Shown: one piece after another, positions 1-64,000 of the stretch
Position numbering within the stretch: the first letter of the stretch is position 1
How the letters are laid out: every line of letters starts with the position of its first letter
Origin: a virus
Virus record (IMG/VR): IMGVR_UViG_3300017991_000083
Span: 27,367-91,366 of that record
Reading direction: 5' to 3' (one strand)
Length of the DNA stretch: 64,000 nucleotides
Notes under the pieces: generated by a model
What the model saw: only the letters and a program-made list of their open reading frames with translations
The model's database searches: none
What the model was told of the DNA's origin: nothing
Made by a program: the position numbers and the translations under genes

Positions 1-135
1 CCGGGCCAGTGTCCGGGACGTGACGGGCACCACGTCCGAGACGATCCGCAGCAGCAGCCAGGTCGTTTTCGCGGCGTCTTCGAGCTTCGAGTAGCCGAGT
101 AGCAGCACCATCAGGGCATCAAGCAGCTCCACCAT
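1..135 (-). CDS. Hypothetical protein, N-terminal part (runs off the window)
   Basis: Forty-five codons are open from an ATG at 135 to the window edge, with a strong GGAGGAG ribosome site just upstream. The visible N-terminus is Leu-rich (MVELLDALMVLLLGYSKLED) and probably helical or membrane-associated. It is the first gene after a 140-nt intergenic region that carries a -10 box and several dyads, so it may start a new transcription unit. I do not recognise the family. Only the fragment can be described. Confidence 0.55.
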   Translation of the reverse strand, partial: MVELLDALMVLLLGYSKLEDAAKTTWLLLRIVSDVVPVTSRTLAR

Positions 136-276
136 CTCCTCCTCGGCCCCGTGTAGGGCAGCTTACGCAAGTCAGCACAGATGCGGGTCAGCCGCATATC
201 TGCGGACCGCACGGTCCTTACAAACTTGGCGCCCTCTGTAAGTATAACTTCTAGGCGCTTACAGTGAGCTGTCAGG
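136..276 (-). promoter_or_regulatory. Intergenic regulatory region with -10 box and dyads
   Basis: This gap between two minus-strand genes holds a TATACT -10 box (241-246). The box sits inside a dyad CTGTAAG/CTTACAG (236-264). Two further dyads lie downstream: GGACCG-N2-CGGTCC and CCGCA-N4-TGCGG. No convincing -35 hexamer is at the right distance, so an activator may be needed. The GC-rich dyads lack a T-tract and need not be a terminator. Confidence 0.4.
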
Positions 277-714
277 CTAACCACAGTCGCACCCTTTCAG
301 CGTATCTGCTGGTTCCCGCCCGTGCCATCCGACCACCAGGGTCCAGCGCCAGAGCGGGACGAGAATCTCCCCCTTCCAGCACGGCGCCGCAGGCCGGATG
401 AACCTCTTGCCGGCGCGTCGGCCGGACACCATCATCGCCCATACGATCCGGTCGTCCATCACGACCTCCTTGACGAGTGCGTCTACAGCCTTCTCCGCCA
501 AGGCTGACGCTATCGTCTTGAGAAGTGGAGCGGCTGACCCCTCTAGCTGTCGGACGTCGCGCTCCAGCTCTATCCTGCGAAGCACTGTCAGGGCGTGCTT
601 GAGACAGATCTGGCGCTGGTTCGAGAACGACTGTCTGAACGGGAGTAGCCCTATGTCCTGGGCCATCTCGTCGTAGGCCTGCTCGAAGATCAGCATCCTC
701 TGTCGGCTGTCCAT
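277..714 (-). CDS. Hypothetical protein, 145 aa
   Basis: ATG start at 714 overlaps the stop of the gene before it (TGATG), the coupling seen throughout this genome. The first 80 residues are mixed helical and charged, with a long stretch around residues 35-75 suggesting helices. The C-terminal third is Trp-rich with a closing Cys-x-Cys. No family is recognised. It lies in a short downstream group (1111 to 277) of a membrane peptide, a zinc ribbon and this protein, after the SNF2 helicase. Confidence 0.65.
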   Translation of the reverse strand: MDSRQRMLIFEQAYDEMAQDIGLLPFRQSFSNQRQICLKHALTVLRRIELERDVRQLEGSAAPLLKTIASALAEKAVDALVKEVVMDDRIVWAMMVSGRRAGKRFIRPAAPCWKGEILVPLWRWTLVVGWHGREPADTLKGCDCG

Positions 715-920
715 CAACGTCTCCTTCGCAGGGCAGGATGCCGGTCGGGGCCGCGATGTTTCCGGTTGTCCATGAACGTGCGAATGCCGTTGTAGCAGGC
801 AGGACAACACTCGAACCAGACCCCCGGGCGGACGTCGATACGCTTCTTTTTGGGATTCTGCACCCTGCCCTTACAGATAGGGCAGTCCTCGAATAGCTCG
901 GTCTCGCCTTGCCTGTGCAT
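714..920 (-). CDS. Small zinc-ribbon-like protein, 68 aa
   Basis: Two CxxC-type knuckles (CPIC near residue 14 and CCPAC near residue 40) spaced by about 25 residues are typical of a small zinc ribbon. The C-terminus is Arg-rich, which suggests nucleic-acid binding. The ATG at 920 overlaps the previous stop (ATGA-type coupling), which decides the start. The specific function is unknown. Confidence 0.7.
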   Translation of the reverse strand: MHRQGETELFEDCPICKGRVQNPKKKRIDVRPGVWFECCPACYNGIRTFMDNRKHRGPDRHPALRRRR

Positions 921-1111
921 CAGCTCACCCCCTCGAGCTGTTCGACCCTCTGTCTCAGATCGTTGATGTCGCTTCGGAACTGCCACGGCCACCACTGCCA
1001 GACCCAAGTCGTCAGCCAGATGGAGACTATCAGCGCGATGAGGGAGATCACGATAGCCCATCTCTGCCGAGCCTCCATCTTGGCCTCTTCACTGACGAAG
1101 ATGTCGTCCAC
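920..1111 (-). CDS. Small membrane protein, 63 aa
   Basis: GTG start at 1111 follows an AGGGGGC ribosome site. Residues about 19-42 form one hydrophobic, Trp-rich transmembrane helix, preceded by a short acidic then basic N-terminus. The remaining C-terminal 20 residues look like a short amphipathic or coiled-coil helix. Size and position downstream of the endolysin would fit a holin-like or spanin-like accessory, but a single helix with no other signal does not prove it. Confidence 0.65.
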   Translation of the reverse strand: MDDIFVSEEAKMEARQRWAIVISLIALIVSIWLTTWVWQWWPWQFRSDINDLRQRVEQLEGVS

Positions 1112-1121
1112 TGTGCCCCCT

Positions 1122-2927
1122 CTATGAGATCAGCGCCCGGATCTTCTGGACGGTCAGGCGGTCGCTTCGCCACCCGCCCTCCACGACTATGTCGAACAGA
1201 TCCTGCTTATCCTCGAGGACGGCCTTCATCCGGGCCTCGACGGTGTCCTCGGCGATGATGTTGATGACGTTCAGGATGGGGCTCTTCTGGCCTACGCGGT
1301 CGATGCGGCCGGTCCGCTGGCGCATGGCCTGGGGGTTCCAGAGCAGGTCGAAGTTGATGAGCGTGCTGGCGCCCTGCATGTCCTGGCCCTCACGGAGCGC
1401 GTCTGAGGCGACGATGACTCGGCAGGGGCGCTTGCCCGTCATCAATGTGCCCTCGTTGAACTGTCGGCAGAGCTCGTTCCGCTCGTCGGGCTTCGAGTTC
1501 TTTCCGTGAACGGAGAGGGCCCCGTAGCCGCGCCTGTTCAGTTCGTGGGCGATCATGTCGCACATGTCGGTGAAGAAGCAGAAGACCACGAACTTCTCGT
1601 CAGGCTCGAATCCTCCGAGGATGCGGTAGAGCTCAGTGAGCTTGGTGCTGCCGCGATGGCTCTCCTTGGCCCCGATAAGGACCGGGGAGAGGCAGGCCTG
1701 GCGGAGATAGGTGAGGAGCGGGAGCACTTCGGCCATGATGATCTTCTTGGCCTTCTGCATGTCCTCGAGGAGCCCGGCGAGCTGGTCCTTGACCTGATCG
1801 TACAACTGACGCTGTTCGGGCGCCAGTTCTATCCAGCGGTCGGTCTCGATGATGTTGCCGGCGATGCGGCCCTTGAGCTGCTCGGCGACCTCTTCCTTCC
1901 GGCGCCGAAGTACGTAGGGCCCTATCCGCTCGGTCACGATCTCCAGGTTCTTGTAGCCCTTCACGCCCCCGAAGAAGTCTCGGACGATGAACCTCGAGTC
2001 GAACAGGGCGAAGTTGTCGAGGAACGCTCCCGGATCGATGATCTGGAACACGCTGAACAGGTCCTCGAGCGTGTTCTCGAGGAACGTCGCCGAGAGCCCA
2101 ACGACTCTTGGAACCCGCTTCGCGAGCTTGATCGCGGCCTTTGTGCGCTTCGCCTTCAGAGACTTCGCGTACTGAATCTCGTCCAGGACGAGCAGGCCAG
2201 GCTTCATGCCGGCGAACTCGTCGGGATAGCGCCAGAGCAGATCGTAGTTGACGATGGTGTAGGGATGTCCCGCGGACCACTGTTCTGCCCAGGCTTTCGC
2301 TCCCACCTTGCTCTTCGCCTGCAGGACCGTCACGGGATGGTCGGTGAACTTATGGATCTCCGCCTCCCACTTCTTCTTGAGCGAGGCGGGGCAGACTACC
2401 AGGACGGTCGCGAGCTCCCCCTGCTCCCGGAGCGATTCGGCGAACGCGATGGCCTCGACCGTCTTCCCGAGCCCGACCACGTCACCCAGGATAGCGCCGC
2501 CCTCCCTAGAGGCCGAAAAAGCCCCGTGAAGCCATTCGACGGCCGCAGACTGGTATGGGGGCAGTTCGCCCTTGAACGTCGCAGGAACGAGCAATTTGGG
2601 GGGCTCAGCGCCGTTCTGAGGGGCCTTTTGAGACCTGTCCAGGCCCTGGCCCTGGGCCTGGACCATGCTCTCGCGCCAGGCCATGTGCCGATCGTAGGCC
2701 ACCTGGGCCTTCGCATCGACCGCGATGACGCCCTGGCCGCACAGGTGCTCGTCGACGAGCACCCTGAGCTCGTCCAGGCACTCGAGCGGTGCGATCCACA
2801 CGCGCTCGCGAGGCTTCCACTCCCGGGTAGAGAGCTTCGTTCCGGCCACGTGCTTGTAGCGCGTGAAATGGGGACCGTTGAACCGGAACGCAAAGGTCCG
2901 GCTGTCACGATATGACACCGTCAGCAT
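1122..2927 (-). CDS. SNF2/Rad54-family DEAD-like helicase (DNA translocase)
   Basis: A 601-residue superfamily 2 ATPase. Residues about 1-65 resemble the short N-terminal segment of HARP-like phage SNF2 proteins. Helicase motifs follow in order: motif I GDVVGLGKT (148-156), Ia VVCPASL (177-183), motif II DEIQ (249-252), motif III LSAT (278-281), and motifs V and VI in the C-terminal lobe (REGQDMQGA; QRTGRIDRVGQ). The family translocates on double-stranded DNA using ATP. In phages such proteins are thought to act in replication, recombination or packaging-related DNA handling. ATG 2927 has a GGAG site. It sits next to lysis and small genes rather than replication genes. Confidence 0.92.
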   Translation of the reverse strand: MLTVSYRDSRTFAFRFNGPHFTRYKHVAGTKLSTREWKPRERVWIAPLECLDELRVLVDEHLCGQGVIAVDAKAQVAYDRHMAWRESMVQAQGQGLDRSQKAPQNGAEPPKLLVPATFKGELPPYQSAAVEWLHGAFSASREGGAILGDVVGLGKTVEAIAFAESLREQGELATVLVVCPASLKKKWEAEIHKFTDHPVTVLQAKSKVGAKAWAEQWSAGHPYTIVNYDLLWRYPDEFAGMKPGLLVLDEIQYAKSLKAKRTKAAIKLAKRVPRVVGLSATFLENTLEDLFSVFQIIDPGAFLDNFALFDSRFIVRDFFGGVKGYKNLEIVTERIGPYVLRRRKEEVAEQLKGRIAGNIIETDRWIELAPEQRQLYDQVKDQLAGLLEDMQKAKKIIMAEVLPLLTYLRQACLSPVLIGAKESHRGSTKLTELYRILGGFEPDEKFVVFCFFTDMCDMIAHELNRRGYGALSVHGKNSKPDERNELCRQFNEGTLMTGKRPCRVIVASDALREGQDMQGASTLINFDLLWNPQAMRQRTGRIDRVGQKSPILNVINIIAEDTVEARMKAVLEDKQDLFDIVVEGGWRSDRLTVQKIRALIS

Positions 2928-2938
2928 CTAGGCTCCGG

Positions 2939-3337
2939 CTAGTGATATGGCCCTGCAGGACAGCCCTTGTCGCGCCACTTCTGGATGATCTCTTCGTAGC
3001 GTGCGCGGAACTGCATCGTGGACATGCCGCCGATGTGACGCATGAACTCGGCCACCAGATCTGCTACCCGATTGTCGAGGGTGCGGGGTGGTGTGGCCGG
3101 CAGCGGCTTGGGCTCGATGCGATGAATGACCCTGTGTGCCACAACGCTCCAGGGACAGTAAGGCCCGGGCTTGGTCGGCGGTGGCTGGCGGAACAGCGGT
3201 GTCCCGCCGCAGATCGTTATCTTCGACCGCGGCGCACAGCGCCGGCGCCAGAACCAGAGATGGGTCACGAGGATAGCGCTGTAGGACGCCAGGACGAAGA
3301 GGCAGAACAGCAGGATCTTGAAGAACACAATCGACAT
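2939..3337 (-). CDS. Membrane-anchored protein, 132 aa
   Basis: Residues about 4-30 form one N-terminal transmembrane helix followed by a basic stop-transfer run (WRRRC), so the bulk is probably on one side of the membrane with an uncleaved anchor. A Pro-rich linker (about 50-85) leads to a helical C-terminal region. ATG 3337 follows a GGGGGCTCCC site. Its place between the endolysin group and the helicase would suit a lysis accessory or a membrane-tethered virion factor. No family is recognised. Confidence 0.65.
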   Translation of the reverse strand: MSIVFFKILLFCLFVLASYSAILVTHLWFWRRRCAPRSKITICGGTPLFRQPPPTKPGPYCPWSVVAHRVIHRIEPKPLPATPPRTLDNRVADLVAEFMRHIGGMSTMQFRARYEEIIQKWRDKGCPAGPYH

Positions 3338-3413
3338 GGGAGCCCCCTTCCCGTGTGAGAGAGACCGTTCCTACTCGATATACGCCAATCGGGCGCGTTT
3401 TGGGCGCTACTTT
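3338..3413 (-). promoter_or_regulatory. Possible promoter region with 13-bp motif shared with 54.8 kb
   Basis: The gap contains the minus-strand motif GATTGGCGTATAT (3378-3390). The identical 13 bases occur at 54797-54809, also between genes. TATAT may be a -10 element; a clear -35 is not visible in either copy. Confidence 0.3.
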
Positions 3414-4025
3414 CTAGGAGAAACTCTCTGGTCGGAACGGGACCCTGGCCGGATCGAGACAGGCTGCCCACATGTGACGCTTCTTCTTCGTCGTCGTCGT
3501 GAGCTTCGCCCGGTGCTCGTAACGCTCCTTCGCGCACTGATACCAGGGCCGTTCAGCGTCGTGCAGCAGCAGGATCCCGTTCGGCTTGAGGAGAGTCCGG
3601 GACCTGATAACGCATCGCCGACGGAAGCGGCCGTCGACAATGACGATGTCGAACTTCTGACGCTTGATCGCACTCTCCGGGACGTCCTTGAGCTCCTCGG
3701 GATCTCCGTCTAGCCAGGGGAGCGCGATGTAGGTGTTCCCGTTCGTGTTCAGGGGCATGAAGTGGACGGTGACGGCCCCTTTCGGTATCTTCTCTTCCTT
3801 GACGCTGACCGCCACCTTGCCGCGGACGCGCTTGTTCCAGCTCTGGTGATGTTCGATGGACCGCCAGCGGAACCGGACCCCGAGCTTGTGCAGGAGCTCG
3901 GCGCACATGAGCGTACTGCCGCCGGAGCCCCACTCGAGGATCTCGAGCGGCTGGCCGGTCTCGGCGTAGGCCCGCATCACTTCCCGGAGAATCTCTATGT
4001 CGTCGGGGTCCATCCAGGGCTTCAT
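3414..4025 (-). CDS. Class I SAM-dependent methyltransferase-like protein, 203 aa
   Basis: Near residue 25 the motif LEILEWGSGGST matches the glycine-rich SAM-binding loop, and FDIVIVDGRFRR matches the acidic strand 4 region. LLKPNGILLLHDAE matches the later strand that ends these Rossmann folds (FkbM/TylF-like group). Such enzymes usually methylate sugars or small molecules. ATG 4025 overlaps the endolysin stop (ATGA). A second protein of this general type lies at 37082-37744, so the phage carries two. The substrate is unknown; a glycan made by the sugar-transferase block is a guess. Confidence 0.75.
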   Translation of the reverse strand: MKPWMDPDDIEILREVMRAYAETGQPLEILEWGSGGSTLMCAELLHKLGVRFRWRSIEHHQSWNKRVRGKVAVSVKEEKIPKGAVTVHFMPLNTNGNTYIALPWLDGDPEELKDVPESAIKRQKFDIVIVDGRFRRRCVIRSRTLLKPNGILLLHDAERPWYQCAKERYEHRAKLTTTTKKKRHMWAACLDPARVPFRPESFS

Positions 4026-4681
4026 AGCTGGCTCATGTAGCCGGCGACCTTCCGCCGGAACTCGTAGGGGTCGAGGTTCTCGCCGGGACACATCTTCCTG
4101 TAGACCTTCTCGCCGCTCGGACCCATGCTCCACCCGGTCCCCTGGAGCTCGCGATGGAACACGGCGCCCGTCGACGGTAGGCCGAGCTCGTGCAGGACCC
4201 AGGCGACGGTCTTCGCCGCTGCTGCCCACTTCATCTCCGGGAGATTCGAGATGCCGTCATAGTCGATGGCGACCGCGAGCGAGGTCTTGTTCCAGGATGC
4301 AACGTGCCAGGCCCGAACGTCGTAGTCGAGACACCAGTGAACGACGCAGTCCCCACCCACAAACTCGATGACATAGTGATAGGTGATCGTCGGACAACCC
4401 TCGTTCGGGTTGATGTGGCATTCGGGGCTCGTGTCGTAGAGCGCCAGGTCGTAGACGTCGGCCGCGGGCTTGTCGTCGTCGGCCGTGCAGTGCAGCACAA
4501 CGCGCTCGATGACGTCGACCGGGCGCCGGGGGATCGGCAGGGTCGGATGCGCGTACTCGCCCTGCATCTCTTCGCGGATGTCAGAGAACTTTACACTCTC
4601 GCCGAGCAGATCTGCCAGGCTACTGAATGTCTTCTTCTGTCCCAAGATGAGCCTTATCCAGTTGAGGAATCGCGTCCACAT
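4022..4681 (-). CDS. N-acetylmuramoyl-L-alanine amidase (endolysin), Amidase_2 fold
   Basis: A 219-residue protein with the Amidase_2/T7-lysozyme pattern: VVLHCTA (His64), TITYHYVI (Tyr101-His102), AWHVASWN (His126), VFHREL (His176) and KMCPG (Cys198). His64, His176 and Cys198 are the likely zinc ligands. It would cut the bond between N-acetylmuramic acid and the stem peptide to lyse the host. There is no signal peptide, although the first 15 residues are hydrophobic and basic. No cell-wall-binding domain is apparent. It follows the tail genes, a usual place for lysis genes. Confidence 0.88.
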   Translation of the reverse strand: MWTRFLNWIRLILGQKKTFSSLADLLGESVKFSDIREEMQGEYAHPTLPIPRRPVDVIERVVLHCTADDDKPAADVYDLALYDTSPECHINPNEGCPTITYHYVIEFVGGDCVVHWCLDYDVRAWHVASWNKTSLAVAIDYDGISNLPEMKWAAAAKTVAWVLHELGLPSTGAVFHRELQGTGWSMGPSGEKVYRKMCPGENLDPYEFRRKVAGYMSQL

Positions 4682-5502
4682 CAGCTACCGCCACTGGTGA
4701 TGATCGACTCGGAGAAGAGTAGATCAAGTCCTTCGAGCAGGAGAGCCTCGTCGTCGTCGGGAGTGAACCTGCTATTGAACACGTAGCGCATGACCGCGGC
4801 GCTGGACGACGGCCGGCACGACGCACAGTCTTCTTCGTCGGAGTGCGGCCAGTAGACTATAACCTCGGCATTCTGAAGGGCGCTGACGACAGCCTGCTCG
4901 TCCAGGGTCAGGCCCGGCCACTTGAGATAGCCGTAGAACCGCCAGCCTGTGGCCAGGGCACTGATGGAGAGCCCGTTTATCGTCTGCGGCCTGAGCTCGC
5001 GAGCGTGCTTCAGCTCCTCGTATGTCGGATTCGGCATACCCAGGGAGACAGTGTCGACTTCGTAGCACTTGACTCCGTCGATGTTCAGCGTCCCCGAGCT
5101 CGTGATCTTCACCAGGAACGACGTCGCCTCGCGGTAGTGCGCGAACGTCTTGATAACGGCCCGCTCCTTGTAGGCCGAGCTTGAGAGCCCTGTGATGGAG
5201 AAGCTCTCGTCTCCGACCATCACGGTCGCTGTCGCCGTTGCCGACTTCGCAAAGAAGCTCACTACGAAGGACCGCGACCCAAGAGCGCCCGTGACCGTGC
5301 AGGTGGTCTGTACGGTCTCGCTGCTGATCTTGAAGGAGTAGTCGCCAAGCGGCGTCGAGGAGTCGGCCTCGCGGGTGCCTCCGGTCCATCCGCTCGTGTC
5401 GGTCTCGAACTCGCCGTTCGTGATGTAGTCCGTATCGTCATCGCAGACGGCGAACTTCGGCTGTTCGTCGCCGATCGTGAGCGGGTGTATCCAGAGCGGC
5501 AT
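4681..5502 (-). CDS. Minor tail protein with jelly-roll-like N-terminal domain (paralogue of the next upstream gene)
   Basis: 273 aa. The N-terminal half has the pattern of carbohydrate-binding jelly rolls (YITNGEFETDTSGWTGG near residue 26, then alternating beta strands). The C-terminal half resembles that of the 5502-6341 protein: a conserved Glu/Arg region, TGWRFYGYLK, then VIVYWPHSDE and LLEGLDLL near the end. The two genes overlap by one base (TAATG) and arose by duplication. Position right after the tail hub suggests a tail-tip or baseplate component that may bind host sugars. Confidence 0.72.
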   Translation of the reverse strand: MPLWIHPLTIGDEQPKFAVCDDDTDYITNGEFETDTSGWTGGTREADSSTPLGDYSFKISSETVQTTCTVTGALGSRSFVVSFFAKSATATATVMVGDESFSITGLSSSAYKERAVIKTFAHYREATSFLVKITSSGTLNIDGVKCYEVDTVSLGMPNPTYEELKHARELRPQTINGLSISALATGWRFYGYLKWPGLTLDEQAVVSALQNAEVIVYWPHSDEEDCASCRPSSSAAVMRYVFNSRFTPDDDEALLLEGLDLLFSESIITSGGS

Positions 5503-6341
5503 TAGCTAATCACCTCTATCGGCTTCGCAGACAGCAGGTCGGCTCCGATGAGTGCGATGGTCCCGACGTGGCCGAGGTATCTGTTGTGGAAGTAGCGCCG
5601 GCGGTACTTCGTGTCGTCCCACAGGCACGACATGACGAAGTTGGCGTCCGTGTGCGGCCAGAAGATAATGATCCCTGCCTCGCTGATCTGCGTCCGACGG
5701 ATCTCCTGCATCGCCGTCAGCAGATCGTACTTGAGCTCCGCAGTGAACCGCCAGCCCAGGACGTAGTCCGTGATGGTCAGGTCAGCGCGAATGGTCCGGG
5801 CCTGGAGTTGGCGCTCGAAATCATACTGGTCCACGGACGGCAGTGGCAGCCCCGTGATGTCGCGCATAACCCTGTGACAACGGATTCGGTCTACGTGGAG
5901 AGCCGCTGTGGCAGTACACGACACGGTGAACTCCGTGTCTGTCTGGCCGGCGGAGAACGTGACCACGCCGGCCCTCGGGCGATACTCCGAAGAGTCGAGG
6001 TCTCTGAGATAGACGGTGTGTGACTCTGCCGGCGACGTTGCTGAGATGGTGAACGACTCGACGCCCGAGCCTCTTGCGAACAGGGTCAGGGCGAAGGACA
6101 TCCCGCCGAGAGCCCCGAGGCTAGGAGATATCGTCTGATACATCGTGTCTGTCGGATCGAGGCGCCCAACGAAGTCTCCGAACGGGGTTAGAGGGTCGGC
6201 GTACTGAGATACGCCCCCGCCGTCCCAATCGTCGCCGTTGACCTCGAACTCGCCGTTTGTGATGTGGTTCTCGGAGTCGCAGAGCACGAAGCGCGGGGGG
6301 AGCACTCCACCGATGACGTTCGCTTCCCAAGGATGTGACAT
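5502..6341 (-). CDS. Minor tail protein with jelly-roll-like N-terminal domain
   Basis: 279 aa, paralogous to the 4681-5502 protein. HITNGEFEVNGDDWDGG near residue 26 begins a carbohydrate-binding-like beta domain. The C-terminal part has LGWRFTAELK and IIIFWPHTDA blocks that match the paralogue. The ATG at 6341 has a GGGGGTTAGC site and follows the hub gene by only nine bases. The role is inferred from context: tail tip or adsorption apparatus. No enzyme motif is seen. Confidence 0.72.
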   Translation of the reverse strand: MSHPWEANVIGGVLPPRFVLCDSENHITNGEFEVNGDDWDGGGVSQYADPLTPFGDFVGRLDPTDTMYQTISPSLGALGGMSFALTLFARGSGVESFTISATSPAESHTVYLRDLDSSEYRPRAGVVTFSAGQTDTEFTVSCTATAALHVDRIRCHRVMRDITGLPLPSVDQYDFERQLQARTIRADLTITDYVLGWRFTAELKYDLLTAMQEIRRTQISEAGIIIFWPHTDANFVMSCLWDDTKYRRRYFHNRYLGHVGTIALIGADLLSAKPIEVIS

Positions 6342-6350
6342 GCTAACCCC

Positions 6351-9300
6351 CTACGTTTCTTCTCCGTCCCACACCAGGGCCTTGACATCGAGTGAGTTCT
6401 TCCTCATATCCAGGCCGAGCTCCGAGATGCTCCATCGAACGGTTCTGTCAGAGCACCCGAACGTCGAGGATACAAAGAGCCTAAAGACGTCCTTCAGCTC
6501 GAGCCAGGGCATGAACACCACTGCCATGTCCACAACCATCCTGGCGACCTGGAAGTAGGCATCGTACACCTGCGCCATCGCGTCTGCAACGTACATGTCC
6601 TGGACGAACGGGTTCGTCAGTTGCAGAACCTTGGCTCCCCACTCAGACGAGCCAGATATCTCAGTCCCGTTCTCGCCGTAGATATCTGTCCAGTCCACGT
6701 GGACGCCGTCGTACTGATGGGGCCAGGTCTCTACGCCGTTGATCTTGACCAGGTGTTCTGGCTCCGTGATCTGAAGGACGTTGCCACTGGCGATAGAGTG
6801 GTCTCGCTTCTGCACGTAGGCCTCGCGCTCGGGCGAGATTCGGAAGACGGTGTTTGTGATCTCGCAGAGGTACGTGATGGCCTGTCGAATGCTCATGCCC
6901 TGACCGAAGTTGGCGATGGTCACGCGAGGGTAGACCTCAGTGTCGTAGTGAAACAGGATCCCTCGAGGATGCGTCACGCCGTAGATGCGTCCCGTCCCCG
7001 TGGCGAGCAGCTTGCCCGAGATGCCCCAATCGGATGCTTGTAGGTTATCGAGGCGCGTCAGCGTGATGGTGCTCCCGTTGTAGGTCGCGCTTACGAGGAT
7101 GGCGCCGCGGTCCTTGTACAGTGGATGCGCCAGGACAGAGTAGACCTTGTCGCTATGCGGGTCGAAGACGTGGCCCATGAACTGGCTGTTGCTCGTGTCC
7201 GTGGCGTCGGACAGGGACTGAGACTTGACCATCGTCACGCCGCTGGAGTCGATGTCGAGCACGAAGTAGAAGTACTGAAGCGCGTCCAAGTCCCCGGTTT
7301 CCGCACCGTCATCGCGGTCCCAAAGGGCGCCGTGGATGATGTGGTTGCTCGAGGAGCTGTCGCCGTCGCAGAGGTTGAGGATGGTATAGCCCTTGTGCCC
7401 TCCGTCGTCGTATATCCAGTTGTCCCACACGACTACGGACTCGGAGTAGACCCTGTCTATCCGGACCGTGTTCGATGAGATGGAACTCATCCGGATGCGG
7501 ATCCAGTAGAACTCATCCGTATTGGAGACCTGGGTCTGTGTCCCGGGGTTCGTCAGGTTATAGAACGTAGACGGGGTCCACCTTTGCTTGTCTGCCGAGT
7601 TGAACGGTGGATGGATGCAGATGACTCCGCTCGCAGACAGCTCGTACGTCCCGTCGAAGTAACGCCTCTCTGACGACTCATCGCTGCCGACGTCGGACAT
7701 CGTCTCCCAAGCAGAGCCGGTCCAGATCTGTATCTCCATCGTCCCGCTGACGGTCGGGTCCACGAACTCGAGCTGGACGGAGAGGAACTGCTCTGCCATG
7801 CCGAGGTAGAGATAGTCGTCAGTGCTGTCGAGCTCGACGGTGTACGAAGGCGCGTCCTCCGATGCGAGGTCTGACGAAGAGTCGGTCCACCCCGACGCCG
7901 AGTTGTACCAGTAGGCCACACCCGGGCGCTGGAGATTGGGGGCGCCGGAGCTGACGAAGAAGAACCCTTCGTCCTTGTAGCTAATGACACGGAGCGCCGC
8001 CATGCTGGTCTCGCCGTACCCCATCTCAACGATCTGCATGACCGCGATGTACCTGTAGTCGTCTATGCCGAGGCACCCGCACAGAACCTGCGTGTCGACA
8101 CCCTTCCTGTGCCATCGCAGGTACTTGGGACCGTCCGCGTGCCAGGTGTCGTCTCCTATCCGATGGCGATACATCGCAGAGTGAAGGACACAGCCCGATC
8201 CGTTCGTCTCGATGTTCTGGAACCGTTGCTGGTGGATGCTACCTGTGGCAGATTCGTACTCCAGGAATCCCTCCTGGCCGAACGTGTAGCGCAGTCGGGC
8301 AGGATACTTGTGAATGTTGATGGGGAAGTGATCCCAATGACTGTAGAAGCCTGCCGGGAGATAGATCCACGGGTAGCCCTTAGCCCCGGTAAAGATGGTC
8401 GAGACGTCTCGGCCGATGTACATGTAGAGCCCCATGAAGAAGACTCCCCTGGACACCAGGCCGGCAGCCGACTGCATTCCAGAGAACAGGTACTGCGCTC
8501 CGTTGTACTTGAACTTGCCGCACGTTACGAGCTGGCCGAACGGGAGAGAGATGTTCTCCCCGTTGTTCATCCCGGCCCCGCCCTCGGTCCACTGTCCGGT
8601 CATTCTCTGGTAGGTGCCAGAGGCCTCTCCATCGATGTGCTGATCTCGCCCCGGGCGGACGATGTGGGTGCCGGGCCAGACGCCGTAGTAGTAGTCGTCG
8701 GCCGCGGCATTCTTCAGGTCATACGTGTATATCTCGAGGACCGCATCGTCGATGTCGTACTGGAACGCGATGCCAGGACAAGTGTACTGGCTCCAACACC
8801 AGTACTTGTATGGGTGAATGGCCAGTCCCCGCAGGGTCAGATTGCCAGAGACGGTCTCAAGTGCGAGAACGACGATCTGGTAGTCCTCAGACCAGGTGGT
8901 CTCATAGTTCCATCCGGTGTCGGATCCCTCTACGGGGTCTGTGTACCCTGGCCGCGGCACAGTGTAGACGTGCTCGAACTCGGTGTCGCCCTTCACGCGC
9001 CAGATCTCGAGCCCTGACGCGACGTAGAGATAGCCACTCGAAGAGTCGTAGGTCATCGCGGAAATGGGATGCCGGGCCGTCAGGTGTGGGCACCTGCCCC
9101 CGTACCCGAATATCTGAGCAGTGTCTATCTCGAGGTTGAGATCGTCGATGTGCTGAATGCCGGGGGCATACCCGCCACGGACGAGCAGCTTCTGGATGAG
9201 CCCGTGTGCGGACATGAGCTGATACCAAGTCGCCGGCACGGGAATGACCGTGTTGTTCTCGTCGACGTCATGCTTGATTATCACCTGCTGATTCACGGAT

Positions 9301-11990
9301 TCGCCGGGGATGTTCGGGATGTCGACCATTACATTGAGCTGGTCGCCGCGCTTGCCCACCAGGCCGATGATCTTCTGGACCCGGTTGCAGGTGCCGGCAA
9401 CAGGCGGGTCTCCTGCTGTCGGGGTTCCGGGCCCGATGACGGCAACGTGGTCGAGCGAGTACATCGTGACGAAGAGATACTCTCCGCACCAGAAGATGAA
9501 GTCGGGCGTGATGAACCCCTCGTCGTAGTCTCCGCTGATGCCCCAAGACTGATGGTCGTAGTACTCGACAGTGGCCCCGTTGTCCTTCAGGACGGTAATC
9601 ATGTGCTGCTCGGCGGCGACGCCACTAGTGATGCAAATATAGCCGTCCCTGTCGGGATAGTGCTGGCGGCTGACTCCGCGGACGTTGCGGATCCATCCGT
9701 TCTCGGGATCTTCGTTGCCCTGGCCAGGCCCTGCCGCATCGTCCGATCGTCTGCCCCATCGCCAGATGACCGACTCCGTGTCGGCCCAATCGTACTTGTA
9801 CAGGGCCCGATCTTCGGTCGTCGGCAGGTGCCAAACCGTCGTCGCGAAGAGGCCGTCCTCTTCCTCTACACAGAGCTCAAGGTCATACGTCCTGTCGCCA
9901 GCATCGATAAACTCTGGCTGCGTCTCTGTCGTATCCTCCGACTTGTTCGTGATGTAGACGTCGTTGTTCCCGCCCTCCCGGCAGATGAACAGCTTGTCGT
10001 CCATGTCGAAACGGTCCTGATGCGACGCGACAATGCCCCTGTGGGTCTGAGACGGAGAGCTCCCGTAGTCGAAGTAGCCGGCGAAGGTGTAGGGGGCTGT
10101 CTTGAGATAGGCCTTCGTCAGTACCCCGTAGGGAAAGTTGCCGTTGGAACCGTGGACATAGATGTAGGTCCCGTCGCCAGTGATGCTGCGAATGACAAAG
10201 CCGCTACCTTCCGTTTGGATGTCCGCTACCCATGTGCATCCGTCGGGCGGGTCGTTGGTATAGATGAGGACCTTGTTGGCGGTTGTGCCGTTGGTCGCAT
10301 CGGCCACATAGATGTAGTCCTCGTCAGCCCAAATGCCCTTCGGCTGATTCATCTGCCCTTCGCCCGTCCCACTCTCGCCGAAAGTGGCGGCGACCTCGAG
10401 GTAGGGCGTCTCGGGGATCTCGTAATCGGCCTCGGTCTCTATCTTCACGAAGTAGAGTCCGGCCCACCCGAAGTCGGCATCGGGGTCGTTCTCGTCTACG
10501 ATAGTTACAGGGCGCCAGTCCTCGGGCATCTGCCAGGTGATCCATCCGTCGACAGAGAATCTCTCCGTTCCGTCGACGTACCCCTCAATGCCGAGATCAG
10601 GATCCGCCTCAGGGATCTCGACCCAATTCCCCGGGCCCTTGCTATAGTAGACCTTGATAGAGAAGTCGCCAGAGGCGGGGTCCTGGATGTCGAAGTACAC
10701 TCCGCCGAACCGCTCATTGTCGCCCAGGTACAGCGTGTCGTTTGATCCAAGGAGATCGAAGGGGGTCCCTGGGATTGCGGCCTGATTCGTTCTGTCAGTC
10801 CACGTGTCGGTATCGCTGTCGTGGACGATGACAGCATTGAAGTCGGGTATCGCCTCAGCCTTTCTGCCGCTATCGAACGTGAGAGTGGGCAGGCCCTTCT
10901 CATATACCTGTGTCCCGTTCTCCGCAAAGTCTATCCAGACGATGTCGGCAGTGTGGTAGTTGGGATTCTTCGCGATGGCCGTCGGACGTCCGAAGTTGAA
11001 GATGGCCCGGTTCCCTGCATAGTCGTAGAGATTCTTGTCGCCGTCAGAGTTGACGTCGTCTTCGTCCTGCACCAGAACCGTGTCGCCGTAGTCCCACTGA
11101 TATCTGTTCGGATGGACGTACTTGAAGACACGCCCGCCGGTACGCATGTCGAGACCCGACACCCGGACAATGTCGACCCCCTCGGTCGCTTCGCCGTCAG
11201 GGAAGACATACGCCAGGTTCTTCGGTCCGTAGTAGACCTCGCTCCCATCTAGGGGAGCGTAGTACCGAACAAGCTGGACGCCGGTGAGCTCGACCATCGG
11301 GCCGTACGCATTCGAGCACTCGTAGGCGGCCTTATGATCGAGATCCTTCATGTAGCCGTAGACTTGGATGGTCAGAGATCGCTCGCTCTTACTCCAGGTT
11401 GTCCCGGACGGGTCGACGACGCCGCCGATGATGATGGGGCGCTCGTTTGTCTCTGTTAGCCCCTTGTATCCCAACTTCACGGTTATCCAGATGCGATCCG
11501 TCGTGTTGAAGAACCCGTCTTCGGTTATCTCGTTGTAGAGATCCCTGTCGGGGTCGAGCATACTGACCTTGAACGTCCCCGTGTCGAACACGTTCAGGGT
11601 CTGTGACTCGACGGACTGTCGGATTCTGGCGATAGGGCGCTGCGCGAGGTAGGACACAAGCGAGAACTTGTACGCTATGAGACTGTAGAGATCCTCGGTG
11701 GCGCTGTAGGTGAAGCCGCTGAGTGTGAGGGTGGTCCAGTCGTCCGAAGATGAGTACGCCGGCGCCGAGCCGATGGTATATTCGGTCGCAATCCCGCGTG
11801 ACATCACGCAGACCACGTCGCCGTTCGAGAAGTGCGAGGTCGCATCGCCGGCCACCCGGATAGCCGTTCCCGACCCACTGACTACGATGCCCGCCCACTG
11901 ATGCCAGGCATAGACTTCAGTGACAACGGGCGGGGCCTTGCCCACCCGCGACGACTGCAGTTTGTACCTGTCTGTGACTGTCAGGGTCAT
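6351..11990 (-). CDS. Very large tail hub / tip protein with NHL-like repeats, 1879 aa
   Basis: The longest gene, directly after the tape measure (ATG overlaps its stop at 11990), where siphoviruses encode distal tail and hub proteins. The N-terminal 230 residues contain hub-like text (TGTFKVSMLDPDRDLYNEI). Around residues 540-570 there is an NHL-type beta-propeller signature (FGESGTGEGQMNQPKG, YIYVAD), and several later strands such as SGYLYVASGLEIWRVKGD look like further blades. The last 200 residues (GMSIRQAITYLCEITN, YVQKRD) resemble a baseplate-hub domain. It is probably a fusion of hub, propeller and receptor-contact domains; no enzymatic centre is apparent. Confidence 0.8.
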   Translation of the reverse strand: MTLTVTDRYKLQSSRVGKAPPVVTEVYAWHQWAGIVVSGSGTAIRVAGDATSHFSNGDVVCVMSRGIATEYTIGSAPAYSSSDDWTTLTLSGFTYSATEDLYSLIAYKFSLVSYLAQRPIARIRQSVESQTLNVFDTGTFKVSMLDPDRDLYNEITEDGFFNTTDRIWITVKLGYKGLTETNERPIIIGGVVDPSGTTWSKSERSLTIQVYGYMKDLDHKAAYECSNAYGPMVELTGVQLVRYYAPLDGSEVYYGPKNLAYVFPDGEATEGVDIVRVSGLDMRTGGRVFKYVHPNRYQWDYGDTVLVQDEDDVNSDGDKNLYDYAGNRAIFNFGRPTAIAKNPNYHTADIVWIDFAENGTQVYEKGLPTLTFDSGRKAEAIPDFNAVIVHDSDTDTWTDRTNQAAIPGTPFDLLGSNDTLYLGDNERFGGVYFDIQDPASGDFSIKVYYSKGPGNWVEIPEADPDLGIEGYVDGTERFSVDGWITWQMPEDWRPVTIVDENDPDADFGWAGLYFVKIETEADYEIPETPYLEVAATFGESGTGEGQMNQPKGIWADEDYIYVADATNGTTANKVLIYTNDPPDGCTWVADIQTEGSGFVIRSITGDGTYIYVHGSNGNFPYGVLTKAYLKTAPYTFAGYFDYGSSPSQTHRGIVASHQDRFDMDDKLFICREGGNNDVYITNKSEDTTETQPEFIDAGDRTYDLELCVEEEDGLFATTVWHLPTTEDRALYKYDWADTESVIWRWGRRSDDAAGPGQGNEDPENGWIRNVRGVSRQHYPDRDGYICITSGVAAEQHMITVLKDNGATVEYYDHQSWGISGDYDEGFITPDFIFWCGEYLFVTMYSLDHVAVIGPGTPTAGDPPVAGTCNRVQKIIGLVGKRGDQLNVMVDIPNIPGESVNQQVIIKHDVDENNTVIPVPATWYQLMSAHGLIQKLLVRGGYAPGIQHIDDLNLEIDTAQIFGYGGRCPHLTARHPISAMTYDSSSGYLYVASGLEIWRVKGDTEFEHVYTVPRPGYTDPVEGSDTGWNYETTWSEDYQIVVLALETVSGNLTLRGLAIHPYKYWCWSQYTCPGIAFQYDIDDAVLEIYTYDLKNAAADDYYYGVWPGTHIVRPGRDQHIDGEASGTYQRMTGQWTEGGAGMNNGENISLPFGQLVTCGKFKYNGAQYLFSGMQSAAGLVSRGVFFMGLYMYIGRDVSTIFTGAKGYPWIYLPAGFYSHWDHFPINIHKYPARLRYTFGQEGFLEYESATGSIHQQRFQNIETNGSGCVLHSAMYRHRIGDDTWHADGPKYLRWHRKGVDTQVLCGCLGIDDYRYIAVMQIVEMGYGETSMAALRVISYKDEGFFFVSSGAPNLQRPGVAYWYNSASGWTDSSSDLASEDAPSYTVELDSTDDYLYLGMAEQFLSVQLEFVDPTVSGTMEIQIWTGSAWETMSDVGSDESSERRYFDGTYELSASGVICIHPPFNSADKQRWTPSTFYNLTNPGTQTQVSNTDEFYWIRIRMSSISSNTVRIDRVYSESVVVWDNWIYDDGGHKGYTILNLCDGDSSSSNHIIHGALWDRDDGAETGDLDALQYFYFVLDIDSSGVTMVKSQSLSDATDTSNSQFMGHVFDPHSDKVYSVLAHPLYKDRGAILVSATYNGSTITLTRLDNLQASDWGISGKLLATGTGRIYGVTHPRGILFHYDTEVYPRVTIANFGQGMSIRQAITYLCEITNTVFRISPEREAYVQKRDHSIASGNVLQITEPEHLVKINGVETWPHQYDGVHVDWTDIYGENGTEISGSSEWGAKVLQLTNPFVQDMYVADAMAQVYDAYFQVARMVVDMAVVFMPWLELKDVFRLFVSSTFGCSDRTVRWSISELGLDMRKNSLDVKALVWDGEET

Positions 11991-14900
11991 CAGTCAATCG
12001 CCTCGCCAGTGGCGTTGCGGAGCCGCTGGATCATCCGCCTCTTCGCCGGGAGCATCACCTTCTCGTAGAAGTCGTCGACGGAGTCCTCGTCGATCGAGAG
12101 CATCCCGCCAGGAGCGACGATGATCTGGTCCGGAGTGCTTCCGGCGATGATGGAGAGAAAGTCCTCTCTGTCCATGCCCATCGACTCCCAGGGCGCCTGT
12201 GCCGGCCGGGTCTCCGGTATCGTTGCCTGTCCCATGCCGGCGCCAGGAAACGGCATCTCTGCCATCGACTCGACAAGGTCTGTGAGCTTCGGCGACAATA
12301 GCCGTTCGTCATGGTGGATGTAGGCGAATCCGTCCCGGACATTCTTGCCACCGACCTTTCCCACGAACGGCGTGTTGCCAGATACCGGGTCCTGCGTGCT
12401 GAACGCCGTCGACGCTGCTCCACTGGACGTCGATGAGCTAGCCGCGCCTGCAGCGTCTCCGAGGCCGGGGAGCAGGTTCAGCATCCAGGCCAGGGCCTTC
12501 GCGAAGAGCAGGCGCCAGATGAGCTTGCCGACCTCCTCGAGCATGATGGCAACGGCGTTGACTACGGCCTCGGCGACCGGGTCCAGGGCCTTCTTGATGA
12601 TGGCGTCCTTGATGGTCTGGCCGAGATCCGTCCAGATCTGTTCGGCCTCCTTCGAGTCGCGCCGCAGGGCGTTCAGCCAGTTGACCGTCGCGTTGCTCAG
12701 GGAGTTGGCGATATTGCTCGACCAGCGCTCCCACGACTGGCGGCGCTGTTCGGCGATCTCCTGCTCAACTTCCACAAGCTCAGCCTGCAGTGCGAGATAA
12801 TCTTCGTTCCCCTCGGCCGTCGCCGCCAGACGTGCCTGTATGTAGTCGCGGTACTCTGTCAGGCTCATGCGGTTCTTGTTTCGTTCGGCCTGGAGCTCCT
12901 CCTCGAGCTCGCTTCTGCGAATGGCTACAAGGGCCTGCTTCAGAACGATGGCCGCCAGGGTCTCGATCTCGTTGCGGTGCTCGCCGGCCTCTTTGGCCAG
13001 ATCCATGTCTTCAGCGTACTGGGCATGGGCCCGGGCCCGGGCTTCGGCGTACTGCCCCTCTTCGGCAGCTATCCGGAGCTGCTTGAGCCTGTCGAGGAAC
13101 TGCTTCCGGTTCCTGAGGGTCTCTTCGTCAGCGTCCTTCTGGATCTGTGCCTTGGCGAGCTGCAGGGCCTTCTCGGCCGCGAGGCGGAGATCCGATTCCT
13201 GACTCGCAAGGTCCTCGATCAGAGTAAGCAGGATATCCCTCGTCGCCTCGGCTTCGGCGATCTTCTGGACGTCGGTCTCCTTGGCCATTGACGCTTCGAT
13301 GTCCGCGACCTGCTCCCTGAGATTCTCCTGGTATCCCGCCAGGCCATCGGCCAGGGCAATATCCTCGTCATACTGACGCTGTGCGGCCTCGCGACGGCGG
13401 TCGAACTCGTTCTCGATATTGTCGAGGGTGATAGCCTTCAGCCTTTCGGCCGCTTCCGTCTGCAGCTTGACGATGGCGTCTATCTCTTCCTCGCTGAGGC
13501 CGTAGTTGGTGTCCTCGCCCCCTCCGAGATCGGTGAGCCAGCCTTTCAGTGTGGCGATGGTCATGATGAGCTCGCGCATCTCCGCGTCTATCTCGTTGAT
13601 CCTCGCGAGCTGCTCGTTGTACTCCTTCTCGGTGCCCAGGTACTCGGAGATGGAAATGCCACCAGCGCCGCCCTCCCCGGCCGACAGCGCCTCGAGCCTG
13701 GCCTTCTTATAGCCCTCCCACTTCGCCGAAAGCTCGGCAAAGCCTTCGTTCTCTGTGGCGAATCGCTTCTTGACCATCTCCAGATCCATCTGAGCGATCT
13801 CGAGCTGAGCCTGCCACCTGTCCTGGTTCAACTTCAGCATCATCTGGTGATTGGCTACGAGAGTCGTGCGGTACTCCTCCAGGGCATCGCGGTTGATCCC
13901 GATCACGTTCCCGAGATCATCGAACCCGGTGACGACCTGCGGGAGTGCGTTGCCGAGCATGTTCATGACGCGCTGGAGCTCTGCTGTCTCGGCGTTGCTC
14001 TTGGCGGTGATGCCGTTGAGCTCGTCGAGCTTGGTGGTGAGCTTGTCCAGGCTCTCGATCTCGCTACCCATCGCGTCGATGGTCTTCTTTATCTCGGCAC
14101 TACGCTCGACCTGGCCCTGGATCGAGAGCTCTTCCATCTTCCGGGCGGCGGCGCCAACTCCCACGAACGCGGCGACAAGGGCACCGAGCGCGGCGACGAT
14201 CCACCCGACCGGACCGGCCAGGCCAAGAAGCACGTTCTTGACCATTGATAGGCCAACGGCGATGCGCGGCAGCAGCGACACCATGAATCCAAGGACGCCC
14301 GTGAGCAGGGTGAGTCCGCCCGCGGCCGTCGTCGAGAACGCGGCGACACGCTGCATCCATTCCGGCAGATCGCCGAGAAATAGCGCCGTCTCTCGTAGGC
14401 CGTCCGCGACCTTGCGGAGCACGGGGACCAGCGCCTGGCCGAACTGGAGCACGATCTCGTTGATGGAGTTCCGGAGTTTCTTCAGGGTCCCAATGAACGT
14501 GTCCGTCTGGATATCGAGCATCTCGTAGGCCTTGTTCGTGCCGGAGATGCTCATCTCCATCTCCTCGAGCCTGGCCGAGCCGGCCGTCACAAGGTTCAGA
14601 ATGCCCGCCAGAGCACGAGCGCCGAAGATGACCGAGGCCGCTCGCGGCGTTATCTTGTGCTCCTCGAACTGCCTGACGATATCGACGAGGCTGTTCAGGG
14701 TCGGATCGACGTCCTTCGCTGCGATGCCTAGGTTCTCGATTTCGCGACGGGCCATAGGCGTGAGTCTCGCGAGCCGGACCAGCGACATCCTGAGCGCCGT
14801 GCCGGCCATCGAGGCCTCCATGCCAGAGTTGTAGAGCAGCCCAAGCGCGGCAACGACGGTCTCGAACTCCTGGCCGGCGTTGTGCGCGATAGGCGCCACA

Positions 14901-15502
14901 TACCTCATGGAGATCGCCAGGCGCTCGGCCGTGGCCTGAGACTTGGAGATGGCCGCGGCGTAGGCGTTCGCGACACGGTCCGCGTTCTCCGTCCCCATCG
15001 CGAAGGCGTTCATGGCGGCGACGACCATCTGAGTCGTCTGACCCAGGTCGTTCATCGTCGCGCCGGCAAGGGTCAGGGTCGCGCCAAGGGCCTCGACGGT
15101 CTGTTCGGCATTGTAACCGGCACTGGCCAGGTAGTACATCGCCTGGGCCGTCTCGCGGGCGGAGAAGATGGTCGTCTGACCCCAATCTCGGGCAATCTCG
15201 CGCATCGAGGTCATGTCCCGGAAGTGCTCGCCCAGGACCGACCCGACGTTCGCCATCTCCTGCTCGAACTGCGCGAACTGCCGGACCGACATCGCGGCCA
15301 TCGCGGTGATGGCGGCGCCGGCGATCGTCGCCGCCATCCCCATCCGCTGGAGCTGAGGGCTGACCTCAGCGACCTGACGCTGGAAGTGACCGAGATGAGC
15401 CTTGGCGAGCTGTGTTCCGGAGACAAGCCCGGTCAGGTTCGCGTTGATAGCCACGAACACTGTGCCGAGCGATACCGCCCCCATGCCTACGCCGAACGCC
15501 AT
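11990..15502 (-). CDS. Tail tape measure protein, 1170 aa
   Basis: Residues about 70-300 match the TP901-type tape measure core (YLASAGYNAEQTVEALGATL, with helical repeats). Residues about 385-460 hold hydrophobic segments (LLTGVLGFMVSLLP; VGWIVAALGALVAAFVGVG) that may enter the host membrane. Residues about 470-900 are long charged coiled coils. The known scaling of about 0.15 nm per residue gives a tail near 175 nm. ATG 15502 follows the tail-chaperone stop by three bases with a GGGATAG site. Confidence 0.95.
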   Translation of the reverse strand: MAFGVGMGAVSLGTVFVAINANLTGLVSGTQLAKAHLGHFQRQVAEVSPQLQRMGMAATIAGAAITAMAAMSVRQFAQFEQEMANVGSVLGEHFRDMTSMREIARDWGQTTIFSARETAQAMYYLASAGYNAEQTVEALGATLTLAGATMNDLGQTTQMVVAAMNAFAMGTENADRVANAYAAAISKSQATAERLAISMRYVAPIAHNAGQEFETVVAALGLLYNSGMEASMAGTALRMSLVRLARLTPMARREIENLGIAAKDVDPTLNSLVDIVRQFEEHKITPRAASVIFGARALAGILNLVTAGSARLEEMEMSISGTNKAYEMLDIQTDTFIGTLKKLRNSINEIVLQFGQALVPVLRKVADGLRETALFLGDLPEWMQRVAAFSTTAAGGLTLLTGVLGFMVSLLPRIAVGLSMVKNVLLGLAGPVGWIVAALGALVAAFVGVGAAARKMEELSIQGQVERSAEIKKTIDAMGSEIESLDKLTTKLDELNGITAKSNAETAELQRVMNMLGNALPQVVTGFDDLGNVIGINRDALEEYRTTLVANHQMMLKLNQDRWQAQLEIAQMDLEMVKKRFATENEGFAELSAKWEGYKKARLEALSAGEGGAGGISISEYLGTEKEYNEQLARINEIDAEMRELIMTIATLKGWLTDLGGGEDTNYGLSEEEIDAIVKLQTEAAERLKAITLDNIENEFDRRREAAQRQYDEDIALADGLAGYQENLREQVADIEASMAKETDVQKIAEAEATRDILLTLIEDLASQESDLRLAAEKALQLAKAQIQKDADEETLRNRKQFLDRLKQLRIAAEEGQYAEARARAHAQYAEDMDLAKEAGEHRNEIETLAAIVLKQALVAIRRSELEEELQAERNKNRMSLTEYRDYIQARLAATAEGNEDYLALQAELVEVEQEIAEQRRQSWERWSSNIANSLSNATVNWLNALRRDSKEAEQIWTDLGQTIKDAIIKKALDPVAEAVVNAVAIMLEEVGKLIWRLLFAKALAWMLNLLPGLGDAAGAASSSTSSGAASTAFSTQDPVSGNTPFVGKVGGKNVRDGFAYIHHDERLLSPKLTDLVESMAEMPFPGAGMGQATIPETRPAQAPWESMGMDREDFLSIIAGSTPDQIIVAPGGMLSIDEDSVDDFYEKVMLPAKRRMIQRLRNATGEAID

Positions 15503-15505
15503 CTT

Positions 15506-16060
15506 CTATCCCTTCTTCCGTTTCTTCTTCCGCTTGTCGATTACCTGGAAGCCCGGCACTGTCCCTGGCTTGGCGCCCGGAAGGCCGAACAGGGCCCGAG
15601 GGTCTTGGATCTTGAGCTTCGACTTCGTGATGCGGCCGGACTTGTCCTTGACCTGATCGACCTCTGTCGTCGCTCTAGGTGGGCAGACCAGGACATTACC
15701 CTTCCCCTTCACGTAGCGGGCGGTATAGGCGCCCTGTCCGTCCCCTCGCTGTCCTCCTACCTTGAGCCCGGGGCCGGGGGTTTCCCCGGCATCTCCCCCA
15801 TGTGCCTTCAGCGCTTCCTTCTGCAGATGGCTCCTTACCTGCATCGACTCACGGAGACCCTGCAGCAGCAGCCTGGCCTGAGGACGGGTAAGCTGCAGGA
15901 TGTCCCCCAGGGGCCACTTGAACTCTTGAGCAAATCGGACCACCAGTGCCCGCCACGAGCCCATCGCCTTGAGGAGCTCAGGGGGCAGGGTCTCTATTTG
16001 CTCGCCGGTCTCGCTGCGAGGACCGCTTCGCCCGCCGCCGAGACCGTTTTCATCCCGTCG
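15506..16060 (-). CDS. Tail assembly chaperone, frameshift extension (gpGT-like T region)
   Basis: This frame has no good start of its own and continues from the 15994-16464 gene through the slippery heptamer T_TTT_TTC at 16066-16060. A -1 shift there joins 135 codons of the first frame to 184 codons of this one, giving a 319-residue fusion. The added part has a helical block (LPPELLKAMGSWRALVV) and a very basic C-terminus (DKRKKKRKKG). In lambda-like phages the G and GT products bind the tape measure and recruit tube subunits. Order tube, G/GT, tape measure is conserved here. Confidence 0.82.
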   Translation of the reverse strand, partial: RRDENGLGGGRSGPRSETGEQIETLPPELLKAMGSWRALVVRFAQEFKWPLGDILQLTRPQARLLLQGLRESMQVRSHLQKEALKAHGGDAGETPGPGLKVGGQRGDGQGAYTARYVKGKGNVLVCPPRATTEVDQVKDKSGRITKSKLKIQDPRALFGLPGAKPGTVPGFQVIDKRKKKRKKG

Positions 16061-16464
16061 AAAAAATCGTTGAGGTTGAGAATCGCCATCAGGAGCGGCG
16101 GGAAGCACCCGATCGGCATCTTCTTCAGCCGCTCAACGGTCAGATGTGGGTGGTGCTGGCGAAGTCCGTAGTGCGCGATATCGGCCAGGACCTGAATCGC
16201 CTCCTCAGGAACGACCTGCCCATCTTTCAGCTCCAGGGCATCCAGCTCGAAGAGCTTCGCCTGCAGGTCCGGAAGCTCGTCCATCGGGACGGCGCAGACC
16301 TTGAACGGCACGCCGCGCAGAATCACGGGCTCCGGGGCGTTCCGGAGCGCATCGATCTCATCCTGCTCGGGCGGTATCGCGGATTCGTCGACCGCCGCCG
16401 CGATCGGCTTCTCCTCAGGTGCCGCTCCGTCCTGCTCCACTGCCTCGTTCTTCTCTTCGGCCAT
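15994..16464 (-). CDS. Tail assembly chaperone (gpG-like)
   Basis: 156 aa: an acidic, Ala/Pro-rich N-terminal 40 residues, then a helical domain (PMDELPDLQAKLFELDAL; HYGLRQHHPHLTVERLKK). It sits between the major tail protein and the tape measure, the standard chaperone position. The -1 slippery site is at codons 133-135 (GAT TTT TTC), 22 codons before its own stop, as in lambda G. The unshifted product is the abundant form in known systems. ATG 16464 is the start used. Confidence 0.85.
   Translation of the reverse strand: MAEEKNEAVEQDGAAPEEKPIAAAVDESAIPPEQDEIDALRNAPEPVILRGVPFKVCAVPMDELPDLQAKLFELDALELKDGQVVPEEAIQVLADIAHYGLRQHHPHLTVERLKKMPIGCFPPLLMAILNLNDFFDGMKTVSAAGEAVLAARPASK
16060..16066 (-). 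other. Programmed -1 ribosomal frameshift site T_TTT_TTC
   Basis: Reading the minus strand, the zero frame is GAT TTT TTC GAC. After a one-base backward slip it becomes TTT TTT CGA CGG, which opens the T extension. The heptamer follows the canonical X_XXY_YYZ rule with full re-pairing at both sites. Slippage at this place is expected from the conserved G/GT arrangement. Confidence 0.82.
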
Positions 16465-16532
16465 TTACAGGCTCCTTTTCGAGGGGCGGTCCGGGCCAGG
16501 TCGACACCCCTGGCCCGGCCCTATCCCCAGGC

Positions 16533-16985
16533 CTAGCTCTCGTCTCCGAGTTCGATCGTGCCGACGCTGTTGCTGCTGTCGGCCGTGGCCTCGAAGTCGA
16601 AGTTGGGAATGACGTGCGAGTCTCGTGCGAACGGGAACCTCAGGTTCGTCGCCCGGCACTCGTTGAGCGTGATGGTGAACGTCACGCTGTCGGTTGTCAT
16701 GGTGAACTCGAGCTGCCAGGTGTCGGGATACGACGTGTTGGAGAGCGCCACCGACGTCCCGGTTCTCGTGCCACCAGTGAGTCGCTCGACTCCCTTCGCG
16801 GTCAGATTCGCGAACTCGGCGCTGCCGGTGATCGACCCGGTATGCGTCCGAATGTCCTTCGGGAAGAGACCCGCACCGCTGTAGAGCTTCGCGACGTCGA
16901 AGCTGAAGTCGAGACTGAAGTTCTGCAGATGGCCCAGGATCTCCCCGTCCTGGCGCATTGTGCCAAGACCGAACTGGATAGCCAC
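16533..16985 (-). CDS. Major tail tube protein
   Basis: 150 aa, mostly beta, with the composition of siphoviral tube subunits (alternating polar and hydrophobic strands such as SLDFSFDVAKLY; WQLEFTMTTDSVTFTITLN). GTG start at 16985 follows a GGGAGGGGG site. The position is decisive: after the tail terminator and before the G/GT chaperone and tape measure. No extra Ig-like domain is present. Confidence 0.82.
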   Translation of the reverse strand: MAIQFGLGTMRQDGEILGHLQNFSLDFSFDVAKLYSGAGLFPKDIRTHTGSITGSAEFANLTAKGVERLTGGTRTGTSVALSNTSYPDTWQLEFTMTTDSVTFTITLNECRATNLRFPFARDSHVIPNFDFEATADSSNSVGTIELGDES

Positions 16986-17016
16986 TAGATATTCACCCCC
17001 TCCCTAAGTGGGTCTA

Positions 17017-17472
17017 TTACGTCGTTCCGAGGACGACCGTGAAGGTCATCGACGTATGGAGCAGGTTAGCCTCTGGCTCCGGGATCTCGATCGAGGAGAC
17101 CAGGTTACAGCGCCTGCACCTAACTGTGAACGCCTGGGCGTTCAGATTCGTGACTCCTGCCTCTCCTACCTCACCATGCAGCAGGTCGAACACTTCCTGC
17201 TCCAGGGTATCCATCGTCGTTTTCGGGTAGCCTCTGTTCGTGGGCACCCAAAGGTGGATCTTGACGTCGAAGCCGGCCGAAGGGAGCCGGTGCGCTGCAT
17301 TGGTCCATGTCACCTGGAACGTGAGCTGCGGGTAGTCCCGGTCCTTCACCCGTACAACGGGCAGCGCCGAGTCGTGGATGCGCGTACTGCACTTCCCCGT
17401 GATGATCGCGCTGGACGTGAACAGCGCTTTCAGGGCCCCCTTCAGGGCGATCTTCATGCGCTCGTTGCTCAT
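17017..17472 (-). CDS. Tail terminator / completion protein
   Basis: 151 aa, located between the HK97-gp10-like protein and the tube gene, as tail terminators of the gpU/DUF3168 type usually are. It has an N-terminal helix (KIALKGALKALFTS), then a beta region with a mid-protein helix (TTMDTLEQEVFDLLHG). The protein would cap the tube and join it to the head. ATG overlaps the previous stop (ATGA). Assignment rests on order and secondary-structure pattern. Confidence 0.72.
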   Translation of the reverse strand: MSNERMKIALKGALKALFTSSAIITGKCSTRIHDSALPVVRVKDRDYPQLTFQVTWTNAAHRLPSAGFDVKIHLWVPTNRGYPKTTMDTLEQEVFDLLHGEVGEAGVTNLNAQAFTVRCRRCNLVSSIEIPEPEANLLHTSMTFTVVLGTT

Positions 17473-18020
17473 CTACCTGCCGCTCCTGCAGCCCCTACTG
17501 TGCCACTTGCCCTCATCGCCGCGGCTACCGCGGCGCCGATCTCTGCCTGGACCTGCTGCTGCTTGTTTATCATCGCGGTCCGGATGTAGGGTCGCGGAGC
17601 CATCGGCGGCTCCGCACGGCCCTCATGGACGTAGAGCACGTAGAACGGGGTTGTCCTCCTCCGGCCGTACTTGTCGACCCACTTGCCGGGGGCCGTGTAG
17701 CCGGGATGCACGCCAATCTTCCAGCGCCAGTGCAGGAACGAGACCTCCTCGGGCATGAATGCCTTCGTCGATGCCCTCATGAGGCCGGTGTCAACCGCAC
17801 GGAGAGCGCCAGACGATACGAGTTCTACCGCCTCCCTCTCGATGAGCTGAGCGCCCCTGGTGCCGGCCAGGACCACGTTCTTGACCGCTCTCGAGGCGAA
17901 CAGGGTCAGGGCGACCTGCACTTCCTTCACGCCGATCACATGGACTCCGCCCCGGAACAGTGTCCCGGGAATGACCCCTGTCGCCCCGCCCGTGAGGCCC
18001 GAAAGTGTGCTGAGAGGCAC
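17469..18020 (-). CDS. HK97 gp10-like tail neck protein
   Basis: 183 aa with the usual gp10-like layout: an N-terminal helix region (VKEVQVALTLFASRAVKNVVL), a central block with AVDTGLMRASTKA, then a beta segment and YVHEGRAEPPMAPRPYI, the Gly/Pro/Arg pattern near the end of this family. It acts at the head-tail joint or in tail completion. GTG at 18020 overlaps the preceding stop (TAGTG). It is one of four consecutive connector genes. Confidence 0.8.
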   Translation of the reverse strand: MPLSTLSGLTGGATGVIPGTLFRGGVHVIGVKEVQVALTLFASRAVKNVVLAGTRGAQLIEREAVELVSSGALRAVDTGLMRASTKAFMPEEVSFLHWRWKIGVHPGYTAPGKWVDKYGRRRTTPFYVLYVHEGRAEPPMAPRPYIRTAMINKQQQVQAEIGAAVAAAMRASGTVGAAGAAGR

Positions 18021-18376
18021 TAGCTATACCCGCCCTCTCCGTAAGCGTCCATGTAGACCTGCTTGTGGTGATCCTTCACGCCGCCTGGTCGATTGTCGAC
18101 ATAGCGGACGATGAACGTCTCGCCTGTGACCTCCTGGGTCAGAATGTCGTCGACCTTGACTATCGCCGTCGGCAGCATAAACCCGAGATGGGAGCTCGAC
18201 CCGATGACGCCGCCGACGCCGGCCTCTGCGGCCCCCTTGTTGCGCGTGATGCGGATGGGCTGATCGGTCGCCGCGAGCCGAGGGCCAGTGGCGATGTCGC
18301 CTGTGGCCGTGGTCGCCTGCGCCGGCACCCGCGCTATGCTCACCCGCTCGGGGAGTAGCCCCACCTTGATTGCCAT
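18020..18376 (-). CDS. Head closure (stopper) protein
   Basis: 118 aa. A small, mostly beta protein placed second in the connector set, matching SPP1 gp16-like stoppers in length and order. The text around residues 72-100 (AIVKVDDILTQEVTGETFIVRYV) looks like the conserved barrel strands of that group. It would seal the portal channel after packaging. ATG 18376 overlaps the previous stop (TGATG). Confidence 0.68.
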   Translation of the reverse strand: MAIKVGLLPERVSIARVPAQATTATGDIATGPRLAATDQPIRITRNKGAAEAGVGGVIGSSSHLGFMLPTAIVKVDDILTQEVTGETFIVRYVDNRPGGVKDHHKQVYMDAYGEGGYS

Positions 18377-19356
18377 CAGACCATCCCGTAGCCGTACTTC
18401 TGAACCACGAGCTTCATCATCCTCTGGACGCCGCCCGTGACCTTATCTCCGAACTTGGACTCGACCATCTTGAGATCCTGGCCGAACGTCGCCTCGTAGT
18501 CGGCCATGACGATGCTCTTCACGCCGAGCGCACTCACTGAGGCCTGCTCCTCCTCCAGGAGCCAGACCTGGGCCCGGAACGCGACCAGCATGTTCGCGAG
18601 CATCCTTACGTCGCTTGGGACCTCGGTGTAGCCGTAGGTGTACTGCACGTCGACGTTGACCGGGCCCTTCGTGAAGTAGGAGTAGGTATCGCTCACGAGC
18701 CGGATGCGCCCGTCGGCCGTGTAGACGTGGTAGTGGTCGCTCGAGATGGTCGTGGGCGTCGAGGAAGTCACGCCGTTGATGCAGTCCCTAAGGCGCGTCA
18801 CTGAGAGAACAGGCCAATGCCTGAGGATCACAGTGTCCTGGTCGTCGCGGTCGATGTCATGAACCTCGGTGCCGGCATCGTTGGCGTAGAAGTCATGCTG
18901 GCATTCCTGGTCGATGATAGTCTTTGCCCAATCGCGCCAGGTCTCCTTGATGTCGTCGACGGTGACTCCCTCGACAAGCTCCACAACCTCAGCCTTACTG
19001 TCGTAAGGATTTGTGTAGGCAGCCGCCCCGCCGGTCGTGACCTCGAAGTATTCCGTCCTGGCCGTGGCAGCTATCAGATTCCCGTTGACCTCGAAGTACC
19101 ACACGATCCGCCAGTTGGACCCTACGGTCGCGTCGACCGGCAGCGTGTAGCCCGTGAACTGGTAGTGGCCCTCTGCGAGCCTGGTGATGTTGCTGTTGTC
19201 CGTCTCCTCGTGGACCAGGGTCCCGCCCTGGTCATAGATCTTGAGAGTGGGCTCGGTCCCGCCGGCGTAGCCGTCGGGGTCGACGAGCGCCCCGCCCTCA
19301 GACACGTAGATGTAGATGTCGAGGTTGACGGCGTTGCCCTGTGCAAATGTCAGCAT
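18376..19356 (-). CDS. Head-tail adaptor with added N-terminal beta domain, 326 aa
   Basis: The C-terminal part (about 115-326) has the helical adaptor pattern of HK97 gp6/SPP1 gp15 proteins, including VDVQYTYGYTEVPSDVRMLA followed by helices. Residues about 1-110 are extra: a beta-rich domain like the upper-baseplate BppU N-terminus (LDIYIYVSEGG; HYQFTGYTLPV). Similar text opens the neighbouring 19372-20775 protein. An adaptor fused to such a domain is uncommon and could display an outer decoration at the neck. Confidence 0.72.
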   Translation of the reverse strand: MLTFAQGNAVNLDIYIYVSEGGALVDPDGYAGGTEPTLKIYDQGGTLVHEETDNSNITRLAEGHYQFTGYTLPVDATVGSNWRIVWYFEVNGNLIAATARTEYFEVTTGGAAAYTNPYDSKAEVVELVEGVTVDDIKETWRDWAKTIIDQECQHDFYANDAGTEVHDIDRDDQDTVILRHWPVLSVTRLRDCINGVTSSTPTTISSDHYHVYTADGRIRLVSDTYSYFTKGPVNVDVQYTYGYTEVPSDVRMLANMLVAFRAQVWLLEEEQASVSALGVKSIVMADYEATFGQDLKMVESKFGDKVTGGVQRMMKLVVQKYGYGMV

Positions 19357-19371
19357 GACCGAATCCCCCTT

Positions 19372-20775
19372 CTACTCGAACTCACAGTAGCCGCCCTCTG
19401 CAGACGTTGTGTCATAGATGGCCTGAAGAATCGCCGACAGCGAGCCGGCGGCAGTGTGCTCGCTCAGGAGCTCGTCCAGGACAGCGTCTGCAACGTCAAG
19501 TGCCGTGATGCTTATCCCGTCTATCTGGTCACTCAGCGTCTCCAGCGTATCGCTGTCGGCCCCGCGAATGTTCGACTCTGTCGTGCTGATAGCCTGATCG
19601 AGGTCGGACAGGTTCGCGATGAGCGCTCCGGCGAACGGGGTCGAATCGGACAGGATGTCTGTCACGGCGATGTCGTTCAGGCTGGCTATGGCCGCATCGA
19701 TGGCATCGAGCTCGGACGCGGTGTCCGCCGGCAGATTGTCCGTCTTCGTCTTGATGGCGGAGACGTTCGATCCGACCACGGCCAGGGCGACAGTTGTGGC
19801 AAGGCCGCTAACGTCTGCCTTGAACTGGTCAGGATTGTCGAGGTCAGCCTGGACAGCCGCGATCTCGTCACTGAGATCCTTCAGGTCGTCGGAGTCCGCT
19901 CCACGGATATTGCTCTCGGTCGTGCTCAGGGCCTGGTCCAGAGTGCTGTCCAGGAGCTCAGCCAGGGATCCGGCAACTCCGGAGTGATCTGCAATCGCCT
20001 CCTCGAGAACGGCGTCGGCGATAGCGCCCGCTGTCGGATCGTTCAGGCCGGCTATGGCCGCATCGATAGCATCGAGCTCGGACGCAGTGTCCGCCGGCAG
20101 ATTGTCGGTCTTTGCCTTGATGCCCGCCATGTCGATCACCAGGTTGACAACGGCGCCGCCGAATGTGCCTCCAGTAGCGTGTCCGGCAGTAGACTCGTCC
20201 CACACGGCATCTGCGTTGTCTCCGGCGGTCGGGATGCTGAGTCCGGCTATCTCGTCTGAGATATCCTTCAGATCGTCGTCATCTGAGCCGCGGATGTTGC
20301 TCTCAGTCGTGCTGATGGCCTGATCGACCCGGGTGTTCAGGCTATCCATGTACCCGCCGAACGTGCCGCCGGTCGTGTGGCCGGCCATCGCTTCATCCAG
20401 GACAGCGTCGGCGATGGCCGCAGCGGTCGGGTCATTCAGTCCGGCGATGTCTGTGGCGAGGTCGTCGAAGACGTTGTCGGTTACATAGACGGCGCCCTCG
20501 TACTGTACACAGTCGTTCGCCTGGACGATGTAGAGGAGCGGGCCCTCTGTATCCAGGTCGCCTGAGGCGGGGTTCCAGGTATAGTGCCCGTCCCCGACCT
20601 CCGTCCAGTTGTCCGCGGTGATGGAATCGGTAGTCCAGGACGTCGCGTTCTTCTTGCGAAACTTCAGCGTGACGGACCCGTAGGCGATGCCCGTCTTGAC
20701 GGAATGATAGGTGTCGTCATCGCGAAAGATGACAGGCAGCTCTTCTGTAGACGAGTCCTTCGTTACGGGGTACAT
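19372..20775 (-). CDS. Fibre-like structural protein with BppU-type N-domain and internal repeats, 467 aa
   Basis: The first 100 residues form a beta domain (LPVIFRDDDTYHSVKTG; TLKFRKKNATSW) of the kind that anchors upper-baseplate and neck fibres. The rest is repeats: AISTTESNIRG with small variations four times, and KTDNLPADTASELDAIDAAI twice. These blocks have heptad-like spacing and low aromatic content, so a trimeric fibrous shaft is likely. The gene lies among connector genes rather than after the hub, so neck whiskers or head fibres are possible. Confidence 0.72.
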   Translation of the reverse strand: MYPVTKDSSTEELPVIFRDDDTYHSVKTGIAYGSVTLKFRKKNATSWTTDSITADNWTEVGDGHYTWNPASGDLDTEGPLLYIVQANDCVQYEGAVYVTDNVFDDLATDIAGLNDPTAAAIADAVLDEAMAGHTTGGTFGGYMDSLNTRVDQAISTTESNIRGSDDDDLKDISDEIAGLSIPTAGDNADAVWDESTAGHATGGTFGGAVVNLVIDMAGIKAKTDNLPADTASELDAIDAAIAGLNDPTAGAIADAVLEEAIADHSGVAGSLAELLDSTLDQALSTTESNIRGADSDDLKDLSDEIAAVQADLDNPDQFKADVSGLATTVALAVVGSNVSAIKTKTDNLPADTASELDAIDAAIASLNDIAVTDILSDSTPFAGALIANLSDLDQAISTTESNIRGADSDTLETLSDQIDGISITALDVADAVLDELLSEHTAAGSLSAILQAIYDTTSAEGGYCEFE

Positions 20776-20777
20776 GC

Positions 20778-21500
20778 CTAAGCCATCCTTGGAGCGAATC
20801 GGGTGACGACGTGGATGTCCGCGCCGTCGACCCTATCTACGCGACTGTTCGGCGGGATGATCCCCTCTGCCATCAGAAGCCTTGACAGGGCCATCAGGCA
20901 GCCGCCGTAGAAGGTCAGGTTGCCGCTTGGCAGCTTGTTGAGGGCACCCTGGCGAACGTAGCCGACCTGCAGATAGCATCGATAGCCGCCCTTGCTCCGC
21001 CAGCCCTTGAACCTCCAGAGCAGGGAACCAGGCGGATCGGTGAAGCCCCCAACGTCGCGGAGCTCACAGTCTGTGTCGCCATCGATGTTGATGCACGAGA
21101 AGTCTGTGGCGTCGATAGTGAAAACGGCCGATGACCCTGGGTTCGAGGCCCAAGACTTGCTCCCCCAATAGTTCCCGGTTGGGAAGCCGTAGTCGCCGAG
21201 ATCGAGCGCCCCCCCGATGATATCGTGGTCGTAGTACAGGCCCACGACATACGTCCCGTTGTACCCTATTGGCTCCGTGACGGAGTGTGTTTCGCACGTG
21301 AACCTGGCCAAGTCCAGGACAACGCCGCCGGGAATGCTCGACGTGTCGAACGAATAGTAGGCCCTCCACTCCACAGGGTCGACCGAGTCGCCCTGCTGGA
21401 CGTTCGGATTCCACTCCGTTCCCGTGAAGTCGTGCGCTGACACCCCGTCCTTGATGTAGCCCCAAACGTCGGGGTTGAAAGAGTCGATGACGAGCGACAT
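20778..21500 (-). CDS. Virion-associated beta-rich protein, 240 aa
   Basis: First gene after the late promoter at 21.54-21.59 kb; ATG 21500 has a GGAGACGC site. Aromatic and Gly-rich beta text dominates (YNGTYVVGLYYDHD; GNYWGSKSWASNPGSS), with a LeuMet helix near the end. It resembles sugar-binding or decorating beta sandwiches in composition only. Being transcribed with the fibre-like and connector genes, it is probably a virion part. No family is recognised. Confidence 0.65.
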   Translation of the reverse strand: MSLVIDSFNPDVWGYIKDGVSAHDFTGTEWNPNVQQGDSVDPVEWRAYYSFDTSSIPGGVVLDLARFTCETHSVTEPIGYNGTYVVGLYYDHDIIGGALDLGDYGFPTGNYWGSKSWASNPGSSAVFTIDATDFSCINIDGDTDCELRDVGGFTDPPGSLLWRFKGWRSKGGYRCYLQVGYVRQGALNKLPSGNLTFYGGCLMALSRLLMAEGIIPPNSRVDRVDGADIHVVTRFAPRMA

Positions 21501-21535
21501 AGGGCGTCTCCAGGCCGGTTCCAGGTCATCTCCCG

Positions 21536-21593
21536 GCCATACTGCGACTGACGTACTCTGAAAGCAAGACCGTAAGTGCTCAACATCTGAACA
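21536..21593 (-). promoter_or_regulatory. Late promoter 3 (connector-tail block) with dyad and shared box
   Basis: Minus strand: dyad TGTTCA-N5-TGAGCA (21577-21593), box AGCACTTACGGTCTTGC (21580-21564), then TTTCAG (-35 candidate, 21563-21558), 16 bp, TATGGC (-10 candidate, 21541-21536). The same dyad and box occur before the terminase and the protease-capsid block. The weak -10 and -35 suggest dependence on an activator bound at the dyad. Confidence 0.62.
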
Positions 21594-21595
21594 GC

Positions 21596-22699
21596 TTAGC
21601 CGACGATGTTCTTCGAGCTGCCCTCTACGAGCTCGAGCGCGGTCCGGCCCCGGCCCAGGCTCCGGTTCAGTTCCTCGTACCAGGTCGCGTGAGCCGCGAG
21701 CAGTTCTTCTGCCCGGTGCCTGTATGTGTGGCCTGCCAGAACGAGCTCGCGGCCGGCCCTGGCGATCCGGGTTCGGTCCTGATCCCGACGCGGGTCGACG
21801 AGGTCCTGGATGACTGCCACTGCCTTTTCTATCCGGTTGAACGAGACCAGGTTCACGCCGTTCTTGAACAGGCCCCCCATCCCCTCGAAGGCATAGGTCA
21901 CATAGACAGCCGTGCCGCAACACATCACGTTCCAGGTCCGGTTGCTCGTGTACTGGTCGATGTCGTTGTAGGCGTTGATTCCGAGCACAACCTTGGCGCT
22001 TGCGACTGCGATCGAGAAGTCCTTCTCATAGACCTTCCCGAAACAGGGGGCCCCGGCACCCCAATTCGTACCGTAGACCCGCAGCTTCAGGTCCGACTGT
22101 GCCACCAGGGACATGAGCTTCGCCCGCAGCGCCGAGTCCGGGAAGTGGGAGTAGTTTCCGCCCATGAATGCCACATCGCACTCGAACGCGGGGTCGGGCT
22201 TGACGGGCTTGTAGACATCCGGGTCACTGGCCGTGTGCCAGGTCATCACCCTGGGCACACCCAGGCGCCGGTAGCACTCGAACTGCAGCTCATCGGCGTT
22301 GCTCAGGAGCAGCATGTCACACACCGCTCCGAGCCTGGCGATGTCCCGCACCGCCATCCCGCGCTGATCCCCAAAGAACAGGGCGACGAATGTGCGAGGG
22401 GCGCTCTGCTTGATCGAGCGGACTATCGCGGGGTCGAGTCGCTCGCCCTTGTTGATGAGCACGATGTCAGGCTTCCAGGATCCGACCTTTTGCAGAACCT
22501 CTATTCCCATCCCCTCACCGCCGAGCTTCTTGGCTCTCGAACGGTAGTCGTAGTCGATGACCTCACATCCGGCCTGGCGAAGGCCCCGCGTACGCAGGTG
22601 ATCTGATACGTGGTCCTGCAGGAAGGTCCCGATGTGGAAGACCTTCAGCGGCCCGTCACTTTCCGACCTTGTCGGGGATGAACTCCGGAGCGGCGCCAT
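21596..22699 (-). CDS. CgeB-like glycosyltransferase, 367 aa
   Basis: The fold signature of group-1 glycosyltransferases without strong catalytic motifs, as in CgeB-like proteins: KVFHIGTFLQDHVSDHLRTR near the start, KPDIVLINKGERL, ADELQFECYRRLGVP, CDVAFMGGNYSHFPDSALRAK, and a C-terminal YTSNRTWNVMCCGTAVYVT block where these enzymes bind sugar nucleotide. ATG 22699 is chosen because of its AAGAGGAG site; it overlaps the previous gene by 44 bases. It is last of the six-gene sugar-transferase block. Confidence 0.82.
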   Translation of the reverse strand: MAPLRSSSPTRSESDGPLKVFHIGTFLQDHVSDHLRTRGLRQAGCEVIDYDYRSRAKKLGGEGMGIEVLQKVGSWKPDIVLINKGERLDPAIVRSIKQSAPRTFVALFFGDQRGMAVRDIARLGAVCDMLLLSNADELQFECYRRLGVPRVMTWHTASDPDVYKPVKPDPAFECDVAFMGGNYSHFPDSALRAKLMSLVAQSDLKLRVYGTNWGAGAPCFGKVYEKDFSIAVASAKVVLGINAYNDIDQYTSNRTWNVMCCGTAVYVTYAFEGMGGLFKNGVNLVSFNRIEKAVAVIQDLVDPRRDQDRTRIARAGRELVLAGHTYRHRAEELLAAHATWYEELNRSLGRGRTALELVEGSSKNIVG

Positions 22700-23444
22700 C
22701 TGGACTCCTCTTGATGCGGCCTCGCTTGGCCTGGTCTCTGAACGCGGTGTACTTCTTGTAGGCCTGGCGCTTGCACTTGGGGTGCTTCGGGTGGTCCATC
22801 GCCTCGACATAGGAGTGGATCTTCCCCTTCTCGTCTTCCCACCTGTTCGCGAGCTGTGCAACCTGCCAGCCCTTGGCCCGGACCCTGGCACAGAGCGGCG
22901 TTCCTGCGAAGCCCATGACCTGTCGCGGTCCGAGCTGGAACCCGCCGGCGTCTACGAGCGCCTTCTTGTGGCACACCCAATGGATCGGGCAGAGCATCTT
23001 CCTGAAGATGACCGTGATGTCGCCTCGGGTCTCGGTCCCGATGACGTTCGTCTTCCTGGGCTCCCCGTGATTGTGCCCGTTCACAAAAGCGAGCTCAGGG
23101 AATAGGCGTAGCGCCTCCATACAGATTTCGAGCCAGCCCGGGTTGTACCAGGCGTCGTCGTCGCTGATGGCGATTATCTTGCTCTTCGTCGCCTTGATCC
23201 CGATCATCCGGGCCTTCGCCGAGCCCTTGTTGTCGTCGAGCAGGATGGCAGTGAGCTTTCCCTGGTCCTGCATCTCCTGGAGCCATTCGCGGGTGCCGTC
23301 GGCGGAGTTGTTGTCGACCACGATGATACGGTGCGGATGGAGAGTGTTCTCGATCATCGAGCCGATGCAGTCCTTGAGATAGAGCAGCCGGTTGAACGTG
23401 ATGACAACGATGTCGACCACGGGGCGATCGTCCTTAGCTGCCAT
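22656..23444 (-). CDS. GT2 family glycosyltransferase, 262 aa
   Basis: GT-A fold: VDIVVITFNRLLYLKDCI at the N-terminus, VVDNNSADGT (nucleotide contact), and ISDDDAWYNPGW holding the DxD metal site. It transfers a sugar from a nucleotide donor in an inverting reaction; donor and acceptor are unknown. Near-identical blocks appear in the next upstream gene (23434-24276), so the two are recent paralogues. ATG 23444 overlaps the preceding stop. No membrane segment is seen, so it acts in the cytoplasm. Confidence 0.9.
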   Translation of the reverse strand: MAAKDDRPVVDIVVITFNRLLYLKDCIGSMIENTLHPHRIIVVDNNSADGTREWLQEMQDQGKLTAILLDDNKGSAKARMIGIKATKSKIIAISDDDAWYNPGWLEICMEALRLFPELAFVNGHNHGEPRKTNVIGTETRGDITVIFRKMLCPIHWVCHKKALVDAGGFQLGPRQVMGFAGTPLCARVRAKGWQVAQLANRWEDEKGKIHSYVEAMDHPKHPKCKRQAYKKYTAFRDQAKRGRIKRSPDGAAPEFIPDKVGK

Positions 23445-24276
23445 TGTCTTCTCCCTTCTCCACTGGCTTTGGCACGAACTCGGGATCTCCGCCGAGCTTC
23501 GCACGGCGGGCGAACTCCTTGTATCCCGTGCTCTCATAGTAGTCATGGTGCGACTTCGGATGAGACGGATGGGCCATGTGTTCGACGTACCGAACGCCTT
23601 CGGCATCTGCGTTGCCGAGCTCTGTATAGGGCCGGATGAGTCGGTTGACGTTCCCTCGGTCCGCCAGTGTCTCGATAGTGAACTTCGCAGAATGCCCTCC
23701 GATCTCGTGCAGCTTGCCGAACGGGAACCCGCTCCCGAGCAGCTTGCCACGTGCGATCTTCATGCCGCCGGCCTCCTCAACGATGGAGCGTCGGAAGACC
23801 AGATGAAACGTCCGAAGCGAGGTCCGGAAGTCTATCGAGATGCCCTTGCGCCGTTCCGTTCTGACGTACTCCAACGTGCGACGATGGTCGGCCGACGTCA
23901 CAGAGACTTCGGGCCAGAGCTCGAGAATCCTCATGCAAACGGTTAGCCAGCCCGGGTTGTACCAGGCATCGTCATCGCTGATGGCCACGATCTCGCAGTC
24001 CGAGAGCTCCATGCCGGCGTAGAGCCCCTTGATGCGTCCGACGTTCTTCTCGAGGAAGACCGGAATGAGATTGCCCTCTGCAGCCTGTTCCTGGAGCCAT
24101 TCTACAGTCCCATCCTCGGAATGGTTGTCGACCACGATGAGCTTCCCGTAGGGGTAGCGCGTGTTCTCGCGGATTGACCGGATACACTCCTTGAGGTAGA
24201 GCAGCCGGTTGAAGGTAACTACGATGATGTCGACGGGCTCTGTGGGTGTTCCGTCATCCCATTCCGCATGGCTCAT
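23434..24276 (-). CDS. GT2 family glycosyltransferase, 280 aa
   Basis: Same architecture as 22656-23444: VDIIVVTFNRLLYLKECI, VVDNHSEDGT, and AISDDDAWYNPGW with the DxD motif. The C-terminal end repeats the motif GHP-like HMAHPSHPKSHHDYY seen as DHPKHPKCKRQAYKKY in the paralogue, a probable acceptor-side helix. The pair suggests two successive additions or two specificities. ATG 24276 is two bases after the previous stop. Confidence 0.9.
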   Translation of the reverse strand: MSHAEWDDGTPTEPVDIIVVTFNRLLYLKECIRSIRENTRYPYGKLIVVDNHSEDGTVEWLQEQAAEGNLIPVFLEKNVGRIKGLYAGMELSDCEIVAISDDDAWYNPGWLTVCMRILELWPEVSVTSADHRRTLEYVRTERRKGISIDFRTSLRTFHLVFRRSIVEEAGGMKIARGKLLGSGFPFGKLHEIGGHSAKFTIETLADRGNVNRLIRPYTELGNADAEGVRYVEHMAHPSHPKSHHDYYESTGYKEFARRAKLGGDPEFVPKPVEKGEDNGS

Positions 24277-24277
24277 G

Positions 24278-25435
24278 TCAGACCCCCATCATGTGCGACG
24301 CGACCTCGACGATGGTCTCGGCCCGCGCCTGGAACGTGTGCTTGTGCGCTATCTCCATGCCCTTCGCCGAGAGCTCGGCGCGTGCCGCGTCGTCGGCCAG
24401 GAACCGATGCACGAGACGGTTCAGGTCGTCGGCATTCCGGTACTCGGGAACGGTCTCCTTCATGAACGACTTCAGACCCTTGGCCCGATCACTGATACAG
24501 AACCCGCCACTGGCCAGGACGTCGAGAATCCTGAACGACAGGAAGCCTTCCTTGGCCATCGGCTTATGATGGTCATTGAGCGAGATGGCGGTAGAGTTGT
24601 AGAGGTCGGGCAGGCGCTCATAGGGCCAGTACTGGCCGGCGTACCAGCTCAGATCGAACCCGGGCTTTGACGGCCACTTGCATCCGATGACGACCGGCGT
24701 GTACCCGACCGGCTCCAGGTCCCGGATGATCTCGCGCCCAAAGCCCAGGGACCCGCGGGCGTTCCCAACGAACACGACGTTGTGCGAGAACGGCGGTTTC
24801 TTCTTCGGCGGCCGCATATCTGTACAGACCTCGAGCGGATGGACCGGCGGGCCCATGTCCCTGATCTGACTGATGAACGACGGCGACAGACAGAACACTA
24901 CGTCGTACTTCGCCATCTCCTCAGCGTCCATCTTCTGAGGATGAGAGTGGAACCAGCAGACGTTGAAGCTGCTCGGGTTGTAGAAGAACGGGTACTTGTC
25001 CTTCTGCGGGAACGGGTGCCCGAACAGGTAGACCGTCACATCAGCGAGCTCCGGGAAGACCTCAACGGTGTGCCCCATCGCCAGGAACCCGGCCTCGAGC
25101 CGTTTCTTGACCCACCAGTCGCCCCAACACTCGAAGGTCCTGGGATCGGTCTCGGCCCAGGTCCTGACGTTGATCGCCAGGCCCTTGATGTTCTTCGAGT
25201 TGTTGCGGATCTCCGTGAGCCTCCGTTCCGTCACCATCCGAGAGAGACGATTGCGCTCGGCCTTCAGAGCGTCGCGTTGGTTCGACCGACGGCCGCCGTC
25301 CACGCCGGCCAGCCTCGCCTCGAGCTTGCGGTCCTCTTCCGTCTGCTCTCGGAGCGGCTTGTTCACAAAGAGATGTCTTACCCGTTCACGTTCCGCGTCT
25401 ACCGGATTCAGGAAGTTCTTCGAGCTCTTGGGCAT
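24278..25435 (-). CDS. CgeB-like glycosyltransferase, 385 aa
   Basis: The first 70 residues are very basic and Arg/Glu-rich, unlike its neighbours. The rest is a GT-B type protein: ADVTVYLFGHPFP, NVCWFHSHPQKM, KYDVVFCLSPSFI, HNVVFVGNARGSLG, and MAKEGFLSFRILDVLASGGF near the C-terminus, where Glu and Gly residues contact the donor. It aligns by eye with 25435-26403 (same FYSHP/WFHSHP, VFIGNARPS/VFVGNARGS and LDVIAAGG/LDVLASGG blocks), so these are paralogues. TGATG overlap couples it to the previous gene. Confidence 0.85.
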   Translation of the reverse strand: MPKSSKNFLNPVDAERERVRHLFVNKPLREQTEEDRKLEARLAGVDGGRRSNQRDALKAERNRLSRMVTERRLTEIRNNSKNIKGLAINVRTWAETDPRTFECWGDWWVKKRLEAGFLAMGHTVEVFPELADVTVYLFGHPFPQKDKYPFFYNPSSFNVCWFHSHPQKMDAEEMAKYDVVFCLSPSFISQIRDMGPPVHPLEVCTDMRPPKKKPPFSHNVVFVGNARGSLGFGREIIRDLEPVGYTPVVIGCKWPSKPGFDLSWYAGQYWPYERLPDLYNSTAISLNDHHKPMAKEGFLSFRILDVLASGGFCISDRAKGLKSFMKETVPEYRNADDLNRLVHRFLADDAARAELSAKGMEIAHKHTFQARAETIVEVASHMMGV

Positions 25436-26403
25436 CAGAGATTCTCCACTGCCGCGATAACTCGCTTCGCGGCGCCAAGGAACGTCAGGGGCGGGACCTG
25501 GGCCCGCATCTTCTCGCAGATCCTCTTTCTGTCAGCCTCTGTCAGGGACGTCAGGTGCGCGAGTTGTATCCTGGCGTCTGCGGGACTGAAATAGGTCGGC
25601 CAGTGAGTCTGGATGGCGCCGTCGTCGGACAGCTTGACCGGATCAACCAGGGGCAGTCCGCCGGCCGCGATGACGTCGAGGACCTGGTGCTTCAGGAACC
25701 CGCGTATCGCCATTGGGGTCTGATGGTCGATGAGAACGACCTTCGCAGAGTGATAGAGATCCTGCAGGCGCCAGAAGTCATGGTACTTCGCAATCCACCT
25801 GTCTCCTGCCCTGTTCCAGTTCCGGCCCCATACCCCGAACGAGAATGCCAGGTCCCGGCGATCCAACAGATAGTCGGCAACCGGGCGCCCCCCGCGACTA
25901 GGCCGGGCGTTGCCGATGAACACCACGTCGGGACACTCTGCGTCGATCTGCGTAGTGGTCTGATTCACGAAATTCTTGCCCTGGATCATCCGGTCGGTGC
26001 TCGGTCGGATGAGGACAGGATCGGCTGTGCCGAACAGGTGCGAGCAGGGGGGCAGGTACTTGACCACGGCCTCGGCGTCGCGGATCTGCCCGTTGGCCTC
26101 CTGTTCTATCCACGTGGCAGATGTGCAGAATACGATGCTGTACTTCCGCAGCTCGCTCAGGGTCATCAGTTCGGGATGACTGTAGAACCAGGCTACGTTC
26201 AACTTGCCCGGGGGAACGGCCCGCTTGGCCGGCGCCTTCCCCCAACAGTAGAAGTTCAGATCTGATCGATAGGGATTGTCGACGAGCCGATGCCCGAGCT
26301 CCTCGAATGCGTGCCCCATCAGAACCCGGACCCAATGATCGCCCCAAAAGGGCTGTGAGGGCCCGGGTTCGTGACTGGACCTGTCGTAGAGATGTATCCG
26401 CAC
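25435..26403 (-). CDS. CgeB-like glycosyltransferase, 322 aa
   Basis: GT-B type: MRIHLYDRSSHEPGPSQPFWGDHWV region, NVAWFYSHPELM, KYSIVFCTSATWI, CPDVVFIGNARPSRGG, and AIRGFLKHQVLDVIAAGGLP. Blocks match the 24278-25435 paralogue in order and spacing. The two may act on the same glycan. ATG 26403 overlaps the preceding stop. Cytoplasmic; no signal or membrane segment. Confidence 0.84.
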   Translation of the reverse strand: MRIHLYDRSSHEPGPSQPFWGDHWVRVLMGHAFEELGHRLVDNPYRSDLNFYCWGKAPAKRAVPPGKLNVAWFYSHPELMTLSELRKYSIVFCTSATWIEQEANGQIRDAEAVVKYLPPCSHLFGTADPVLIRPSTDRMIQGKNFVNQTTTQIDAECPDVVFIGNARPSRGGRPVADYLLDRRDLAFSFGVWGRNWNRAGDRWIAKYHDFWRLQDLYHSAKVVLIDHQTPMAIRGFLKHQVLDVIAAGGLPLVDPVKLSDDGAIQTHWPTYFSPADARIQLAHLTSLTEADRKRICEKMRAQVPPLTFLGAAKRVIAAVENL

Positions 26404-28715
26404 TAGAGCTCCCTGACGTCTGCAACCCCGTAGTACATGTGCGTTATCATCCGAGGCGGCAGATCCCCACGGAACGGTTCCGCAGTCCCGCCGCCGGTTG
26501 TGGGCTGAGTCTCTTCGCCAGGCTGCCAGTTGGAGTAGCGGTCCTCAACATTCCGCTCGATGCCGCGGCCGGCATAGTAGCCGAGCTTAGCCCGGATCTT
26601 CGAGGTCGGCTGCACGTAGCCGAAGTGGTAGACCAGTTTGTCTGCCACTACCGCCTCTTTGTAGCCCGTCTCTGAGCGGACCGGGCGGCCCTCGCTGTCG
26701 ACGAACGTATTGAACGACTTCTCGTGATGGAAGCCCTGACTCCAGCGCCACATTCTCGGGATCTTCGACTCCCACTGAGGGCAGCCGACAGCGACCGTTG
26801 TGAAGTTCGTCCAGAAGTGATGGAAGCCCACGCGGACGATTGCCAGCTCACGGTCGTCTACGAACATCTTCATGAGGCGAGCGACGTCTTTCGGCTCCCA
26901 TATCTCGTCGCTATCGACCTTCATGTAGATGTCGCCCGTCACACGCTTGGCGATCGCGTTCTGCATCTCAACCTTGTCCTTCCACCGATGATCCTTGGGC
27001 GGGGGGACGAGAGTGATCTTCTCATCCGGGTCGGGATAGGCCGCGATCTTCTGGAGTGTCGCATCGGTGCTGGAGCCGCGCTCGTCGGCGTGTTGCCACA
27101 TCCCTTCGACTGCCCCCTCGACGATGATGATCTCGTGGGCGAGATCGTAGATGCCGTCGAGCGCCTCCGTGATGTAGGAGTCGCCGTTGAAGACTATCAT
27201 GCCGACGGAGAGCTTCGGGCCGTAGCCCCCTACCCGGAAGATGTCGAGGGACTTCTTGGTGCTCGCCTCGATGGTACACCAGTCCAGAATCCGGTCCCGG
27301 CCTCGGGCCACAGTCGCTGAGACTTCGGCGCGGTTTTCTGGCTCGAGCACCCAGGACACCTTTTCCGCGAAGTCGCCAGGGTCGCCCAGGCGTGCGTAGA
27401 AGACGCCGTCCCCGTAGGAACCACGGAGCACCGGGAGATCGTAAGCGACAACGGGCGTGTTCATGTAGAGCGCCTCTTCGGGGGGCATTCCGAACCCCTC
27501 GAACATGCTCGGGAACAGCAGTACGTCGGCTTTCTTGATGGCCTCGAACTTGGAGCGGTCGTCGACAATGCCCTGAACGTCGACGTAGAGATGGTTCTCA
27601 GCCCACTCGGGCCTCTTGGCGTCGAGCCTCTTCTGCTCGTTCGGGCCGACCTTACCCATCACCGTCACATGTGCCGAGCACTGCAGGGTCTCCGCAAGCG
27701 CATCGAACACCGCGATCGGGTTCTTGAAGTCGACCATCCTGGCACAGAACACGAGCTCGGCCCCGTACTCGGGCTCCTGCTCCCGCTCACGCGCCTCCGC
27801 CCTCGAGAGCTCGTCGTCTATCTCGTCCACATCATCGAAGATGGGATCGGCGATGCCCGCCAGAGTGGCGTCGGCCACAAGCTGGTTGATCGGCGGCTCG
27901 AGCACGAACCAGGGACCCTCGAAATCCGGAAGCCACTGTTGGGCCCATCTCGAGCTTACCGCGGACGGACTCACGATCCCGTCGCAGGTGAGCAGGCACT
28001 TCTTGTAGTTCGCCCAGTACTCCTCTGTCGCATCTCTGCCAGACGGATAGGTCATCCCCTTGAAGTTCGGGCTCTCGAAGAGGATCAGGTAACAGGGAAT
28101 GCCGAAACGCTCGGCGTAGGACTTGGCGAACTGGCCTCCGATGTTCGGCACACCAATGACGAAGTCGAACTCGTTCTCGGAGATGTCCATCCCCCATCGG
28201 GTGTCGACGATGCGCTCGAACCGCTCGAGGTTGTAGCCAAGGAAGTCCTTCTCGAACGGCGCCGGCGTGTTCGTGATGACCTTGACGTCCATGACCTGGG
28301 ACAGGATGACGCCAAGCAGATACATTGAGTAGCGTCCGCCCGTGTAGTGCGGCATCTGCTCCATGAAGATAGCGCAGCTCCGCGGGGCCTTGCTCGGGCC
28401 GTAGGTCAGATACTGGCGTTCTGATGGGAGAGGGATGAAGAGCGGGCTGGTCGCAAGCGCGACGAGCTGCCCGAGCTTGTGCGAGTCAGCGTTCTCGATG
28501 AACTTCTTGGGGATGGTTAGCTGATAGGCAGTAGGCAGTTCTTCAATGGAGATGTCCGGCACATCCTCATCGGCAGCGATGACGGGGCCGGACTCTACTG
28601 GCGTAGGGGCGGTTTCGCCCACAAAGGCCTTGCGACTCTCCAGCGGTGCGCCCCCGCCTTCGACGAAGTTCTTTGTGGGCTCGTCCCGCTCGAGGGACCG
28701 TTTCGTATCTCCCAT
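26403..28715 (-). CDS. Bifunctional glycosyltransferase (GT4 plus GT2), 770 aa
   Basis: Residues about 1-100 are a linker-like, Pro/Glu-rich N-terminus. About 100-490 is a GT4 domain with ELVFCARMVDFKNP and the Glu-x7-Glu motif in SMFEGFGMPPEEAL. From about 505 a GT2-like domain follows (VGMIVFNGDSYITEALDG; IIIVEG), with the DxD-type MKVDSDEIWEP and QGFHHEKSFNTF near the end. The fusion could make two linkages on one acceptor. It opens the sugar-transferase block, and its stop is shared with the next start. Confidence 0.88.
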   Translation of the reverse strand: MGDTKRSLERDEPTKNFVEGGGAPLESRKAFVGETAPTPVESGPVIAADEDVPDISIEELPTAYQLTIPKKFIENADSHKLGQLVALATSPLFIPLPSERQYLTYGPSKAPRSCAIFMEQMPHYTGGRYSMYLLGVILSQVMDVKVITNTPAPFEKDFLGYNLERFERIVDTRWGMDISENEFDFVIGVPNIGGQFAKSYAERFGIPCYLILFESPNFKGMTYPSGRDATEEYWANYKKCLLTCDGIVSPSAVSSRWAQQWLPDFEGPWFVLEPPINQLVADATLAGIADPIFDDVDEIDDELSRAEAREREQEPEYGAELVFCARMVDFKNPIAVFDALAETLQCSAHVTVMGKVGPNEQKRLDAKRPEWAENHLYVDVQGIVDDRSKFEAIKKADVLLFPSMFEGFGMPPEEALYMNTPVVAYDLPVLRGSYGDGVFYARLGDPGDFAEKVSWVLEPENRAEVSATVARGRDRILDWCTIEASTKKSLDIFRVGGYGPKLSVGMIVFNGDSYITEALDGIYDLAHEIIIVEGAVEGMWQHADERGSSTDATLQKIAAYPDPDEKITLVPPPKDHRWKDKVEMQNAIAKRVTGDIYMKVDSDEIWEPKDVARLMKMFVDDRELAIVRVGFHHFWTNFTTVAVGCPQWESKIPRMWRWSQGFHHEKSFNTFVDSEGRPVRSETGYKEAVVADKLVYHFGYVQPTSKIRAKLGYYAGRGIERNVEDRYSNWQPGEETQPTTGGGTAEPFRGDLPPRMITHMYYGVADVREL

Positions 28716-28762
28716 TCCTCCATCGCTTGACCACGACGAGCTGCCTGACGGGGCGCTCTAGG

Positions 28763-29131
28763 CTAGAAGACTCCCATGATACCGACGTTGACTGTCGTTG
28801 CCGTCGACGCTATCCGGCGGACATAGAAATGGTCCTCGGGCTCGTCCAGGACGATGTCGAGCGGGGCCGCGACCCCGACCATAACACGCCCGTTCTCGTG
28901 CGCTGTGTGATCGGTGCCCCACGAGAACCACACCGACCAGGCGGTCGAGACCGATCCGTCGACCACAACCCGTATCCTGCGACACGGCTTCGAGAGAACG
29001 ATCTCAGAGGTCGCGTCGTGAACCACTGCCAGAGCCTCGCCGCAGCAGACCTTGTTCTGTGGAATGACGATCGCGGCCTTGAGGATACTGTCGCCGTCCT
29101 CGAGTTCGTGCTTCCTGACTCCCGGGGGCAT
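28763..29131 (-). CDS. Hypothetical beta-rich protein, 122 aa
   Basis: ATG 29131 has a GGAGGAGGG site. The text is beta-rich with conserved-looking Val/Ile strands (IRVVVDGSVSTAWSVWFSWG; VNVGIMGVF at the end). The composition resembles small virion decoration proteins. It lies between capsid-region genes and the sugar-transferase block. I cannot name a family. Confidence 0.6.
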   Translation of the reverse strand: MPPGVRKHELEDGDSILKAAIVIPQNKVCCGEALAVVHDATSEIVLSKPCRRIRVVVDGSVSTAWSVWFSWGTDHTAHENGRVMVGVAAPLDIVLDEPEDHFYVRRIASTATTVNVGIMGVF

Positions 29132-29135
29132 AGTC

Positions 29136-29432
29136 CTACCCTCCTCCAGATGACATCGCCCGTGCAACGGCTCCCAGGGCGGCCGTTATCTTGTCGAGAT
29201 TCGCCAGAACGGCAACGATCAGGCCAGTGGACCCGCCCGATATCGCAGCCCGTCTACTCAGCTCTCCCTTGATGCGCTCGTCAGCCAGGCGGAGATCGAT
29301 GACCTCCCTCTTGAGCTGCTTGCGCTCCTCTTCGGCCCGTTCCAGGGCGTTGAGCAGCAGTCGACGGTACTCTGCGAACTCACCGTTGCCGTGCCCGTTC
29401 CCGCCTCCGTTGCCGTTGCTAACAGGGACCAT
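29136..29432 (-). CDS. Small protein with coiled coil and C-terminal hydrophobic helix, 98 aa
   Basis: The N-terminal 18 residues are Gly/Asn-rich; residues about 20-62 form a charged coiled coil (ALERAEEERKQLKREVIDLR); residues about 67-92 are hydrophobic and small-residue-rich (GSTGLIVAVLANLDKITAALG). That order recalls membrane-associated lysis accessories of the XhlA kind, but the location beside the cupin and capsid argues for caution. ATG 29432 overlaps the cupin stop. Confidence 0.6.
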   Translation of the reverse strand: MVPVSNGNGGGNGHGNGEFAEYRRLLLNALERAEEERKQLKREVIDLRLADERIKGELSRRAAISGGSTGLIVAVLANLDKITAALGAVARAMSSGGG

Positions 29433-29880
29433 CGGGCCAGCCCTCCAGCTCCCCAGGGTCTGTGGTGTAGATGATGCCAATCATCCAAGTCTCGCAGTCG
29501 GCTATGAAGGTATGGACCTGACCCGGTTCCAGAATGGCCTCATCTCCAGGAAGGAGCTCGAAGGACCTGTTGTCTATCGTCAGAGTGCCGCCACCATCCA
29601 GGATGATGAGCCACTCCTTGCCTACATGTGCATGGTCCGGGAACGATGCCCCGGCCGCGAAGTACGCCTTCTGCCCGGCGCTCACGCGATTCTTCCACAG
29701 CCCGAACCCGAATACGGTTCCGCATCCGGGCTGAGATAGATCTACAAATGATACACCCTTCGGCGCGAGTTCGAGCTCGCTCAGGCGAGGCGTCAGAGCG
29801 CGGAGTTTGTCCAGCGGGGTAGACTCCAGGCTCTGCTCTTGGTCGTGCTGTTCAAGTGCTGGTGCTGAATGCTCAGGCAT
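29419..29880 (-). CDS. Cupin-domain protein, 153 aa
   Basis: A single conserved cupin barrel occupies about residues 65-145: SFPDHAHVGKEWLIILDGGG (metal-site His and Glu), then LLPGDEAILEPGQVHTFIA (second cupin motif, PG and His). Cupins bind a metal and often sugars, serving as isomerases or sensors. Between the capsid gene and sugar transferases, a sugar-nucleotide role is possible but unproven. ATG 29880 follows a GGGGGC site; an upstream in-frame extension has poor coding character. Confidence 0.82.
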   Translation of the reverse strand: MPEHSAPALEQHDQEQSLESTPLDKLRALTPRLSELELAPKGVSFVDLSQPGCGTVFGFGLWKNRVSAGQKAYFAAGASFPDHAHVGKEWLIILDGGGTLTIDNRSFELLPGDEAILEPGQVHTFIADCETWMIGIIYTTDPGELEGWPDGPC

Positions 29881-29898
29881 GAAGCCCCCAGGTTCGTG

Positions 29899-29933
29899 GC
29901 GCCCGCCGCGATGTGTCGGACCGCGGCGGGCGC
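29899..29933. terminator. Strong hairpin after the capsid gene
   Basis: Perfect 12-bp stem GCGCCCGCCGCG with an 11-base loop, between the capsid stop (29957) and the cupin start (29880). There is no T-tract on the minus strand, so it may be an mRNA-stabilising or partial termination element that keeps capsid expression higher than that of the downstream genes. Confidence 0.5.
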
Positions 29934-29956
29934 ACACGCTATCTACTCGAGACGGC

Positions 29957-30943
29957 CTAGCTCGTGGAGCTCGGGTGCTCGAGGTTGTAGATCTGGCACA
30001 GCGCCGCGTGATGCTCGACGTTGAAGTCCATCCTCACGCTGATGACCGACCTGCGAGCGTCGTAGTGGATGACCTCCTCCGACTTGAACTTGATGAGCCG
30101 CCTGTCACCGATGACAGGGTTCTGCACATGCGTCATCACGCCGCCGCCGTCAGGAAGGTAGTTGCTCGCGAAGACGGTGATCTTCCCGTAGAGCTTCCCG
30201 AACTCGCCGGAGTGGATGGTCGCGTTCGGACCGTACTTGTCGACGGTCACGAGCTTCGCATCGTCCAGGAGCTGGTTCACGCTCCACGGATTGAGGAAGA
30301 CGACCAGGTCCTGCATCTTGCGCCCGTACTTGCCGAGGTTGAACATCGCCTCGCGCAGGAACGCTGTACTCATCGCAGCGCCATTCGCGTTGACTCTCGG
30401 AGCCGAAGACGCGACGCGGCCGGCGCGAGTGTAGAGCCCGTCCCAGGTCGTCCTGTGGTCCTTCGTGAACCAGTTGGCGTCCGTCGCGAGCGCCTCGGTG
30501 GCGGCCGTAGCCGTGTGGGTGGTATCACCCACGAGCATGGCCTCCTCCTCAGCCTCCGCGATAGCAGCGCCGAACTGGTCACGGACGATTGCCTGGAAGT
30601 CCGTGTTGGCGTCCTCGTAGAGCTCTTCACTGACCATCATCTGCGACATGAGCTTCTTCGCCGTCAGGCGAATCGTGCCCGTAGTGAAGCTGGTCTCGGT
30701 CGCCTCGGCAGCCTGGGTCGACTGATGGTAGACCTTGGCCGCACTCAGAACCTTCGGGAAGTCGAGCGTCATGCTCGTCATCGTGACGGTCCTGAAGATC
30801 TGACGGCAGACGTTCCTCTCCCTCACGAAGTCGATAAACTCATCGGCCAGTGGGGTCGGAAGGAAGTCGCCGCCGGTGCCGGCCGTAGTGTTCATCGCCT
30901 TTCGCAGGGCATCGCCGAGCGTACCGATTTTCCTCTTAGCCAC
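29957..30943 (-). CDS. Major capsid protein (HK97 fold)
   Basis: 328 aa. The N-terminal text (TAGTGGDFLPTPLADEFIDF) and the E-loop/P-domain pattern (FTTGTIRLTAKKLMSQMMVS; EDANTDFQAIVRDQFGAAIA) are those of HK97-type capsids; the A-domain region ends with VRMDFNVEHHAALCQIYNL. GTG 30943 is preceded by the strongest ribosome site in the area (GAGGAGGTGAAACTAAC), consistent with high expression. It follows the protease and scaffold-like genes. No N-terminal delta domain is present, so a separate scaffold is expected. Confidence 0.93.
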   Translation of the reverse strand: MAKRKIGTLGDALRKAMNTTAGTGGDFLPTPLADEFIDFVRERNVCRQIFRTVTMTSMTLDFPKVLSAAKVYHQSTQAAEATETSFTTGTIRLTAKKLMSQMMVSEELYEDANTDFQAIVRDQFGAAIAEAEEEAMLVGDTTHTATAATEALATDANWFTKDHRTTWDGLYTRAGRVASSAPRVNANGAAMSTAFLREAMFNLGKYGRKMQDLVVFLNPWSVNQLLDDAKLVTVDKYGPNATIHSGEFGKLYGKITVFASNYLPDGGGVMTHVQNPVIGDRRLIKFKSEEVIHYDARRSVISVRMDFNVEHHAALCQIYNLEHPSSTS

Positions 30944-31012
30944 GTTAGTTTCACCTCCTCTCGTATAGAATCTATGCAGCGGCGTTTCCGCCCCGCGAAG
31001 TGTACCTATGTG

Positions 31013-31756
31013 CTACGACCGCGAATGCAGGTGCATCCAGCGGCTGAGCAGTGCCTTCCGAACGTCCTTGTCCAGAGACTTGAAGACGTCCGCGTCGTCC
31101 TCGCCGATGTCCATCAGGGTCTCGTCCGGGACGTCCTCGGCCTTCTTCACCTTGCTGAAGTCAAAGCCCTCGGAAGCGTCCACGTCGGCGCCCTTCTCAA
31201 CCAGACGGCTACGCTTCCCGACCCTGACGATCTCCAGCTCGGACATGCGCTTGGCGACCCCGGCCTCCACGGCCTTGGCGATCCGCTTGTCCAGATCCTC
31301 GCCGAGCTTCTTGACGAGAGAAGTCGTAAGAGCCTCGACGTCGACGGACTTCTCAGCGGCATCGTCTTCCTCCTCCTCCTCCTCCTCCTCCTCTTCCTCT
31401 TCCTCGTCGTCATCGCCGCCCTCGTCCTCGTCGTCCTCGGGCTCTTCCTCCTCGTCGTCCTCGCCCTCTTCGTCCTCGGTCTCCTCGGCCTCTTCCTCCT
31501 CGTCGTCCTCAGACTCGTCGTCGCCCTCGTCGACCTCTTCGGTCTCCTCGGCCTCCTCCTCGCCCTCGGTCTCCTCGGTCTCTTCGGTCTCCTCGGTTTC
31601 CTCGGCCTCGTCAAGGGCCTTGCCGAACGCCTCGGCGAGCGCGTCCTCTACCGCGCCCTCGAGATCAGGCATGATCTCCGCCTTCGCAAGCTGGACGATC
31701 TCGCCCAGGTTGATGAGATCGATACCGCCGGCCTCGTCCTTGCTCTTCTTCGCCAA
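31013..31756 (-). CDS. Acidic scaffold-like protein, 247 aa
   Basis: Residues about 48-135 are an extreme Glu/Asp run with Thr and Gly (repeats of TEE and EDDEE). Flanking parts are ordinary helices (VQLAKAEIMPDLEGAVEDAL; LTTSLVKKLGEDLDKRIAK). Its place between protease and capsid, size, charge and helical ends fit an internal scaffold or protease-cofactor. The repetitive tract probably expands and contracts. ATG 31756. Confidence 0.72.
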   Translation of the reverse strand: MAKKSKDEAGGIDLINLGEIVQLAKAEIMPDLEGAVEDALAEAFGKALDEAEETEETEETEETEGEEEAEETEEVDEGDDESEDDEEEEAEETEDEEGEDDEEEEPEDDEDEGGDDDEEEEEEEEEEEEEDDAAEKSVDVEALTTSLVKKLGEDLDKRIAKAVEAGVAKRMSELEIVRVGKRSRLVEKGADVDASEGFDFSKVKKAEDVPDETLMDIGEDDADVFKSLDKDVRKALLSRWMHLHSRS

Positions 31757-31797
31757 TCAGTTCACCCCCTCTCACCGTAGTCTTTCGGGCAGCAGGT

Positions 31798-33615
31798 TCA
31801 CTGCTGGTATGGCTCCTGGCCGAACAGGTCGCTCACGACCTTCCCGATGAGCTCTGAGCCGATATGGCCCATGCTCGTACTGATCGCCTTCCGGAGAGCC
31901 ACCTTCTGGTTGCCGTCCAGATTGCGTATGTCGATGTCCTTCGCGAGCCTCACGATCGCACTGCGAAGCTCATCGAGAACGTCCGTGTCCTTCAGGACGT
32001 ACTCGACACTGCACTTCACACAGAGCTCTATGCCCTCGCGTGCCACGCTCTTCTCGAGGCCGAGAGCCTTCCTGTGCCTCTGGACGTGCTGGATCGCAGC
32101 CTGCGGGCCGCGCTGACCAGACCTGGCGCCCATAAGGGCACTCCAGGCCGCGATGACGCCGCCACGATGGCACAGCATGTCGCCCGTCGTGTAGACGCCA
32201 AGGTCACTCAGCTTGCCGCCTCCCTTCACCCAATGATGGGGGTACTTCCAGGTCGACTTCTTGTTCGCTTCCCCGGTGACGGCATGTGCGCCGCGGGGGA
32301 GCTTCGTCTTGTCGACGCTGCCCCACGAGGGCTCATTGGAGTCGATCTTGCTGTTGTGAGTCAGAGCCTTGTCCATGCGCTCACCGTCGTCGCTCTTCGC
32401 CATCTCCGCCGACTCGTCACCGTCCGCGTCGTCCTCGTCCTCGACCTCGTCGTCAAGACCGCCTCGGAACGACTTGACGGCTCGGACCAGGGACAGGTCC
32501 TCGGCATCCGGATTCGAGGGCATCGATGTGATGGAGTACTCGGCGAGCTCGCCGTCCATGATCGTCGGGACCTCTCTGCCGTGTTCCTGGTAGAAGACGT
32601 CCTCGACCTTCGTCACCCATCCCGCCACGGAATACCCAAGGGTCGTTCCGTGCTCGAGCTTCATGACGATGTCCGACACTACCCTGTTGCCACGTTCCTT
32701 GACGGGATCCCACTGCGGCTCGAGATGGGTCCAGGCCTTGAACGCCCGTCCATCCCTGATGAGCTCGGTCTCCGTGCAGACCCCGACTGTGTGCTGGATT
32801 CCGTACCTGTGCTCCTCGTAGACGTTCAGTCCCTTGGCCATCGCAGCCATCTTCTGAACGAACGCCGCGGCCATGATCTCCCCGTCACGGTCGAGCGAAT
32901 CGCTGCTCGCGATGCCGCAGACGTAGAGCCCGTCCTTCCGCTTCTCGAGAATGCACTTGCTTCCGCCCTCGGCATTCTTGGCCATCTCGAACGGGACGAA
33001 GACCCGGAAGTAGCCGGGGCGCTTCCTGCGCCGCTTCTCTTCCTGTTCCCATTCCCGGTCGAGATCCTTGGGGCTCGAGCTCTTCATGATGACCCCCTTA
33101 GTGTCCAGGTCCAGGGGCTCGCCATCCGCGCACTGGTGCAGTGCCTTCGTGAGAGCCTCGCCCATCCGACGGCGCCGGCCGTGCCGGCGGCTCTTCTTGT
33201 AGTGCCATTCGCCGTCGTAGTAGCTGTAGAGCTTCTTGACCGCGTCCCACGCCTCGTTGCAGCGCCGTTCGCGGGATGATGCCGTGCTCCGGTTGTAGAC
33301 GTCAGCCCACAGCTTCATGCCGAAGATGGGGAGCTCCTGCACGTCGTCGGGGAGCTCGTCGGATCGTTGGTAGGTGTCCTGCAGAGGGACTCGGGTCTTC
33401 TTCGCGTGCCAGCGACCGTCCTCGAGATAGAACCGGCGCCGGACGGCACGCCAGCCGGCGTCGTCACACAGCTTCGCCTGATCCGCGCCATTCTTGAACG
33501 GCCGATTCGATCGGGCGTTGTATCCGAAGACGTAGGCTTTCTGAACGCCTGGCCCATGCGTTTTGACCGCATCGGGCACGTCACCAGGGAAGCTGAGCTT
33601 CGCTATCTTGGACAT
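31798..33615 (-). CDS. Prohead protease fused to two ChaB-like domains, 605 aa
   Basis: Two ChaB-like units start the protein: FPGDVPDAVKTHGPGVQKAY ending AGWRAVRRRFY, and LPDDVQELPIFGMKLWADVY ending AWDAVKKLYSYY. A basic linker follows, then an HK97-type serine protease: VCGIASSDSLDRDGE, catalytic His in VYEEHRYG, and Ser in AEYSITSMPSNPDA. The C-terminal 200 residues (KLPRGAHAVTGEANKKSTW; HHWVKGGGKLSDLGVY) are a separate domain of unknown role. It would cleave scaffold and capsid precursors. ATG 33615 follows a late promoter. Confidence 0.86.
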   Translation of the reverse strand: MSKIAKLSFPGDVPDAVKTHGPGVQKAYVFGYNARSNRPFKNGADQAKLCDDAGWRAVRRRFYLEDGRWHAKKTRVPLQDTYQRSDELPDDVQELPIFGMKLWADVYNRSTASSRERRCNEAWDAVKKLYSYYDGEWHYKKSRRHGRRRRMGEALTKALHQCADGEPLDLDTKGVIMKSSSPKDLDREWEQEEKRRRKRPGYFRVFVPFEMAKNAEGGSKCILEKRKDGLYVCGIASSDSLDRDGEIMAAAFVQKMAAMAKGLNVYEEHRYGIQHTVGVCTETELIRDGRAFKAWTHLEPQWDPVKERGNRVVSDIVMKLEHGTTLGYSVAGWVTKVEDVFYQEHGREVPTIMDGELAEYSITSMPSNPDAEDLSLVRAVKSFRGGLDDEVEDEDDADGDESAEMAKSDDGERMDKALTHNSKIDSNEPSWGSVDKTKLPRGAHAVTGEANKKSTWKYPHHWVKGGGKLSDLGVYTTGDMLCHRGGVIAAWSALMGARSGQRGPQAAIQHVQRHRKALGLEKSVAREGIELCVKCSVEYVLKDTDVLDELRSAIVRLAKDIDIRNLDGNQKVALRKAISTSMGHIGSELIGKVVSDLFGQEPYQQ

Positions 33616-33634
33616 CCGAACCCTCTCTCTTGGC

Positions 33635-33704
33635 TGTTCAACATCTGAACACCTACTCTGCATAAGGGCTTCGTCAACTGTAAGCAAGACTGAAAGTGCT
33701 ACGC
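33635..33704 (-). promoter_or_regulatory. Late promoter 2 (protease-capsid block) with dyad and shared box
   Basis: Minus strand: box AGCACTTTCAGTCTTGC (33700-33684), whose TTGC begins a possible -35 TTGCTT, 17 bp, then TATGCA. The exact dyad TGTTCA-N5-TGAACA follows at 33651-33635, here downstream of the -10. At the other two late promoters the dyad is upstream, so this copy could repress or tune rather than activate. Confidence 0.58.
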
Positions 33705-35204
33705 CGGGCGTCTGAGACCGGCGATCTTATACTCTCCGCCCCTCAGTCGAGACACGACGATGTCGTTCTGGTGCGACTTCTGTGTCACGTCCTGGATGAA
33801 CTCGAGTGTCATGCGCCGGCCCTCGTCGGTATCGGTGTGCTCGGCCTCCTGATGTACATAGGACTCCAGGTCTTCCCGCCCGACGATGGCGAGCATCCGG
33901 TTGAACACCTGATGCTGGAGCGTCCCGGTCTCGAAGGGGTTCTTCACGTCCTCGGGCGGCGCGGTCATCATGTAGTAGGCAACCGCGTTCCGCCAGGCGA
34001 GCTCGGTCATGGCCTCGAGCTGCTCCGGCGTTGACTCCTCGAGTGCCGACGGGGGCAGGGCCTTCTCGACGTACGGTCGAGGATCGAGTCCAAGCAGCTC
34101 GATCAGCGGCAGCATCTCGGCGTGATCTGCCAGGGACCAGCCCGGGCCCAGGATCTGGTAGCTGAGCTCGAGCGCTTCCGGCCCTGCCTCTGGCACGGCG
34201 ATCTCGAACATGAGCTCGGTCGGCTCCCCAATGACGGGTCGCCAGGTGCAGCGGCACCGGCAGTGCAGGGGCAGCATCCCCGATGCGTCCTCGACGGAAT
34301 AGACCTGATCGTGTTCCGCAAGGCAATCGGGGCATGTGCGATGGTCGTCGGTCGCCGTGTACTGGACGTAGCCGACACCCGTCTGCCGGTAGCCCTCGAG
34401 CTTCCCCTCGTTGTACCAGCGCAGGACCTCGGTCCTGGCCGTGATAGTCGCCCAATTCGAGGCCTCCAGGTTGTACTCGTAGCCGCGGCGTAGAACCTCG
34501 TCAGTCACGGGGTCGATGAGCGGCTCTACCGCGATCGGGATGGGCTTGTTCCAGACCGCCAGGATGCGATCGCGGATCACCGGGATGGACTCGCCCTGGC
34601 GCAGCCCCTCGACGAGTGCCGCCTTGATCTGGTCCGAGATGTGCAGTGCGATGTGCGCCGAGAGCTGCAGGATGTACTCTTCGGCTATCTGGACGGTCAG
34701 CGGATCGCGCATCTCGAACTCGATGGGGATCTCGAACTCGGCGAACGCGCTGTCGCCGCCGGCCTTCAGGGCCTCGAACAGGTTCGCGGCGAAGATGTTG
34801 CGGTAGGGCTCGTAGTCGACATAGCTGATGGTCCTGATGGCATCGGACGCGATGTCCTGCTTCTGGAGCCATCGGCGGACGGGTGCCGGCATGGGCCGGC
34901 GCTCGAAGACGGTCTCGATCTGGTAGGGATGCTTCCAGGGGAACTCTTTGACTCGCTTCTCGACCTTGCGGCCCTTGAGGTAGCTGAAGGCCTCTTTCCT
35001 GGCCTTTTCGGTCATGTGCTTATCGAACAGGGCCAGGCACCGATCGCGCTGAGTCTCGAGGACGCGCATGAGCGCGACCTCTATCCAGAGCTGCTGGAGC
35101 ATCGTCCACTGGTAGAGGGGCGCATCGGGATCGAAGAACCGATCCCACACGTCGACCCGGCGCGAGCCGGTTATCTGTTCTGCGAGCTGTTCCTTCAGCG
35201 GCAT
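33699..35204 (-). CDS. Minor head / head morphogenesis protein (Mu F, SPP1 gp7 type), 501 aa
   Basis: The hallmark cysteine cluster of Mu F-like head proteins is present around residues 295-325 (TCPDCLAEHDQVYSV, then PLHCRCRCTWRPV). Upstream text ALVEGLRQGESIPVIRDRIL and ARTEVLRWYNEGKLEGYRQ is also typical. It is ejected or binds portal in known phages and may protect incoming DNA. The last 150 residues are an extension with FETGTLQHQVFNRMLAIVG. ATG 35204, close to the portal stop. Confidence 0.9.
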   Translation of the reverse strand: MPLKEQLAEQITGSRRVDVWDRFFDPDAPLYQWTMLQQLWIEVALMRVLETQRDRCLALFDKHMTEKARKEAFSYLKGRKVEKRVKEFPWKHPYQIETVFERRPMPAPVRRWLQKQDIASDAIRTISYVDYEPYRNIFAANLFEALKAGGDSAFAEFEIPIEFEMRDPLTVQIAEEYILQLSAHIALHISDQIKAALVEGLRQGESIPVIRDRILAVWNKPIPIAVEPLIDPVTDEVLRRGYEYNLEASNWATITARTEVLRWYNEGKLEGYRQTGVGYVQYTATDDHRTCPDCLAEHDQVYSVEDASGMLPLHCRCRCTWRPVIGEPTELMFEIAVPEAGPEALELSYQILGPGWSLADHAEMLPLIELLGLDPRPYVEKALPPSALEESTPEQLEAMTELAWRNAVAYYMMTAPPEDVKNPFETGTLQHQVFNRMLAIVGREDLESYVHQEAEHTDTDEGRRMTLEFIQDVTQKSHQNDIVVSRLRGGEYKIAGLRRPA

Positions 35205-35207
35205 CGT

Positions 35208-36689
35208 CTAGCCCAGGCCCCCGGGCTGCAGAAAGAGCTTGTTCAGGGCGCTCTCGCGCCTCGAGAGGTAACGCACGATCCCGAGCTCGACTTCGGTCTC
35301 ATCCAGACCCTCGAGGCCTGGCGAGGACATCAGAGCATCATGCGATACCATCTTGGCCGCCGCCGGCATCTGGCCCGTAGCGGCCAGGGTCGCGGCCATG
35401 TCGACCGGAATGAAGTCAGACGAGATGAACGGCGTGTCCGCCCACTCCTCGTCGATGCGATCGAGACCAAGCTCCTCGCGGATCATGTTGATTGTGAGAG
35501 CGCCTATCTTCCAGTAGATCTCGTGGATCTTGGCGAGCTCCTCTTCGTCCTTCTGCAGGAACGCACGCCAGTCGAGATAGACGTCCCTGTAGCCGAAGCC
35601 TAGGTCGGACCAGATGACTTCCTGGTTGAAGTGGTGCTTGAACAGGCGCAGGTGCGGCGCCACAGCGTCGCGCTTGAACTGCTCCGTCTGCTCCTGCGAG
35701 TTCAGCTTGCCCGTGGTCTGGTCGACGACCCCCAGGATGAACGGGGGGACGCCGTACATCGCCGCGATCTTGAGCATGAGAACACGGCTGTACTCCTGGT
35801 ACTGCATCTCGTTCTGTGTGTTGGCCACCTTGGCGAACTGGACGCCGCCGCCGGCCGTACCCAGGAGCAGGGGCCGGTGCGGGTTGCCACGGAGCTCGTG
35901 ATCCCACCACTGGCGTATCCGGGTCATGGCCTCATTCACGGTCCCGCTCGGCAGGCCACTGAACATGACAGCGAACCGCGGAGTGGCGTCGTTCGCGAAG
36001 AAGTCCAGGTTGTACTGCGATGCGTAGAGCTCCGCTGTCACCGTCTGGCGGAGACTCTCGAGCGGCGAGAGCGGGTAGATGCGCCCGGACTCGGGGTAGG
36101 CGTTCATGTAGATGAGCTCGTCGCTCGGGAACTTGGCGACGACCTTGCCGCCGCCGTCGACCTGGTGGTAGGCCTCGGCGAGGCTACGGAAGATGCCCCG
36201 GTTGTCGACGTTCAGCTTGACCGTCTGTGAGGGCACCGAATAGAGCTCGAACGGGGTCTTGGTCCCCTTTCCGCTGACGGCCTTGACGACCTCCATCGCG
36301 CCGGCGCCGTAGATGAGAGAGTCCTTCGTCACGCGCTGACGGATGGCGCTGAAGCTCTCCGTCGTCGCGTTCGGGTTCGCGATGAAGTCCTCGATCTCTT
36401 CCTTGTGGCGCAGCGTTTCGTCGGAGACCTTACCGCCCTTCCCCGGGACCACCTTGACGATCGGCTCGACTGAGACGATCCGATTCGTTGTCCTGTCGAC
36501 GCAGACGCGCACCCACACGTTCCCGACATACATCAGTCGCATCTCGACGTAGGACAGGCCCTTATAGAGCTGCTTCGTCGGGAGCTCCTGTGCGTGCGAG
36601 AACTCCGGACCTCCGATCACGCTCTCCTTGCCCGAAGTCGCCATCGCAGGCAGGGGCGCCCGCGCTTTCTTCAGTCCGAATGCTGGCAT
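35208..36689 (-). CDS. Portal protein (HK97 family), 493 aa
   Basis: Characteristic HK97-type portal sequence: YVGNVWVRVCVDRTTNRIVS near the start, LIYGAGAMEVV, IYMNAYPESGRIYPLSPLES, LDFFANDATPRFAVMFSG, and IAAMYGVPPFILGVVDQTTG followed by NSQEQTEQFKRDAV. The dodecamer forms the DNA channel and binds terminase. ATG 36689 has a GGAGCG site. It sits between the small membrane protein and the Mu F-like protein, in standard order terminase-portal-head protein-protease-capsid. Confidence 0.94.
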   Translation of the reverse strand: MPAFGLKKARAPLPAMATSGKESVIGGPEFSHAQELPTKQLYKGLSYVEMRLMYVGNVWVRVCVDRTTNRIVSVEPIVKVVPGKGGKVSDETLRHKEEIEDFIANPNATTESFSAIRQRVTKDSLIYGAGAMEVVKAVSGKGTKTPFELYSVPSQTVKLNVDNRGIFRSLAEAYHQVDGGGKVVAKFPSDELIYMNAYPESGRIYPLSPLESLRQTVTAELYASQYNLDFFANDATPRFAVMFSGLPSGTVNEAMTRIRQWWDHELRGNPHRPLLLGTAGGGVQFAKVANTQNEMQYQEYSRVLMLKIAAMYGVPPFILGVVDQTTGKLNSQEQTEQFKRDAVAPHLRLFKHHFNQEVIWSDLGFGYRDVYLDWRAFLQKDEEELAKIHEIYWKIGALTINMIREELGLDRIDEEWADTPFISSDFIPVDMAATLAATGQMPAAAKMVSHDALMSSPGLEGLDETEVELGIVRYLSRRESALNKLFLQPGGLG

Positions 36690-36702
36690 CTACATCACGC
36701 TC

Positions 36703-37095
36703 CTATTCAGCCCCGAGATGCTGGTTCATCCAGATGATAACCAGCAGAGCCGGCACGCAGCACAGGGCCACGATCCACTGATTCCCGCCTGTCTCCAGGG
36801 CCCGCCAAAGGGCCTGGATCATTGTGGCCACAACCGATATCGCGGCCAGCAGAGTGAAGACGGATGTCGCCGCAGTCCCGATGCCGATGATGACCTCCCA
36901 CACACCAGAGGCCTTCTTGCCGAACACTGCGAGTGCCGCAGCGATGTTCTTCTTGCGGGCTTCCTTCTTCTGCGCCTGGGCCTTGGCCCGTTTCTCGCGC
37001 TTCAGGCGCTTCCTGTTCTCGATGCAGGTAGAGCAGGTGCAGTCCGGGGCATGTGCGCCAGGGAACTGCTCGTCGGCTGTACTAGGTGTCTCCAT
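36703..37095 (-). CDS. Membrane protein with N-terminal Cys motif, 130 aa
   Basis: Residues 17-26 hold CTCSTC, followed by a very basic helix (RKRLKREKRAKAQAQKKEAR). Two transmembrane helices follow (about 62-88 and 102-124). It is placed between the terminase group and portal but has no head-protein features. Possibly a membrane-bound helper. ATG 37095 overlaps the methyltransferase end, with GAGGAGG upstream. Confidence 0.62.
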   Translation of the reverse strand: METPSTADEQFPGAHAPDCTCSTCIENRKRLKREKRAKAQAQKKEARKKNIAAALAVFGKKASGVWEVIIGIGTAATSVFTLLAAISVVATMIQALWRALETGGNQWIVALCCVPALLVIIWMNQHLGAE

Positions 37096-37744
37096 CGATG
37101 TCCTCCTCCCCCTCTTCGTCTCCCGGCTCCGGCTCCGGCTCCGGTGCGGCCTCCGGCTTCTGTATCCACCAGATCTGACGCTGCCAGGCGTCCTTGCCCT
37201 TCCGGAGCTCGTCGAGCCTCGCACGTGATGTCGTGTCGGGCAGGAGCCCGATGTCCAGACGGTGCATCGCGGCGAAGGCGCGGACGGCCTCCTCGATCTC
37301 GGGGTAGCGTGCGAAGTCGTGGCCGGCCAGGATGCCCCCGGGCCTGACGACACTCCACCAGGCACTGAGGACCCGGCGGTAGATCGGCTTGTTGTAGAAG
37401 TAGTCGATGTAGACGACGTCGGCGGCGTCCGGATGGGAGAACTGCCGGGCCTCGAGTCCGTCCAGGCGATGGATCTGGAACGCGGCCTCGTCTCTCTTCA
37501 GGGCCTCGGCCTTGACGTGCTCGTACATGGCATCCATGCGCTGACGCTCGCCTACGGTGTCACAGTTCGGGTGAGGGGCCCAGGGGTCGATGAGGACGAA
37601 ATGGGCGCCCTCCCAACCCCGATCGTAGAGGCCGAACGAGAGCTCGCCCTCGAGGACCCCGAGCTCAACTAGGACAGGCTCTGACTTGCCCGTCGATTCC
37701 AACAGTGAACCTACGCTCTCCCACTTCGTCTGCAGCGCTCCCAT
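37082..37744 (-). CDS. Class I methyltransferase-like protein, 220 aa
   Basis: VLVELGVLEGELSFGL (residues 24-39) fits the SAM loop in the TylF/MT24 group; ADVVYIDYFYNKPIYRRVLS and VRPGGILAGHDFARYPE match the strand 4 and 5 regions. Such enzymes methylate sugars or act near oxidised sugars. The C-terminus is a Pro/Glu repeat (PEPEPEPGDEEGEED). It overlaps the terminase C-terminus by 80 bases in another frame, yet both proteins look real. A similar enzyme is at 3414-4025. Confidence 0.75.
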   Translation of the reverse strand: MGALQTKWESVGSLLESTGKSEPVLVELGVLEGELSFGLYDRGWEGAHFVLIDPWAPHPNCDTVGERQRMDAMYEHVKAEALKRDEAAFQIHRLDGLEARQFSHPDAADVVYIDYFYNKPIYRRVLSAWWSVVRPGGILAGHDFARYPEIEEAVRAFAAMHRLDIGLLPDTTSRARLDELRKGKDAWQRQIWWIQKPEAAPEPEPEPGDEEGEEDIDGDT

Positions 37745-39467
37745 TGTCGCTATCCCCCTCTAGGGCCCCGAAATAGATGTCAGGGTCAAGGTGTATATCG
37801 TTCTCGATCTTGAAAGCAACAGCCGCGAGTCCGTCCGCGACGTCTTTGCTGCCTTTCAGTACTCCCTCTGTCGACTGACGCTCGTAGCTGAAGTCGGGAT
37901 GGTCGACCTTGTCCCCGCGCCTCTCGAGCTCTCTGAGCTCTCTCTGCAGGATGGGATGCGGATAGAACCGGATGAGGCCCTGGTAGAGCTTAGACTTCAT
38001 GGTGTCGTAGGGGGCCATCGACTTGTCGACACTGAGGGTACTGGCATCGATGCCGTGCCGTATGATGTCCTGGATGCTGTCAATCGACTGGAACCCGTCG
38101 AAGGTCACGTAGAGGATGTTGAACCCGTACATGGTCTTCAGGCGATAGACGAGCTGGCGGACCTCCATGAAATCGACCTCGCTCCCCGACTCCGACGTGA
38201 TCTGGAGCGCCAGGTCGATCTTGACTCCCTTGCGGGGCGTCTTCGGGTCGCTGTCGAGATTGCTCGTGATGTCGATGCCAAGCTCCAGGAGCTCGTCGAC
38301 GGTCCGCTGATCGTAGTGCGCGAACATCTGTTCTGCGTGCGCCATCACGAACGACGCGGCGTCACCGCGCTCTTTCGTCTTCCCTTTCGCGAGGTCGATA
38401 TGGACAACGTAGTGCCGGCCGAGCGAGCCCCTGAACCAGTCCTTGAACCCGATCGAACCGGGGCTGTCAGTAGACAGCAGGTCGCCCAGGATAGGATTCT
38501 CGCCATCGACCGCCTGCGGGATCGTCTGGCGCCGGCGGATGTAGCCTCCGATGTGGCCCTCGCCCTTGCACTCGAACGCCATCTGAGCACCCTCGGGATC
38601 CTCAGCGTACTCCTCTGCGAGGCCCTGGCGGTCGACGCCCAGGTTCACTTCCCAGGTCGCGTGATGAGACGAGAACACGTGGGGCTTGCTCTTGCCCTGC
38701 TTGAACAGGATCTCCATCAGGTCGTTATCGTGGTACTTGTAGGAGAGCAGGCACAGCTTCCCGTGCCCGCGGGAGAACCGGGACGTGATCGTACGCCTGA
38801 GCGCCTTGTACAGGTCCATCCCCTTCTTGACTCGGAAGGACCCGACCTCGTCCATGACAGCGAACAGGATGTTCAGGCCCTCGCCGGTGTACTTCTCGCT
38901 GTTCAGGGAGTGCGCCGTGATGCCGCGGGGGAAATTGATCTCGAGCTTCTTGCTATCCTTGCCTTCCTCGAGATCGACACCCTGCTCGGCGAACCAGTTC
39001 TGGCCCGTCTTCGGGTTCTTCGTGGCCTTGAGGATGCCCTTCAGGTTCGCGAAGAAGACGTCCTTGGCGAGCTTCGCGTTGATCGAGACGTTGACCAGGT
39101 CCAGCGGACTGCCCTTGGCCAGGCCGAGATGCTCCGCCGGCGACCGCATACAGAGCAGTCGGTAGATGACGTAGGCGAACAGCTTGGCGTTCGTCCGGTC
39201 CTTGCCCGAGCCCTTGCCCCAAAAGGCGTGCGCCTCCTGGATGTCAGTAGACCATTCGTAAGGGTCAGTCCCCAGGACGGCGTCGCAGTATTCCTGCTGC
39301 AGCGGGTACATCGGCTCGTGGAGAAAGTCGCGGAAGAACGTGCGGGAGTCTACTGGCTTCTCGTGCCAGAGCTCGTCAGAGTCCTTGGGCAGAGACCCAA
39401 ATGCGGACGCCAGAAGGGATTTGGTGGCCCGACGGACGTCGACGTCCGTCTTCTGTGCCCTCGGCAT
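37665..39467 (-). CDS. Large terminase subunit (TerL), 600 aa
   Basis: ATPase: Walker A-like FWGKGSGKDRT (about residues 83-93), Walker B ILFAVMDEVGSF (about 198-209). Nuclease: VHIDLAKGKTKERGDAASF with the first Asp, YVTFDGFQSID with the second, and KDVADGLAA with the third, as in RNase H-type terminases. It packages DNA through the portal. ATG 39467 follows GGGGGC and lies downstream of the strongest late promoter. No small terminase is recognised, although 39567-39953 and 41292-41633 are candidates by position. Confidence 0.93.
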   Translation of the reverse strand: MPRAQKTDVDVRRATKSLLASAFGSLPKDSDELWHEKPVDSRTFFRDFLHEPMYPLQQEYCDAVLGTDPYEWSTDIQEAHAFWGKGSGKDRTNAKLFAYVIYRLLCMRSPAEHLGLAKGSPLDLVNVSINAKLAKDVFFANLKGILKATKNPKTGQNWFAEQGVDLEEGKDSKKLEINFPRGITAHSLNSEKYTGEGLNILFAVMDEVGSFRVKKGMDLYKALRRTITSRFSRGHGKLCLLSYKYHDNDLMEILFKQGKSKPHVFSSHHATWEVNLGVDRQGLAEEYAEDPEGAQMAFECKGEGHIGGYIRRRQTIPQAVDGENPILGDLLSTDSPGSIGFKDWFRGSLGRHYVVHIDLAKGKTKERGDAASFVMAHAEQMFAHYDQRTVDELLELGIDITSNLDSDPKTPRKGVKIDLALQITSESGSEVDFMEVRQLVYRLKTMYGFNILYVTFDGFQSIDSIQDIIRHGIDASTLSVDKSMAPYDTMKSKLYQGLIRFYPHPILQRELRELERRGDKVDHPDFSYERQSTEGVLKGSKDVADGLAAVAFKIENDIHLDPDIYFGALEGDSDNGSAADEVGERRFTVGIDGQVRACPS

Positions 39468-39512
39468 GAAGCCCCCTGCTACGCTGAGGCCGGATCCAGT
39501 GTCGTCGGCCGC

Positions 39513-39565
39513 AGTATAACAGGGGGCAACAAGGGTGCAAACTGAAAGTGCTCAGATGTTGAACA
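39513..39565 (-). promoter_or_regulatory. Late promoter 1 (terminase block): TTTGCA-17-TATACT, box and dyad
   Basis: Minus strand: dyad TGTTCA-N5-TGAGCA (39565-39549), box AGCACTTTCAGTTTGC (39552-39537), -35 TTTGCA (39541-39536), 17 bp, -10 TATACT (39518-39513) with an upstream TG. This is the best sigma-70 promoter in the structural region. The dyad sits just upstream of the -35, where an activator would touch RNA polymerase. Confidence 0.75.
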
Positions 39566-39566
39566 G

Positions 39567-39953
39567 CTACTTCGGCAGTTCTATCTCGAGCTTCGCGAAA
39601 GCGATGGTCCTCATGTCGTTCAGATGATTCCAGAGAGTAGCCTGGACGTCGGGACTGTCTCTCTCTGCATCCTTCGGTCGCAGGCCCGTCCGCCAGAGCT
39701 CGTCCATCAGCATCTGCGCCTCATCTTCCGTGAGAACGAACGCCGGTCTGGATATCTCCATAGGGTCCGTCTCGCGGACGGCGAAGGACGTCACCGTAAG
39801 CATCCGACGGACGCCGTCACCCATGACCTGCCGCATACCGAAGAAGAACTCGTAACCGTCTGAGGCGAAGTTGTAGTTGGCATGGAGTCTGAGCCTGACG
39901 CCCGGCTCCGACTTCATCGTTCCCTGGATGGTGTCCCTGTAAGGCTCGCTCAT
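39567..39953 (-). CDS. Hypothetical protein, 128 aa
   Basis: ATG 39953 has an AAGGGGGCGC site. The text is beta then helix: VRLRLHANYNFASDGYEFFFG, then FVLTEDEAQMLMDELWRTGLRP, a phrase common in small phage proteins of unknown role. It ends just before the late promoter that serves the terminase. It could belong to the early or middle gene set. Function unknown. Confidence 0.72.
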   Translation of the reverse strand: MSEPYRDTIQGTMKSEPGVRLRLHANYNFASDGYEFFFGMRQVMGDGVRRMLTVTSFAVRETDPMEISRPAFVLTEDEAQMLMDELWRTGLRPKDAERDSPDVQATLWNHLNDMRTIAFAKLEIELPK

Positions 39954-40040
39954 CAGCGCCCCCTTTTGACTCACCCGTTTGACATAACCGCTGTTATGTA
40001 CAAGAAGCGGGCGATTTTGTGACAATACATCCTGTCGGCT
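39954..40040 (-). promoter_or_regulatory. Candidate promoter with operator dyad
   Basis: This AT-richer gap has a dyad ACATAAC-N4-GTTATGT (39982-39999) overlapping a TACATA -10 candidate (40000-39995). A TTGTCA -35 candidate lies at 40025-40020, but the spacer is long (19 bp). The layout suits a repressible promoter for the 39953 gene. Confidence 0.45.
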
Positions 40041-40325
40041 CTACGGTATCGTCGTTCGGTGCCGATCCGCGAGCTCGGCGGTCTTCCCCTTGTTCCAGCC
40101 GCTCACACGCGAGAAGTAGCCCGTGACCCGCGTGATCTGCGTCACGTCCTTGCCCTGGGCCGTCGACTTCAGGATGGTCTCGGCACCGTTCTCCTCGACG
40201 GCCTTGAACGTGACATGGGTCAGGGTCTGGAATCTGTCGTTCTTGATGAGGATGCCCTTGTCGTCCATCTGGTAGTCCAGATGACTTGCAGCGTCAATGA
40301 TGTCTTGCAGCTCCGCGAGTTCCAT
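40041..40325 (-). CDS. NRDD-motif small protein, 94 aa
   Basis: The C-terminal text ITRVTGYFSRVSGWNKGKTA followed by ELADRHR matches the end of anaerobic ribonucleotide reductase (NRDD), the region TGY..R...WN.GK..E..DR. The catalytic barrel and the glycyl-radical site are absent, so it is only a fragment-like domain. Similar short phage proteins are often labelled NrdD. The N-terminal 55 residues are a helix and beta strands. ATG 40325 has an AGAGG site. Confidence 0.6.
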   Translation of the reverse strand: MELAELQDIIDAASHLDYQMDDKGILIKNDRFQTLTHVTFKAVEENGAETILKSTAQGKDVTQITRVTGYFSRVSGWNKGKTAELADRHRTTIP

Positions 40326-40332
40326 GATGCCT

Positions 40333-40500
40333 CTACTTGCTGAAGTCGTGCCTGTCACGGAGCGAGTCTATCGCCCGCTGGATCTCATCGACCTCGGCCT
40401 GACGACCGAACCTCTTAGCCTTTGCCAGCTTCCTTCGGAGCCGCCTGAGCTCCGTCTCCTTGTCCTGCACTCTCTCCGCCGTCGTGATTCTCTTCCCCAT
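40333..40500 (-). CDS. Small basic helical protein, 55 aa
   Basis: A short gene found by reading between its neighbours: 55 codons from ATG 40500 to a TAG whose bases lead directly into the next gene's AGAGG site. The protein is one charged helix (KETELRRLRRKLAKAKRFGR). It overlaps the end of the sulfotransferase-like gene by 86 bases in another frame. An earlier in-frame ATG at 40509 is possible. Function unknown. Confidence 0.6.
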   Translation of the reverse strand: MGKRITTAERVQDKETELRRLRRKLAKAKRFGRQAEVDEIQRAIDSLRDRHDFSK

Positions 40501-41311
40501 TCGGCGCATGTGTCGTCAACTCCTCAATCCTGAACGGACGCCCCGTGGCGACCGCCTTGGATATCTGCCTGTATATCCTCATCAGCGCATCGAGCTCTTC
40601 CGGGGCATCGCCGTGGACTCTGGCGGCCGGCAGCGCTCCCCGGAAATGCCGGTATTGCGGCTGATAGAGATTGCCGGCCGAGACGCGCATGTGCCCTGTC
40701 CCGAGCCGATCTGCGAGTTCCTCCATCGCCAGGTCGAAATGATGCCGCTTGCCCGACCCCGCGTCGATCGCCATCCATCGGTCCGTCTCGAGCGTGCTCA
40801 GGAACCACATGGCGCGAGCGTTGTAGAAGCGCCAGAGGTCCAGGCCTTGGCCCAGGTCCATGCCCCATGCACGCTGCAGGGACAGGGCCACTTCGGCCGG
40901 CGACCGGACAACGTAGATCACCTGGATGTTCTCGGGCTTGTAGACCTCGAGCGCGGCCGCGTACCAGTAGGGGATCAGCACACAGAGCCGGGGATCCTTG
41001 ATGACGCTGACCTTGTGCTTCGCGAACTTACGAACGACCCCCATGATGCAGTCGCGCTGAACGCACGTGACCATCGGGGGCTGTTGTACCTTGCGCCAGC
41101 TCGTGCCGGACGCCTCGAGGATACGTTCGTTGAGGCGATACACCTTCTTAGACTCGAAGTAACCGGGCACGTTTCTGTCGTTCGCCGCGAGGAGATCGGC
41201 CCCCTCGGCAACGAACGCGCCCAGGCAGAGCTGCACCATCCGCGTGATGCAGCTCGTCAACGAACGGTGCATTCCTACGACGAACACGAGCTTATTCGAG
41301 CTCTTCGTCAT
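40415..41311 (-). CDS. Sulfotransferase-like P-loop protein, 298 aa
   Basis: KLVFVVGMHRSLTSCITRMV at residues 7-26 is the 5'-phosphosulfate loop in the form GMHRSxTS found in bacterial sulfotransferases; VSVIKDPRLCVLIPYW and IQVIYVVRSPAEVALSLQRA supply the family's KDPR and 3'-phosphate RxP..S motifs. It probably moves sulfate from PAPS to a sugar. The loop has Leu where Gly is usual (RSLTS for RSGTS), which may change activity. The last 40 residues are low complexity. A second sulfotransferase-like gene is at 43658-44299. Confidence 0.82.
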   Translation of the reverse strand: MTKSSNKLVFVVGMHRSLTSCITRMVQLCLGAFVAEGADLLAANDRNVPGYFESKKVYRLNERILEASGTSWRKVQQPPMVTCVQRDCIMGVVRKFAKHKVSVIKDPRLCVLIPYWYAAALEVYKPENIQVIYVVRSPAEVALSLQRAWGMDLGQGLDLWRFYNARAMWFLSTLETDRWMAIDAGSGKRHHFDLAMEELADRLGTGHMRVSAGNLYQPQYRHFRGALPAARVHGDAPEELDALMRIYRQISKAVATGRPFRIEELTTHAPNGEENHDGGESAGQGDGAQAAPKEAGKG

Positions 41312-41633
41312 CGTCCTCTTCCGCTGACGGCTCTATCACGCCGGCGTCCTCGAGCTCCTTCTGCACAAGGATCTTGAAGGCGTCGAGGTCGAACGCGCCG
41401 GACTCCGCCAGCTCACCCGCGATCTTCTCGAGCATCTCTTTCTGCGACTCGAGCCGGCCTATCGTGATCTTGAGCGAGAGCGCGGTCCGATTGGCCCGAA
41501 GGATACGGGACTCCAGCTCCGCGACATTCCGGGCCAGTGCGATCTCGGCCTGTCCTCCAGACAGTTTCTCCTTGTCCTTCGGGGGCTGCTTCCGACGCCG
41601 CGCCTCCGAATCTCGCTTCTTCCCTAGAGCCAT
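41292..41633 (-). CDS. Coiled-coil protein, 113 aa
   Basis: A basic N-terminal 25 residues (KKRDSEARRRKQPPKDKEK), a helix with heptads (about 30-75, VAELESRILRANRTALSLKI), and an acidic tail (EEDDDEELE). ATG 41633 has GGGAGGGG. Size and layout would allow a small terminase but the DNA-binding fold is not visible. Overlaps the next gene by 20 bases. Confidence 0.65.
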   Translation of the reverse strand: MALGKKRDSEARRRKQPPKDKEKLSGGQAEIALARNVAELESRILRANRTALSLKITIGRLESQKEMLEKIAGELAESGAFDLDAFKILVQKELEDAGVIEPSAEEDDDEELE

Positions 41634-41723
41634 ATCCCCTCCCGATGTAGCAGGGGCCGCCGTCGCTCGTCGTGCCCGATCCTTTCGGCAAGCTCGAGAG
41701 CGCCCCGTCAGGGACGACGGCCC
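41634..41723. other. Intergenic inverted repeat
   Basis: An 8-bp inverted repeat (AGGGGCCG at 41652-41659 and CGGCCCCT at 41718-41725) encloses the gap and includes the stop region of the upstream gene. A neighbouring CGTCG/CGACG pair extends it with a bulge. Similar long-range stems bracket the gap at 42.5-42.6 kb. It may insulate or stabilise mRNA; no promoter is seen. Confidence 0.35.
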
Positions 41724-42119
41724 CTAAGGCGTCAGCCTACTGGACTCCTGGAGCATGATGTACTGCGCGATGACCTGGCTCTCCCCGTCCGCGTCGACAT
41801 TCGCCAGGGCTCCGAGACGGAGCTTGGCACCGGCGTTGTAGCGGTACTGCGGCGAGACGTCGACGTAGGACGCGGGCGGGACAGTGATCGTCTCGATATC
41901 GACCCACCCTGCACCTGTGTCCTCCTGAATCGTGTACTGCATCGCCACAGACCCGCCGTTGATGACAAGCAGGGTGTGGATCAGGGTCTTCCGCGGGAGA
42001 GTGACGTTGAAGATGATAGCCGGGCCGGCGGTCGGGTTCGCGACAGCCGGCGGCGAGTACATCTTTGTGAGCCCTACTTCCGCGAGCCAGTCGAACAGAG
42101 TGTTCCGATCGAATCCCAC
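41724..42119 (-). CDS. Beta-rich protein, possible virion decoration, 131 aa
   Basis: GTG 42119 has an ideal TAGGAGGT site. After a helical N-terminus, most of the chain is beta: AIIFNVTLPRKTLIHTLLVI, GGSVAMQYTIQEDTGAGWVD, and VPPASYVDVSPQYRYNAG, a pattern of small jelly-roll virion proteins. No catalytic residues stand out. It is outside the main head block, so the assignment is tentative. Confidence 0.62.
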   Translation of the reverse strand: MGFDRNTLFDWLAEVGLTKMYSPPAVANPTAGPAIIFNVTLPRKTLIHTLLVINGGSVAMQYTIQEDTGAGWVDIETITVPPASYVDVSPQYRYNAGAKLRLGALANVDADGESQVIAQYIMLQESSRLTP

Positions 42120-42129
42120 AGGATACCTC

Positions 42130-42501
42130 CTACATCAGTCCGAAGAACGCAAGGATTCTCCAGAGCAGAAGAGCCCCGGAGATGATGACGAGGGCCGCCC
42201 CCAACGAGTTGAGCCGGTTCCCTTCGTCAATGACACTAGGCTCGTCGCGCCAGGTCAGCCGCGGCGCACCCTCGTCAACGATCACTGGCCGCCCACGAAA
42301 CATCCCGACACAGCCGCGCATCGAGTTGGCCTTGGGGCTGAAATTGGCCCGCGAGACGAACCCGACGTCACAGATAAGGTCGAAGTACTGATCCGGCGTA
42401 AGGTAGAGCGGGTCCCGCGGCCCCCCGTAACGGAGCTGAGGATACCTCTCGAGCGCGGTGCCCTTTGTCGTTGTGCGAGCGAGCCCGAACCGGACTGCCA
42501 C
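42130..42501 (-). CDS. Protein with C-terminal membrane helix, 123 aa
   Basis: GTG 42501 has a GGGGGC site. The first 95 residues are soluble-looking (RYPQLRYGGPRDPLYLTPDQ). Residues about 98-120 form one transmembrane helix (LGAALVIISGALLLWRILAF). It is probably tail-anchored in the inner membrane with the N-terminus in the cytoplasm. Family unknown. Confidence 0.6.
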   Translation of the reverse strand: MAVRFGLARTTTKGTALERYPQLRYGGPRDPLYLTPDQYFDLICDVGFVSRANFSPKANSMRGCVGMFRGRPVIVDEGAPRLTWRDEPSVIDEGNRLNSLGAALVIISGALLLWRILAFFGLM

Positions 42502-42633
42502 TGCGTTGCCCCCTAGAGGAAACGGGGGAGTCGGCGGGTCCTAGAAGGTGGGGGTCCCATGTCCAGCGTCTAGGAGATGAATTGCGAGAGCTGACCGGAG
42601 TGGTCAGGTGGGAGCCGACTCCCCCTACATCAG
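42502..42633. other. Intergenic gap with 12-bp inverted repeat
   Basis: GGGGGAGTCGGC at 42524-42535 pairs perfectly with GCCGACTCCCCC at 42614-42625, looping out about 78 bases that contain a smaller TGACC/GGTCA hairpin. No gene fits. It could be a termination or RNA-stability structure after the secreted-protein gene. Confidence 0.45.
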
Positions 42634-43143
42634 CTATCGGTTCGCGGTCTTCTGCCGCTCGACGTTGCCTTGATCGAATGAAAGATCGACGATGCTCGCC
42701 ATGAAGCCGAAAGACACATCGCGCTCCGCGAAATCGTACCTCAGATACGGGCCCACGTTCACTCCGAAGTAGTCTGCCCAACTCACTTCGATCCCCATGT
42801 CTCGTAGGTTCCCGAGATCGTAAGTGAGGCCGAGCACACCCGCAACGGGACCGTGTGCCTCCGTCTTCTCGTCGACATCGATCTCGGCGCCGCCCTCGAG
42901 TGTTACCTTCCGGTAGCCGAGTATCGGGACCGTCAAGTACGGCGTGAACTCCTCCGTCTCGAAACTGAATAGCCCGCCGGAACGCAGCGACAACTGCCCG
43001 TACCAGTCATCGAATGCACTCGCAGGCTCCGCCTCTGCCGACTCCGCCGCCGGCGCCTCGTCCTCTGCCCAGGCGACTACCACTGGACACATCGCCAGGA
43101 GCGCCGCCAGGATCAGAACGAGCCAACAAGACAAGCGAACCAT
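42634..43143 (-). CDS. Secreted beta-barrel-like outer membrane protein, 169 aa
   Basis: Residues 1-27 are a classical signal peptide (MVRLSCWLVLILAALLAMCP; cleavage after AWA near 27). After an Ala/Glu-rich linker the chain alternates aromatic and polar residues in strands (WYGQLSLRSGGLFSFE; TPYLTVPILGYRKVTLEGG; GVNVGPYLRYDF; SFGFMASIVDLSF), like small outer-membrane barrels. This points to a Gram-negative host and a role at the surface, such as superinfection exclusion. ATG 43143 follows GGAGGGAG. Confidence 0.7.
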   Translation of the reverse strand: MVRLSCWLVLILAALLAMCPVVVAWAEDEAPAAESAEAEPASAFDDWYGQLSLRSGGLFSFETEEFTPYLTVPILGYRKVTLEGGAEIDVDEKTEAHGPVAGVLGLTYDLGNLRDMGIEVSWADYFGVNVGPYLRYDFAERDVSFGFMASIVDLSFDQGNVERQKTANR

Positions 43144-43157
43144 CTCTCCCTCCTCCG

Positions 43158-43658
43158 TTATGGCCCTGGGCGCCGTAGATCCTCGATATCCGGGACCACC
43201 AGCATTCCCGTCATCCACGGAACCAGGACCAGTTCCATGCCGTAGATAGTCCACGTCCCCGCGGGGCCTGTCAAGTGCAAGTCGGACTTCACAGGGATGC
43301 GTACCGCCCCCATACGTTCCATCGTTCGTACCGTCCCGCTCGACAGGAACCTGTCGAACTTATCCCGTCCCATGTAGACGGTCAGGCGATGAGCCCGCCC
43401 GTAGGCCCGCAAAATGGCCTGGCGGGCGGCCAGGACCTCGTTCGCGATGTCGTGGTGCCTGATGACGAACCGCTGCATCGCAACGTAGTCCACACGATGC
43501 GCGTACTCCTTGCCGTACCGCGCCAGGACCCTCTGCGCGAGCCTCTGCAGTGGCCAGGTCCAGCGCGGCTTAGATCCGTCGAACTGGTACTGGCCATAGC
43601 ACAGGAACGAGGCCTGCAACGGGACAGGCTCCAGCATGTCGACTACCTGAGTATCCAC
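43158..43658 (-). CDS. Hypothetical protein, 166 aa
   Basis: GTG 43658 (AAGGGGGAG site) overlaps the previous stop. The mid-part is basic and helical (WPLQRLAQRVLARYGKEYAH; ANEVLAARQAILRAYG). The C-terminal part is a beta strand set (MERMGAVRIPVKSDLHLTG; IYGMELVLVPWMTG). No motif for an enzyme is evident. Function unknown. Confidence 0.65.
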   Translation of the reverse strand: MDTQVVDMLEPVPLQASFLCYGQYQFDGSKPRWTWPLQRLAQRVLARYGKEYAHRVDYVAMQRFVIRHHDIANEVLAARQAILRAYGRAHRLTVYMGRDKFDRFLSSGTVRTMERMGAVRIPVKSDLHLTGPAGTWTIYGMELVLVPWMTGMLVVPDIEDLRRPGP

Positions 43659-44299
43659 TACTCCCCCTTGACAATGAACATGTCATCCGGGCTGTGCTCG
43701 TATCCGTAGCGCCCTGCCAGATTCATGATGTCGACCGCAAGTCGGGGATCGGCGGTGAAGAGGTCGCTCCATCCTACCCCCGGGTGCTCCCGCGTGTTCA
43801 CGTTCCTGGGGATGGACTTCAGCACCCTCTTCGAGTAGCGGACGTCAAGCGTCTCACAGAGATCACGCAGGATGGCGTCGATGTTCTCGATGCGGAACGT
43901 CCGCTCCGCCTGACGCTCGAACATCAGGTTCATGAAGTACCAGAGCTGCATCGACCGGAGCAGCTTCGGCGCCCGCGGGTCCACTTTCGGCATCGTCTTG
44001 TGGATGTACCTCCAGGCGTGAGGTCCCATCGTCGACATCGAAGCGATTGTCAGGAGCGGCGCCCGGACCTGGTGGAACGTATGGGCAAACTCGACAGGCC
44101 CGCGCTCGTCACCGCCGTCGACCTTGACCCGGCGATAGGTGAACGGTTTCCCCTTCGCCTCGCGCCAGGACACCGCGCCGTCGTAGCCCATCGCCTCGTG
44201 TCGAACGTCCAGGCCCAGGGCCTGGAGCAACGTCGCCATATACATGGTCCCGCTTCGCGGGCATCCAACTACCAGAACCTTAGCTCGGTGGGGTCTCAT
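43658..44299 (-). CDS. Sulfotransferase-like P-loop protein, 213 aa
   Basis: KVLVVGCPRSGTMYMATLLQ at residues 7-26 is the 5'-phosphosulfate loop CPRSGT of sulfotransferases. A long helix follows (LGLDVRHEAMG). The later region holds FRIENIDAILRDLCETLDV, where such enzymes bind the acceptor. The KDPR-type motif is not evident, so it may be a shorter relative. With the 40415 gene it makes two sulfotransferase-like proteins in 4 kb. ATG 44299 overlaps the previous stop. Confidence 0.78.
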   Translation of the reverse strand: MRPHRAKVLVVGCPRSGTMYMATLLQALGLDVRHEAMGYDGAVSWREAKGKPFTYRRVKVDGGDERGPVEFAHTFHQVRAPLLTIASMSTMGPHAWRYIHKTMPKVDPRAPKLLRSMQLWYFMNLMFERQAERTFRIENIDAILRDLCETLDVRYSKRVLKSIPRNVNTREHPGVGWSDLFTADPRLAVDIMNLAGRYGYEHSPDDMFIVKGE

Positions 44300-44780
44300 C
44301 GGGCTCCTCATCGATGGGGATGAACGCCATGAGGACGGGATCGCCGTCCTTGATCTTCTCGGGAAGGAAGAGCTCGCCCCCGTCGAGCGTCAGGTACTGA
44401 TTGCCCATCCTCTTGACCTTGGCGACCTCGGTCGGCACGATGAGATGGGCCGCGTCAAGTGCCGCGAGCACTGCCGCATCCCACTCCGGGCCGACAATCG
44501 TGTCAGGAAGTGTCAGGTTCACCATGATGGCCCTGTCATGCGCGACCTTCGCCTGTTCGGCCATCAGAGCGACCGGAGTCGGCACGAGGAGCATCTTGTG
44601 TGAGCCCAGGATCGTCGCAACGACCGACGTCCAGGCATCTCTCTCACTCTCCTCAAGGTCCTCAAAGGGCGTTATCTCCGCGCCCTCGAGGTCTACTACC
44701 CCCGCAGCGTCAAGCCGACCGGCCTGAAGCGCCAGATACGCAAGCGCCGCCAGGCCGTCAAGCGGACTCCTCGTCGACAT
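44280..44780 (-). CDS. Hypothetical protein, 166 aa
   Basis: Two adjacent ATGs (44783, 44780) follow a CAGGGGAC site; the second has better spacing. The chain is helical then mixed (GLAALAYLALQAGRLDAAG; ERDAWTSVVATILGSHKMLL), ending in an acidic tail (PIDEEPDETPPS). No family is recognised. The gene starts within the previous gene, right beside the parS-like site at 44791-44806. Confidence 0.65.
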   Translation of the reverse strand: MSTRSPLDGLAALAYLALQAGRLDAAGVVDLEGAEITPFEDLEESERDAWTSVVATILGSHKMLLVPTPVALMAEQAKVAHDRAIMVNLTLPDTIVGPEWDAAVLAALDAAHLIVPTEVAKVKRMGNQYLTLDGGELFLPEKIKDGDPVLMAFIPIDEEPDETPPS

Positions 44781-45105
44781 CATCGTCCCCTGTTTCACGT
44801 GAAACGCCCTTTGGCGGGATAGCCGGCGCCAGGATGGCCGTCGGCAGCTTCGCGCCAATCTGGCCGTATCCGTGGCGTATTAGCTTGTCGGCCAGCCCGT
44901 CCTCGAGCGTCATCAGTTCTATCGCCACGGGAACCCGAACCCCCGTCTCCTTCAGGACCGCGATCCCCGCCTCTATCCAGGGCCGCTGTCCCTCGGCATC
45001 GAGCCGGTCCCAGGCCGCCGACGGAAACTCGGCCCCCTTCGCCGTGTGGAACGCGACGTAGGCCGCCTTACCGATCTTCTCCGGCGCCGTCGTCGACACC
45101 CTCAT
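44758..45105 (-). CDS. Hypothetical protein, 115 aa, carrying a parS-like site
   Basis: TAPEKIGKAAYVAFHTAKGA and QRPWIEAGIAVLKETG are helical. The C-terminal segment GVSRETGDDDVDEE is encoded across the parS-like site, using the unusual codons GTT TCA CGT GAA ACA. The start is uncertain: ATG 45105 is used, with ATG 45120 also in frame. Function unknown. Confidence 0.62.
   Translation of the reverse strand: MRVSTTAPEKIGKAAYVAFHTAKGAEFPSAAWDRLDAEGQRPWIEAGIAVLKETGVRVPVAIELMTLEDGLADKLIRHGYGQIGAKLPTAILAPAIPPKGVSRETGDDDVDEESA
44791..44806. promoter_or_regulatory. parS-like: parS-like centromere site (ParB binding)
   Basis: TGTTTCACGTGAAACG matches the bacterial chromosomal parS consensus TGTTTCACGTGAAACA at 15 of 16 positions, including all 14 bases of the palindromic core. 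It lies inside a gene and is encoded by five consecutive A/T-ending or otherwise rare codons for this genome. Chromosomal ParB proteins bind this sequence as dimers with CTP. No parA or parB gene is visible in the window. Confidence 0.7.
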
Positions 45106-45502
45106 GCCCGGCACTCTCATCCTCCATCACGTAGACCTCGACGTAGATCTTCCCCCTCAGGAACGGGGGCTCGTATAACTTCTTCGGCTTGTCGTGGAGC
45201 TTGATATCTACCTGGGTGCCGCCCTCGACGACGTGGACCTGGACGTCCATCAGCTCGAACGGACCGAACCGGAAGATATCGTTGCGCCCACGCTCGAGCT
45301 CCAGCGAGAACTTGGTCTTCGGCTGCACGGCCATCGGATTCTCCTTCGGACACCAGTCGGGGGTATGATCCCCTACGATCTGTCCAGAAGATGTCGAATG
45401 CCCGAGCGTCGGATGCCGGCAGAACAACGCTCCGTCAGTCAACGGCTGAGGTCTCACTTCCAAAAACGGACAGTCCTCGCACGCCCTGGGTAGTATAGGC
45501 AT
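45068..45502 (-). CDS. Zinc-binding small protein fused in frame to a second protein, 144 aa
   Basis: Residues 1-52 look complete alone: CEDCPFLE, LFCRHP and PDWCP give four Cys, the pattern of small phage zinc proteins. At residue 57 an ATG with a good AAGGAG site begins a second unit (MAVQPKTKFSLELERGRND; GRNDIFRFGPFELMDVQVHV). No stop separates them. This may be a true fusion or the result of a lost stop. The last 20 residues overlap the next gene and look less natural. If separate, the second gene would be 45068-45334. Confidence 0.6.
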   Translation of the reverse strand: MPILPRACEDCPFLEVRPQPLTDGALFCRHPTLGHSTSSGQIVGDHTPDWCPKENPMAVQPKTKFSLELERGRNDIFRFGPFELMDVQVHVVEGGTQVDIKLHDKPKKLYEPPFLRGKIYVEVYVMEDESAGHEGVDDGAGEDR

Positions 45503-45848
45503 TCAGCTTCTCCATCCGGTAGCGGTTCGTGTTGCCTGGCTCGTCCTCTCGCGGCGGGCGCGATCGTATCGTGAACTCGCCCGTCGCCTTGCCGTGCTTC
45601 TTCAGCTCGCTCACTCTGTTCCTGGCAGTGTAGAAGTCCGTCGGGACCTCGACCGCGTGACGCTCCCCGCACCGCGGGCAGTTGACCCATACCGTCCGGG
45701 TCTTAGCGCCCACGACGCCCGCCACTTCCACCAGGGAATGCCATTCTCCTACGCCCGTCCGCACGTAGGTCTCGTCGGCGAGCAGACTGTGAACCCGACC
45801 TATCTGCGTACGGCTGGACAAATCGTGCGTTCCGCTGCTGTTCTTCAA
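45435..45848 (-). CDS. Zinc-ribbon-like protein, 137 aa
   Basis: TTG 45848 has a GGAGAAGG site. The region TVWVNCPRCGERHAVEVPTD has one CxxC knuckle, and later ARNRVSELKKHGKATGEFTI is basic. The gene overlaps the previous one by 146 bases, and one of the two ends may be read wrongly. A later start inside the chain (GTG near residue 29) is possible but lacks a ribosome site. Confidence 0.55.
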   Translation of the reverse strand: MKNSSGTHDLSSRTQIGRVHSLLADETYVRTGVGEWHSLVEVAGVVGAKTRTVWVNCPRCGERHAVEVPTDFYTARNRVSELKKHGKATGEFTIRSRPPREDEPGNTNRYRMEKLNAYTTQGVRGLSVFGSETSAVD

Positions 45849-46311
45849 GCGCCTTCTCCATCGCCTCGCCGAACTCGCGAAGCCGCTCGATCGTTCGCTG
45901 CAGGACCGGGGTCAGGTCCCGGGCCAGGGCCGCCGCGGCAGTTCTCATACCCCGCACGGCGACCTGCATGGCTGAGAGCATCTGTTCGCACTCGTTCTGC
46001 GACATCTCCTCGGCCTCGAACCGCTCGATGTAGCTGAGCATCCGCCTGGCCGCCTCGCGGTTGAGCGCGTTGTCGAACGCCCGTTTCTTGTAGGAGAGCA
46101 GGACATAGTCGCCACTGCGGGTCACGTTGCGCCCGTGCCGGCGCCGCGTCAGCGGGATCGAGATGACCGACGCCCTCCGAATGATCTCGCGGCACTCTCG
46201 CTTGCGATGCTCGCGGTAGGCCGGATTGCTCATGCCCCAATTCTGCATGTCGATGACCGTCGTGCTGTCAGATACGTCACCCACTGTAAGTCTCCGTTCG
46301 TCAACAGTCAT
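45703..46311 (-). CDS. Helical basic protein, 202 aa
   Basis: ATG 46311 overlaps the previous stop. The core is highly helical and charged: YREHRKRECREIIRRASVIS, NREAARRMLSYIERFEAEEM, ECEQMLSAMQVAVRGMRTAA, TIERLREFGEAMEKALEEQQ. The last 35 residues (SGSQSARRRDLRADGRRRMA) overlap the next gene and are of low quality, so the real end may differ. It could bind nucleic acid. Family unknown. Confidence 0.58.
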   Translation of the reverse strand: MTVDERRLTVGDVSDSTTVIDMQNWGMSNPAYREHRKRECREIIRRASVISIPLTRRRHGRNVTRSGDYVLLSYKKRAFDNALNREAARRMLSYIERFEAEEMSQNECEQMLSAMQVAVRGMRTAAAALARDLTPVLQRTIERLREFGEAMEKALEEQQRNARFVQPYADRSGSQSARRRDLRADGRRRMAFPGGSGGRRGR

Positions 46312-46561
46312 TCGACTGGTTTGGCCGGTCATCTTCGCGCCACTCCTCGCCGTGCTCGTCGATCGTCGGGATGAGTCGCCTGGGCACGAATATCCGACAT
46401 CGCCGCTCGTCTCCGTCCGGGAGATGGAGCACGCCTGTCCTGGCCAGGCGAACGTGCCCCTCCTCCGCGTCCGGCATGAGCGTCACGTCGACAGTGAACA
46501 GCCCCTCGACGAACTCCCGGCCGGCATCGGTCAGCTCAACGCTCTCGAACTCAACCGACAC
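46301..46561 (-). CDS. Hypothetical protein, 86 aa
   Basis: A GTG at 46561 overlapping the previous stop is used as start, but an in-frame ATG at 46642 with GGAGACAC is also possible. The start is therefore uncertain. The text is beta then mixed (VEFESVELTDAGREFVEGLF; VDVTLMPDAEEGHVRLARTG), with an acidic C-terminus. Not recognised. Confidence 0.5.
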   Translation of the reverse strand: MSVEFESVELTDAGREFVEGLFTVDVTLMPDAEEGHVRLARTGVLHLPDGDERRCRIFVPRRLIPTIDEHGEEWREDDRPNQSNDC

Positions 46562-46721
46562 GCCTACGTCCGAAAACAGCATCTTCGGGCACGACAAAGA
46601 GGTAGTCCCTCTCTCCACACCGTCGGCACTCTCGCTCTGCATAGTGTCTCCTATCAGGATCCCACCAGCGCCAGAGCCAGTCCGTCCAGTCGTGATCGAA
46701 CACGCTACATCGCCACTTCAC
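46551..46721 (-). CDS. Small Trp-rich zinc-knuckle protein, 56 aa
   Basis: MKWRCSVFDHDWTDWLWRWW then ECRRCGERDYLF: one early Cys and one CRRC knuckle, typical of tiny phage proteins of the HDW type. The chosen GTG (46721) avoids a long overlap; a GTG at 46805 also exists. Start confidence is low. Confidence 0.52.
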   Translation of the reverse strand: MKWRCSVFDHDWTDWLWRWWDPDRRHYAERECRRCGERDYLFVVPEDAVFGRRRVG

Positions 46722-46762
46722 CGACCGTACCTGCGCTATCGCCCGTCGGATCGCGACCGTTG

Positions 46763-47404
46763 TCAGGCGTCCCTGAGCTCCTTGATGTCCCTCTTGAGTA
46801 CGCACACCTTCTCCTGGAGCAGCGCCGCCTGCGCCGAAGCGCTACGAGCCTGCTCAACCGCAACCTCGAGATCGCTCTCGAGGCGCTGGTTCTCGCCCTG
46901 TGCCAGTTCCAGGGCCCGGTCCGCGTCCTTGAGCTCGCCCTGGAGCTCGTGGATCTTCGCGAGCTGCCGGACGCCCGTCGACGGCAGCATCTGGAGCGCG
47001 TTCGGCTCCGGCGCCTGCCAGCGGTGCATGTGACAGATCGCCCGGAGCCTGGCCCTGATCTCCTCGGTCGCCTTCAGGTAGCCGCGGGCGTAGTAGAGCC
47101 TGTTCAGGCAATCGCGCCTGGTTGTGCCGAACTTGCCCGGCCGCGCCTTCTGCTGCTTCGTCTCGATGATGTACTCGATGGTCTCAGTGACCTGGGTCTT
47201 GAGTGAGTGCTTGAGCCGGATGACGGCCCGTCGCGCCTCGAACCACTTGTTCACCCCACGCGCCATCAGGACACGCTGCACGTCCTGGGGCGAGATCCCG
47301 AGCTTGGCGAGGTCGTCTACGATGAGACGGACTCTGTTCTGTGCAAACGACGGGATGTTCGCAGGTGTCACCAGCAGTGGATCCAGCGGCTTGTCTTTCT
47401 TCAT
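46763..47404 (-). CDS. Coiled-coil protein, 213 aa
   Basis: ATG 47404 has GAGGGGGC. Residues 1-60 include a helix-turn region (SPQDVQRVLMARGVNKWFEA) that could bind DNA. Residues about 140-210 are a long coiled coil (LQGELKDADRALELAQGENQ; LLQEKVCVLKRDIKELRDA). Candidate architectural or regulatory protein; not recognised. Confidence 0.68.
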   Translation of the reverse strand: MKKDKPLDPLLVTPANIPSFAQNRVRLIVDDLAKLGISPQDVQRVLMARGVNKWFEARRAVIRLKHSLKTQVTETIEYIIETKQQKARPGKFGTTRRDCLNRLYYARGYLKATEEIRARLRAICHMHRWQAPEPNALQMLPSTGVRQLAKIHELQGELKDADRALELAQGENQRLESDLEVAVEQARSASAQAALLQEKVCVLKRDIKELRDA

Positions 47405-47416
47405 CGCCCCCTCGAT

Positions 47417-47743
47417 TCAGTTGATCTGGTCCTTGCCCTCGCGCCAGCGACGGCGGCGCGAGACAGGCTTCGGCGGATTGCTTGGGTAGACCTCCTGTGC
47501 CCTCTCGACCTTCTTCAGAATCTCGTTCGTGTCATAGACGCCCTCGAGCGGGACGTTGAACTTGGTCAGAACAGTGTCGATGAAGATCGCACCGCGGCTG
47601 CACCAGCACAGGCACGCAACGGCAAGGACCAGGAACGTCCCCGCCGGCCACCAGGCCCGGAGCCCGAAGCAGAGCCCGGACACGAACGCCGTCACGATAC
47701 CGAAGAACGCGGCACCCACACAACGGCTCGACATCTTCAGCAC
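47417..47743 (-). CDS. Two-helix membrane protein, 108 aa
   Basis: GTG 47743 has a GGGGAGG site and overlaps the previous stop. Residues about 8-28 and 31-55 are hydrophobic helices (VGAAFFGIVTAFVSGLCFG; AGTFLVLAVACLCWCSRG). The C-terminal 45 residues are charged with a basic end (SRRRRWREGKDQIN). It is holin-like in shape but not beside the endolysin. Not assigned. Confidence 0.6.
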   Translation of the reverse strand: MLKMSSRCVGAAFFGIVTAFVSGLCFGLRAWWPAGTFLVLAVACLCWCSRGAIFIDTVLTKFNVPLEGVYDTNEILKKVERAQEVYPSNPPKPVSRRRRWREGKDQIN

Positions 47744-47997
47744 GGCAGGTCCTCCCCAGGATGAAGACCCAGGACCTCCCAGGCTCTGTCGAACTCAGCC
47801 TGGCGAACCAGCATCAGGTCGTCATCGGTCTGATTGGAGTCGGCACGCTCCACGATCCAGTCACCGATGAGGACCGTGCAACCCTGCAGGTCCATCTTCG
47901 TAGACGACTGGCGTGCGTGCAGAACCGCGCCGTTCGGCTTCTCCCGAACGAGCATGTGCGGCCCCATAGGCATCAGCTCTATCCCGCTCCTGTTCAT
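47737..47997 (-). CDS. Hypothetical protein, 86 aa
   Basis: ATG 47997 lies within an exact TGTTCA-N5-TGAACA dyad (47991-48007), so regulation at the start is possible. The chain is beta then helix (GIELMPMGPHMLVREKPNGA; LQGCTVLIGDWIVERADS; MLVRQAEFDRAWEVL). Not recognised. Confidence 0.6.
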   Translation of the reverse strand: MNRSGIELMPMGPHMLVREKPNGAVLHARQSSTKMDLQGCTVLIGDWIVERADSNQTDDDLMLVRQAEFDRAWEVLGLHPGEDLPC

Positions 47998-48007
47998 TTC
48001 TTGAACA
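47991..48007. promoter_or_regulatory. Fourth operator dyad TGTTCA-N5-TGAACA
   Basis: TGTTCATTTCTTGAACA has both arms identical to those at the late promoters. It spans the end of the XRE-type regulator gene and the start codon of the following gene. Unlike the other three it has no AGCACTT box, so it may be an independent repressor site or a chance match. Confidence 0.45.
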
Positions 48008-48542
48008 CCCCCAGGGTCTCGCCCGGACTGCGGATGCCCTCGAACTCCTCGATGGTCATGCGGACGAACCTCTCCGCGATCACCTGGAGCTCTTCGGGCA
48101 GAACACGCGGCCGCTTGGTCCGGTTGTCGATGTCGCCGTTCATGTAGCTCCACCAGAGCCAGTCACTGGCCTTATGTTCTCCGTCTTGGAGCACTTTCGC
48201 AAGCTGTCTGTGCGTCAGACCGAGCGCCAGCATCGCCATCTTGAGCTGATAGCCCGTAGGGAACGGCTGTCCCTTCCAGGGATCCTTGATCTTCCGCGGG
48301 GGCCGGCTGCCGGCATAGAGCTTCCGGAGCTTGTCCTTGATCTCCATGTCGTCGGCGACTTCATCGATACCCCGCTCGATACGGCTGATCTTGGCCGCAG
48401 AGACGCCGATCTCGCGGGCGACATCGATGAGGAACCATCCTCGATCGTGTCTGTCCTTGCGGAACGACGTCTCTCCCCTGACCGGCTTGCGCCAGCAGCT
48501 CTTGACCTTCCCGCGGCCGTAGACCCTGCCTGTTTTCGCCAT
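47994..48542 (-). CDS. XRE-family helix-turn-helix regulator, 182 aa
   Basis: Residues 36-60 contain the Cro/CI-type motif (WFLIDVAREIGVSAAKISRI) followed by ERGID. The remaining chain has a possible second DNA-binding helix set (MLALGLTHRQLAKVLQDGEH). N-terminal 30 residues are very basic. It probably represses or activates phage promoters; the dyad family TGTTCA-N5-TGARCA is a possible target. ATG 48542 follows GGAGAT. Confidence 0.78.
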   Translation of the reverse strand: MAKTGRVYGRGKVKSCWRKPVRGETSFRKDRHDRGWFLIDVAREIGVSAAKISRIERGIDEVADDMEIKDKLRKLYAGSRPPRKIKDPWKGQPFPTGYQLKMAMLALGLTHRQLAKVLQDGEHKASDWLWWSYMNGDIDNRTKRPRVLPEELQVIAERFVRMTIEEFEGIRSPGETLGVFKK

Positions 48543-48544
48543 CG

Positions 48545-48820
48545 CTATCTCCGGAGAACGGATATCGTCGGGCGATCCAGTCGAGCGCACTCGAGCGAGA
48601 TTTCGAGCATGATACGTCGAGAGTCGCTCTTGACTACGAGTGTGACGTCGTCCCCTTCCTCGGCAACCGTCACTATCGCCAGGGCGTCGGCGAGGTCCTC
48701 CCGCCAGTGGTCGTTCCGCAGGTAGTACGAAACGACCCCTGGCACATCCTCGCTCATGCGGGTGATGTCCCGCGGCAACCGCCCGCGGAAACTCGTCCTC
48801 TTGGCGGACCTAGCCGTCAA
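48545..48820 (-). CDS. Hypothetical protein, 91 aa
   Basis: A TTG at 48820 with GGAAG is the coupled start. An internal ATG at 48757 would give a shorter product (MSEDVPGVVSYYLRNDHW). The chain ends with strands (DVTLVVKSDSRRIMLEISL). Not recognised. Start uncertain. Confidence 0.52.
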   Translation of the reverse strand: MTARSAKRTSFRGRLPRDITRMSEDVPGVVSYYLRNDHWREDLADALAIVTVAEEGDDVTLVVKSDSRRIMLEISLECARLDRPTISVLRR

Positions 48821-49739
48821 CGACGTTCTTCCTTTCCGTCCGGTCGGGCGTCGGCTCCGCCACTGACGGCTCGCCAGACTCAGGAGCGTCCGTCCCGTGC
48901 TCCGGGGTCGCCTCGACTTTCGGGGAATCCGCCTCGGGCTTCGCGGCCGTGAGCTTCAGATTGGGCCCCTCGCCTGGCGGCAACGGCAGCGCGACCTTGA
49001 CCGTCTCACCTGCCTTGCCGATGGAGAAGAACTCTGAATCCTCACCGGGTTCGCCCTCGACGAGCAGACCTACCTCAGTGACTACATCACTGCCGCCGCG
49101 AACGGCCAGCACCCCCACCCGCTCCCTGTAGCCGATCGCGAACCCGGCGTCCTTCAGGCTCTGCTTGATACCCTCGGCCAGGTTCTCTGCATCGATCTTG
49201 ACCTCGAGCTTCGGGGGCGCCGGGAAGTCCTCGGCGCTCGTCACGATGACGTTGCTCATCGCGACCGTAGCGCGGACGTCACCGAGCTCCGGCACATTGT
49301 CCGCGTCCTCTCCCCTCGCGTCCCGGCTCAGGGCCAGGTCCTCGCGTCGTCTCGAGACCGCCTCGAACACCCAGAGGAGCTCCTTCCGGTTCGCGACCAC
49401 GAAGATGGTCTCCGGATCGAAGTCCGGCTCGGAGAGCTTGTCGTAGACCTCCGCCTTGATGCTGGCCTCGTCCTCGCCCTGGACCATGTACTCGAGGATC
49501 GTCTGGTCGAACTCGACCTCCTCCATCGTCGGCGCGATCTCGAACCCGATGCCCAGGTCCCCGCCTTCCTCGTCGACACCGAATCCGAACTTGCCGGCGG
49601 CCTCACGGACCCGCTTCTCCGATTCGGCGTCCGGGACCACGATGACGTCGCCCGGATGGACGTCCGACAGAACCTCAGCGACCGCCTCCTCGAACCCCTG
49701 CTGTCCCGCGGCCACGTTCACCACATGTCTCTCTGGCAC
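48810..49739 (-). CDS. Acidic hypothetical protein, 309 aa
   Basis: GTG 49739 has GGGAGGGG. The N-terminal third has a Rossmann-like rhythm (DVHPGDVIVVPDAESEKRVR; EVEFDQTILEYMVQGED), followed by NRKELLWVFEAVSRRRED. A beta domain follows (VTEVGLLVEGEPGED; VKVALPLPPGEGPN), with an acidic, Pro-rich end of about 50 residues. It may be a phage-specific binding protein. Not recognised. Confidence 0.65.
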   Translation of the reverse strand: MPERHVVNVAAGQQGFEEAVAEVLSDVHPGDVIVVPDAESEKRVREAAGKFGFGVDEEGGDLGIGFEIAPTMEEVEFDQTILEYMVQGEDEASIKAEVYDKLSEPDFDPETIFVVANRKELLWVFEAVSRRREDLALSRDARGEDADNVPELGDVRATVAMSNVIVTSAEDFPAPPKLEVKIDAENLAEGIKQSLKDAGFAIGYRERVGVLAVRGGSDVVTEVGLLVEGEPGEDSEFFSIGKAGETVKVALPLPPGEGPNLKLTAAKPEADSPKVEATPEHGTDAPESGEPSVAEPTPDRTERKNVVDG

Positions 49740-49783
49740 TGCCCCTCCCTTGTGAAGAGATCTTTACTACACCTACGCCCTAT

Positions 49784-50068
49784 TCAAGTTTTCGGCCGAT
49801 TCCTTTGCTCAGCCCTGTCGAGCCGCCTCTCCGCGGCCATCGCCTTCCGATACGCTCGCCCGAGAGCAGCATGAAGCCCGCGCACTCGGGGATTGTCTCG
49901 CAGGTGCTCGTACACTGACCCGCCATCTCGATACACCAGGCCCCGCATCCGCCAGATCAAAGACCAGTCCCGGGGCCCGACGTCCGCGAAGAAGATCATG
50001 AAGTCCAGGAACCGGGCCAGGGCCCGGGCCTCGAGCTCCGTCAGCTCCAGCGTGACGTATCTACGCAC
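49784..50068 (-). CDS. Basic hypothetical protein, 94 aa
   Basis: GTG 50068 overlaps the previous stop (GTGCGTAG). The text LELTELEARALARFLDFMIF, then RDGGSVYEHLRDNPRVRGLH and a helical basic tail (AYRKAMAAERRLDRAEQRNR), is consistent with a small DNA- or protein-binding factor. Not recognised. Confidence 0.62.
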   Translation of the reverse strand: MRRYVTLELTELEARALARFLDFMIFFADVGPRDWSLIWRMRGLVYRDGGSVYEHLRDNPRVRGLHAALGRAYRKAMAAERRLDRAEQRNRPKT

Positions 50069-50243
50069 TCTTCTTCCTCCCCCGATTCTCGGTCGCATTC
50101 TTCAGCGCGTCGACCACCAGAGGCATGTCGTTGAAGTACCTGAACGCCCACACGTCCTGGGTCTCTACCCACTTGTCCCGGGCGTCGTCGATCTTCCCCT
50201 GGATCGACTTCAGAAGTTTCTCGAGCTTCTCAGCATCCGTCAC
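50061..50243 (-). CDS. Small helical protein, 60 aa
   Basis: GTG 50243 has GGGAGGC. Helical throughout (AEKLEKLLKSIQGKIDDARD) with a basic tail (NRGRKKSA). Not recognised; overlap-coupled on both sides. Confidence 0.6.
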   Translation of the reverse strand: MTDAEKLEKLLKSIQGKIDDARDKWVETQDVWAFRYFNDMPLVVDALKNATENRGRKKSA

Positions 50244-50628
50244 TAGGCGCCTCCCGCCTGTCGCCGCCCTCGCCTTCTATCGGCGAGTCAGAGTCCGGGA
50301 ACCAGACAGCGACCGTCATGTGCTTGAGCCTTTCCCCTACAGGACGCCGGCCAGCAGGCCAAGTCTCGTCCCGGACGAAGAGAGCGACGGAGTCCTGTTC
50401 CAGGTTCCACTTCAGGACCCCGTCCAGTACCAGGGCCAGGATGACCATCGGGTTCGGGTCGTTGTCCTTGCCAACGACGTAGACCGGATTCCCCAGGCCC
50501 ATCCCCGTCAGCTCGCGGGCACGCTCATCCATGACGGCCCACTGGTGCGCGACCGCGTCCCCCTCGAGCTTCGTACAGACGAAATGGAGTCCACTATCGG
50601 GCCCCAGGACCGCCTTGAACTCAATCAT
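50230..50628 (-). CDS. Hypothetical protein, 132 aa
   Basis: ATG 50628 has the GAGAGGAG site; the in-frame GTG two codons earlier is less likely. Beta-rich (FKAVLGPDSGLHFVCTKLEG; PVYVVGKDNDPNPMVILALV), with helix KHMTVAVWF near the end and an acidic, Gly-rich tail. Not recognised. Confidence 0.6.
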   Translation of the reverse strand: MIEFKAVLGPDSGLHFVCTKLEGDAVAHQWAVMDERARELTGMGLGNPVYVVGKDNDPNPMVILALVLDGVLKWNLEQDSVALFVRDETWPAGRRPVGERLKHMTVAVWFPDSDSPIEGEGGDRREAPSDGC

Positions 50629-50977
50629 CGTCACTCCTCTCGGGGTCGTCCTCGCCGCGCTTCTTGAGCTCGGCCAGGAGCTCCTTCTCTCGCGGCTCTA
50701 CCTCAGATATCAGGACCCGATCCTCTCGGATGCGCTTCTCGCAATCGGCGATGCGCTGACGCCAGCCCTTCAACCGAGCCCGGACCTCCTCGAGCCCGCG
50801 GCGGAGCTCCAGGATCGCGATGTCGCGATGTTCCACGTGCCTAGAACACGTATTGCGAGACGAGGTCCACTTATTCAGCCCCACCCCGTCGACATAGCAG
50901 CGCCCCTCAGAACTGTCAGTGTAATCGACCTTGGAGCTGTAGAACTCACAGACCCCACAGGTCCCTAGCCTCTCCAT
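50621..50977 (-). CDS. Cys-rich N-terminus and coiled-coil protein, 118 aa
   Basis: Residues 7-45 hold CGVCEFYS, GRCYVDG and NTCSRH, a likely single zinc site. A long basic coiled coil follows (ELRRGLEEVRARLKGWRQRI; EKRIREDRVLISEVEPREKE). The end is acidic. ATG 50977 with GAGAGGAG. The combination recalls small DNA-associated phage proteins. Confidence 0.65.
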   Translation of the reverse strand: MERLGTCGVCEFYSSKVDYTDSSEGRCYVDGVGLNKWTSSRNTCSRHVEHRDIAILELRRGLEEVRARLKGWRQRIADCEKRIREDRVLISEVEPREKELLAELKKRGEDDPERSDDD

Positions 50978-51072
50978 CTCGACTCCTCTCTCTGACCCAC
51001 ACGTGGGGGCTCCCAAGGGTCAGGGCGCTCGGTCGCCGGCATCGCTATTCAGCGTTTCTCCCCCGGCAGGGC

Positions 51073-51100
51073 GACACGACGGGTCCGGACCCGTCGTGTC
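51073..51100. terminator. Perfect 28-bp palindrome between genes
   Basis: GACACGACGGGTCC followed by its exact complement. It lies in the 134-base gap after the gene ending at 51112 or 51153 and before the start at 50977. No T-tract follows on the minus strand; it is symmetrical, so it could act as a hairpin or as a protein-binding dyad. Confidence 0.48.
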
Positions 51101-51111
51101 CTTCGCGGCCT

Positions 51112-51513
51112 TTAGCTAACCCCTTCGTCGACAGCCCCCGCGTCTAGGCCCGCTAGTCGTCCTCCTGGATGCTCGTGCAGACCGCCCTCATCTCCCTGGC
51201 CCACCCGGACTCGCGCATCAGCTTGAGCGCGTAGGCACAGGCGTCTAGCCAGGTCGGGGCCCGATGCCCGAGATGCTCTCGGACAGGGCGGCCGAATACC
51301 GTCGGAGTGAAGATCGGCCAGAGCTTCGTCGATCCGTCCTCGAGCGTCTCCTCGACCGCGTACATGAACATCAGTCCCCCTCTCCAGTCGACCGCTCGGC
51401 CGCAGATATCGTCGAGAGGTCGAGCCGTCGACCGCCTCGACCAGGGCCTTGAACTCTCCCCAGGTCAGGCGGATACGCGGGCTACGAACCGTCCCCCTTC
51501 GACTGTCTGGCAT
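51112..51513 (-). CDS. Possible frameshifted gene 5' part
   Basis: The first 30 codons (MPDSRRG..., RLTWGEFKALVEAVDG) read well, but the rest in this frame is Arg/Gly-rich and looks like an out-of-frame shadow of 51153-51371. Two shifts would repair it. A +1 shift joins it to the next frame (LDDICGRAVDWRGGLMFMY). A -1 shift ends it at a TGA overlapping the next ATG (STISAAERSTGEGD). A sequencing indel or real frameshift near 51390-51440 is likely. Confidence 0.4.
   Translation of the reverse strand: MPDSRRGTVRSPRIRLTWGEFKALVEAVDGSTSRRYLRPSGRLERGTDVHVRGRGDARGRIDEALADLHSDGIRPPCPRASRASGPDLARRLCLRAQADARVRVGQGDEGGLHEHPGGRLAGLDAGAVDEGVS
51153..51371 (-). CDS. Hypothetical protein, 72 aa
   Basis: ATG 51371 follows GGAGAGGGGG. 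The chain MFMYAVEETLEDGSTKLWPI then RAPTWLDACAYALKLMRESG is plausible coding. It may be the C-terminal half of the gene starting at 51513 (see that entry), since the sequence just before it in this frame also reads as protein. Confidence 0.6.
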   Translation of the reverse strand: MFMYAVEETLEDGSTKLWPIFTPTVFGRPVREHLGHRAPTWLDACAYALKLMRESGWAREMRAVCTSIQEDD

Positions 51514-51720
51514 CTATCCCTCCCTGCAGACTACGATTTCGACCCTGCTCTTGTCCGGATCGTCCAGGACTACCGACGAGAGCTCCTGTATCCAGACGCC
51601 GACCGCGACGCCCCCGTCCTCGAGGCCGATGGAATGCTCGTAGGCCTCGAATTGCCCGGCCTGCTCGAGCATATCCACAAACGTCGGGTCACAGCGTATC
51701 TGCGATGTGGGCCTGTTCAT
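51514..51720 (-). CDS. Hypothetical protein, 68 aa
   Basis: ATG 51720 overlaps the stop of the small membrane peptide (TAATG). Text: CDPTFVDMLEQAGQFEAYEH then GVAVGVWIQELSSVVLDDPD and a final VEIVVCREG strand. Not recognised. Confidence 0.58.
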   Translation of the reverse strand: MNRPTSQIRCDPTFVDMLEQAGQFEAYEHSIGLEDGGVAVGVWIQELSSVVLDDPDKSRVEIVVCREG

Positions 51721-51845
51721 TAGCCGAACCTCTTCAGAATCCAACGCAGTCCCGCGGCAAGCAGGACCGCTCCTACGAAACAGAGGATGACGATCTTCAC
51801 GATCTCCTCATACGCTACGATGATTGTGTCAGGCGACGGGGACAT
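51720..51845 (-). CDS. Single-helix membrane peptide, 41 aa
   Basis: Short gene with an excellent AGGAGG site. Residues about 12-35 are a transmembrane helix (EIVKIVILCFVGAVLLAAGL) ending in a basic WILKRFG. It may be a small membrane effector or lysis accessory. Too short for most gene finders. Confidence 0.65.
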   Translation of the reverse strand: MSPSPDTIIVAYEEIVKIVILCFVGAVLLAAGLRWILKRFG

Positions 51846-52186
51846 GGCATCCTCCTGTCGATTCGCGGGGCTCCGTGCAGGTCTCGATCCCGCTCCGAGC
51901 TTGCGCCGGCCAGGGGCTTTGTCAGTGCCCGTCCGACGGTCGCCCTTCCTCTCCCTATTACTCAGAGCCGGAGCCCCACACCGCCCGTTCTGCCCCGGCG
52001 CCGGGGCTACCTCCGAGCGGCCGCGTCCTAGAAGCCTCATGCGGGGGCGGGGGCACGTAACCTGGTTCTTCGAGAGTCCGTCTGAGCACGGTCTCAGCTC
52101 TCTTCTCCGATGCCCCTCACAATCCCTCCGACCGGGATACGGCGGGACGGTCGAGAGCGTCCGCCTCCCCCGCAATCGGCTTTCAC
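51846..52186 (-). other. 341-bp non-coding gap with RNA structure potential
   Basis: No gene fits here. GGGGCTCCG at 51867-51875 pairs with CGGAGCCCC at 51969-51977, and a perfect 16-bp palindrome occupies 51992-52007. A nested structure lies at 52050-52116: outer GGGGCA/TGCCCC, then GAGAG/CTCTC, and inside it two competing pairings, CTGAG/CTCAG and CCGT/ACGG, that can form an H-type pseudoknot. It could be a small RNA or leader element for the membrane-peptide gene. No tRNA cloverleaf could be drawn. Confidence 0.35.
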
Positions 52187-52495
52187 TTACAGCTTGCTGG
52201 CCTTGACGAACAGGTGGCCGACGTAGTCGCCTCCGTTGAGCTGGAACGTCCCGACGTAGGCCCAATCGAGCAGCCCGTCCGTCGTCAGGCCGGTATCGAC
52301 GACCTGGAACCTGACGTTCTCCTTCCTGGCCGTCGGGTTCACGAACGCCCACACGACGAGCGTCTCCTGTTCGCGCCCGTCGATGACCTGCGTCTGTACC
52401 TGGCAGGTCATGATCTGCGGGTTCTCAGGCATCTCGAGCGTGAAGTGCCGCTTCGTGCCACGCTCCACTGTCCACTTCCAGATAACTCGCTCCAT
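52187..52495 (-). CDS. DUF7352-like protein, 102 aa
   Basis: The text ERVIWKWTVERGTKRHFTLE, MPENPQIMTCQVQTQV, ETLVVWAFVNPTARKENVRF, VVDTGLTT and YVGTFQLNGGDYVGHLF matches the conserved pattern of this small phage family: WK, EMP, Q, WA, TG, YVGT, HxF. The function of the family is unknown. ATG 52495 with a short spacer to the previous stop. Confidence 0.8.
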   Translation of the reverse strand: MERVIWKWTVERGTKRHFTLEMPENPQIMTCQVQTQVIDGREQETLVVWAFVNPTARKENVRFQVVDTGLTTDGLLDWAYVGTFQLNGGDYVGHLFVKASKL

Positions 52496-52498
52496 CGG

Positions 52499-52996
52499 CT
52501 ACTCCCCGATCAGGTGGTCCTGAATGACCGCGTTCACTTTCGCCTTCCGCCAGAACTCGTCACCGCGCTCTACAATGCCGGCGAACTTCCGGAGCAGGTC
52601 GAATCCCGCCGAGGTCTGGCAGGTGACGTGTTCCGGAAACCCGTCGACAAGCTGGTTCACTGCCCGGAGCAGGTCGTCCAGCAGCCGCGACTCCCTGTTC
52701 TTCCGCAGCTCGCGCCCGAGCATCTTCGACCACTCGTCCCATCCGAACCGGGACTGGTGGATCGCGAGCTGATCTATCGTCACGCACTTGAACCCGGGCT
52801 GATCCCCGGGCTCGTCGGTCATGTACTCGAAGGGCATCTCGAGCTCGGCCCGCGTGTAGGGCCGGTATGTGTGCTGTGCCGGGATAGGCACGCTCACGTG
52901 CGTCGACCAGACTGTCACGATCCTCTGACTGTCGTCCCGCTTACAGACGAACCGCGGATCGCGCTCCACACAGGCTATGAAGTTGGCGATTTTCAC
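52499..52996 (-). CDS. Hypothetical protein, 165 aa
   Basis: GTG 52996 overlaps the previous stop. Beta first (FVCKRDDSQRIVTVWSTHVS), then helical (WDEWSKMLGRELRKNRESRL, LLRAVNQLVDGFPEHVTCQT, KFAGIVERGDEFWRKAKVNA). Not recognised. Confidence 0.65.
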   Translation of the reverse strand: MKIANFIACVERDPRFVCKRDDSQRIVTVWSTHVSVPIPAQHTYRPYTRAELEMPFEYMTDEPGDQPGFKCVTIDQLAIHQSRFGWDEWSKMLGRELRKNRESRLLDDLLRAVNQLVDGFPEHVTCQTSAGFDLLRKFAGIVERGDEFWRKAKVNAVIQDHLIGE

Positions 52997-53442
52997 TCGC
53001 CCCCCTGGTCTATGAGCAGGTAGAACGTCCCTTCCTGGATCTCTGGATTGACGTCGACCCGCAGGTTCACCAGCTCGTCGGGATAGCCGGCGGCTGACAG
53101 CAGGGTCGACCGGAACATACAGCCCTCGCCTGTGCTCCGGGCCGCGAGCGAGTCCGGATATCGGCCGGAACACCGGACGAAGTCCTCGAGTCCCTTGCGT
53201 AGCCCGGGGGCATCCACGCCCTGCCCGCCGCCCTCGAGCTCGACCATCGGCAGCTCGAACCGGCGATCGAACTTCAGATCCTCGAGCGGAACACCGATGT
53301 CCCAGGACTCCGGGATCAAGATGATCGTCTCGCCCAGGTGCTTGACCAGGAGCGTAAGTGCCATCGACAGCGACCCGTGGTGCGTCTTCACGAGCTTGTC
53401 GGCCAGATTCCCTAGCCGTATCGGGCGCAGGCGCTCGTTCAT
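52993..53442 (-). CDS. Hypothetical protein, 149 aa
   Basis: ATG 53442 overlaps the previous stop (ATGA). Helix HHGSLSMALTLLVKHLGETI then strands (IILIPESWDIGVPLEDLKFD; ELPMVELEGGGQGVDAPG) and a C-terminal strand pair (VNLRVDVNPEIQEGTFYLLI). Not recognised. Confidence 0.65.
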   Translation of the reverse strand: MNERLRPIRLGNLADKLVKTHHGSLSMALTLLVKHLGETIILIPESWDIGVPLEDLKFDRRFELPMVELEGGGQGVDAPGLRKGLEDFVRCSGRYPDSLAARSTGEGCMFRSTLLSAAGYPDELVNLRVDVNPEIQEGTFYLLIDQGGE

Positions 53443-53705
53443 TCGTTCTCCCCTCCCTGGGGGCCCGCCATCAGAACTGTCAGACCGCGCTTCTTGTCTG
53501 TCGCCTTGAACCCGAGTTGTCTGATCCGCAGGCCCTTCACGAAGTACAGCGTCAGGCTCTTCACGCCCAGGTAGATGTCCATTTCGCCCTCGAAGAACGG
53601 ATGCTCGCCAAGCTCCGGGAACCGATCTACCAGCCAGCCCCAATCACAGTCGGCCATGTCGGCATCGGCCAGGATCTCCTGTACGCGCTCAGCGAACGTC
53701 TTCAT
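53439..53705 (-). CDS. Hypothetical protein, 88 aa
   Basis: ATG 53705 overlaps the preceding gene. Helix FAERVQEILADADMADCDWG then WLVDRFPELGEHPFFEGEMD and beta strands (IYLGVKSLTLYFVKGLRIRQ). Not recognised. Confidence 0.62.
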   Translation of the reverse strand: MKTFAERVQEILADADMADCDWGWLVDRFPELGEHPFFEGEMDIYLGVKSLTLYFVKGLRIRQLGFKATDKKRGLTVLMAGPQGGENE

Positions 53706-53850
53706 CGGGCTCCTCTCTCAGGGCCTGGCGCAGGTCCGAGCAGACAGCGTGAATCTCCTCCCCGCAGTCACCCTGGGGATTCGCCATCGCCAGGTAGTGC
53801 TGGACGATGTTCACGAAGTTTGTCAGCGCCTGTTTCGTCGTCTTCTTCAT
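53689..53850 (-). CDS. Small protein, 53 aa
   Basis: ATG 53850 overlaps the membrane peptide stop (ATGA). Helical, acidic (NFVNIVQHYLAMANPQGDCG; HAVCSDLRQALREEPDEDVR) with two Cys. Not recognised. Confidence 0.6.
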   Translation of the reverse strand: MKKTTKQALTNFVNIVQHYLAMANPQGDCGEEIHAVCSDLRQALREEPDEDVR

Positions 53851-54035
53851 CGCAGTAGGTCCATCAGCGGCGTGTCGCCGAATAGAATCGAGTAGATCCC
53901 GGCCAGTATCGCGACAGTGCCTGCGATGCCACACTCGAACGCGATATGCGGGAGCGTCGGGATCTTCTCCTGCACGACCTTCCCGATGACGAAGAAGAGA
54001 GCCCCCCACAGGAACAGCTCAATGGTTGCTATCAT
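53847..54035 (-). CDS. Two-helix membrane protein, 62 aa
   Basis: ATG 54035 has GAAGGGGG. Residues 2-22 (IATIELFLWGALFFVIGKVV) and about 35-52 (CGIAGTVAILAGIYSILF) are transmembrane helices. It resembles holins in size, but there is no neighbouring endolysin. It sits in the early or middle small-gene block. Confidence 0.65.
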   Translation of the reverse strand: MIATIELFLWGALFFVIGKVVQEKIPTLPHIAFECGIAGTVAILAGIYSILFGDTPLMDLLR

Positions 54036-54430
54036 TCGTCCCCCTTCCCCAGGTCCCAACGCCCGCCCTCGCAGACCAGAAGATCCGGGCGCCGGCGCAG
54101 GGCCAGGCCGATGGTACTGACCGAATGGTCCCGCTCGAGCTCCGCGAACCGCTCGCGCAGCTCGCCTGTCGTGAGCGGCCCTTCCTGATCGATGAACCGG
54201 GCGGCAAGCTCCGCGATCGTCTTACCCTTCGCCAAGCTGGCCGACTTCCTGTCCGGCGGCAGCCCGTAGGCCGCGCACTCGTCGTCCAGGGCACGCTGCC
54301 AGGTACGGAACCGCGCCTTCGCCTCGCGTGCCTTACGAATGGCGACCTCGCTCGCCTTCCGCGCCGCCTCGAACTCCTCAAACGCCGCGTCCCGCCTGGC
54401 CGTCAGATCAGCGATCATGCTATTACCCAT
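54032..54430 (-). CDS. Coiled-coil and winged-helix-like protein, 132 aa
   Basis: Residues about 8-50 are a basic coiled coil (DAAFEEFEAARKASEVAIRK). From about 70, TIAELAARFIDQEGPLTTGE then LRERFAELERDHSVSTIGLA and LRRRPDLLVCEGGRWDL reads like a winged helix (helix-turn-helix then strands ending in Trp). It is a likely DNA-binding regulator early in the minus operon. ATG 54430 overlaps the previous stop. Confidence 0.68.
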   Translation of the reverse strand: MGNSMIADLTARRDAAFEEFEAARKASEVAIRKAREAKARFRTWQRALDDECAAYGLPPDRKSASLAKGKTIAELAARFIDQEGPLTTGELRERFAELERDHSVSTIGLALRRRPDLLVCEGGRWDLGKGDE

Positions 54431-54654
54431 CAGCCCTCCAGCAGATCCTCGCAGACGACGTCCACTACAACCCGACCGCGTCGCCTCTCAATCGCGTCCA
54501 CACGGACAACCTGCAACCCCTTCGAGAGCATCCCCATGTAGACCCGAGCGAGCAGATGCGGATACTGGACCGGGCTCGGCGTCTTCCCATTCTTCAGGTC
54601 CCGGACGCTGACGGTCTCGATTCCCGTATCTGTCAGAATCTCAATGTCGGCCAT
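54430..54654 (-). CDS. Small protein, 74 aa, first of the minus-strand block
   Basis: ATG 54654 with GGGGAGAG; a TTG one codon earlier is less likely. Strands ADIEILTDTGIETVSVRDLK and helix QYPHLLARVYMGMLSKGLQV, then RVDAIERRRGRVVVDVV. It is the first gene after the long repeat region, so promoters for the small-gene block should lie in 54.66-55.1 kb. Confidence 0.65.
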   Translation of the reverse strand: MADIEILTDTGIETVSVRDLKNGKTPSPVQYPHLLARVYMGMLSKGLQVVRVDAIERRRGRVVVDVVCEDLLEG

Positions 54655-55079
54655 CAACTCTCTCCCCTCGAAAGATCGTCCTCGGCGTAGGGGGCACTCG
54701 GGCCATCAGGAATTACCCCCTGTATCCACCCAACAGCAGGCCCCGCTCCGCCCTCGCCCCCCCCCACGCCTCGGACCCGTAACACGCCCTCATCCCATAT
54801 ACGCCAATCCCCCGCCCCCTGGGACAAGGATTCTCGACCATCGTTGCGGCCCGCCGCCCTATGTGACAGTTTTCCTCTCACTTCCCCCCGCTTACAGCAA
54901 CTGTCAGACGATTCCTGGGCCAGCCCTCAGGAACTGAGACTTTTTCGATTTTTCCCTGGTGGCGGTGAAGGGGATAATGCACAGGATGGTGGATTTTCTT
55001 CGTGGTGGTGGAAGTCGTTGCAGGGCAACAACTTAGGGGCGCGACCTTGACAACTTGCGAGGGGTCGCTCAGGAATCCC
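54655..55079. promoter_or_regulatory. AT-richer intergenic region before the small-gene block
   Basis: No gene fits. It has a GACAGTT/AACTGTC dyad (54865-54871 and 54899-54905), the GATTGGCGTATAT motif at 54809-54797 (minus strand, shared with 3.4 kb), a GTTGC/GCAAC hairpin near 55020, and a TTGACA on the plus strand near 55048 that has no clear -10 partner. Base composition drops in GC compared with the next 2 kb. Promoters for 54654 downwards are expected here but I cannot fix one. Confidence 0.4.
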
Positions 55080-55591
55080 CTAACCGTCGACGGGGCGCCC
55101 GGTTGCGGCGCTCGAGGGCGCCGGCGCCGTCGGCCGGCCCTGGCCCTGGCCCGGGGCCCTGGGGCAATCCCCAGGGGGCCGCGGGTCGGCCTAACTTGCG
55201 ACCGGGCCGGCGTTTGGGCCGGGTCCAGGGGGCCCAGGTTTACAGAATAGCTATTATGCGACGCTGGCCGGCCTAACTGACGGCGGGGCAATCACTTAGC
55301 GCCTGACGTCAGGGCGCCCGGGGGGCCGGGCCGGGGCCAGGGCCGGGGCGATCCGGGGGGCCGGCCCCAGGGGAGACGGGCGACGGCCGGGCCCCGAATC
55401 CGGCCCCGGCGCCGGCCCTGGCCCTGGACCCGACCGGCGACACGGGGGCGTCAGGGGGTCCCCGGGTGCGCCCGGGGTCCAGGGGGGGCGCTCGAGGGGC
55501 GCCGGGGGTGCGGGTGCGGGGGTCCAGGGGGCGGGCCTGGGGGTCGGTTGCCGGCCTGGGGGGGGCGGCCAGGGTCGGGGGCGTTCGTCGA

Positions 55592-55683
55592 TCCTGGGGC
55601 GATCCTGGGGCCCTGGCGGGCGCCCTGGTCGGGGGTCCGGCCCTGGCCCTGGGGCGGGCGCTCGAGCTCTCCGGGCGCCGGCC
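55592..55683 (+). repeat. 92-bp exact direct repeat, copy 1
   Basis: Identical to 56113-56204, 521 bp away. It begins TCCTGGGGCGATCCTGGGG and ends CTCGAGCTCTCCGGGCGCC. Both copies follow a GGGGGCGTTCGT module. Confidence 0.85.
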
Positions 55684-56112
55684 CTGGCCCTGGCGCTCGA
55701 GCTCTCCGGGCGGGGTCCAGGGGGCGGGGGGGGCGCTCGAGCTCTCCCCCTGGGGCGTCGGGTGCGGGGGAGCTCTCGAGGGGGCGGGCCAGGGCGGGGG
55801 TGCTCAGGGTCGGGGGCGGGGGCGTTCGTGTCTCCTGGGGGGCGTACGGGGGCCGGTTTGGGTGCGGTCGGGGCGTTTGGGCGTTTTCGGGGGCCTTTTG
55901 GGGTCGCCGGCGGGCGTCAGGGGTCGGGCGGTCGGCGCTCCTGGGGGCGCTCTCGAGCTCTCCGGGCGCCGGCCTGGGGCCTGGGGGGGCGATCCTGGGG
56001 GCGTCAGGGGGCGGGGGCGCTCTCCGGGTGCGGCGTCAGGGCGTCAGGGTCGCCCCTGGGCGGGCCCTGGGGCCTGGGGCGGCCAGGGGTGCGGCCTGGG
56101 GGCGTTCGTGTC

Positions 56113-56204
56113 TCCTGGGGCGATCCTGGGGCCCTGGCGGGCGCCCTGGTCGGGGGTCCGGCCCTGGCCCTGGGGCGGGCGCTCGAGCTCTCCGGGCGCC
56201 GGCC
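56113..56204 (+). repeat. 92-bp exact direct repeat, copy 2
   Basis: Identical to 55592-55683. The flanks diverge beyond the GGGGGCGTTCGT module, so the unit was copied as a block. Confidence 0.85.
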
Positions 56205-56951
56205 TGGGGGCGCTCTCGAGGGTCGGCGGGGGAGCTCTCCGGGCGGGGGTCCAGGGGGGGCGCTCGAGCTCTCCCCGGGGGGCGCTCTCGAGGGGGCGCC
56301 CTTGCGCCCTGGGTGCAGGGGGCGCCCTGGGGGCCGCGGGCGTTTTCGGCGGTTTCGGGGGATCCCCGGCGCCGTTTTCGGCGGTTTCGGCGTTTGGGCG
56401 GTTTCGTTTGGGCGGGGCGTTTTCGGGGGGGCCTATTCGATCGCGGCCGGGGGCCGCGGGCGCCCTCGAGGGGGGGGCGCCGGCGCCGGCCGGGGCCGGT
56501 GTCGGCGGGTCGGGTCCGGGGGCCCTCGAGGGCCGGCCCTGGGGCGCTCTCGAGCTCTCCGGCCGCGGCCAGGTCGGGGCGCTCTCGAGGGGGCGGCCCT
56601 GGGGCGATCCTGGGGCCGTCAGGGCGCCCCGGCGGCCTGGGGCGGCCAGGGGTCCGGCCTGGGGGCGTTCGTCGATCCTGGGGCGATCCTGGGCCCCTGG
56701 GGGGCGCTCCTGGGGGCGCTCTCGAGCTCTCCCCAGGGGCGCTCTCGAGGGGGCGGCCTTGCGGCATATCCGCGGCGATCCTGGGCGATATGCGGCGCCG
56801 GTACGGGGAGCGCCCCCCGCGGCCCTGGGACCTGGGCGCGGGGGGCGGGTGCGGTGTTGCGGGGATCGGGGCGGGCGGGCGGGGGCGCCCTGGGCGCCGG
56901 CGGGGTCCTCACGCCGGCGGGCGCCCCCTGGGGGCGGTCCCGGCGGGCGTG

Positions 56952-57815
56952 CTACGGTCCCGCAATCGTCGCCAGGCCGGCGGCGCTCTCGAGCGCTCCG
57001 GCCACGGGGCCCAAAGCCACGGCGGCGGCGGCCAGTACGGCGGCGGCCAGGGCGGCCCCTGCTATGACGGCCAGGCGGACGGCGCCCAGGTCGGGCGGCG
57101 GGCCGGCCGGCCCGCGGGGGGCCGGCGCGGGGTCCGATCCGCGCCAGGTTGCAGGCGCGGGCCCCAGGGCGCCGGCCGCGATCGCGTCACGGGCGGCGGT
57201 TGCGAGTGTTCCGGCGCCGGCCAGGCCGGCCCGGATAACGCCGACCAGGGCCAGGGCCAGGGCCCCGGCCAGGGCCAGGGCCCCGGCCAGGGCCAGGGCG
57301 CCGGCCTGGTCGGCTGTCTCTGTTAGCTTGTCGCCGGCGGCCTCGAGGCGGGCGCGGCGGCCGCGGGCGACCGTCAGGCGCCAAACGGGCGGCCAGGGGC
57401 GCGGGCCCCCGACGTCGCCCCCGGCGACCTGGCGCCAGGCCCAGGCGACGGCCTGGGCGCCCTGGCGGGCGTGGTAGGCCGTCGACCTGACGGCCCCCCA
57501 GGCCCTCGAGCGCTCGAGCGCCCAGGGGCCCAGGGGCCGGGTTGCGATCGCCCAGGCGATCGGGGCCAGGTCGGCCAGGTGGCGGGCCCGGCGGCGGGTC
57601 CAGGTGCGGCCGGCGCGGCCGGCGCGGGCGATCCTGGCGCCCAGGGTGCGGGCGGCCGCGGCCTGGGCGGCGTCATAGTCGGCCAGGGCGTCGGCCAGGG
57701 CGGCGGCGGCGTCATCGGCGCCAAACGGGGCGTGTGATCCCCGGGCGGCAACCTCGGCGGCCTCGAGTACGGCGGCCAGGGCGCGGCGGGTGCGGGTGCG
57801 GGCGGTCTCTTTCAC
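56952..57815 (-). CDS. Ala-rich protein, 287 aa
   Basis: GTG 57815 sits behind the repeated AAGGGGGAGACA leader. Alanine makes up roughly a third of the chain, with Arg and Asp; long helices are expected (LAAVLEAAEVAARGSHA; DDAAAALADALADYDAAQAA). Two hydrophobic segments may be membrane helices: GALALAGALALAGALALALV (near 180) and LAVIAGAALAAAVLAAAAVA (near 255). It is the last of five such genes, and its GC content is the highest. Function unknown. Confidence 0.72.
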   Translation of the reverse strand: MKETARTRTRRALAAVLEAAEVAARGSHAPFGADDAAAALADALADYDAAQAAAARTLGARIARAGRAGRTWTRRRARHLADLAPIAWAIATRPLGPWALERSRAWGAVRSTAYHARQGAQAVAWAWRQVAGGDVGGPRPWPPVWRLTVARGRRARLEAAGDKLTETADQAGALALAGALALAGALALALVGVIRAGLAGAGTLATAARDAIAAGALGPAPATWRGSDPAPAPRGPAGPPPDLGAVRLAVIAGAALAAAVLAAAAVALGPVAGALESAAGLATIAGP

Positions 57816-57867
57816 TGTCTCCCCCTTGCGGGGGGGCCGGCCAGGAGCCGGCCCCGGTTGCGGTTGA
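57816..57867 (-). promoter_or_regulatory. Repeated leader 1: hairpin plus Shine-Dalgarno hairpin
   Basis: Minus strand from the previous stop: TCAACCGCAACC, then hairpin GGGGCCGGC-N5-GCCGGCCCC, then CCCCC-GCAA-GGGGG, then AGACA and GTG. The GGGGG of the second hairpin is the ribosome site, closed by a GNRA-type GCAA loop. Nearly identical to leaders 2 and 3. Confidence 0.75.
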
Positions 57868-58680
57868 CTAGCTGTTGGCGCTCTCGGCGAAACGGGCCGC
57901 GACGGTCACGGGCTCCCCCTCGAGGCGGGCGACCAGGGGCGCCAGGCGCTCGAGCACGGCCACCAGGGCGGCGCGGGCCCTGACCTCGAGCTCGGCGCGG
58001 GCCTGGTCGGCCTCGGGGCCCTCGGCGTGGATCACGTCCAGGGCGCCGGCGTCGGTCGGGCCCTCGGGGTCGAAACGGCGCCCAAACTCGGCGCCGGCCT
58101 TGTCGACGTCGCCGGCGGTATCAATGGCGGCCTGGTATAGCACGGCCTCGACGGCGCGGGCGCCGGCCTGGGCCTGGCCGACCCGGCCGCGGTTGACGTC
58201 GGCCAGGTGCGCCAGGCGCTCGGCGTCGGTGTCATCCCGGGCCAGGTCTCCGGCCTCGAGGGCGGCGCCGGCCAGGACGTCGACGGCCCAGGCCTGGCCC
58301 AGGGCCCGGCCCAGGGCGTCGGCCAGGGCCTCGAGGCCCCGGGCGGCGGCGTCGATCTTCGCCCAGGCCAGGCCGGCGGCGTACGTCGCCCCGGCGGCGC
58401 CGGCCAGGGCCTGGCGGCGGTACGATCGGCCCGCGGCGATCACGGCCGCGGCGGTGTCCTCACGGCGGGCGCCGGCGGTCCGGGCCGCGGCCTCGAGCTC
58501 GAGGGCGGCGGCCTCGGCGTCGGCGTCGCCGGCCAGGCGGTCGGCCTCGAGGCGGGCCAGGTCGGCCGCGGTGCGGGCGGCCTCGGCGACGTTGCGGGCG
58601 GCGCGGTTGCAGGTCGCCAGGTCGCGGGCGTCGGCCGGGGCGACCAGGGCGGGCGGGGCGGTTTCGGTTGCGTTTCTCAC
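57868..58680 (-). CDS. Ala-rich helical protein, 270 aa
   Basis: GTG 58680 behind leader 2. Nearly all helix, Ala/Asp/Arg/Glu (VAEAARTAADLARLEADRLA; AEAAALELEAAARTAGARRE; LARDDTDAERLAHLADVNRG). No Cys or His cluster that would suggest a metal site, no membrane segment. It may form a long coiled coil or a polymer. Not recognised. Confidence 0.72.
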   Translation of the reverse strand: MRNATETAPPALVAPADARDLATCNRAARNVAEAARTAADLARLEADRLAGDADAEAAALELEAAARTAGARREDTAAAVIAAGRSYRRQALAGAAGATYAAGLAWAKIDAAARGLEALADALGRALGQAWAVDVLAGAALEAGDLARDDTDAERLAHLADVNRGRVGQAQAGARAVEAVLYQAAIDTAGDVDKAGAEFGRRFDPEGPTDAGALDVIHAEGPEADQARAELEVRARAALVAVLERLAPLVARLEGEPVTVAARFAESANS

Positions 58681-58734
58681 TGTCTCCCCCTTGCGGGGGG
58701 CCGGCGCCCAGGGCGCCGGCCCGGTTGCGGTTGT
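58681..58734 (-). promoter_or_regulatory. Repeated leader 2: hairpin plus Shine-Dalgarno hairpin
   Basis: Same order as leader 1, but the first stem is GGGCCGGCGCC-N3-GGCGCCGGCCC. Both sides changed together compared with leaders 1 and 3, which is covariation and supports a real RNA stem. The CCCCC-GCAA-GGGGG hairpin is unchanged. Confidence 0.75.
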
Positions 58735-59481
58735 CTACAGGTTGCCGGCCGGCGTGTCGCCGGCCAGGGTGTCGGCCAGGGCCTGGGCGCAGCCGGCGAG
58801 CTCGGCGGCGGCGGCGTTGTCCAGGCGGCGGGCGATCGCGTCGGCGTCGCCGGCGGCCCCCCTGGCGTCGGCCAGGGTGCGACGGGCGGCCCGCATATCG
58901 CGGGCGGCCTTGTCGGCGGCCTCGGCGGCCTTGCGGGCCCGGCGGGTCGCCAGGTCCAGGGCGCCGGCGGCCCTCGACGCCCGGCGGGCGGCCTTGCGGG
59001 CCAGGCGGTCGGCGGTCCGGCGCTCCCGGGCCAGGCGGGCGCGGTCGGCGACGTACTCCGGCCGCGGATCACAGCCGGCCGCGGTCCGCTGATCCTCGAG
59101 GGCCTGGGCGCTCTCGAGGCGGGCGACGGCCTGGGCGGCGGCCGTCAGGGCGGCGCCGGCCTGGGCCTCGGCCTCGGCCTCGACCTGGCGGGCCTCATCT
59201 CTCAGGCGCTCGACCAGGGCCGCGGCGCCGGCCAGGACCTCGGGCGCCGGGTTGCGGTAGGCCTCGAGGCGGACCGTTGCCAGGTGCCAGGAATGGCCCC
59301 CGCTGTGCATGTGCGGCGCCAGGCGGACCCGGGCGCGGTCGGTTTCCTCGTCGGCGTAGGCCTGGACCTCGACGCGACCCGACCAGCCGGCGGCGTGCGT
59401 GCGTACCCCCGACCCGGCCGACCCTAGACGGGTGGCGGCGGTCCGGCCCTGGCCCTCTGTCATCCCCTGGAAGCGTGCCAT
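58735..59481 (-). CDS. Ala-rich protein with conserved phage N-domain, 248 aa
   Basis: The first 80 residues differ from the rest: MARFQGMTEGQGRTAATRLG, SGVRTHAAGWSGRVEVQAYA, GGHSWHLATV. This recalls a small phage protein group (family name not known to me). The remaining 165 residues are Ala/Arg/Asp-rich helices (EAEAEAQAGAALTAAAQAVA; KAAEAADKAARDMRAARRTL). ATG 59481 overlaps the previous stop (TAATG). Confidence 0.75.
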   Translation of the reverse strand: MARFQGMTEGQGRTAATRLGSAGSGVRTHAAGWSGRVEVQAYADEETDRARVRLAPHMHSGGHSWHLATVRLEAYRNPAPEVLAGAAALVERLRDEARQVEAEAEAQAGAALTAAAQAVARLESAQALEDQRTAAGCDPRPEYVADRARLARERRTADRLARKAARRASRAAGALDLATRRARKAAEAADKAARDMRAARRTLADARGAAGDADAIARRLDNAAAAELAGCAQALADTLAGDTPAGNL

Positions 59482-59813
59482 TAGTGGCCCCCTCTCTGGC
59501 CGGCGACGTCGCCGGCGGTTGTGGTGTCGGTTGCGATCACGGCGGCCGCGAATCCGGCCGCGGTCAGGCGCCGGGCGCCGACCCTGGCGGCGTCGGCGTC
59601 GGCGTCGGCCTGGTCGGCCAGGCGGGCGGCCCGGCGGAATGCGGCCGCGGCCCGGCGGGCCTGGCGCTCGGCGGCCTGGTCGCCCGGCCGGCGGGCGGCC
59701 GCGGCGTCGGCCGCGGCGGCCAGGCGGGCGGCCCTTGCGACCTGGCGGGCGGCCCGGTCGGCGGCGGCCTCGAGCTCGGCGGCGGCGTCTCTGATTGCGT
59801 CGGCGGTTGTCAT
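59481..59813 (-). CDS. Ala-rich helical protein, 110 aa
   Basis: ATG 59813 behind leader 3. Pure Ala/Arg/Asp helix (AAAELEAAADRAARQVARAA; QAAERQARRAAAAFRRAARL) with a short beta end (AAGFAAAVIATDTTTAGDVA). Related in style to the other cassette proteins. Function unknown. Confidence 0.7.
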   Translation of the reverse strand: MTTADAIRDAAAELEAAADRAARQVARAARLAAAADAAAARRPGDQAAERQARRAAAAFRRAARLADQADADADAARVGARRLTAAGFAAAVIATDTTTAGDVAGQRGGH

Positions 59814-59864
59814 TGTCTCCCCCTTGCGGGGGGCCGGCCAGGGGCCGGCCCCGGTTGCGGTTGA
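59814..59864 (-). promoter_or_regulatory. Repeated leader 3: hairpin plus Shine-Dalgarno hairpin
   Basis: Nearly identical to leader 1: GGGGCCGGC-N5-GCCGGCCCC then CCCCC-GCAA-GGGGG and AGACA-ATG. Position directly after a stop codon. Confidence 0.75.
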
Positions 59865-60224
59865 CTAGCTGTCGGCGGATGCGTCGCCGACGGTCCCGGC
59901 CAGGTGCTCGGCCTCGAGCTCGGCGTCGGCCTGGGCGTCGGCGATCCGGGCCAGGGCCTGGCCGGCGCGGAGAGTGTGCAGGCGCTCATCTCCGGCGGCC
60001 CTGATCCGGCCGGCGATCGCGGCGACGGTCTCGGCGATCCGGTCGGCGTCGCCGGCCTGGATCGCGTCGGCGACGGTGTGCAGGTCATCCGGGCGGACGG
60101 CGACGCCCCCGGCGGGCGCGGCCTTGCGGGCGGCGGCCAGGTCGGCCAGGTCGGCGGCGGTCTCACTGGCGGCGGCGGCCTGATCGGCGGCGGCGGCCTT
60201 GCGGTCGGCGGTGCTCTTGCTCAC
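59865..60224 (-). CDS. Ala-rich helical protein, 119 aa
   Basis: GTG 60224 behind AAGGGGGAGACA. Sequence is Ala/Asp-rich helix (ADQAAAASETAADLADLAAA; ADRIAETVAAIAGRIRAAGD). An alternative ATG at 60326 lies exactly where the transcript from the 60333-60362 promoter should begin, which would give a leaderless 153-residue form. First gene of the cassette group. Function unknown. Confidence 0.7.
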   Translation of the reverse strand: MSKSTADRKAAAADQAAAASETAADLADLAAARKAAPAGGVAVRPDDLHTVADAIQAGDADRIAETVAAIAGRIRAAGDERLHTLRAGQALARIADAQADAELEAEHLAGTVGDASADS

Positions 60225-60332
60225 TGTCTCCCCCTTGCGGGTGCTCCCCTCGGCGGCCCCGGCCGGATTGCCGGCGGCGGTCTCGGGGGGCGGTTTGTGT
60301 CCTGCTGTTGGGCGGTTTGTCGTCATGGGGGC

Positions 60333-60362
60333 ATGGTAGCACGCCGGCGCCCAGGCCGTCAA
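60333..60362 (-). promoter_or_regulatory. Early promoter (minus) for the Ala-rich gene group
   Basis: TTGACG (60362-60357), 18 bp, TACCAT (60338-60333) with the extended TGC just upstream. Same design as the dnaN promoter and the two plus-strand promoters. The predicted start at 60326 coincides with an ATG. Confidence 0.75.
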
Positions 60363-60661
60363 GGATTATTTTCTCCCCCGTGTCGATTGTCGGCCGGCCC
60401 CCCTCGAGGCCGGGCCGGCGCCCCCTCGGGGGGCGGCGTATTCCGGCGGATTGCGGGCGCACGTTGCAAGCGGCGTGCCAAACGGTCGGCGACGCCCAGG
60501 GGCCGGGCCTCGAGGGCGGGCCCAGGGGGCGCTGGCGGGGGAGCTCGGCGCCGGCCTCGAGGGCGCCCCCTGGGGGCCGCGGGCGGCCTGGGGCGGCCCG
60601 GTGTCCAGGCCGGGGGCGTTCGTCGATCCTGGGGCGATCCCGGGGCCCTGGGCGACGCCCT
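60363..60661. repeat. Non-coding G-rich spacer with GGGGGCGTTCGT module
   Basis: No gene. The module at 60612 continues into CGATCCTGGGGCGATCC, so this is a fifth copy of the family found at 55.6-56.7 kb. CCTCGAGGGCG and GCGCCGGCC phrases recur. Confidence 0.6.
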
Positions 60662-60806
60662 GGCGCCGGCCCTGGCCCTGGCGGGGGAGCTCGAGCGCCG
60701 GCCGGCCCTGGCCCTGGCGGGGGAGCTCGAGCGCCGGCCGGCCCTGGCCCTGGCGGGGGAGCTCGAGCGCCGGCCGGCCCTGGCCCTGGCGGGGGAGCTC
60801 GGCGCC
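60662..60806 (+). repeat. 36-bp tandem repeat, four units
   Basis: GAGCTC landmarks at 60687, 60723, 60759 and 60795 give an exact 36-bp period. Each unit is GGCCCTGGCCCTGGCGGGGG then AGCTCGAGCGCCGGCC. No spacers between units, so this is not a CRISPR array. Confidence 0.85.
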
Positions 60807-60835
60807 GGCCTCGAGGGCGCCGGGGCGGTTCGGCC

Positions 60836-60865
60836 TTGACTCGAGGCCGGCCGGCGTGCTACAAT
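60836..60865 (+). promoter_or_regulatory. Plus-strand promoter A
   Basis: TTGACT (60836-60841), 18 bp, TACAAT (60860-60865) preceded by TGC (extended -10). Very close to consensus. It points away from the coding strand into a region with no gene but with the 26-bp repeats and a terminator. It defines a plus-strand transcript starting near 60872. Confidence 0.82.
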
Positions 60866-61002
60866 CGCGGTTCGGGTCGCCCCTGGGCGGCCCTGACGCC
60901 GGCCCCCGCGGCCCCCGACCTGGGCGGCCCCCGGCCGGCCCCCTCGAGGCGCCCCCGGCGCCCCCCCGGCCCCCTGGCCCCCCGGCCATATCACGCCCCC
61001 TA
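60866..61002 (+). ncRNA. C-rich leader of the predicted plus-strand RNA
   Basis: 137 bases between promoter A and the repeats with no start codon and ribosome site pair. The strand is C-rich, the complement of the G-rich repeats elsewhere. Treated as the 5' part of the non-coding RNA. Confidence 0.5.
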
Positions 61003-61199
61003 GCTTGCGAGCGATATGCCGACCCCTAGCTTGCGAGCGATATGCCGACCCCTAGCTTGCGAGCGATATGCCGACCCCTAGCTTGCGAGCGATCCCGACC
61101 CCCTTAGCTTGCGAGCGATCTCGAGACCGCGACCTTGCGAGCGATCTCGAGACCGCGACCTTGCGAGCGATCTCGAGACCGCGACCTTGCGAGCGATCC
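61003..61199 (+). repeat. 26-bp phased repeat array, eight copies
   Basis: CTTGCGAGCGAT begins at 61004, 61030, 61056, 61082, 61108, 61134, 61160 and 61186, always 26 bp apart. The bases between copies change (ATGCCGACCC, CCCGACC, CTCGAGACCGCGAC) while the spacing does not. Each core contains GCTTGCGAGC or a close form, a short dyad able to make a UGCG-loop hairpin in RNA. In one frame repeated TAG codons block translation, so it is not protein. Confidence 0.88.
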
Positions 61200-61260
61200 C
61201 GACCAGGCCCCAAACGGTCGGCGCCCCGGCCTCGACAAGGGGAGAGACCAGGGCGCCCGG

Positions 61261-61297
61261 GCCCCCGTTTGTGCGGGGGCGTTTTCGTTGTGTTTTC
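61261..61297 (+). terminator. Intrinsic terminator of the plus-strand RNA
   Basis: GCCCCCG-TTTGTG-CGGGGGC followed by GTTTTCGTTGTGTTTTC. The 7-bp GC stem with a U-rich tail on the plus strand is a standard rho-independent terminator. It lies at the end of the minus-strand gene 61297, whose stop is in the tail, so the two opposite transcripts meet here. Confidence 0.85.
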
Positions 61298-62097
61298 TAG
61301 GTCGCCGGGGGCGCCTCAAGGGCCCCGGCGACCCGGGCCGCGGCCTTGAGCTCGGCGTCGCGGGCGGCCTCGGCGTCGTCATAGTCGACAATCCGAACCT
61401 GGACCCCCGGCGTCGCGTCGCCGACGTGGGCGACGCCCCCCAGGACCTCGACGGTCACAAACGGGGCGCCGTCGATCTCCAGGCCGGCCAGGGCGATCTC
61501 GAGCTCTCCGGCGACGTACTCCGCGGCCTGGCGCCTCGGCTCGATCTCCGGGAACTCGCCCCCCTCAACGTCGGCGGCGGCCGCGGCCAGGAGCTCGACC
61601 TCGGCTCTCAGGGCCCGGATTGCGAAACGGGCCCGGTCGGCCAGGGCCTCGGCGCCGGCGCGGGCGACCTCGAGGGCCTGGGCGTACTCCTCGACCTCGC
61701 GGGCGTGTCGGTACTCCGTCATAACTTCCTGATCCTCGGCCTCGAGCGAATAGTACGCCCTCAGGTCGGCGGCCCAGGTGTCCAGGACCTCGGCGTCGCC
61801 CCGGCCCCCGTGTACCTGGGCGCCCGGCGACACGTACTCAGCCAGGGCGTCGATCACGTACTGCACGCCGTCAGGCGTCAGGGAAGCGCCCAGGTACTCC
61901 CCACATTCTGCACAGTGCAGGGGCGAATCCGTTTCGCCCCCGCCGTCAGGATACGGGCCGGCCGGCCAGGTGTCGGTGTCGGCGTCATCACGCGACGGGC
62001 GCCGGGCCGGGGCCCTGCCGGCGGCCTCGAGCTCGGCCTGGATCGCGGCGGCGCAAGTTTCACAGTAGATGTCGGCCTGGTAGATGTAGACGTCCAT
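61297..62097 (-). CDS. Zinc-ribbon-like phage protein, 266 aa
   Basis: ATG 62097 has AGGGGGGC. The N-terminal half holds CETC in YQADIYCETCAAAIQAELEA and CAEC in DSPLHCAECGEYLGASLTPD, two CxxC knuckles for one zinc. A helical Ala-rich half follows (EYAQALEVARAGAEALADRA), then a strand end (VTVEVLGGVAHVGDATPGVQ). Similar proteins with the same CETC/CAEC core are common in phages, function unknown. It is the gene after dnaN. Confidence 0.75.
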   Translation of the reverse strand: MDVYIYQADIYCETCAAAIQAELEAAGRAPARRPSRDDADTDTWPAGPYPDGGGETDSPLHCAECGEYLGASLTPDGVQYVIDALAEYVSPGAQVHGGRGDAEVLDTWAADLRAYYSLEAEDQEVMTEYRHAREVEEYAQALEVARAGAEALADRARFAIRALRAEVELLAAAAADVEGGEFPEIEPRRQAAEYVAGELEIALAGLEIDGAPFVTVEVLGGVAHVGDATPGVQVRIVDYDDAEAARDAELKAAARVAGALEAPPAT

Positions 62098-62138
62098 GTT
62101 GCCCCCCTTGTCGGTTGCGGCCCCCTCGAGGGCCAGGC

Positions 62139-62166
62139 GGCCCCCGGGCGACGGCGCCCGGGGGCC
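62139..62166. other. 12-bp stem-loop after dnaN
   Basis: GGCCCCCGGGCG-ACGG-CGCCCGGGGGCC, a perfect stem between the dnaN stop (62178) and the next start. It has no T-tract on the minus strand, so a processing or stability role is more likely than termination. Confidence 0.5.
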
Positions 62167-62177
62167 TGATCGGCGTG

Positions 62178-63386
62178 CTACTTCTCGAGTCTCAGGGGCA
62201 TCAGGATCGACCTGACGCCCTGGGCGCCCTGGTCGCCGGCGGCCTCGATCACGGCCGCGGCGACGGGCTTGGTCCATCCGACCCTGATCCGCTCCCCCTC
62301 GGGGAGATGCACCAGGGCGGCGGCCAGGTAGTCGCCATTGTATCCGGCGGTGAACTCGGCGGGCCCGCCGTCGACGTCGATGTACTCCCAGGCCTCGCCG
62401 ACGTCGGGCGTCGACACGGCGACCTTGCAGCGCCCCTTGCGGACCTCGAGACGAACCTGGTTCGTCAGGGTGTCGGCCAGGGGGGCGACGCGATCCAGGG
62501 CGCCGGCCAGGGCGGCCCGGTCGAACGTCGCCCAGGTCGCCGGCGTCGGGATCACTTGACGGTAGTTTGGGAATGGCCCCTCGAGCGCCCGGGCGACGAT
62601 AGTGACCAGGCCGATCTTGAACCCGACCCGGCCGGCCCCGTCGGCCTCGACGTATCCGAACCTGACAGGCGCCGGGGGCAGTTTCGCCTTGCGGGCGGCC
62701 TTCAGGTCGGCCGCGGCCTCGGCGGCGGCCAGGGCCAGGGCCTTTGGCGGCACTATGACGGCCTTGTCGGCCAGGCCGTTGGTGCGGGCGGGGAGCTCGG
62801 CGGAGACCAGGCGGTGGCCGTCGGTCGCCGTCGCCAGGACCTGGCCGTCGCCGACCTCGACAAACACACCGTTTAGACTCGGGCGCGTTTCGTCGGTCGA
62901 CGTGCAGAACCTGACGCGATTGTCCAGGGCGACCAGGGCCTCGGCGTCGATCTCGAGGCCCGGCGCCGGCGCCGGCCGGATCGACGGGAACTCGGGCGCC
63001 GGGAATCCCAGGACCTTGACGGTTGTCGGGCCCAGGGTGAGCTCGGCGCTCTCCGGGTCGCCGGGCTCGGTCTCCCCCTCGGCGGGCGCCGGGGTCTCGG
63101 CGTATATGGTCACGGCCTCGATCCCCTTTGCGCCCTTCAGGACCTTCAGGAGACGGTCGACGCCCAGGACCACGGCCCCGGCCTCGAGCTCGGCGCCGGC
63201 CTCGGCGGCGATCCGCCGGGTCACGGTCACGTCTAGGTCGGTCGCCGTCGCCAGGAGCTCTCCGGCCTCGACGTCGACGGTCATGTACGCCCCCGACAGT
63301 ACGGGGAGCGTCGCCTTGTTCGATGCTACTTTCTTCAGGCCCCTCAGGGCGCTCTCCAGGTCGGCACGTGCTACGGTTGCCCTCAT
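62178..63386 (-). CDS. dnaN: DNA polymerase III beta subunit (sliding clamp)
   Basis: 402 aa in the clamp layout: MRATVARADLESALRGLKKV at the start, PVLSGAYMTVDVEAGELLAT, LLKVLKGAKGIEAVTIY, then PEFPSIRPAP, TRPSLNGVFVEVGDGQVLAT, ATDGHRLVSAELPAR, and a C-terminal NGDYLAAALVHLPEGERIRV. The last residues (RSILMPLRLEK) resemble the clamp MPMRL end that binds clamp-binding peptides. It tethers a DNA polymerase to DNA. ATG 63386 with AGGGGGC is the start; an upstream in-frame extension is poor. Confidence 0.92.
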   Translation of the reverse strand: MRATVARADLESALRGLKKVASNKATLPVLSGAYMTVDVEAGELLATATDLDVTVTRRIAAEAGAELEAGAVVLGVDRLLKVLKGAKGIEAVTIYAETPAPAEGETEPGDPESAELTLGPTTVKVLGFPAPEFPSIRPAPAPGLEIDAEALVALDNRVRFCTSTDETRPSLNGVFVEVGDGQVLATATDGHRLVSAELPARTNGLADKAVIVPPKALALAAAEAAADLKAARKAKLPPAPVRFGYVEADGAGRVGFKIGLVTIVARALEGPFPNYRQVIPTPATWATFDRAALAGALDRVAPLADTLTNQVRLEVRKGRCKVAVSTPDVGEAWEYIDVDGGPAEFTAGYNGDYLAAALVHLPEGERIRVGWTKPVAAAVIEAAGDQGAQGVRSILMPLRLEK

Positions 63387-63460
63387 ATCTTGCCCCCTTG
63401 TCTCGGCGGCCTCGGCGGCCGCGGCCCTTGTCTGATGTCGGCCGGATTGCCGACGTTTAG

Positions 63461-63490
63461 AGTCTAGCATACATGCCCCCATGCTGTCAA
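63461..63490 (-). promoter_or_regulatory. dnaN promoter
   Basis: TTGACA (63490-63485), 18 bp, TAGACT (63466-63461) with a TGC extension. It lies about 70 bp upstream of the dnaN start and is divergent from plus promoter B, with 14 bp between the two -35 boxes. Confidence 0.82.
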
Positions 63491-63504
63491 GCGCCTTTTT
63501 GTGC

Positions 63505-63534
63505 TTGCGTCAGGGTCGGCCGGCGTGCTAGACT
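63505..63534 (+). promoter_or_regulatory. Plus-strand promoter B
   Basis: TTGCGT (63505-63510), 18 bp, TAGACT (63529-63534) with TGC extension. It reads into the 49-bp and 24-bp repeat arrays and has no gene downstream on this strand. Confidence 0.72.
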
Positions 63535-63589
63535 CGAGGCCTCGAGCGATCCCCAGGGCCCGGCCCTGGGGAGCTCGACGTCGGCCCCG

Positions 63590-63715
63590 GCCGGCGCCCA
63601 GGGGGAGCTCGAGGGCCCCGACCTGGCGCCGGCCTCGAGGGGGCGCCCAGGGGGAGCTCGAGGGCCCCGACCTGGCGCCGGCCTCGAGGGGGCGCCCAGG
63701 GGGAGCTCGAGGGCC
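63590..63715 (+). repeat. 49-bp tandem repeat
   Basis: GAGCTC landmarks at 63605, 63654 and 63703 give a 49-bp period. The unit runs GGCGCCCAGGGGGAGCTCGA then GGGCCCCGACCTGGCGCC and GGCCTCGAGG. Two full units and parts of a third. Confidence 0.8.
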
Positions 63716-63743
63716 CGGGACCGGCGGCGATATGTCGCCCCCT

Positions 63744-63830
63744 AGCTTGCGAGCGATCCCGACCTCGAGCTTGCGAGCGATCCCGACCTCGAGCTTGCGA
63801 GCGATCCCGACCTCGAGCTTGCGAGCGATC
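63744..63830 (+). repeat. 24-bp phased repeat array, four copies
   Basis: CTTGCGAGCGAT begins at 63746, 63770, 63794 and 63818, 24 bp apart, separated by CCCGACCTCGAG. Same core as the 61.0 kb array, with different spacing. Confidence 0.88.
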
Positions 63831-63841
63831 CCGACCAACAC

Positions 63842-63875
63842 AAGGGGCCCCAGGTCTATAGACCTGGGGCCCCTT
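63842..63875. terminator. Perfect 34-bp palindrome
   Basis: AAGGGGCCCCAGGTCTA is followed by its exact complement. Hairpin formation would give a 15-bp stem with a TATA loop. It could stop the plus-strand RNA from promoter B or be bound by a dimer. Two more core repeats follow at 63878 and 63904. Confidence 0.6.
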
Positions 63876-63919
63876 AGCTTGCGAGCGATATGTCGCCCCC
63901 TAGCTTGCGAGCGATCCCG
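63876..63919 (+). repeat. Two further CTTGCGAGCGAT copies after the palindrome
   Basis: Core copies at 63878 and 63904, 26 bp apart as in the first array. They end two bases before the stop of the right-hand gene fragment. Confidence 0.8.
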
Positions 63920-64000
63920 TCAACCGGCGGCGGCGGCCGACGTGGGCTCTCGGTAGCCCAGGGGGACCCGGTTGCGAATCTGCCCCTTCAGTCGGTCGGC
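63920..64000 (-). CDS. C-terminal end of a gene entering from the right
   Basis: 26 codons and a TGA are open from the window edge: ADRLKGQIRNRVPLGYREP then TSAAAAG. The text is plausible coding and the stop sits just before the repeats. Nothing more can be said. Confidence 0.5.
   Translation of the reverse strand, partial: ADRLKGQIRNRVPLGYREPTSAAAAG

Follow-up and report, generated by a model that had tools for sequence, protein, structure and literature searches.

The window analyzed here is a stretch of 64,000 nucleotides, which corresponds to positions 27367–91366 of a virus record of 91,366 bp. The end of the record is an exact 123-bp copy of its start, and thus the record is probably a complete circular assembly. 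A chimeric contig was also considered; this exact terminal overlap closes the record on itself and speaks against a chimera at the right end. The phage is tailed, unclassified and GC-rich, and it carries a terminase, head genes, SbcC/D-like nucleases, a DNA polymerase, a primase, a DnaB-like helicase and a sliding clamp. Its closest terminases among named phages, mostly from Streptomyces and Gordonia phages, are only about 27% identical, and a terminase 53% identical has been found on one 8-kb contig. The GC content of the window is about 62% up to 54 kb and 76–81% over 56–62 kb, the jump from about 62 to 80% being abrupt at about 55.0 kb. The region of 55.3–56.95 kb has a weak three-base periodicity, is packed with CTCGAG/GAGCTC repeats and looks non-coding. 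Palindromes in 55100–64000 are 1.46-fold (6-bp) and 1.84-fold (8-bp) as frequent as expected from base composition, the corresponding ratios in the left part being 0.93 and 0.92, with no excess; the 6-bp excess disappears under a Markov model.

The GC-rich part harbors a leftward, non-structural operon, the genes of which lie on the minus strand in the order D, C, C′, B, A. Genes D (60224–59865, 119 aa), C (59813–59481, 110 aa), B (58680–57868, 270 aa) and A (57815–56952, 287 aa, with hydrophobic stretches toward the C-terminus) encode Ala-rich proteins without a family match, and gene C′ (59481–58735, 248 aa) encodes a protein whose N-terminus matches phrog_5927, a family of unknown function. 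All of these reading frames have a strong three-base periodicity. The start of C′ overlaps the stop of C (TAATG), and no leader of the kind described below is found at this junction. A probable sigma70-type promoter of the operon lies at 60362–60333 on the minus strand (TTGACG-18-TACCAT, with TG ahead of the −10 element). A promoter scan of 9.2 kb gave four promoter-like sites against 0.1 expected, none of them inside the leaders.

Other elements are found nearby. On the plus strand, 60836–61280 has a promoter-like sequence (TTGACT-18-TACAAT) followed by eight tandem repeats of 26 nt, with a unit around CTTGCGAGCGAT, and by a hairpin resembling a terminator at 61261–61280; it may give a noncoding transcript of about 0.4 kb. 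The record contains the CTTGCGAGCGAT repeat 18 times, in a single orientation throughout, including the copies at 61004–61197 and 63746–63915 of the window and at record positions 1–38 and 3505–3542; these may be iterons or a binding array. A strong promoter-like sequence (TTGACA-18-TAGACT) is present at 63490–63461 on the minus strand, upstream of the sliding-clamp gene.

A leader repeated ahead of four gene starts

Starts 57815, 58680 and 59813, all on the minus strand, are preceded by spacers of 54–57 nt that begin at the stop codon of the upstream gene, as the original prediction stated, and are copies of one element from TAG to start. Leader A (57870–57816) consists of the TAG stop of gene B, a 12-nt linker (57867–57856), a 9-bp inverted repeat (57855–57833) and a hairpin, CCCCC-GCAA-GGGGG (57834–57821), which is referred to as the SD hairpin because its 3′ arm contains the Shine-Dalgarno (SD) sequence AAGGGGGAG (57827–57819). 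Leader B (58737–58681) likewise begins with the TAG stop of gene C′, followed by the linker (58734–58723), an 11-bp inverted repeat (58722–58698), the SD hairpin (58699–58686) and the SD (58692–58684). In leader C (59867–59814), the TAG stop of gene D is followed by the linker (59864–59853), a 10-bp inverted repeat (59852–59830), the SD hairpin (59832–59819) and the SD (59825–59817). The predicted order of a large hairpin followed by a GNRA-capped hairpin with the SD in its 3′ arm is therefore seen in all three. What they have in common can be written as UAG-N-CAACCGCAACC, a perfect inverted repeat and CCCCC-GCAA-GGGGG-AGACA-RTG. The 12-nt linker reads NCAACCGCAACC, and the inverted repeat is followed by CCCGCAAGGGGGAGACA and then the start codon. 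The shortened form predicted for a fourth gene has also been found: leader D (60242–60225, minus strand) keeps only CCCGCAAGGGGGAGACA, with ACCCGCAAGGGGGAGACA immediately ahead of GTG at 60224 and an SD hairpin of just 3 bp. Mean column identity among leaders A–C is 92%, the last 17–20 nt being present a fourth time in D, and the similarity stops near the stop and start codons. BLASTP detects no similarity among the five operon proteins, which speaks against gene duplication as the origin of the leader repeats.

Within the record, the leader is confined to this operon. Across all 91,366 bp, CCGCAAGGGGGAGA is found four times, each time on the minus strand and ahead of one of starts 57815, 58680, 59813 and 60224, and CCGCAAGGGGGAGACARTG is present at the four starts, its core occurring nowhere else in the record. 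At up to three mismatches, the window contains six 16-mer matches against 1.73 expected. There is no enrichment of the general pattern CCCCCGNRAGGGGGAG ahead of starts (13 of 122, versus 18 for the antisense control), and therefore it is not a widespread device. No Rfam model matches the window at its gathering score. Searches for relatives covered the leader, dnaN, A and C′, while B, C and D were compared with family libraries only. In the collections searched, which may omit records very near this phage, no viral contig contains the exact motifs of the leader, and the 16-nt core has six matches in viral contigs, none within a similar leader. A single match in a Paenibacillus MAG precedes an ATG, and the two-hairpin leader is absent there. 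No confirmed relatives of dnaN, C′ and A were found in viral contigs, nor any relatives of C′ and A in phages.

Pairing in the leaders and access to the ribosome site

Within 56951–60400 (3.45 kb, 80% GC), three perfect stems of at least 9 bp are observed against 0.9 expected, three also being the maximum among 60 shuffles. All three sit in the leader spacers, which make up about 5% of this region; however, they count as one event because the spacers are copies of one another. Each of leaders A–C folds better than its own shuffles (z about −2.6), and the upstream fold of leader D is unrelated to those of A–C and not significant (z −0.66). The stem formed by the inverted repeat (hairpin 1) is very stable, at −22 to −26 kcal/mol. 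It shares a C-run with stem 2, that of the SD hairpin, and this run of seven, six and six C's in A, B and C, respectively, is too short for both, so that the two stems compete and are never both at full length. In the minimum free energy structures, stem 2 is full in A and B and stem 1 is full in C. After stem 1 comes a C-run and no T-run, and thus hairpin 1 is not an intrinsic terminator; a terminator search gave no match in the leaders.

It had also been claimed that the first stem differs between leaders in a covarying manner, and this was not confirmed. The stems of A and C are identical except for one apex position, which is U-G in A and C-G in C, and the stem of B has a longer apex (GCCCTGGGC in place of CCCTG) and one basal pair fewer. 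The differences are thus an apex base and paired indels, with no two-sided (compensated) substitution among the three copies. This comparison was read by eye with structure-aware gap placement, and in the MAFFT alignment itself part of B is displaced by one position. Retention of pairing through paired indels is weak evidence.

How deeply is the ribosome site buried? Pairing of the G-run of the SD amounts to 94–100% in A and B, 57–97% in C and 58–97% in D. Opening the SD costs 8.8, 8.1 and 6.2 kcal/mol in A, B and C, respectively, and these native values are equalled or exceeded by 34, 39 and 65% of the controls in which the upstream DNA was shuffled. For leader D the cost is 5.0 kcal/mol with 60 nt of upstream sequence and 8.4 kcal/mol with 120 nt, and 46 and 27% of shuffles, respectively, are as high. 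When native coding DNA is used as the upstream control, the leader's cost is reached by 4–6% of constructs for A, 9–17% for B, 18–36% for C and 4–48% for D. Among 47 other phage genes, the starts of which were chosen automatically, the median cost is 5.4 kcal/mol, several genes being at 7–11 kcal/mol. A value of 20.8 kcal/mol for the terminase SD was set aside as a probable artefact because the C-run responsible lies in an apparent promoter and hence outside the RNA. SDs of the GGGGG type also precede starts 3337, 19356, 39953, 43658 and 63386, AAGGGGG-like SDs being ordinary in this phage. Sequestration of the SD beyond base composition is therefore predicted to be mild at most, as the opening cost matches that of shuffles and lies in the range of other genes, and the same type of SD is used elsewhere. 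Nevertheless, the high cost of A relative to native coding DNA leaves room for real sequestration. The earlier claim that the leader hides the ribosome site is thus right in that the SD is paired within the GNRA-capped hairpin, on its 3′ side, and goes too far in that the burial is no stronger than composition predicts. SD burial at 80% GC should be controlled for composition before it is read as regulation.

Explanations for the repeat

The best explanation, which may well be right and could equally prove wrong, is that the leader is a duplicated intergenic gene-start module through which successive cistrons receive the same kind of strong ribosome site, each with a local hairpin in front of it. 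Hairpin 1 would fold on its own in the mRNA and separate the start region from the GC-rich upstream cistron. The duplex of the SD with the anti-SD is worth −10.3 kcal/mol against an opening cost of 5–9 kcal/mol, and the AAGGGGGAG SD could compete with the short GCAA-capped hairpin, giving every cistron a similar initiation site with no need for a trans factor. Pairing of the SD would then mostly be a by-product of a G5 SD within 80%-GC sequence, and the module may have spread through duplication or recombination at gene boundaries. The four copies all stand directly before starts, on one strand and in one operon with a single promoter ahead, hairpin 1 is perfect in three of three copies and the layout is that of published start-associated repeats. 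Against this, three recent copies might stay alike without function, and the opening cost is no lower than in a shuffled context, which gives no support to an insulating role.

The former of these objections is the starting point of another explanation, in which the spacers were neutrally duplicated along with gene insertion at boundaries and only the SD has a function. The high identity of the copies, the dissimilarity of the flanking genes and the abundance of other direct repeats in the region would all fit. We regard it as improbable, as the copies are retained from stop to start and hairpin 1 is perfect although the apices differ. The same perfect inverted repeats, located at the same place as in ESAS and with half-sites GGGCCGGC/GCCGGCCC retained in three of three copies, could instead be read in DNA as, for example, an operator, as proposed for the ESAS repeats of Cluster K. 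This is quite unlikely: the leaders lack a promoter-like site, and the distance between half-sites grows from 5 to 9 bp in B, as is more in keeping with a hairpin than with a dimer site of fixed spacing, an argument that is not decisive since ESAS spacers vary too. It is highly improbable that hairpin 1 serves in mRNA processing or stability, parting cistrons by protecting the 3′ end of the upstream one or by forming an RNase site; its great stability, its position 12 nt past each stop and the lack of a T-run would suit such a role, but the C/C′ junction, where the genes overlap, has no such hairpin.

The original prediction went further and had translation controlled by a factor that opens the ribosome site or by coupling with the upstream gene. 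Such control is not supported, as the opening cost is ordinary relative to shuffles and compensatory substitutions are lacking; a regulatory factor may exist but is likewise unsupported. Direct translational coupling would be awkward in this geometry because in leaders A–C the 12-nt linker and hairpin 1 part the terminating ribosome from the SD hairpin. A translational control device, in which the GCAA hairpin keeps the SD closed until a phage or host factor or exchange of the C-run with hairpin 1 opens it, would account for the nearly complete pairing of the SD G's in A and B (94–100%), for a common C-run that puts two stems in competition and for a leader A costlier to open than 94–96% of the constructs that have native coding DNA as their upstream sequence. 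We consider it unlikely, given an opening cost that is ordinary both against shuffles (27–66% as high) and against other genes, the absence of compensated substitutions and of Rfam matches in the window, and a leader D that retains the sequence yet has only 3 bp. Its most elaborate form, an RNA switch in which hairpin 1 and the SD hairpin swap the C-run, letting a single phage factor set the translation of several unrelated early genes via a portable leader, is very unlikely. As a perfect hairpin and a strong SD are present without an intervening promoter, an RNA-level hypothesis can easily be tested with reporters.

Comparison with known start-associated elements

Hairpins that sequester the SD, with demonstrated regulation, are found at starts of the RNA phage MS2. 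The present leaders resemble them in that the SD or start lies inside a local hairpin of a polycistronic message, but differ in that SD pairing is not beyond composition.

Start-associated sequences (SAS) of 13 bp have been described at non-structural genes in large gaps of Cluster K mycobacteriophages, about half of them having a 17-bp inverted repeat upstream (PMC3203893), and the extended element (ESAS) of Adephagia contains putative promoters (PMC11373665). In Microbacterium phages, SAS and ESAS occur in Cluster EF, the ESAS being weakly conserved around GTAGAG, and Cluster EG has 18-bp inverted repeats upstream of starts (PMC7302621). Our comparison with Cluster K used parts of the TM4, Adephagia and Pixie genomes. 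The likeness is one of layout: a short, near-identical ribosome-site repeat stands at several genes, here at four starts, in a subset of the non-structural genes and with intergenic gaps of more than 50 bp, as in Cluster K (PMC3203893; PMC11373665), and an inverted repeat lies directly upstream in three of four leaders, as against about half of the Cluster K sites. Clusters EF and EG likewise share the placement, in the gaps between genes and ahead of starts, of a conserved ribosome-site motif or an inverted repeat. The sequences are different, as the leaders have 5–6 mismatches of 13 to the Cluster K motif GGGATAGGAGCCC and, at best, 5–6 mismatches to GGGAAAGGACCCC of Cluster EF. In addition, there are 4 copies here versus 11–19 in Cluster K, the SD forms part of a hairpin, on its 3′ side, the inverted repeat has no mismatch and, unlike in the ESAS of Adephagia, no promoter-like site is found within the leaders. 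The idea that the SAS itself is a mini-hairpin with GGG..CCC ends was rejected: pairing is possible at 35 of 44 Cluster K sites, yet most variants break it. One Cluster K site in Pixie (L146 position 2520) reads CGGATAGGAGCCG, with both ends altered and pairing retained.

The closest known kind is thus that of the start-associated sequences and upstream inverted repeats of Clusters K and EF, alike in layout and unlike in sequence. By analogy, the leader may work like this kind of element, of which it is no member by sequence. Several actinobacteriophage clusters are already known to carry start-associated repeats, with no established role, and here such an arrangement is found in an unrelated, unclassified phage.

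Follow-up and report, generated by a model that had tools for sequence, protein, structure and literature searches.

The window, by which is meant the whole stretch of DNA that was analysed (64,000 bases), runs from base 27367 to base 91366 of a virus record 91,366 bases long (IMG/VR IMGVR_UViG_3300017991_000083). Because the last 123 bases of the record are identical to its first 123 (window 63878-64000 = record 1-123), the phage genome is taken to be complete, as a circle of 91,243 bp. The virus is a tailed phage, which encodes a portal protein, a Mu-F-like protein, a tape measure protein, and a 600-aa protein (window 37665-39467) that matches phage terminases, together with DnaE, DnaN, a DNA helicase, SbcCD, and a primase; the replisome gene set includes DnaG, and RecA was recognized by inspection. 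Its nearest matches in the phage collection are distant, with at most ~36% identity for the DNA polymerase and ~27% for the terminase. According to a simple codon-usage gene call, 115 of the 117 genes lie on the minus strand, and the genes near the array described below as A are all on that strand, as a preliminary description of this DNA had noted. DnaE appears to be split (record 16420-19825) over three genes: one PHP-domain-like (18959-19825), one small (18402-18902), and one for the polymerase core (16420-18378). Five early proteins (window 56952-60224), encoded by DNA of ~80% GC, have an extreme alanine and arginine content, and none of the five has a Pfam match.

Three promoter-linked cassettes

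The early control region contains, within a span of ~7 kb, three cassettes (A, B, and C; Table 1), each of which consists of a plus-strand promoter and a downstream array of a short motif, all in the same orientation. The arrays sum to 19 units (8 in A, 6 in B, and 5 in C). Arrays A and B lie inside the window, although B is absent from the preliminary description, and array C lies outside it. The promoters of the cassettes are among six strong promoters of the sigma70 type, all with an 18-bp spacer, which form three divergent pairs in the genome: the minus members precede minus-strand early operons, and each plus member has an array 139-218 bp downstream of it. A scoring matrix trained on the three minus-strand early promoters alone, and applied to ~182,000 positions on both strands, ranked the array promoters first (A), fourth (C), and sixth (B) genome-wide; the top five sites score at least 21.7, the sixth 14.8, and the next best site 14.1. 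Given these ranks and scores, a chance promoter match is very unlikely for A and C, while promoter B has a weak -35. The promoter scan found 4 against 0.1 expected.

Table 1. Features of the three cassettes. Positions are those of the window unless marked as record positions.
Feature	Position	Strand	Remarks
Divergent promoter pair, cassette A	60362(-)/60836(+)	-/+	
Divergent promoter pair, cassette B	63490(-)/63505(+)	-/+	
Divergent promoter pair, cassette C	record 3177(-)/3258(+)	-/+	
Partner promoter of A, TTGACG-18-TACCAT	60333-60362	-	for minus-strand operon 60224 down to 56952
36-bp tandem repeat	60665-60810		4.1 copies, 99%; separates the two promoters of divergent pair A
Promoter A, TTGACT-18-TACAAT	60836-60865	+	extended -10 (TGC)
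Leader A, untranslated	60872-60990	+	89% GC, C-rich on plus strand; no six-frame coding signal
Array A	60992-61206	+	eight 26-bp units preceded by a partial unit; cores 61004-61197; exact CTTGCGAGCGAT at 61004, 61030, 61056, 61082, 61108, 61134, 61160, and 61186
Terminator A, intrinsic	61261-61290	+	stem GCCCCCGTTTGTGCGGGGGC + GTTTTCGTTG; 8 pairs, 7 G-C; T-rich tail
Partner promoter of B, TTGACA-18-TAGACT	63461-63490	-	dnaN operon
Promoter B, TTGCGT-18-TAGACT	63505-63534	+	extended -10
49-bp tandem repeats in leader B	63593-63716	+	
Array B, part one	63746-63829	+	four cores, 24-bp steps
Palindrome AAGGGGCCCCAGGTCTATAGACCTGGGGCCCCTT (perfect, 34 nt), an insertion in array B	63842-63875		folds as 15-bp stem
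Array B, part two	63878-63915	+	two cores, 26-bp step
Array C	record 3505-3618	+	five units; steps 26, 26, 26, and 24
65-aa gene	record 3665-3862	+	

Cassette A had been described as a non-coding transcription unit, in which a near-consensus plus-strand promoter with an extended -10 and an intrinsic terminator enclose eight cores at 26-bp intervals and no gene, and each of these elements was recovered. TG stands ahead of the -10 of its promoter, the T tail of its terminator is present on the plus strand only, and none of the six frames of the interval 60872-61287 carries a coding signal. The leader has no excess fold (z -0.1), and the tandem repeat of the array has a TRF score of 227. The description as a non-coding unit is strengthened by the recurrence of promoter and array together in three cassettes and by the top ranks of the promoters genome-wide. 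Enclosure by both a promoter and a terminator is particular to A, since a clear intrinsic terminator is missing from cassette B, and cassette C reads into a gene.

Promoter B has a CCGGCGTGCTA block in common with promoter A. Its cassette shows no coding signal in any frame, and its array extends over window 63746-63915, within which the circle closes (window 63878-63915 = record bases 1-38). The palindrome inserted in array B has no U-run and is a doubtful terminator. The phage that carries this perfect palindrome also has genes for SbcC- and SbcD-like proteins, a nuclease pair that cleaves palindromes.

Array C has two exact cores and three with one substitution (CTTGGGAGCGAT or CTTGTGAGCGAT), and constitutes the 5' leader of a gene for a 65-aa protein. 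It is the only gene on the plus strand of the early region that is called with confidence; its coding score is 0.162 per codon in its own frame and negative in the other frames, and it is preceded by an SD-like GGGGGG. The protein is predicted to form a helical hairpin of two long helices (pLDDT 85.7), and neither a relative nor a fold match was detected for it. The two-helix model prompted a comparison with Rop, and a Rop-like identity was dropped, as Foldseek gave no significant match.

A conserved motif of about 22 bases

The exact 12-mer occurs 16 times in the unique circle, always on the plus strand (8 copies in A, 6 in B, and 2 in C); the record holds 18 matches, two of which are double-counted through the terminal overlap. 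Outside the arrays, a search within one mismatch found no plus-strand copy and a single copy on the minus strand. An alignment of all 19 units, which represent 16 distinct contexts, indicates that the conserved unit is longer than the 12-mer, and has the form GNCC-N4-AG-CTTGNGAGCGAT (~22 bases). In the aligned core (A-G-C-T-T-G-N-G-A-G-C-G-A-T), 11 of the 12 core columns are invariant and the A at -2 is found in 16/16 contexts. Nearly as constant is a second block, G-N-C-C, which occupies -9 to -6 (G in 15/16, the first C in 14/16, and the second in 15/16), whereas most linker columns vary across contexts.

The linkers had been described as differing from unit to unit, and they do vary, but not freely, as the second block and the A at -2 are kept and the linkers occur as runs of identical copies. 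Because identical linkers occur in runs, it is clear that the arrays also expand by (recent) tandem duplication, and for this reason the 16 contexts are not all independent. Such runs would be expected as ongoing local duplication if the arrays were a neutral expansion, that is, a build-up of short tandem duplications that serve no function in GC-rich non-coding sequence, and the 36- and 49-bp tandem repeats in the same intergenic regions are in keeping with this explanation. Nevertheless, it is highly improbable, because the core has stayed invariant at 11 of its 12 positions over the 16 contexts, most of the linker columns being variable, and because three separate promoter-linked sites carry the motif in a single orientation. 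Peptide-coding repeats were likewise considered and rejected, as 26-bp steps shift the reading frame and the coding scores are negative.

A constant spacing of the cores, from which selection on phase had been proposed, holds for array A, where every step is 26 bp, but not for array B, with its 24-bp steps, or for the final 24-bp step of array C. Steps of 26 and 24 bp correspond to 2.48 and 2.29 helical turns, respectively. In the 24-bp units, two bases are missing from the stretch between CGAT and GNCC; the length of the unit changes thereby and the distance from block to core does not. Since it is this distance, and not the unit length, that is retained, selection on phase is not supported, and selection would be better described as acting on the ~22-base motif.

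Possible roles of the arrays as RNA or as DNA

The preliminary description had also suggested a string of small RNA hairpins. Two copies of GCUUGCGAGC can pair with each other along 10 bp, G.U pairs included, as the minus-strand copy cannot. Because neighbouring cores pair via G.U on the plus strand only, the plus strand of A and B folds better than the minus strand (z -6.3 and -8.3 against dinucleotide shuffles, versus -1.4 and -3.4, respectively), although these z-scores count one coincidence repeatedly, that of one 14-mer, 1.2% of whose shuffles self-pair too. The suggestion thus holds for the pairing of plus-strand cores in A and B, but fails for array C, whose plus strand shows no excess structure (z -0.06), and for the conserved bases, which do not track the stem. 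Conservation runs asymmetrically beyond the self-pairing block, and the lone variable base of the core is at the centre of that block, so that the hairpin is not the conserved thing. If RNA rather than DNA does the work, the motif is more likely to be read as sequence, by a protein or an RNA, than as a hairpin.

Several features lean toward RNA as the working form of the arrays: each of the three cassettes has a promoter with the array in its orientation, A ends in a terminator, A and B lack genes, and the fold is plus-strand-specific. Counted against RNA are the lack of excess fold in C, of a clear terminator in B, of a target, and of a relative of the 65-aa protein, as well as the resemblance of a tandem, gapped, asymmetric 22-bp motif to the site of a DNA-binding protein.

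CsrB-type motif-array sponge RNAs are already known. Like CsrB, CsrC, and RsmZ, the partners of CsrA, cassettes A and B would specify gene-less RNAs with many copies of a short motif and varied linkers, accompanied by an mRNA leader with fewer or weaker copies. Judged from their sequence, A and B fit the anatomy of a CsrA-type sponge, a gene-less transcript with many copies of one motif, to which a protein would bind. In contrast to these RNAs, the motif here is not GGA-based and has no Rfam match, and the role of CsrA is an analogy; where CsrA-binding sponges carry multiple GGA (ANGGA) motifs in loops, GGA is counted 0 times in array A, once in the A transcript, and 5 times in B, with A.GGA in neither.

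As the likeliest explanation, though with slightly less than an even chance of being right, we tentatively propose that the motif arrays function at the RNA level, as sponge RNAs and a regulated leader that follow a CsrB-like logic and are no relatives of CsrB. Host RNA polymerase would start at the strong sigma70-type plus promoter of each cassette and make a leader RNA with 5 to 8 tandem copies of the 22-nt motif GNCC-N4-AG-CUUGNGAGCGAU. The gene-less RNAs of A and B would be sponges (decoys) that titrate a motif-binding regulator, and array C, three of whose five units are degenerate, would be the target leader of that regulator, ahead of the gene for the 65-aa helical hairpin. This division into sponges and target is suggested by the weaker copies in the mRNA leader of C than in the gene-less A and B. 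We infer that the RNAs are made and act in trans, the candidate binding partner being a host factor or the 65-aa protein whose gene follows array C. The C leader possibly belongs to the gene of the regulator itself, the whole resembling CsrA with CsrB/CsrC except for an unrelated motif. The full circuit, self-contained and encoded by the phage, in which a new 22-nt RNA motif, the sponges A and B, and the weak-copy leader C, controlling a 65-aa two-helix RNA-binding protein of a new class, would together time the early genes, is quite unlikely as a whole.

When compared with the phage ribosome-binding sites, the core matched no better than shuffled controls, and no target was found in this way. 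CCCCU loops are exposed in the array RNAs of all three cassettes, and AGGGGG serves as a ribosome-binding site in early genes. As anti-Shine-Dalgarno elements these loops are a lead only, for their pairing is mildly above that of shuffled loops (~2.7 sd in B, 2.2 in C, and 0.7 in A) and the remaining linkers lack the run.

The main rival is a set of DNA sites, iterons or operators, through which transcription passes. If the DNA rather than the RNA were the working form, the arrays could be double-stranded sites for a phage DNA-binding protein (of an operator, roadblock, or partition type), and the plus promoters would be those controlled. Such a protein would suit the asymmetric motif of 22 bp, whose core is invariant and whose second block keeps its distance, the arrays occupy exactly the three intergenic regions that hold divergent early promoters, and HTH proteins are encoded at window 47994-48542 and record 26587-27501. 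We consider a DNA-site array somewhat unlikely, however, as the sites lie downstream of the plus promoters and not over them, and as the promoter and terminator of A, with no gene between them, would be left unexplained. A partition-type role is further opposed by the genome having no ParB- or ParA-family (AAA_31) gene; the search for ParABS components gave no PF02195 or PF13614 match, with positive controls. L5-type stoperators are not known to form tandem arrays, and 19/19 units lie within the three clusters here. Cluster A mycobacteriophage stoperators share with the motif an asymmetric site of 13-mer size oriented with transcription, but L5-type stoperators are spread through the genome (PMC9283540), as opposed to three tandem clusters in a ~7-kb region here, and no tyrosine integrase was found in this phage.

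The arrays might also be iterons for an O-like initiator within transcription-activated replication origins, which gene-less transcription would open or prime, as at ori-lambda. The units are tandem and iteron-sized, and the 22-bp extended motif in its three direct-repeat clusters agrees with iterons as direct repeats of ~17-22 bp. The phage encodes its own replisome (DnaE, DnaN, DnaG, RecA), and a 304-aa winged-helix protein (record 26587-27501), whose structure model is too poor for use, has a weak match to phrog_270 'replication initiation protein' (E=0.028) and to HTH_20 (E=9e-4); its gene lies three genes upstream of a DnaB-like gene. In lambda, transcription is required across the four 19-bp iterons of ori (PMC3985674), and a non-coding-RNA origin is used by some mycobacteriophage prophages (PMC7157519). 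The lambda origin thus resembles the present arrays in its tandem iteron-size repeats crossed by early transcription, and in a phage-borne winged-helix protein and helicase (PMC3985674). Because lambda combines iterons and transcription, an origin is kept as an explanation, with the 304-aa protein as the candidate initiator. It is unlikely all the same, for the clusters here are three within ~7 kb and, unlike that of lambda, are outside the candidate initiator gene. Their steps of 2.48 and 2.29 turns do not give the helical-phase spacing of cooperative binding, and half-turn separation abolishes cooperative Rep binding on plasmid iterons (PMC4980987). Moreover, no adjacent AT-rich unwinding region is found at A or B (lowest 60-bp GC 57 and 50%, respectively), C alone having such a tract (37%); no Rep_3 initiator was found in the genome; and the turning point of the cumulative GC skew is near window 54,000, away from the arrays.

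Repeat RNAs of phages, of the pseudo-ToxI or type III antitoxin kind, are already known (PMC3475682, PMC5086642), from which the GC-rich, 24-26-nt units described here differ in having no resemblance to ToxI. Rfam gave no match for A even at E<=5 and only chance-level matches for C. No ToxN match was found in the genome, and a control search was equally without a match, so that this result is uninformative; a phage mimic would in any case require no ToxN-like endoribonuclease as its neighbour. Racr and other solitary CRISPR repeat units (PMC10651486) are likewise small phage non-coding RNAs right behind a promoter; here, in contrast, 12-14-nt cores form a tandem array with similar linkers, in which no CRISPR-repeat-like unit was recognized.

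Searches for relatives and further features of the genome

A blastn search of 50,697 phage and 72,556 plasmid records, in collections from which near-identical records of the same genome may be missing, gave no match. No pair of cores 8-18 nt apart was found in IMG/VR, and the same two-core search in 84,980 genomes gave one chance match, in an apparently ordinary coding region of a Helicobacter MAG. Single-protein scans with the portal protein, DnaN, and DnaE yielded no close relative, and no comparable non-coding array was seen at 80 distant DnaN loci. Three loose cores (CTTGNGAGC) occur in 63 viral contigs, mostly within coding repeats or short simple repeats. One viral contig of 75 kb (L118) has three perfect, non-coding 24-bp units with CTTGAGAGCGAT (794-868), and is not counted as a relative, as about one such match is expected by chance (an estimate). 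A phage contig (L131, 3990-4105) has a non-coding CCTTGAGAGCAC array with 22-24 bp steps and variable linkers, which is superficially similar in design and unrelated; by inspection, it lies near a RecA/AAA-like ATPase gene.

To our knowledge, neither the 22-nt motif nor the triple promoter-array design has a precedent. Few phage non-coding RNAs are known to act through motif multiplicity or mimicry (pseudo-ToxI, RNA anti-CRISPRs), and here a single genome combines three cassettes built alike with a clear motif and, beside one of the cassettes, a gene for a candidate cognate protein. If they are an RNA sponge system, the cassettes would represent a new regulatory module; if they are a DNA array, they would be an unusual triple cluster of promoter-crossed sites in a phage lineage without known close relatives.

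Three other features of the genome were observed. A 2.3-kb non-coding stretch (window 54655-56951), with ~71-81% GC and packed with GGGGGCGCTCTCGAG-type repeats, lies near the minimum of the cumulative GC skew, and could be a replication origin or terminus. An unusual G5 ribosome-binding site (AGGGGG) precedes 12 of the 14 genes in the three early operons (window 56952-63386, record 43-3082), as compared with 27 of 103 genes elsewhere in the genome (Fisher p 3e-5); only 5% of random 20-mers within early-operon genes contain G5. Lastly, the palindrome TGTTC-N7-GAACA is present in three copies, one between the divergent promoters of cassette C (record 3222-3238), one just upstream of a minus-strand gene with a called start at 33615 (window ~33635), and one at the 3' end of the HTH gene 47994-48542 (window ~47991), a trio that looks like a repressor operator set.

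Follow-up and report, generated by a model that had tools for sequence, protein, structure and literature searches.

Three plus-strand clusters of a 12-bp direct repeat around dnaN in a circular phage contig as candidate iteron-like DNA sites

Introduction

Plasmids and phage-plasmids such as P1, RK2 and F have iteron arrays composed of short asymmetric direct repeats at a spacing of about two helical turns, with several clusters in each replicon. Among phages, Bacillus phage SPP1 possesses two origins, oriL and oriR, consisting of direct repeats that are bound by gp38 (PMC6316719). Direct repeats also serve other purposes: RedRock-type mycobacteriophages are temperate and carry parABS systems with parS loci, found in more than one place, of eight direct repeats with an 8-bp motif, and in the non-RepA phages a counter-strand noncoding RNA has been tied to replication (PMC7157519). 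In phage PhiTE, expanded pseudo-ToxI repeats are expressed as a noncoding RNA and enable escape from ToxIN (PMC3475682). Here we describe a repeat system that resembles each of these in part, located in a 91,366-bp virus contig. The window, i.e. the whole stretch of 64,000 nucleotides analysed, comprises bases 27367-91366, the right end of this circular phage contig.

Results

Bases 1-123 of the contig are identical to window positions 63878-64000. This 123-bp end overlap indicates that the contig is circular, with a length of about 91,243 bp (91.2 kb), and further that the locus designated B spans the join and that its last two repeats are present twice in the record. A simple codon-based gene finder placed all predicted genes on the minus strand, except for a 65-aa ORF at contig 3665-3862. 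The 12-bp core CTTGCGAGCGAT occurs in 19 distinct copies at three loci, A (eight copies), B (six) and C (five), and nowhere else in the contig (Table 1). All 19 are carried by the plus strand, whereas nearly all genes are minus-strand. All three loci are contained in about 6.4 kb of the circle, around dnaN, and each array sits between the end of one minus-strand operon and the promoter of the next; at locus B the last core ends 4 bp short of the stop codon (63920) of a converging minus-strand gene. Within the window, the 14 exact cores (14/14) form two clusters, with no further site at one mismatch or fewer, while up to two mismatches yielded 17 matches compared with a mean of 8.45 in shuffles of the window.

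Table 1. Positions of promoters, repeats, palindrome and neighbouring genes at the three loci (window coordinates unless marked as contig).
Feature	Position	Strand	Details
Locus A divergent promoter	60333..60362	-	TTGACG-18-TACCAT
Locus A 36-bp G+C-rich repeats	60665..60810	+	4.1 copies with GGGGGAGCTCGAG; upstream of plus promoter
Locus A plus promoter	60836..60865	+	TTGACT-18-TACAAT, TG before -10; best-scoring plus-strand site in contig
Locus A array	61004..61197	+	Eight cores CTTGCGAGCGAT, 26-bp spacing
Locus A intrinsic terminator	61261..61280	plus only	GCCCCCGTTTGTGCGGGGGC then GTTTTCGTTG; predicted to close the locus A transcript
266-aa protein gene	61297..62097	-	Downstream of dnaN, converges on locus A
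dnaN (sliding clamp)	62178..63386	-	Between loci A and B
Locus B divergent promoter	63461..63490	-	TTGACA-18-TAGACT, for dnaN operon
Locus B plus promoter-like site	63505..63534	+	TTGCGT-18-TAGACT, TG before -10; moderate only, good extended -10 but poor -35
Locus B 49-bp G+C-rich repeat	63593..63716	+	2.5 copies with GGGGGAGCTCGAG, 100% identical
Locus B first array	63746..63829	+	Four cores CTTGCGAGCGAT, 24-bp spacing; starts 63746, 63770, 63794, 63818
Locus B perfect palindrome	63842..63875		34 bp, AAGGGGCCCCAGGTCTATAGACCTGGGGCCCCTT; single copy, locus B only
Locus B last two cores	63878..63915	+	26-bp spacing; starts 63878, 63904
Locus C promoter	contig 3177	-
Locus C promoter	contig 3258	+	Good
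Locus C array	contig 3505-3618	+	Five cores, outside window; starts 3505, 3531, 3557, 3583, 3607

Alignment of the cores revealed invariance at 11 of 12 positions, and also of an A two bases upstream. Three locus C copies (3557, 3583 and 3607) carry one changed base each, and all three differences sit at core position 5, which is what a protein site with a single unconstrained base would show. Steps inside the arrays are only ever 24 or 26 bp, the sole exception being a 60-bp step across the locus B palindrome, and the linkers are strongly divergent both between and within loci. A fixed word and fixed spacing combined with a free linker point to selection on a recognition site, and the unit lengths of 24, 26, 36 and 49 bp fit no single reading frame, which makes a coding role unlikely. 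The three-locus repeat system is real and under selection. A preliminary description of this DNA had placed the 49-bp repeats, the four 24-bp-spaced cores, the perfect 34-bp palindrome and the two 26-bp-spaced cores of locus B exactly where we find them. It had counted two loci, both of which are real, and had missed a third of the same build at C; its argument for a shared function, as opposed to accident, is reinforced by this third locus and by the near-invariance of the core while linkers differ.

An island at 82-91 kb of the contig has a GC content of 75-81% and is rich in short repeats, as might be anticipated if the arrays were functionless by-products of slippage in unstable G+C-rich DNA. 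However, an invariant core with divergent linkers recurs at three separate loci, one of which lies outside the island, and we consider slippage the least probable of the explanations weighed here. A stretch of ~2.3 kb at window 54655-56950, roughly 80% GC and free of predicted genes, is also marked by the recurring words CCTGG, CTCGAG and GGCGCC; it carries GGGAGAGCTCGAG in the orientation opposite to that of the array loci.

Each of the three loci is a divergent promoter region in which the plus-strand promoters face the arrays, and the minus-strand promoters at 63490, 60362 and contig 3177 start operons. Consensus promoters are rare in this DNA: four were found in the 4-kb region against 0.1 expected. 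The plus-strand site of locus B had been described as a promoter of the same design as that of the other locus. Its -10 region does match that of the 60836 promoter, and GGCCGGCGTGCTA is common to both; its poor -35 element, however, makes it weaker than claimed, with a score of 8.5 versus 11.5, and it is absent from the consensus scan list. G+C-rich repeats containing GGGRGAGCTCGAG are found in two to four copies per locus, in every case 5' of the cores, and are located upstream of the plus promoter at A and downstream of it at B and C. This second repeat type therefore falls outside the locus A plus transcript and yet precedes the cores there as it does at the other loci, favouring a function at the level of DNA. 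We also dropped the idea of an R-loop zone in G-rich sequence following the promoters, the locus A leader being C-rich and its G-rich repeats lying upstream of the promoter. A further palindrome, CTGTTCATATTCTGAACAG, which may be a repressor operator, is located at contig 3221-3239 (locus L011), flanked by the two divergent promoters of locus C and within the part of the contig richest in AT.

The spacer of the locus B minus promoter holds GCATGGGGGCATG, which is common to the locus C minus promoter, and the region is thus probably regulated. Such regulation could act at the arrays themselves, were they operator or roadblock clusters at which a phage transcription regulator insulates the divergent early promoters from one another or coordinates them, and prevents read-through from one minus-strand operon into the next. 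The placement of every array between an operon end and the next promoter, the shared spacer, and the positions of the locus B palindrome and locus A terminator at converging transcript ends would all be consistent with this role. Conversely, classical operators are not usually placed as the cores are, at 0.2-0.8 kb from the minus promoters and on the downstream side of the plus promoters, and a simple operator would require fewer than five to eight tandem sites. On these grounds we regard an operator or roadblock function as rather improbable.

RNA sponges of the CsrB type titrate a factor, and the plus transcripts might by analogy represent three noncoding RNAs in which CUUGNGAGCGAU, repeated 5-8 times, serves to titrate a small RNA or an RNA-binding protein of host or phage. 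The two best TTG-type plus-strand promoters are found at loci A and C of a genome that is otherwise minus-coding, no gene lies behind the plus promoters of loci A and B, and locus A combines promoter, array and plus-only terminator within about 0.4 kb. Furthermore, RNA from the plus strand of the arrays folds far better than shuffled sequences (z -5.75, -4.87 and -2.85), with cores pairing to cores through G-U pairs; for the minus strand the effect is slight or absent (z +0.47, -2.25 and +2.32). The core-core pairing is nevertheless not kept: the first G is changed to C in three copies with no compensating change, the centre varies, and the fold of locus C is at shuffle level (z -1.03). Shuffles are also a poor control for a repeated near-palindrome. 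Because of the missing compensation and the failure at locus C, RNA pairing was weighed lightly. Added to this are the weak plus promoter of locus B, the continuation of locus C into the 65-aa ORF, which lacks a family match, and the absence of any Rfam match within the window. Titration by RNA is the main, if tentative, alternative, and its fuller form, in which a virulent phage reserves its plus strand almost solely for three coordinated noncoding RNAs of tandem CUUGNGAGCGAU and uses them to titrate, at an early stage of infection, a factor of phage or host, is doubtful.

The promoter, tandem repeats and terminator of locus A also match the layout by which PhiTE escapes ToxIN (PMC3475682), so that the arrays might encode decoy RNAs mimicking a host defence RNA, either a type III antitoxin (ToxI) or CRISPR repeats (Racr). 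The ToxI unit of ~36 nt is conserved along its length, whereas here only 12-14 nt are conserved, at a period of 24-26 nt and between free linkers. The same short conserved part and period, together with the negative Rfam search of the window, set the arrays apart from CRISPR repeats, and about 85,000 species genomes yielded no matching array. A decoy of either kind is therefore very unlikely.

The preliminary description had proposed that the 34-bp palindrome marks either the end of the transcript or the centre of an origin. No other perfect palindrome of the contig is as long, the runner-up being 28 bp, and its predicted fold is a hairpin of 15 bp closed by a 4-nt loop, at -34 to -35 kcal/mol whichever strand is taken. 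The U-tails that follow the UU of the stem, AGCUUGCG on the plus and GUGUUGGU on the minus strand, are weak, the minus-strand tail being the better of the two. The stable hairpin and its position between converging transcripts, even with weak U-tails, fit a transcript end better, and a putative bidirectional terminator is the likely and best reading. A place at the centre of an origin finds no support, the palindrome being absent from loci A and C, and its restriction to locus B likewise excludes it from the shared function. A hairpin telomere was considered and given little weight, no protelomerase being seen among the 25 best Pfam families listed for 84 scanned proteins. Elsewhere, between minus-strand genes, a 28-bp perfect intergenic palindrome, GACACGACGGGTCCGGACCCGTCGTGTC, is located at window 51073-51100.

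The phage encodes its own replisome genes, comprising DnaB, a DnaG-like primase, Pol III alpha with a separate PHP piece, DnaN and RecA. Further family matches include SbcC, a metallophosphoesterase that is probably SbcD, uracil-DNA glycosylase, a SNF2 helicase, portal protein and terminase. Among the best Pfam/PHROG families listed (up to 25 per list) for the 84 scanned proteins, which include some but not all of the structural ones, no integrase, ParA-like ATPase or ParB was found, and by this gene content the phage looks virulent. These findings bear on a further explanation, namely that the arrays are partition sites, i.e. parS or centromere-like direct repeats, of a plasmid-like prophage. 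Although the multiple eight-repeat parS loci of RedRock-type phages (PMC7157519) offer a precedent, the lack of these proteins among the families listed and the virulent look of the gene content make partition highly improbable.

Relatives of the locus were sought in several collections. No nucleotide match to the region was found in annotated phages, nor any annotated relative with the array, and scans with the clamp and polymerase identified no relatives. Terminase scans placed two phages nearest, L054 and L146, at 53-54% identity; these are partial genomes, and the part that each holds is devoid of the array. Array-pattern scans of viral contigs produced one real look-alike, three copies of CTTGAGAGCGAT at 24-bp spacing (L044 795-850), in an unrelated 75-kb phage of 44% GC with a 127-bp end overlap. 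Its repeats lie in a noncoding stretch of ~1 kb with a G-rich stretch upstream, and the minimum of its cumulative GC skew is 0.8 kb away; the query itself allowed the CTTGAGAGCGAT variant, so this match is weak and serves as a lead only. What looser array patterns matched were simple repeats, coding repeats and a small number of iteron-like arrays without relation to it. Intergenic arrays of iteron-like build in other viral contigs, at L103 3989-4100 (CTCAACCTTGAGAGCACC) and L134 2782-2960 (AGTACCTTGTGAGGCACTA), are likewise unrelated to the core. The species genomes contributed only chance, coding or dispersed repeats. In one Propionibacteriales MAG (L050, genome G006) the 12-mer is found 26 times, as part of a dispersed 40-bp element, GGTGGTCGAGCAGCGAGCTTGCGAGCGATCAGTCGAGACC, of which there are about 26 copies. 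Other genomes of the order are at background and a wider scan found no carrier of the extended phage unit, and we consider the occurrence probably a coincidence.

Discussion

From their sequence features, the arrays are best explained as iteron-like clusters for a phage DNA-binding protein, probably one of replication, as at oriL and oriR of SPP1, a reading to which we assign a rough probability of 0.4 and which we favour over titration by RNA. We infer that direct repeats of an asymmetric site, A(G/C)CTTGNGAGCGAT, would be bound in double-stranded DNA by a single sequence-specific protein. This protein would most likely be encoded by the phage and be its replication initiator or replisome organiser. 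A candidate for this binder is a 304-aa winged-helix-like protein, whose gene (contig 26587-27501) is just upstream of that of the DnaB helicase. Once bound, the protein might open or mark an origin, or restrain it at the remaining loci; early and replication genes would be driven by the divergent promoters on the flanks. The 34-bp palindrome would be accessory to this arrangement, acting as a hairpin terminator between the locus B plus transcript and the converging minus transcript. Locus C, which adjoins the 50 bp of the contig with the highest AT content (64% AT against a mean of 36%), is the best origin candidate. At the other two loci there is no clear unwinding element, the AT-rich element being absent at A (75th percentile) and marginal at B (98th).

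That an origin lies at the arrays, as the preliminary description had also suggested, is possible. Direct repeats beside dnaN, in a phage with its own DnaB, primase, Pol III alpha and clamp, agree with this proposal, whereas a clear AT-rich element is confined to locus C and GC skew at fourfold sites, a weak origin proxy for a phage, shows no switch at the arrays. Skew changes fall instead near 28.5 and 66.4 kb, where the structural block begins and ends. Across this block (contig 28.5-66.4 kb) it is negative, and over most of the rest, save the G+C-rich island, it is near zero or positive. Origins are often located within or beside the initiator gene, and the distance of ~23-30 kb between the arrays and the candidate initiator gene counts against the iteron-like reading, as do spacings of 24 and 26 bp that are not whole helical turns. 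The 304-aa candidate itself shows weak HTH matches only, has no homologue in phage or plasmid records, and gave an unusable structure prediction (mean pLDDT 40). No cluster of DnaA boxes was found.

If the cores are initiator sites, this phage would combine its own Pol III-type replisome with three iteron clusters in one small region, making it well suited to the question of how replication is initiated and kept in check in such phages. Were they instead to function as RNA sponges, they would represent a new class of phage regulatory RNA. Under either reading, the 12-bp word and its 24/26-bp spacing offer a precise and testable target.

Like pseudo-ToxI of PhiTE, the loci are intergenic tandem repeats of a phage, but they consist of a 12-nt core with free linkers in place of 36-nt pseudoknot units. 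Similarly, the RedRock-type phages share with our contig the presence of more than one locus with as many as eight direct repeats, and differ in their 8-bp motif and parABS system, for which no ParA or integrase counterpart is present among the families listed here. Both parS arrays and pseudo-ToxI resemble the loci in layout while failing or lacking the defining features. The iterons of P1, RK2 and F likewise consist of short asymmetric direct repeats in several clusters, although no Rep_3/RepA-type initiator was found in this phage and its arrays are spaced at 24/26 bp within the divergent promoters of a large phage genome. The phage differs from SPP1 in having three loci, a repeat word with no known match, a clear AT-rich element at only one of the loci, and an initiator that is a candidate only. 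Shared with SPP1 are a virulent lifestyle as judged by gene content, a phage DnaB-type helicase, and clusters of direct repeats at more than one locus, which in SPP1 are bound by a single origin protein (PMC6316719). By analogy, and with no claim of membership, the arrays would work most like the origins of SPP1.
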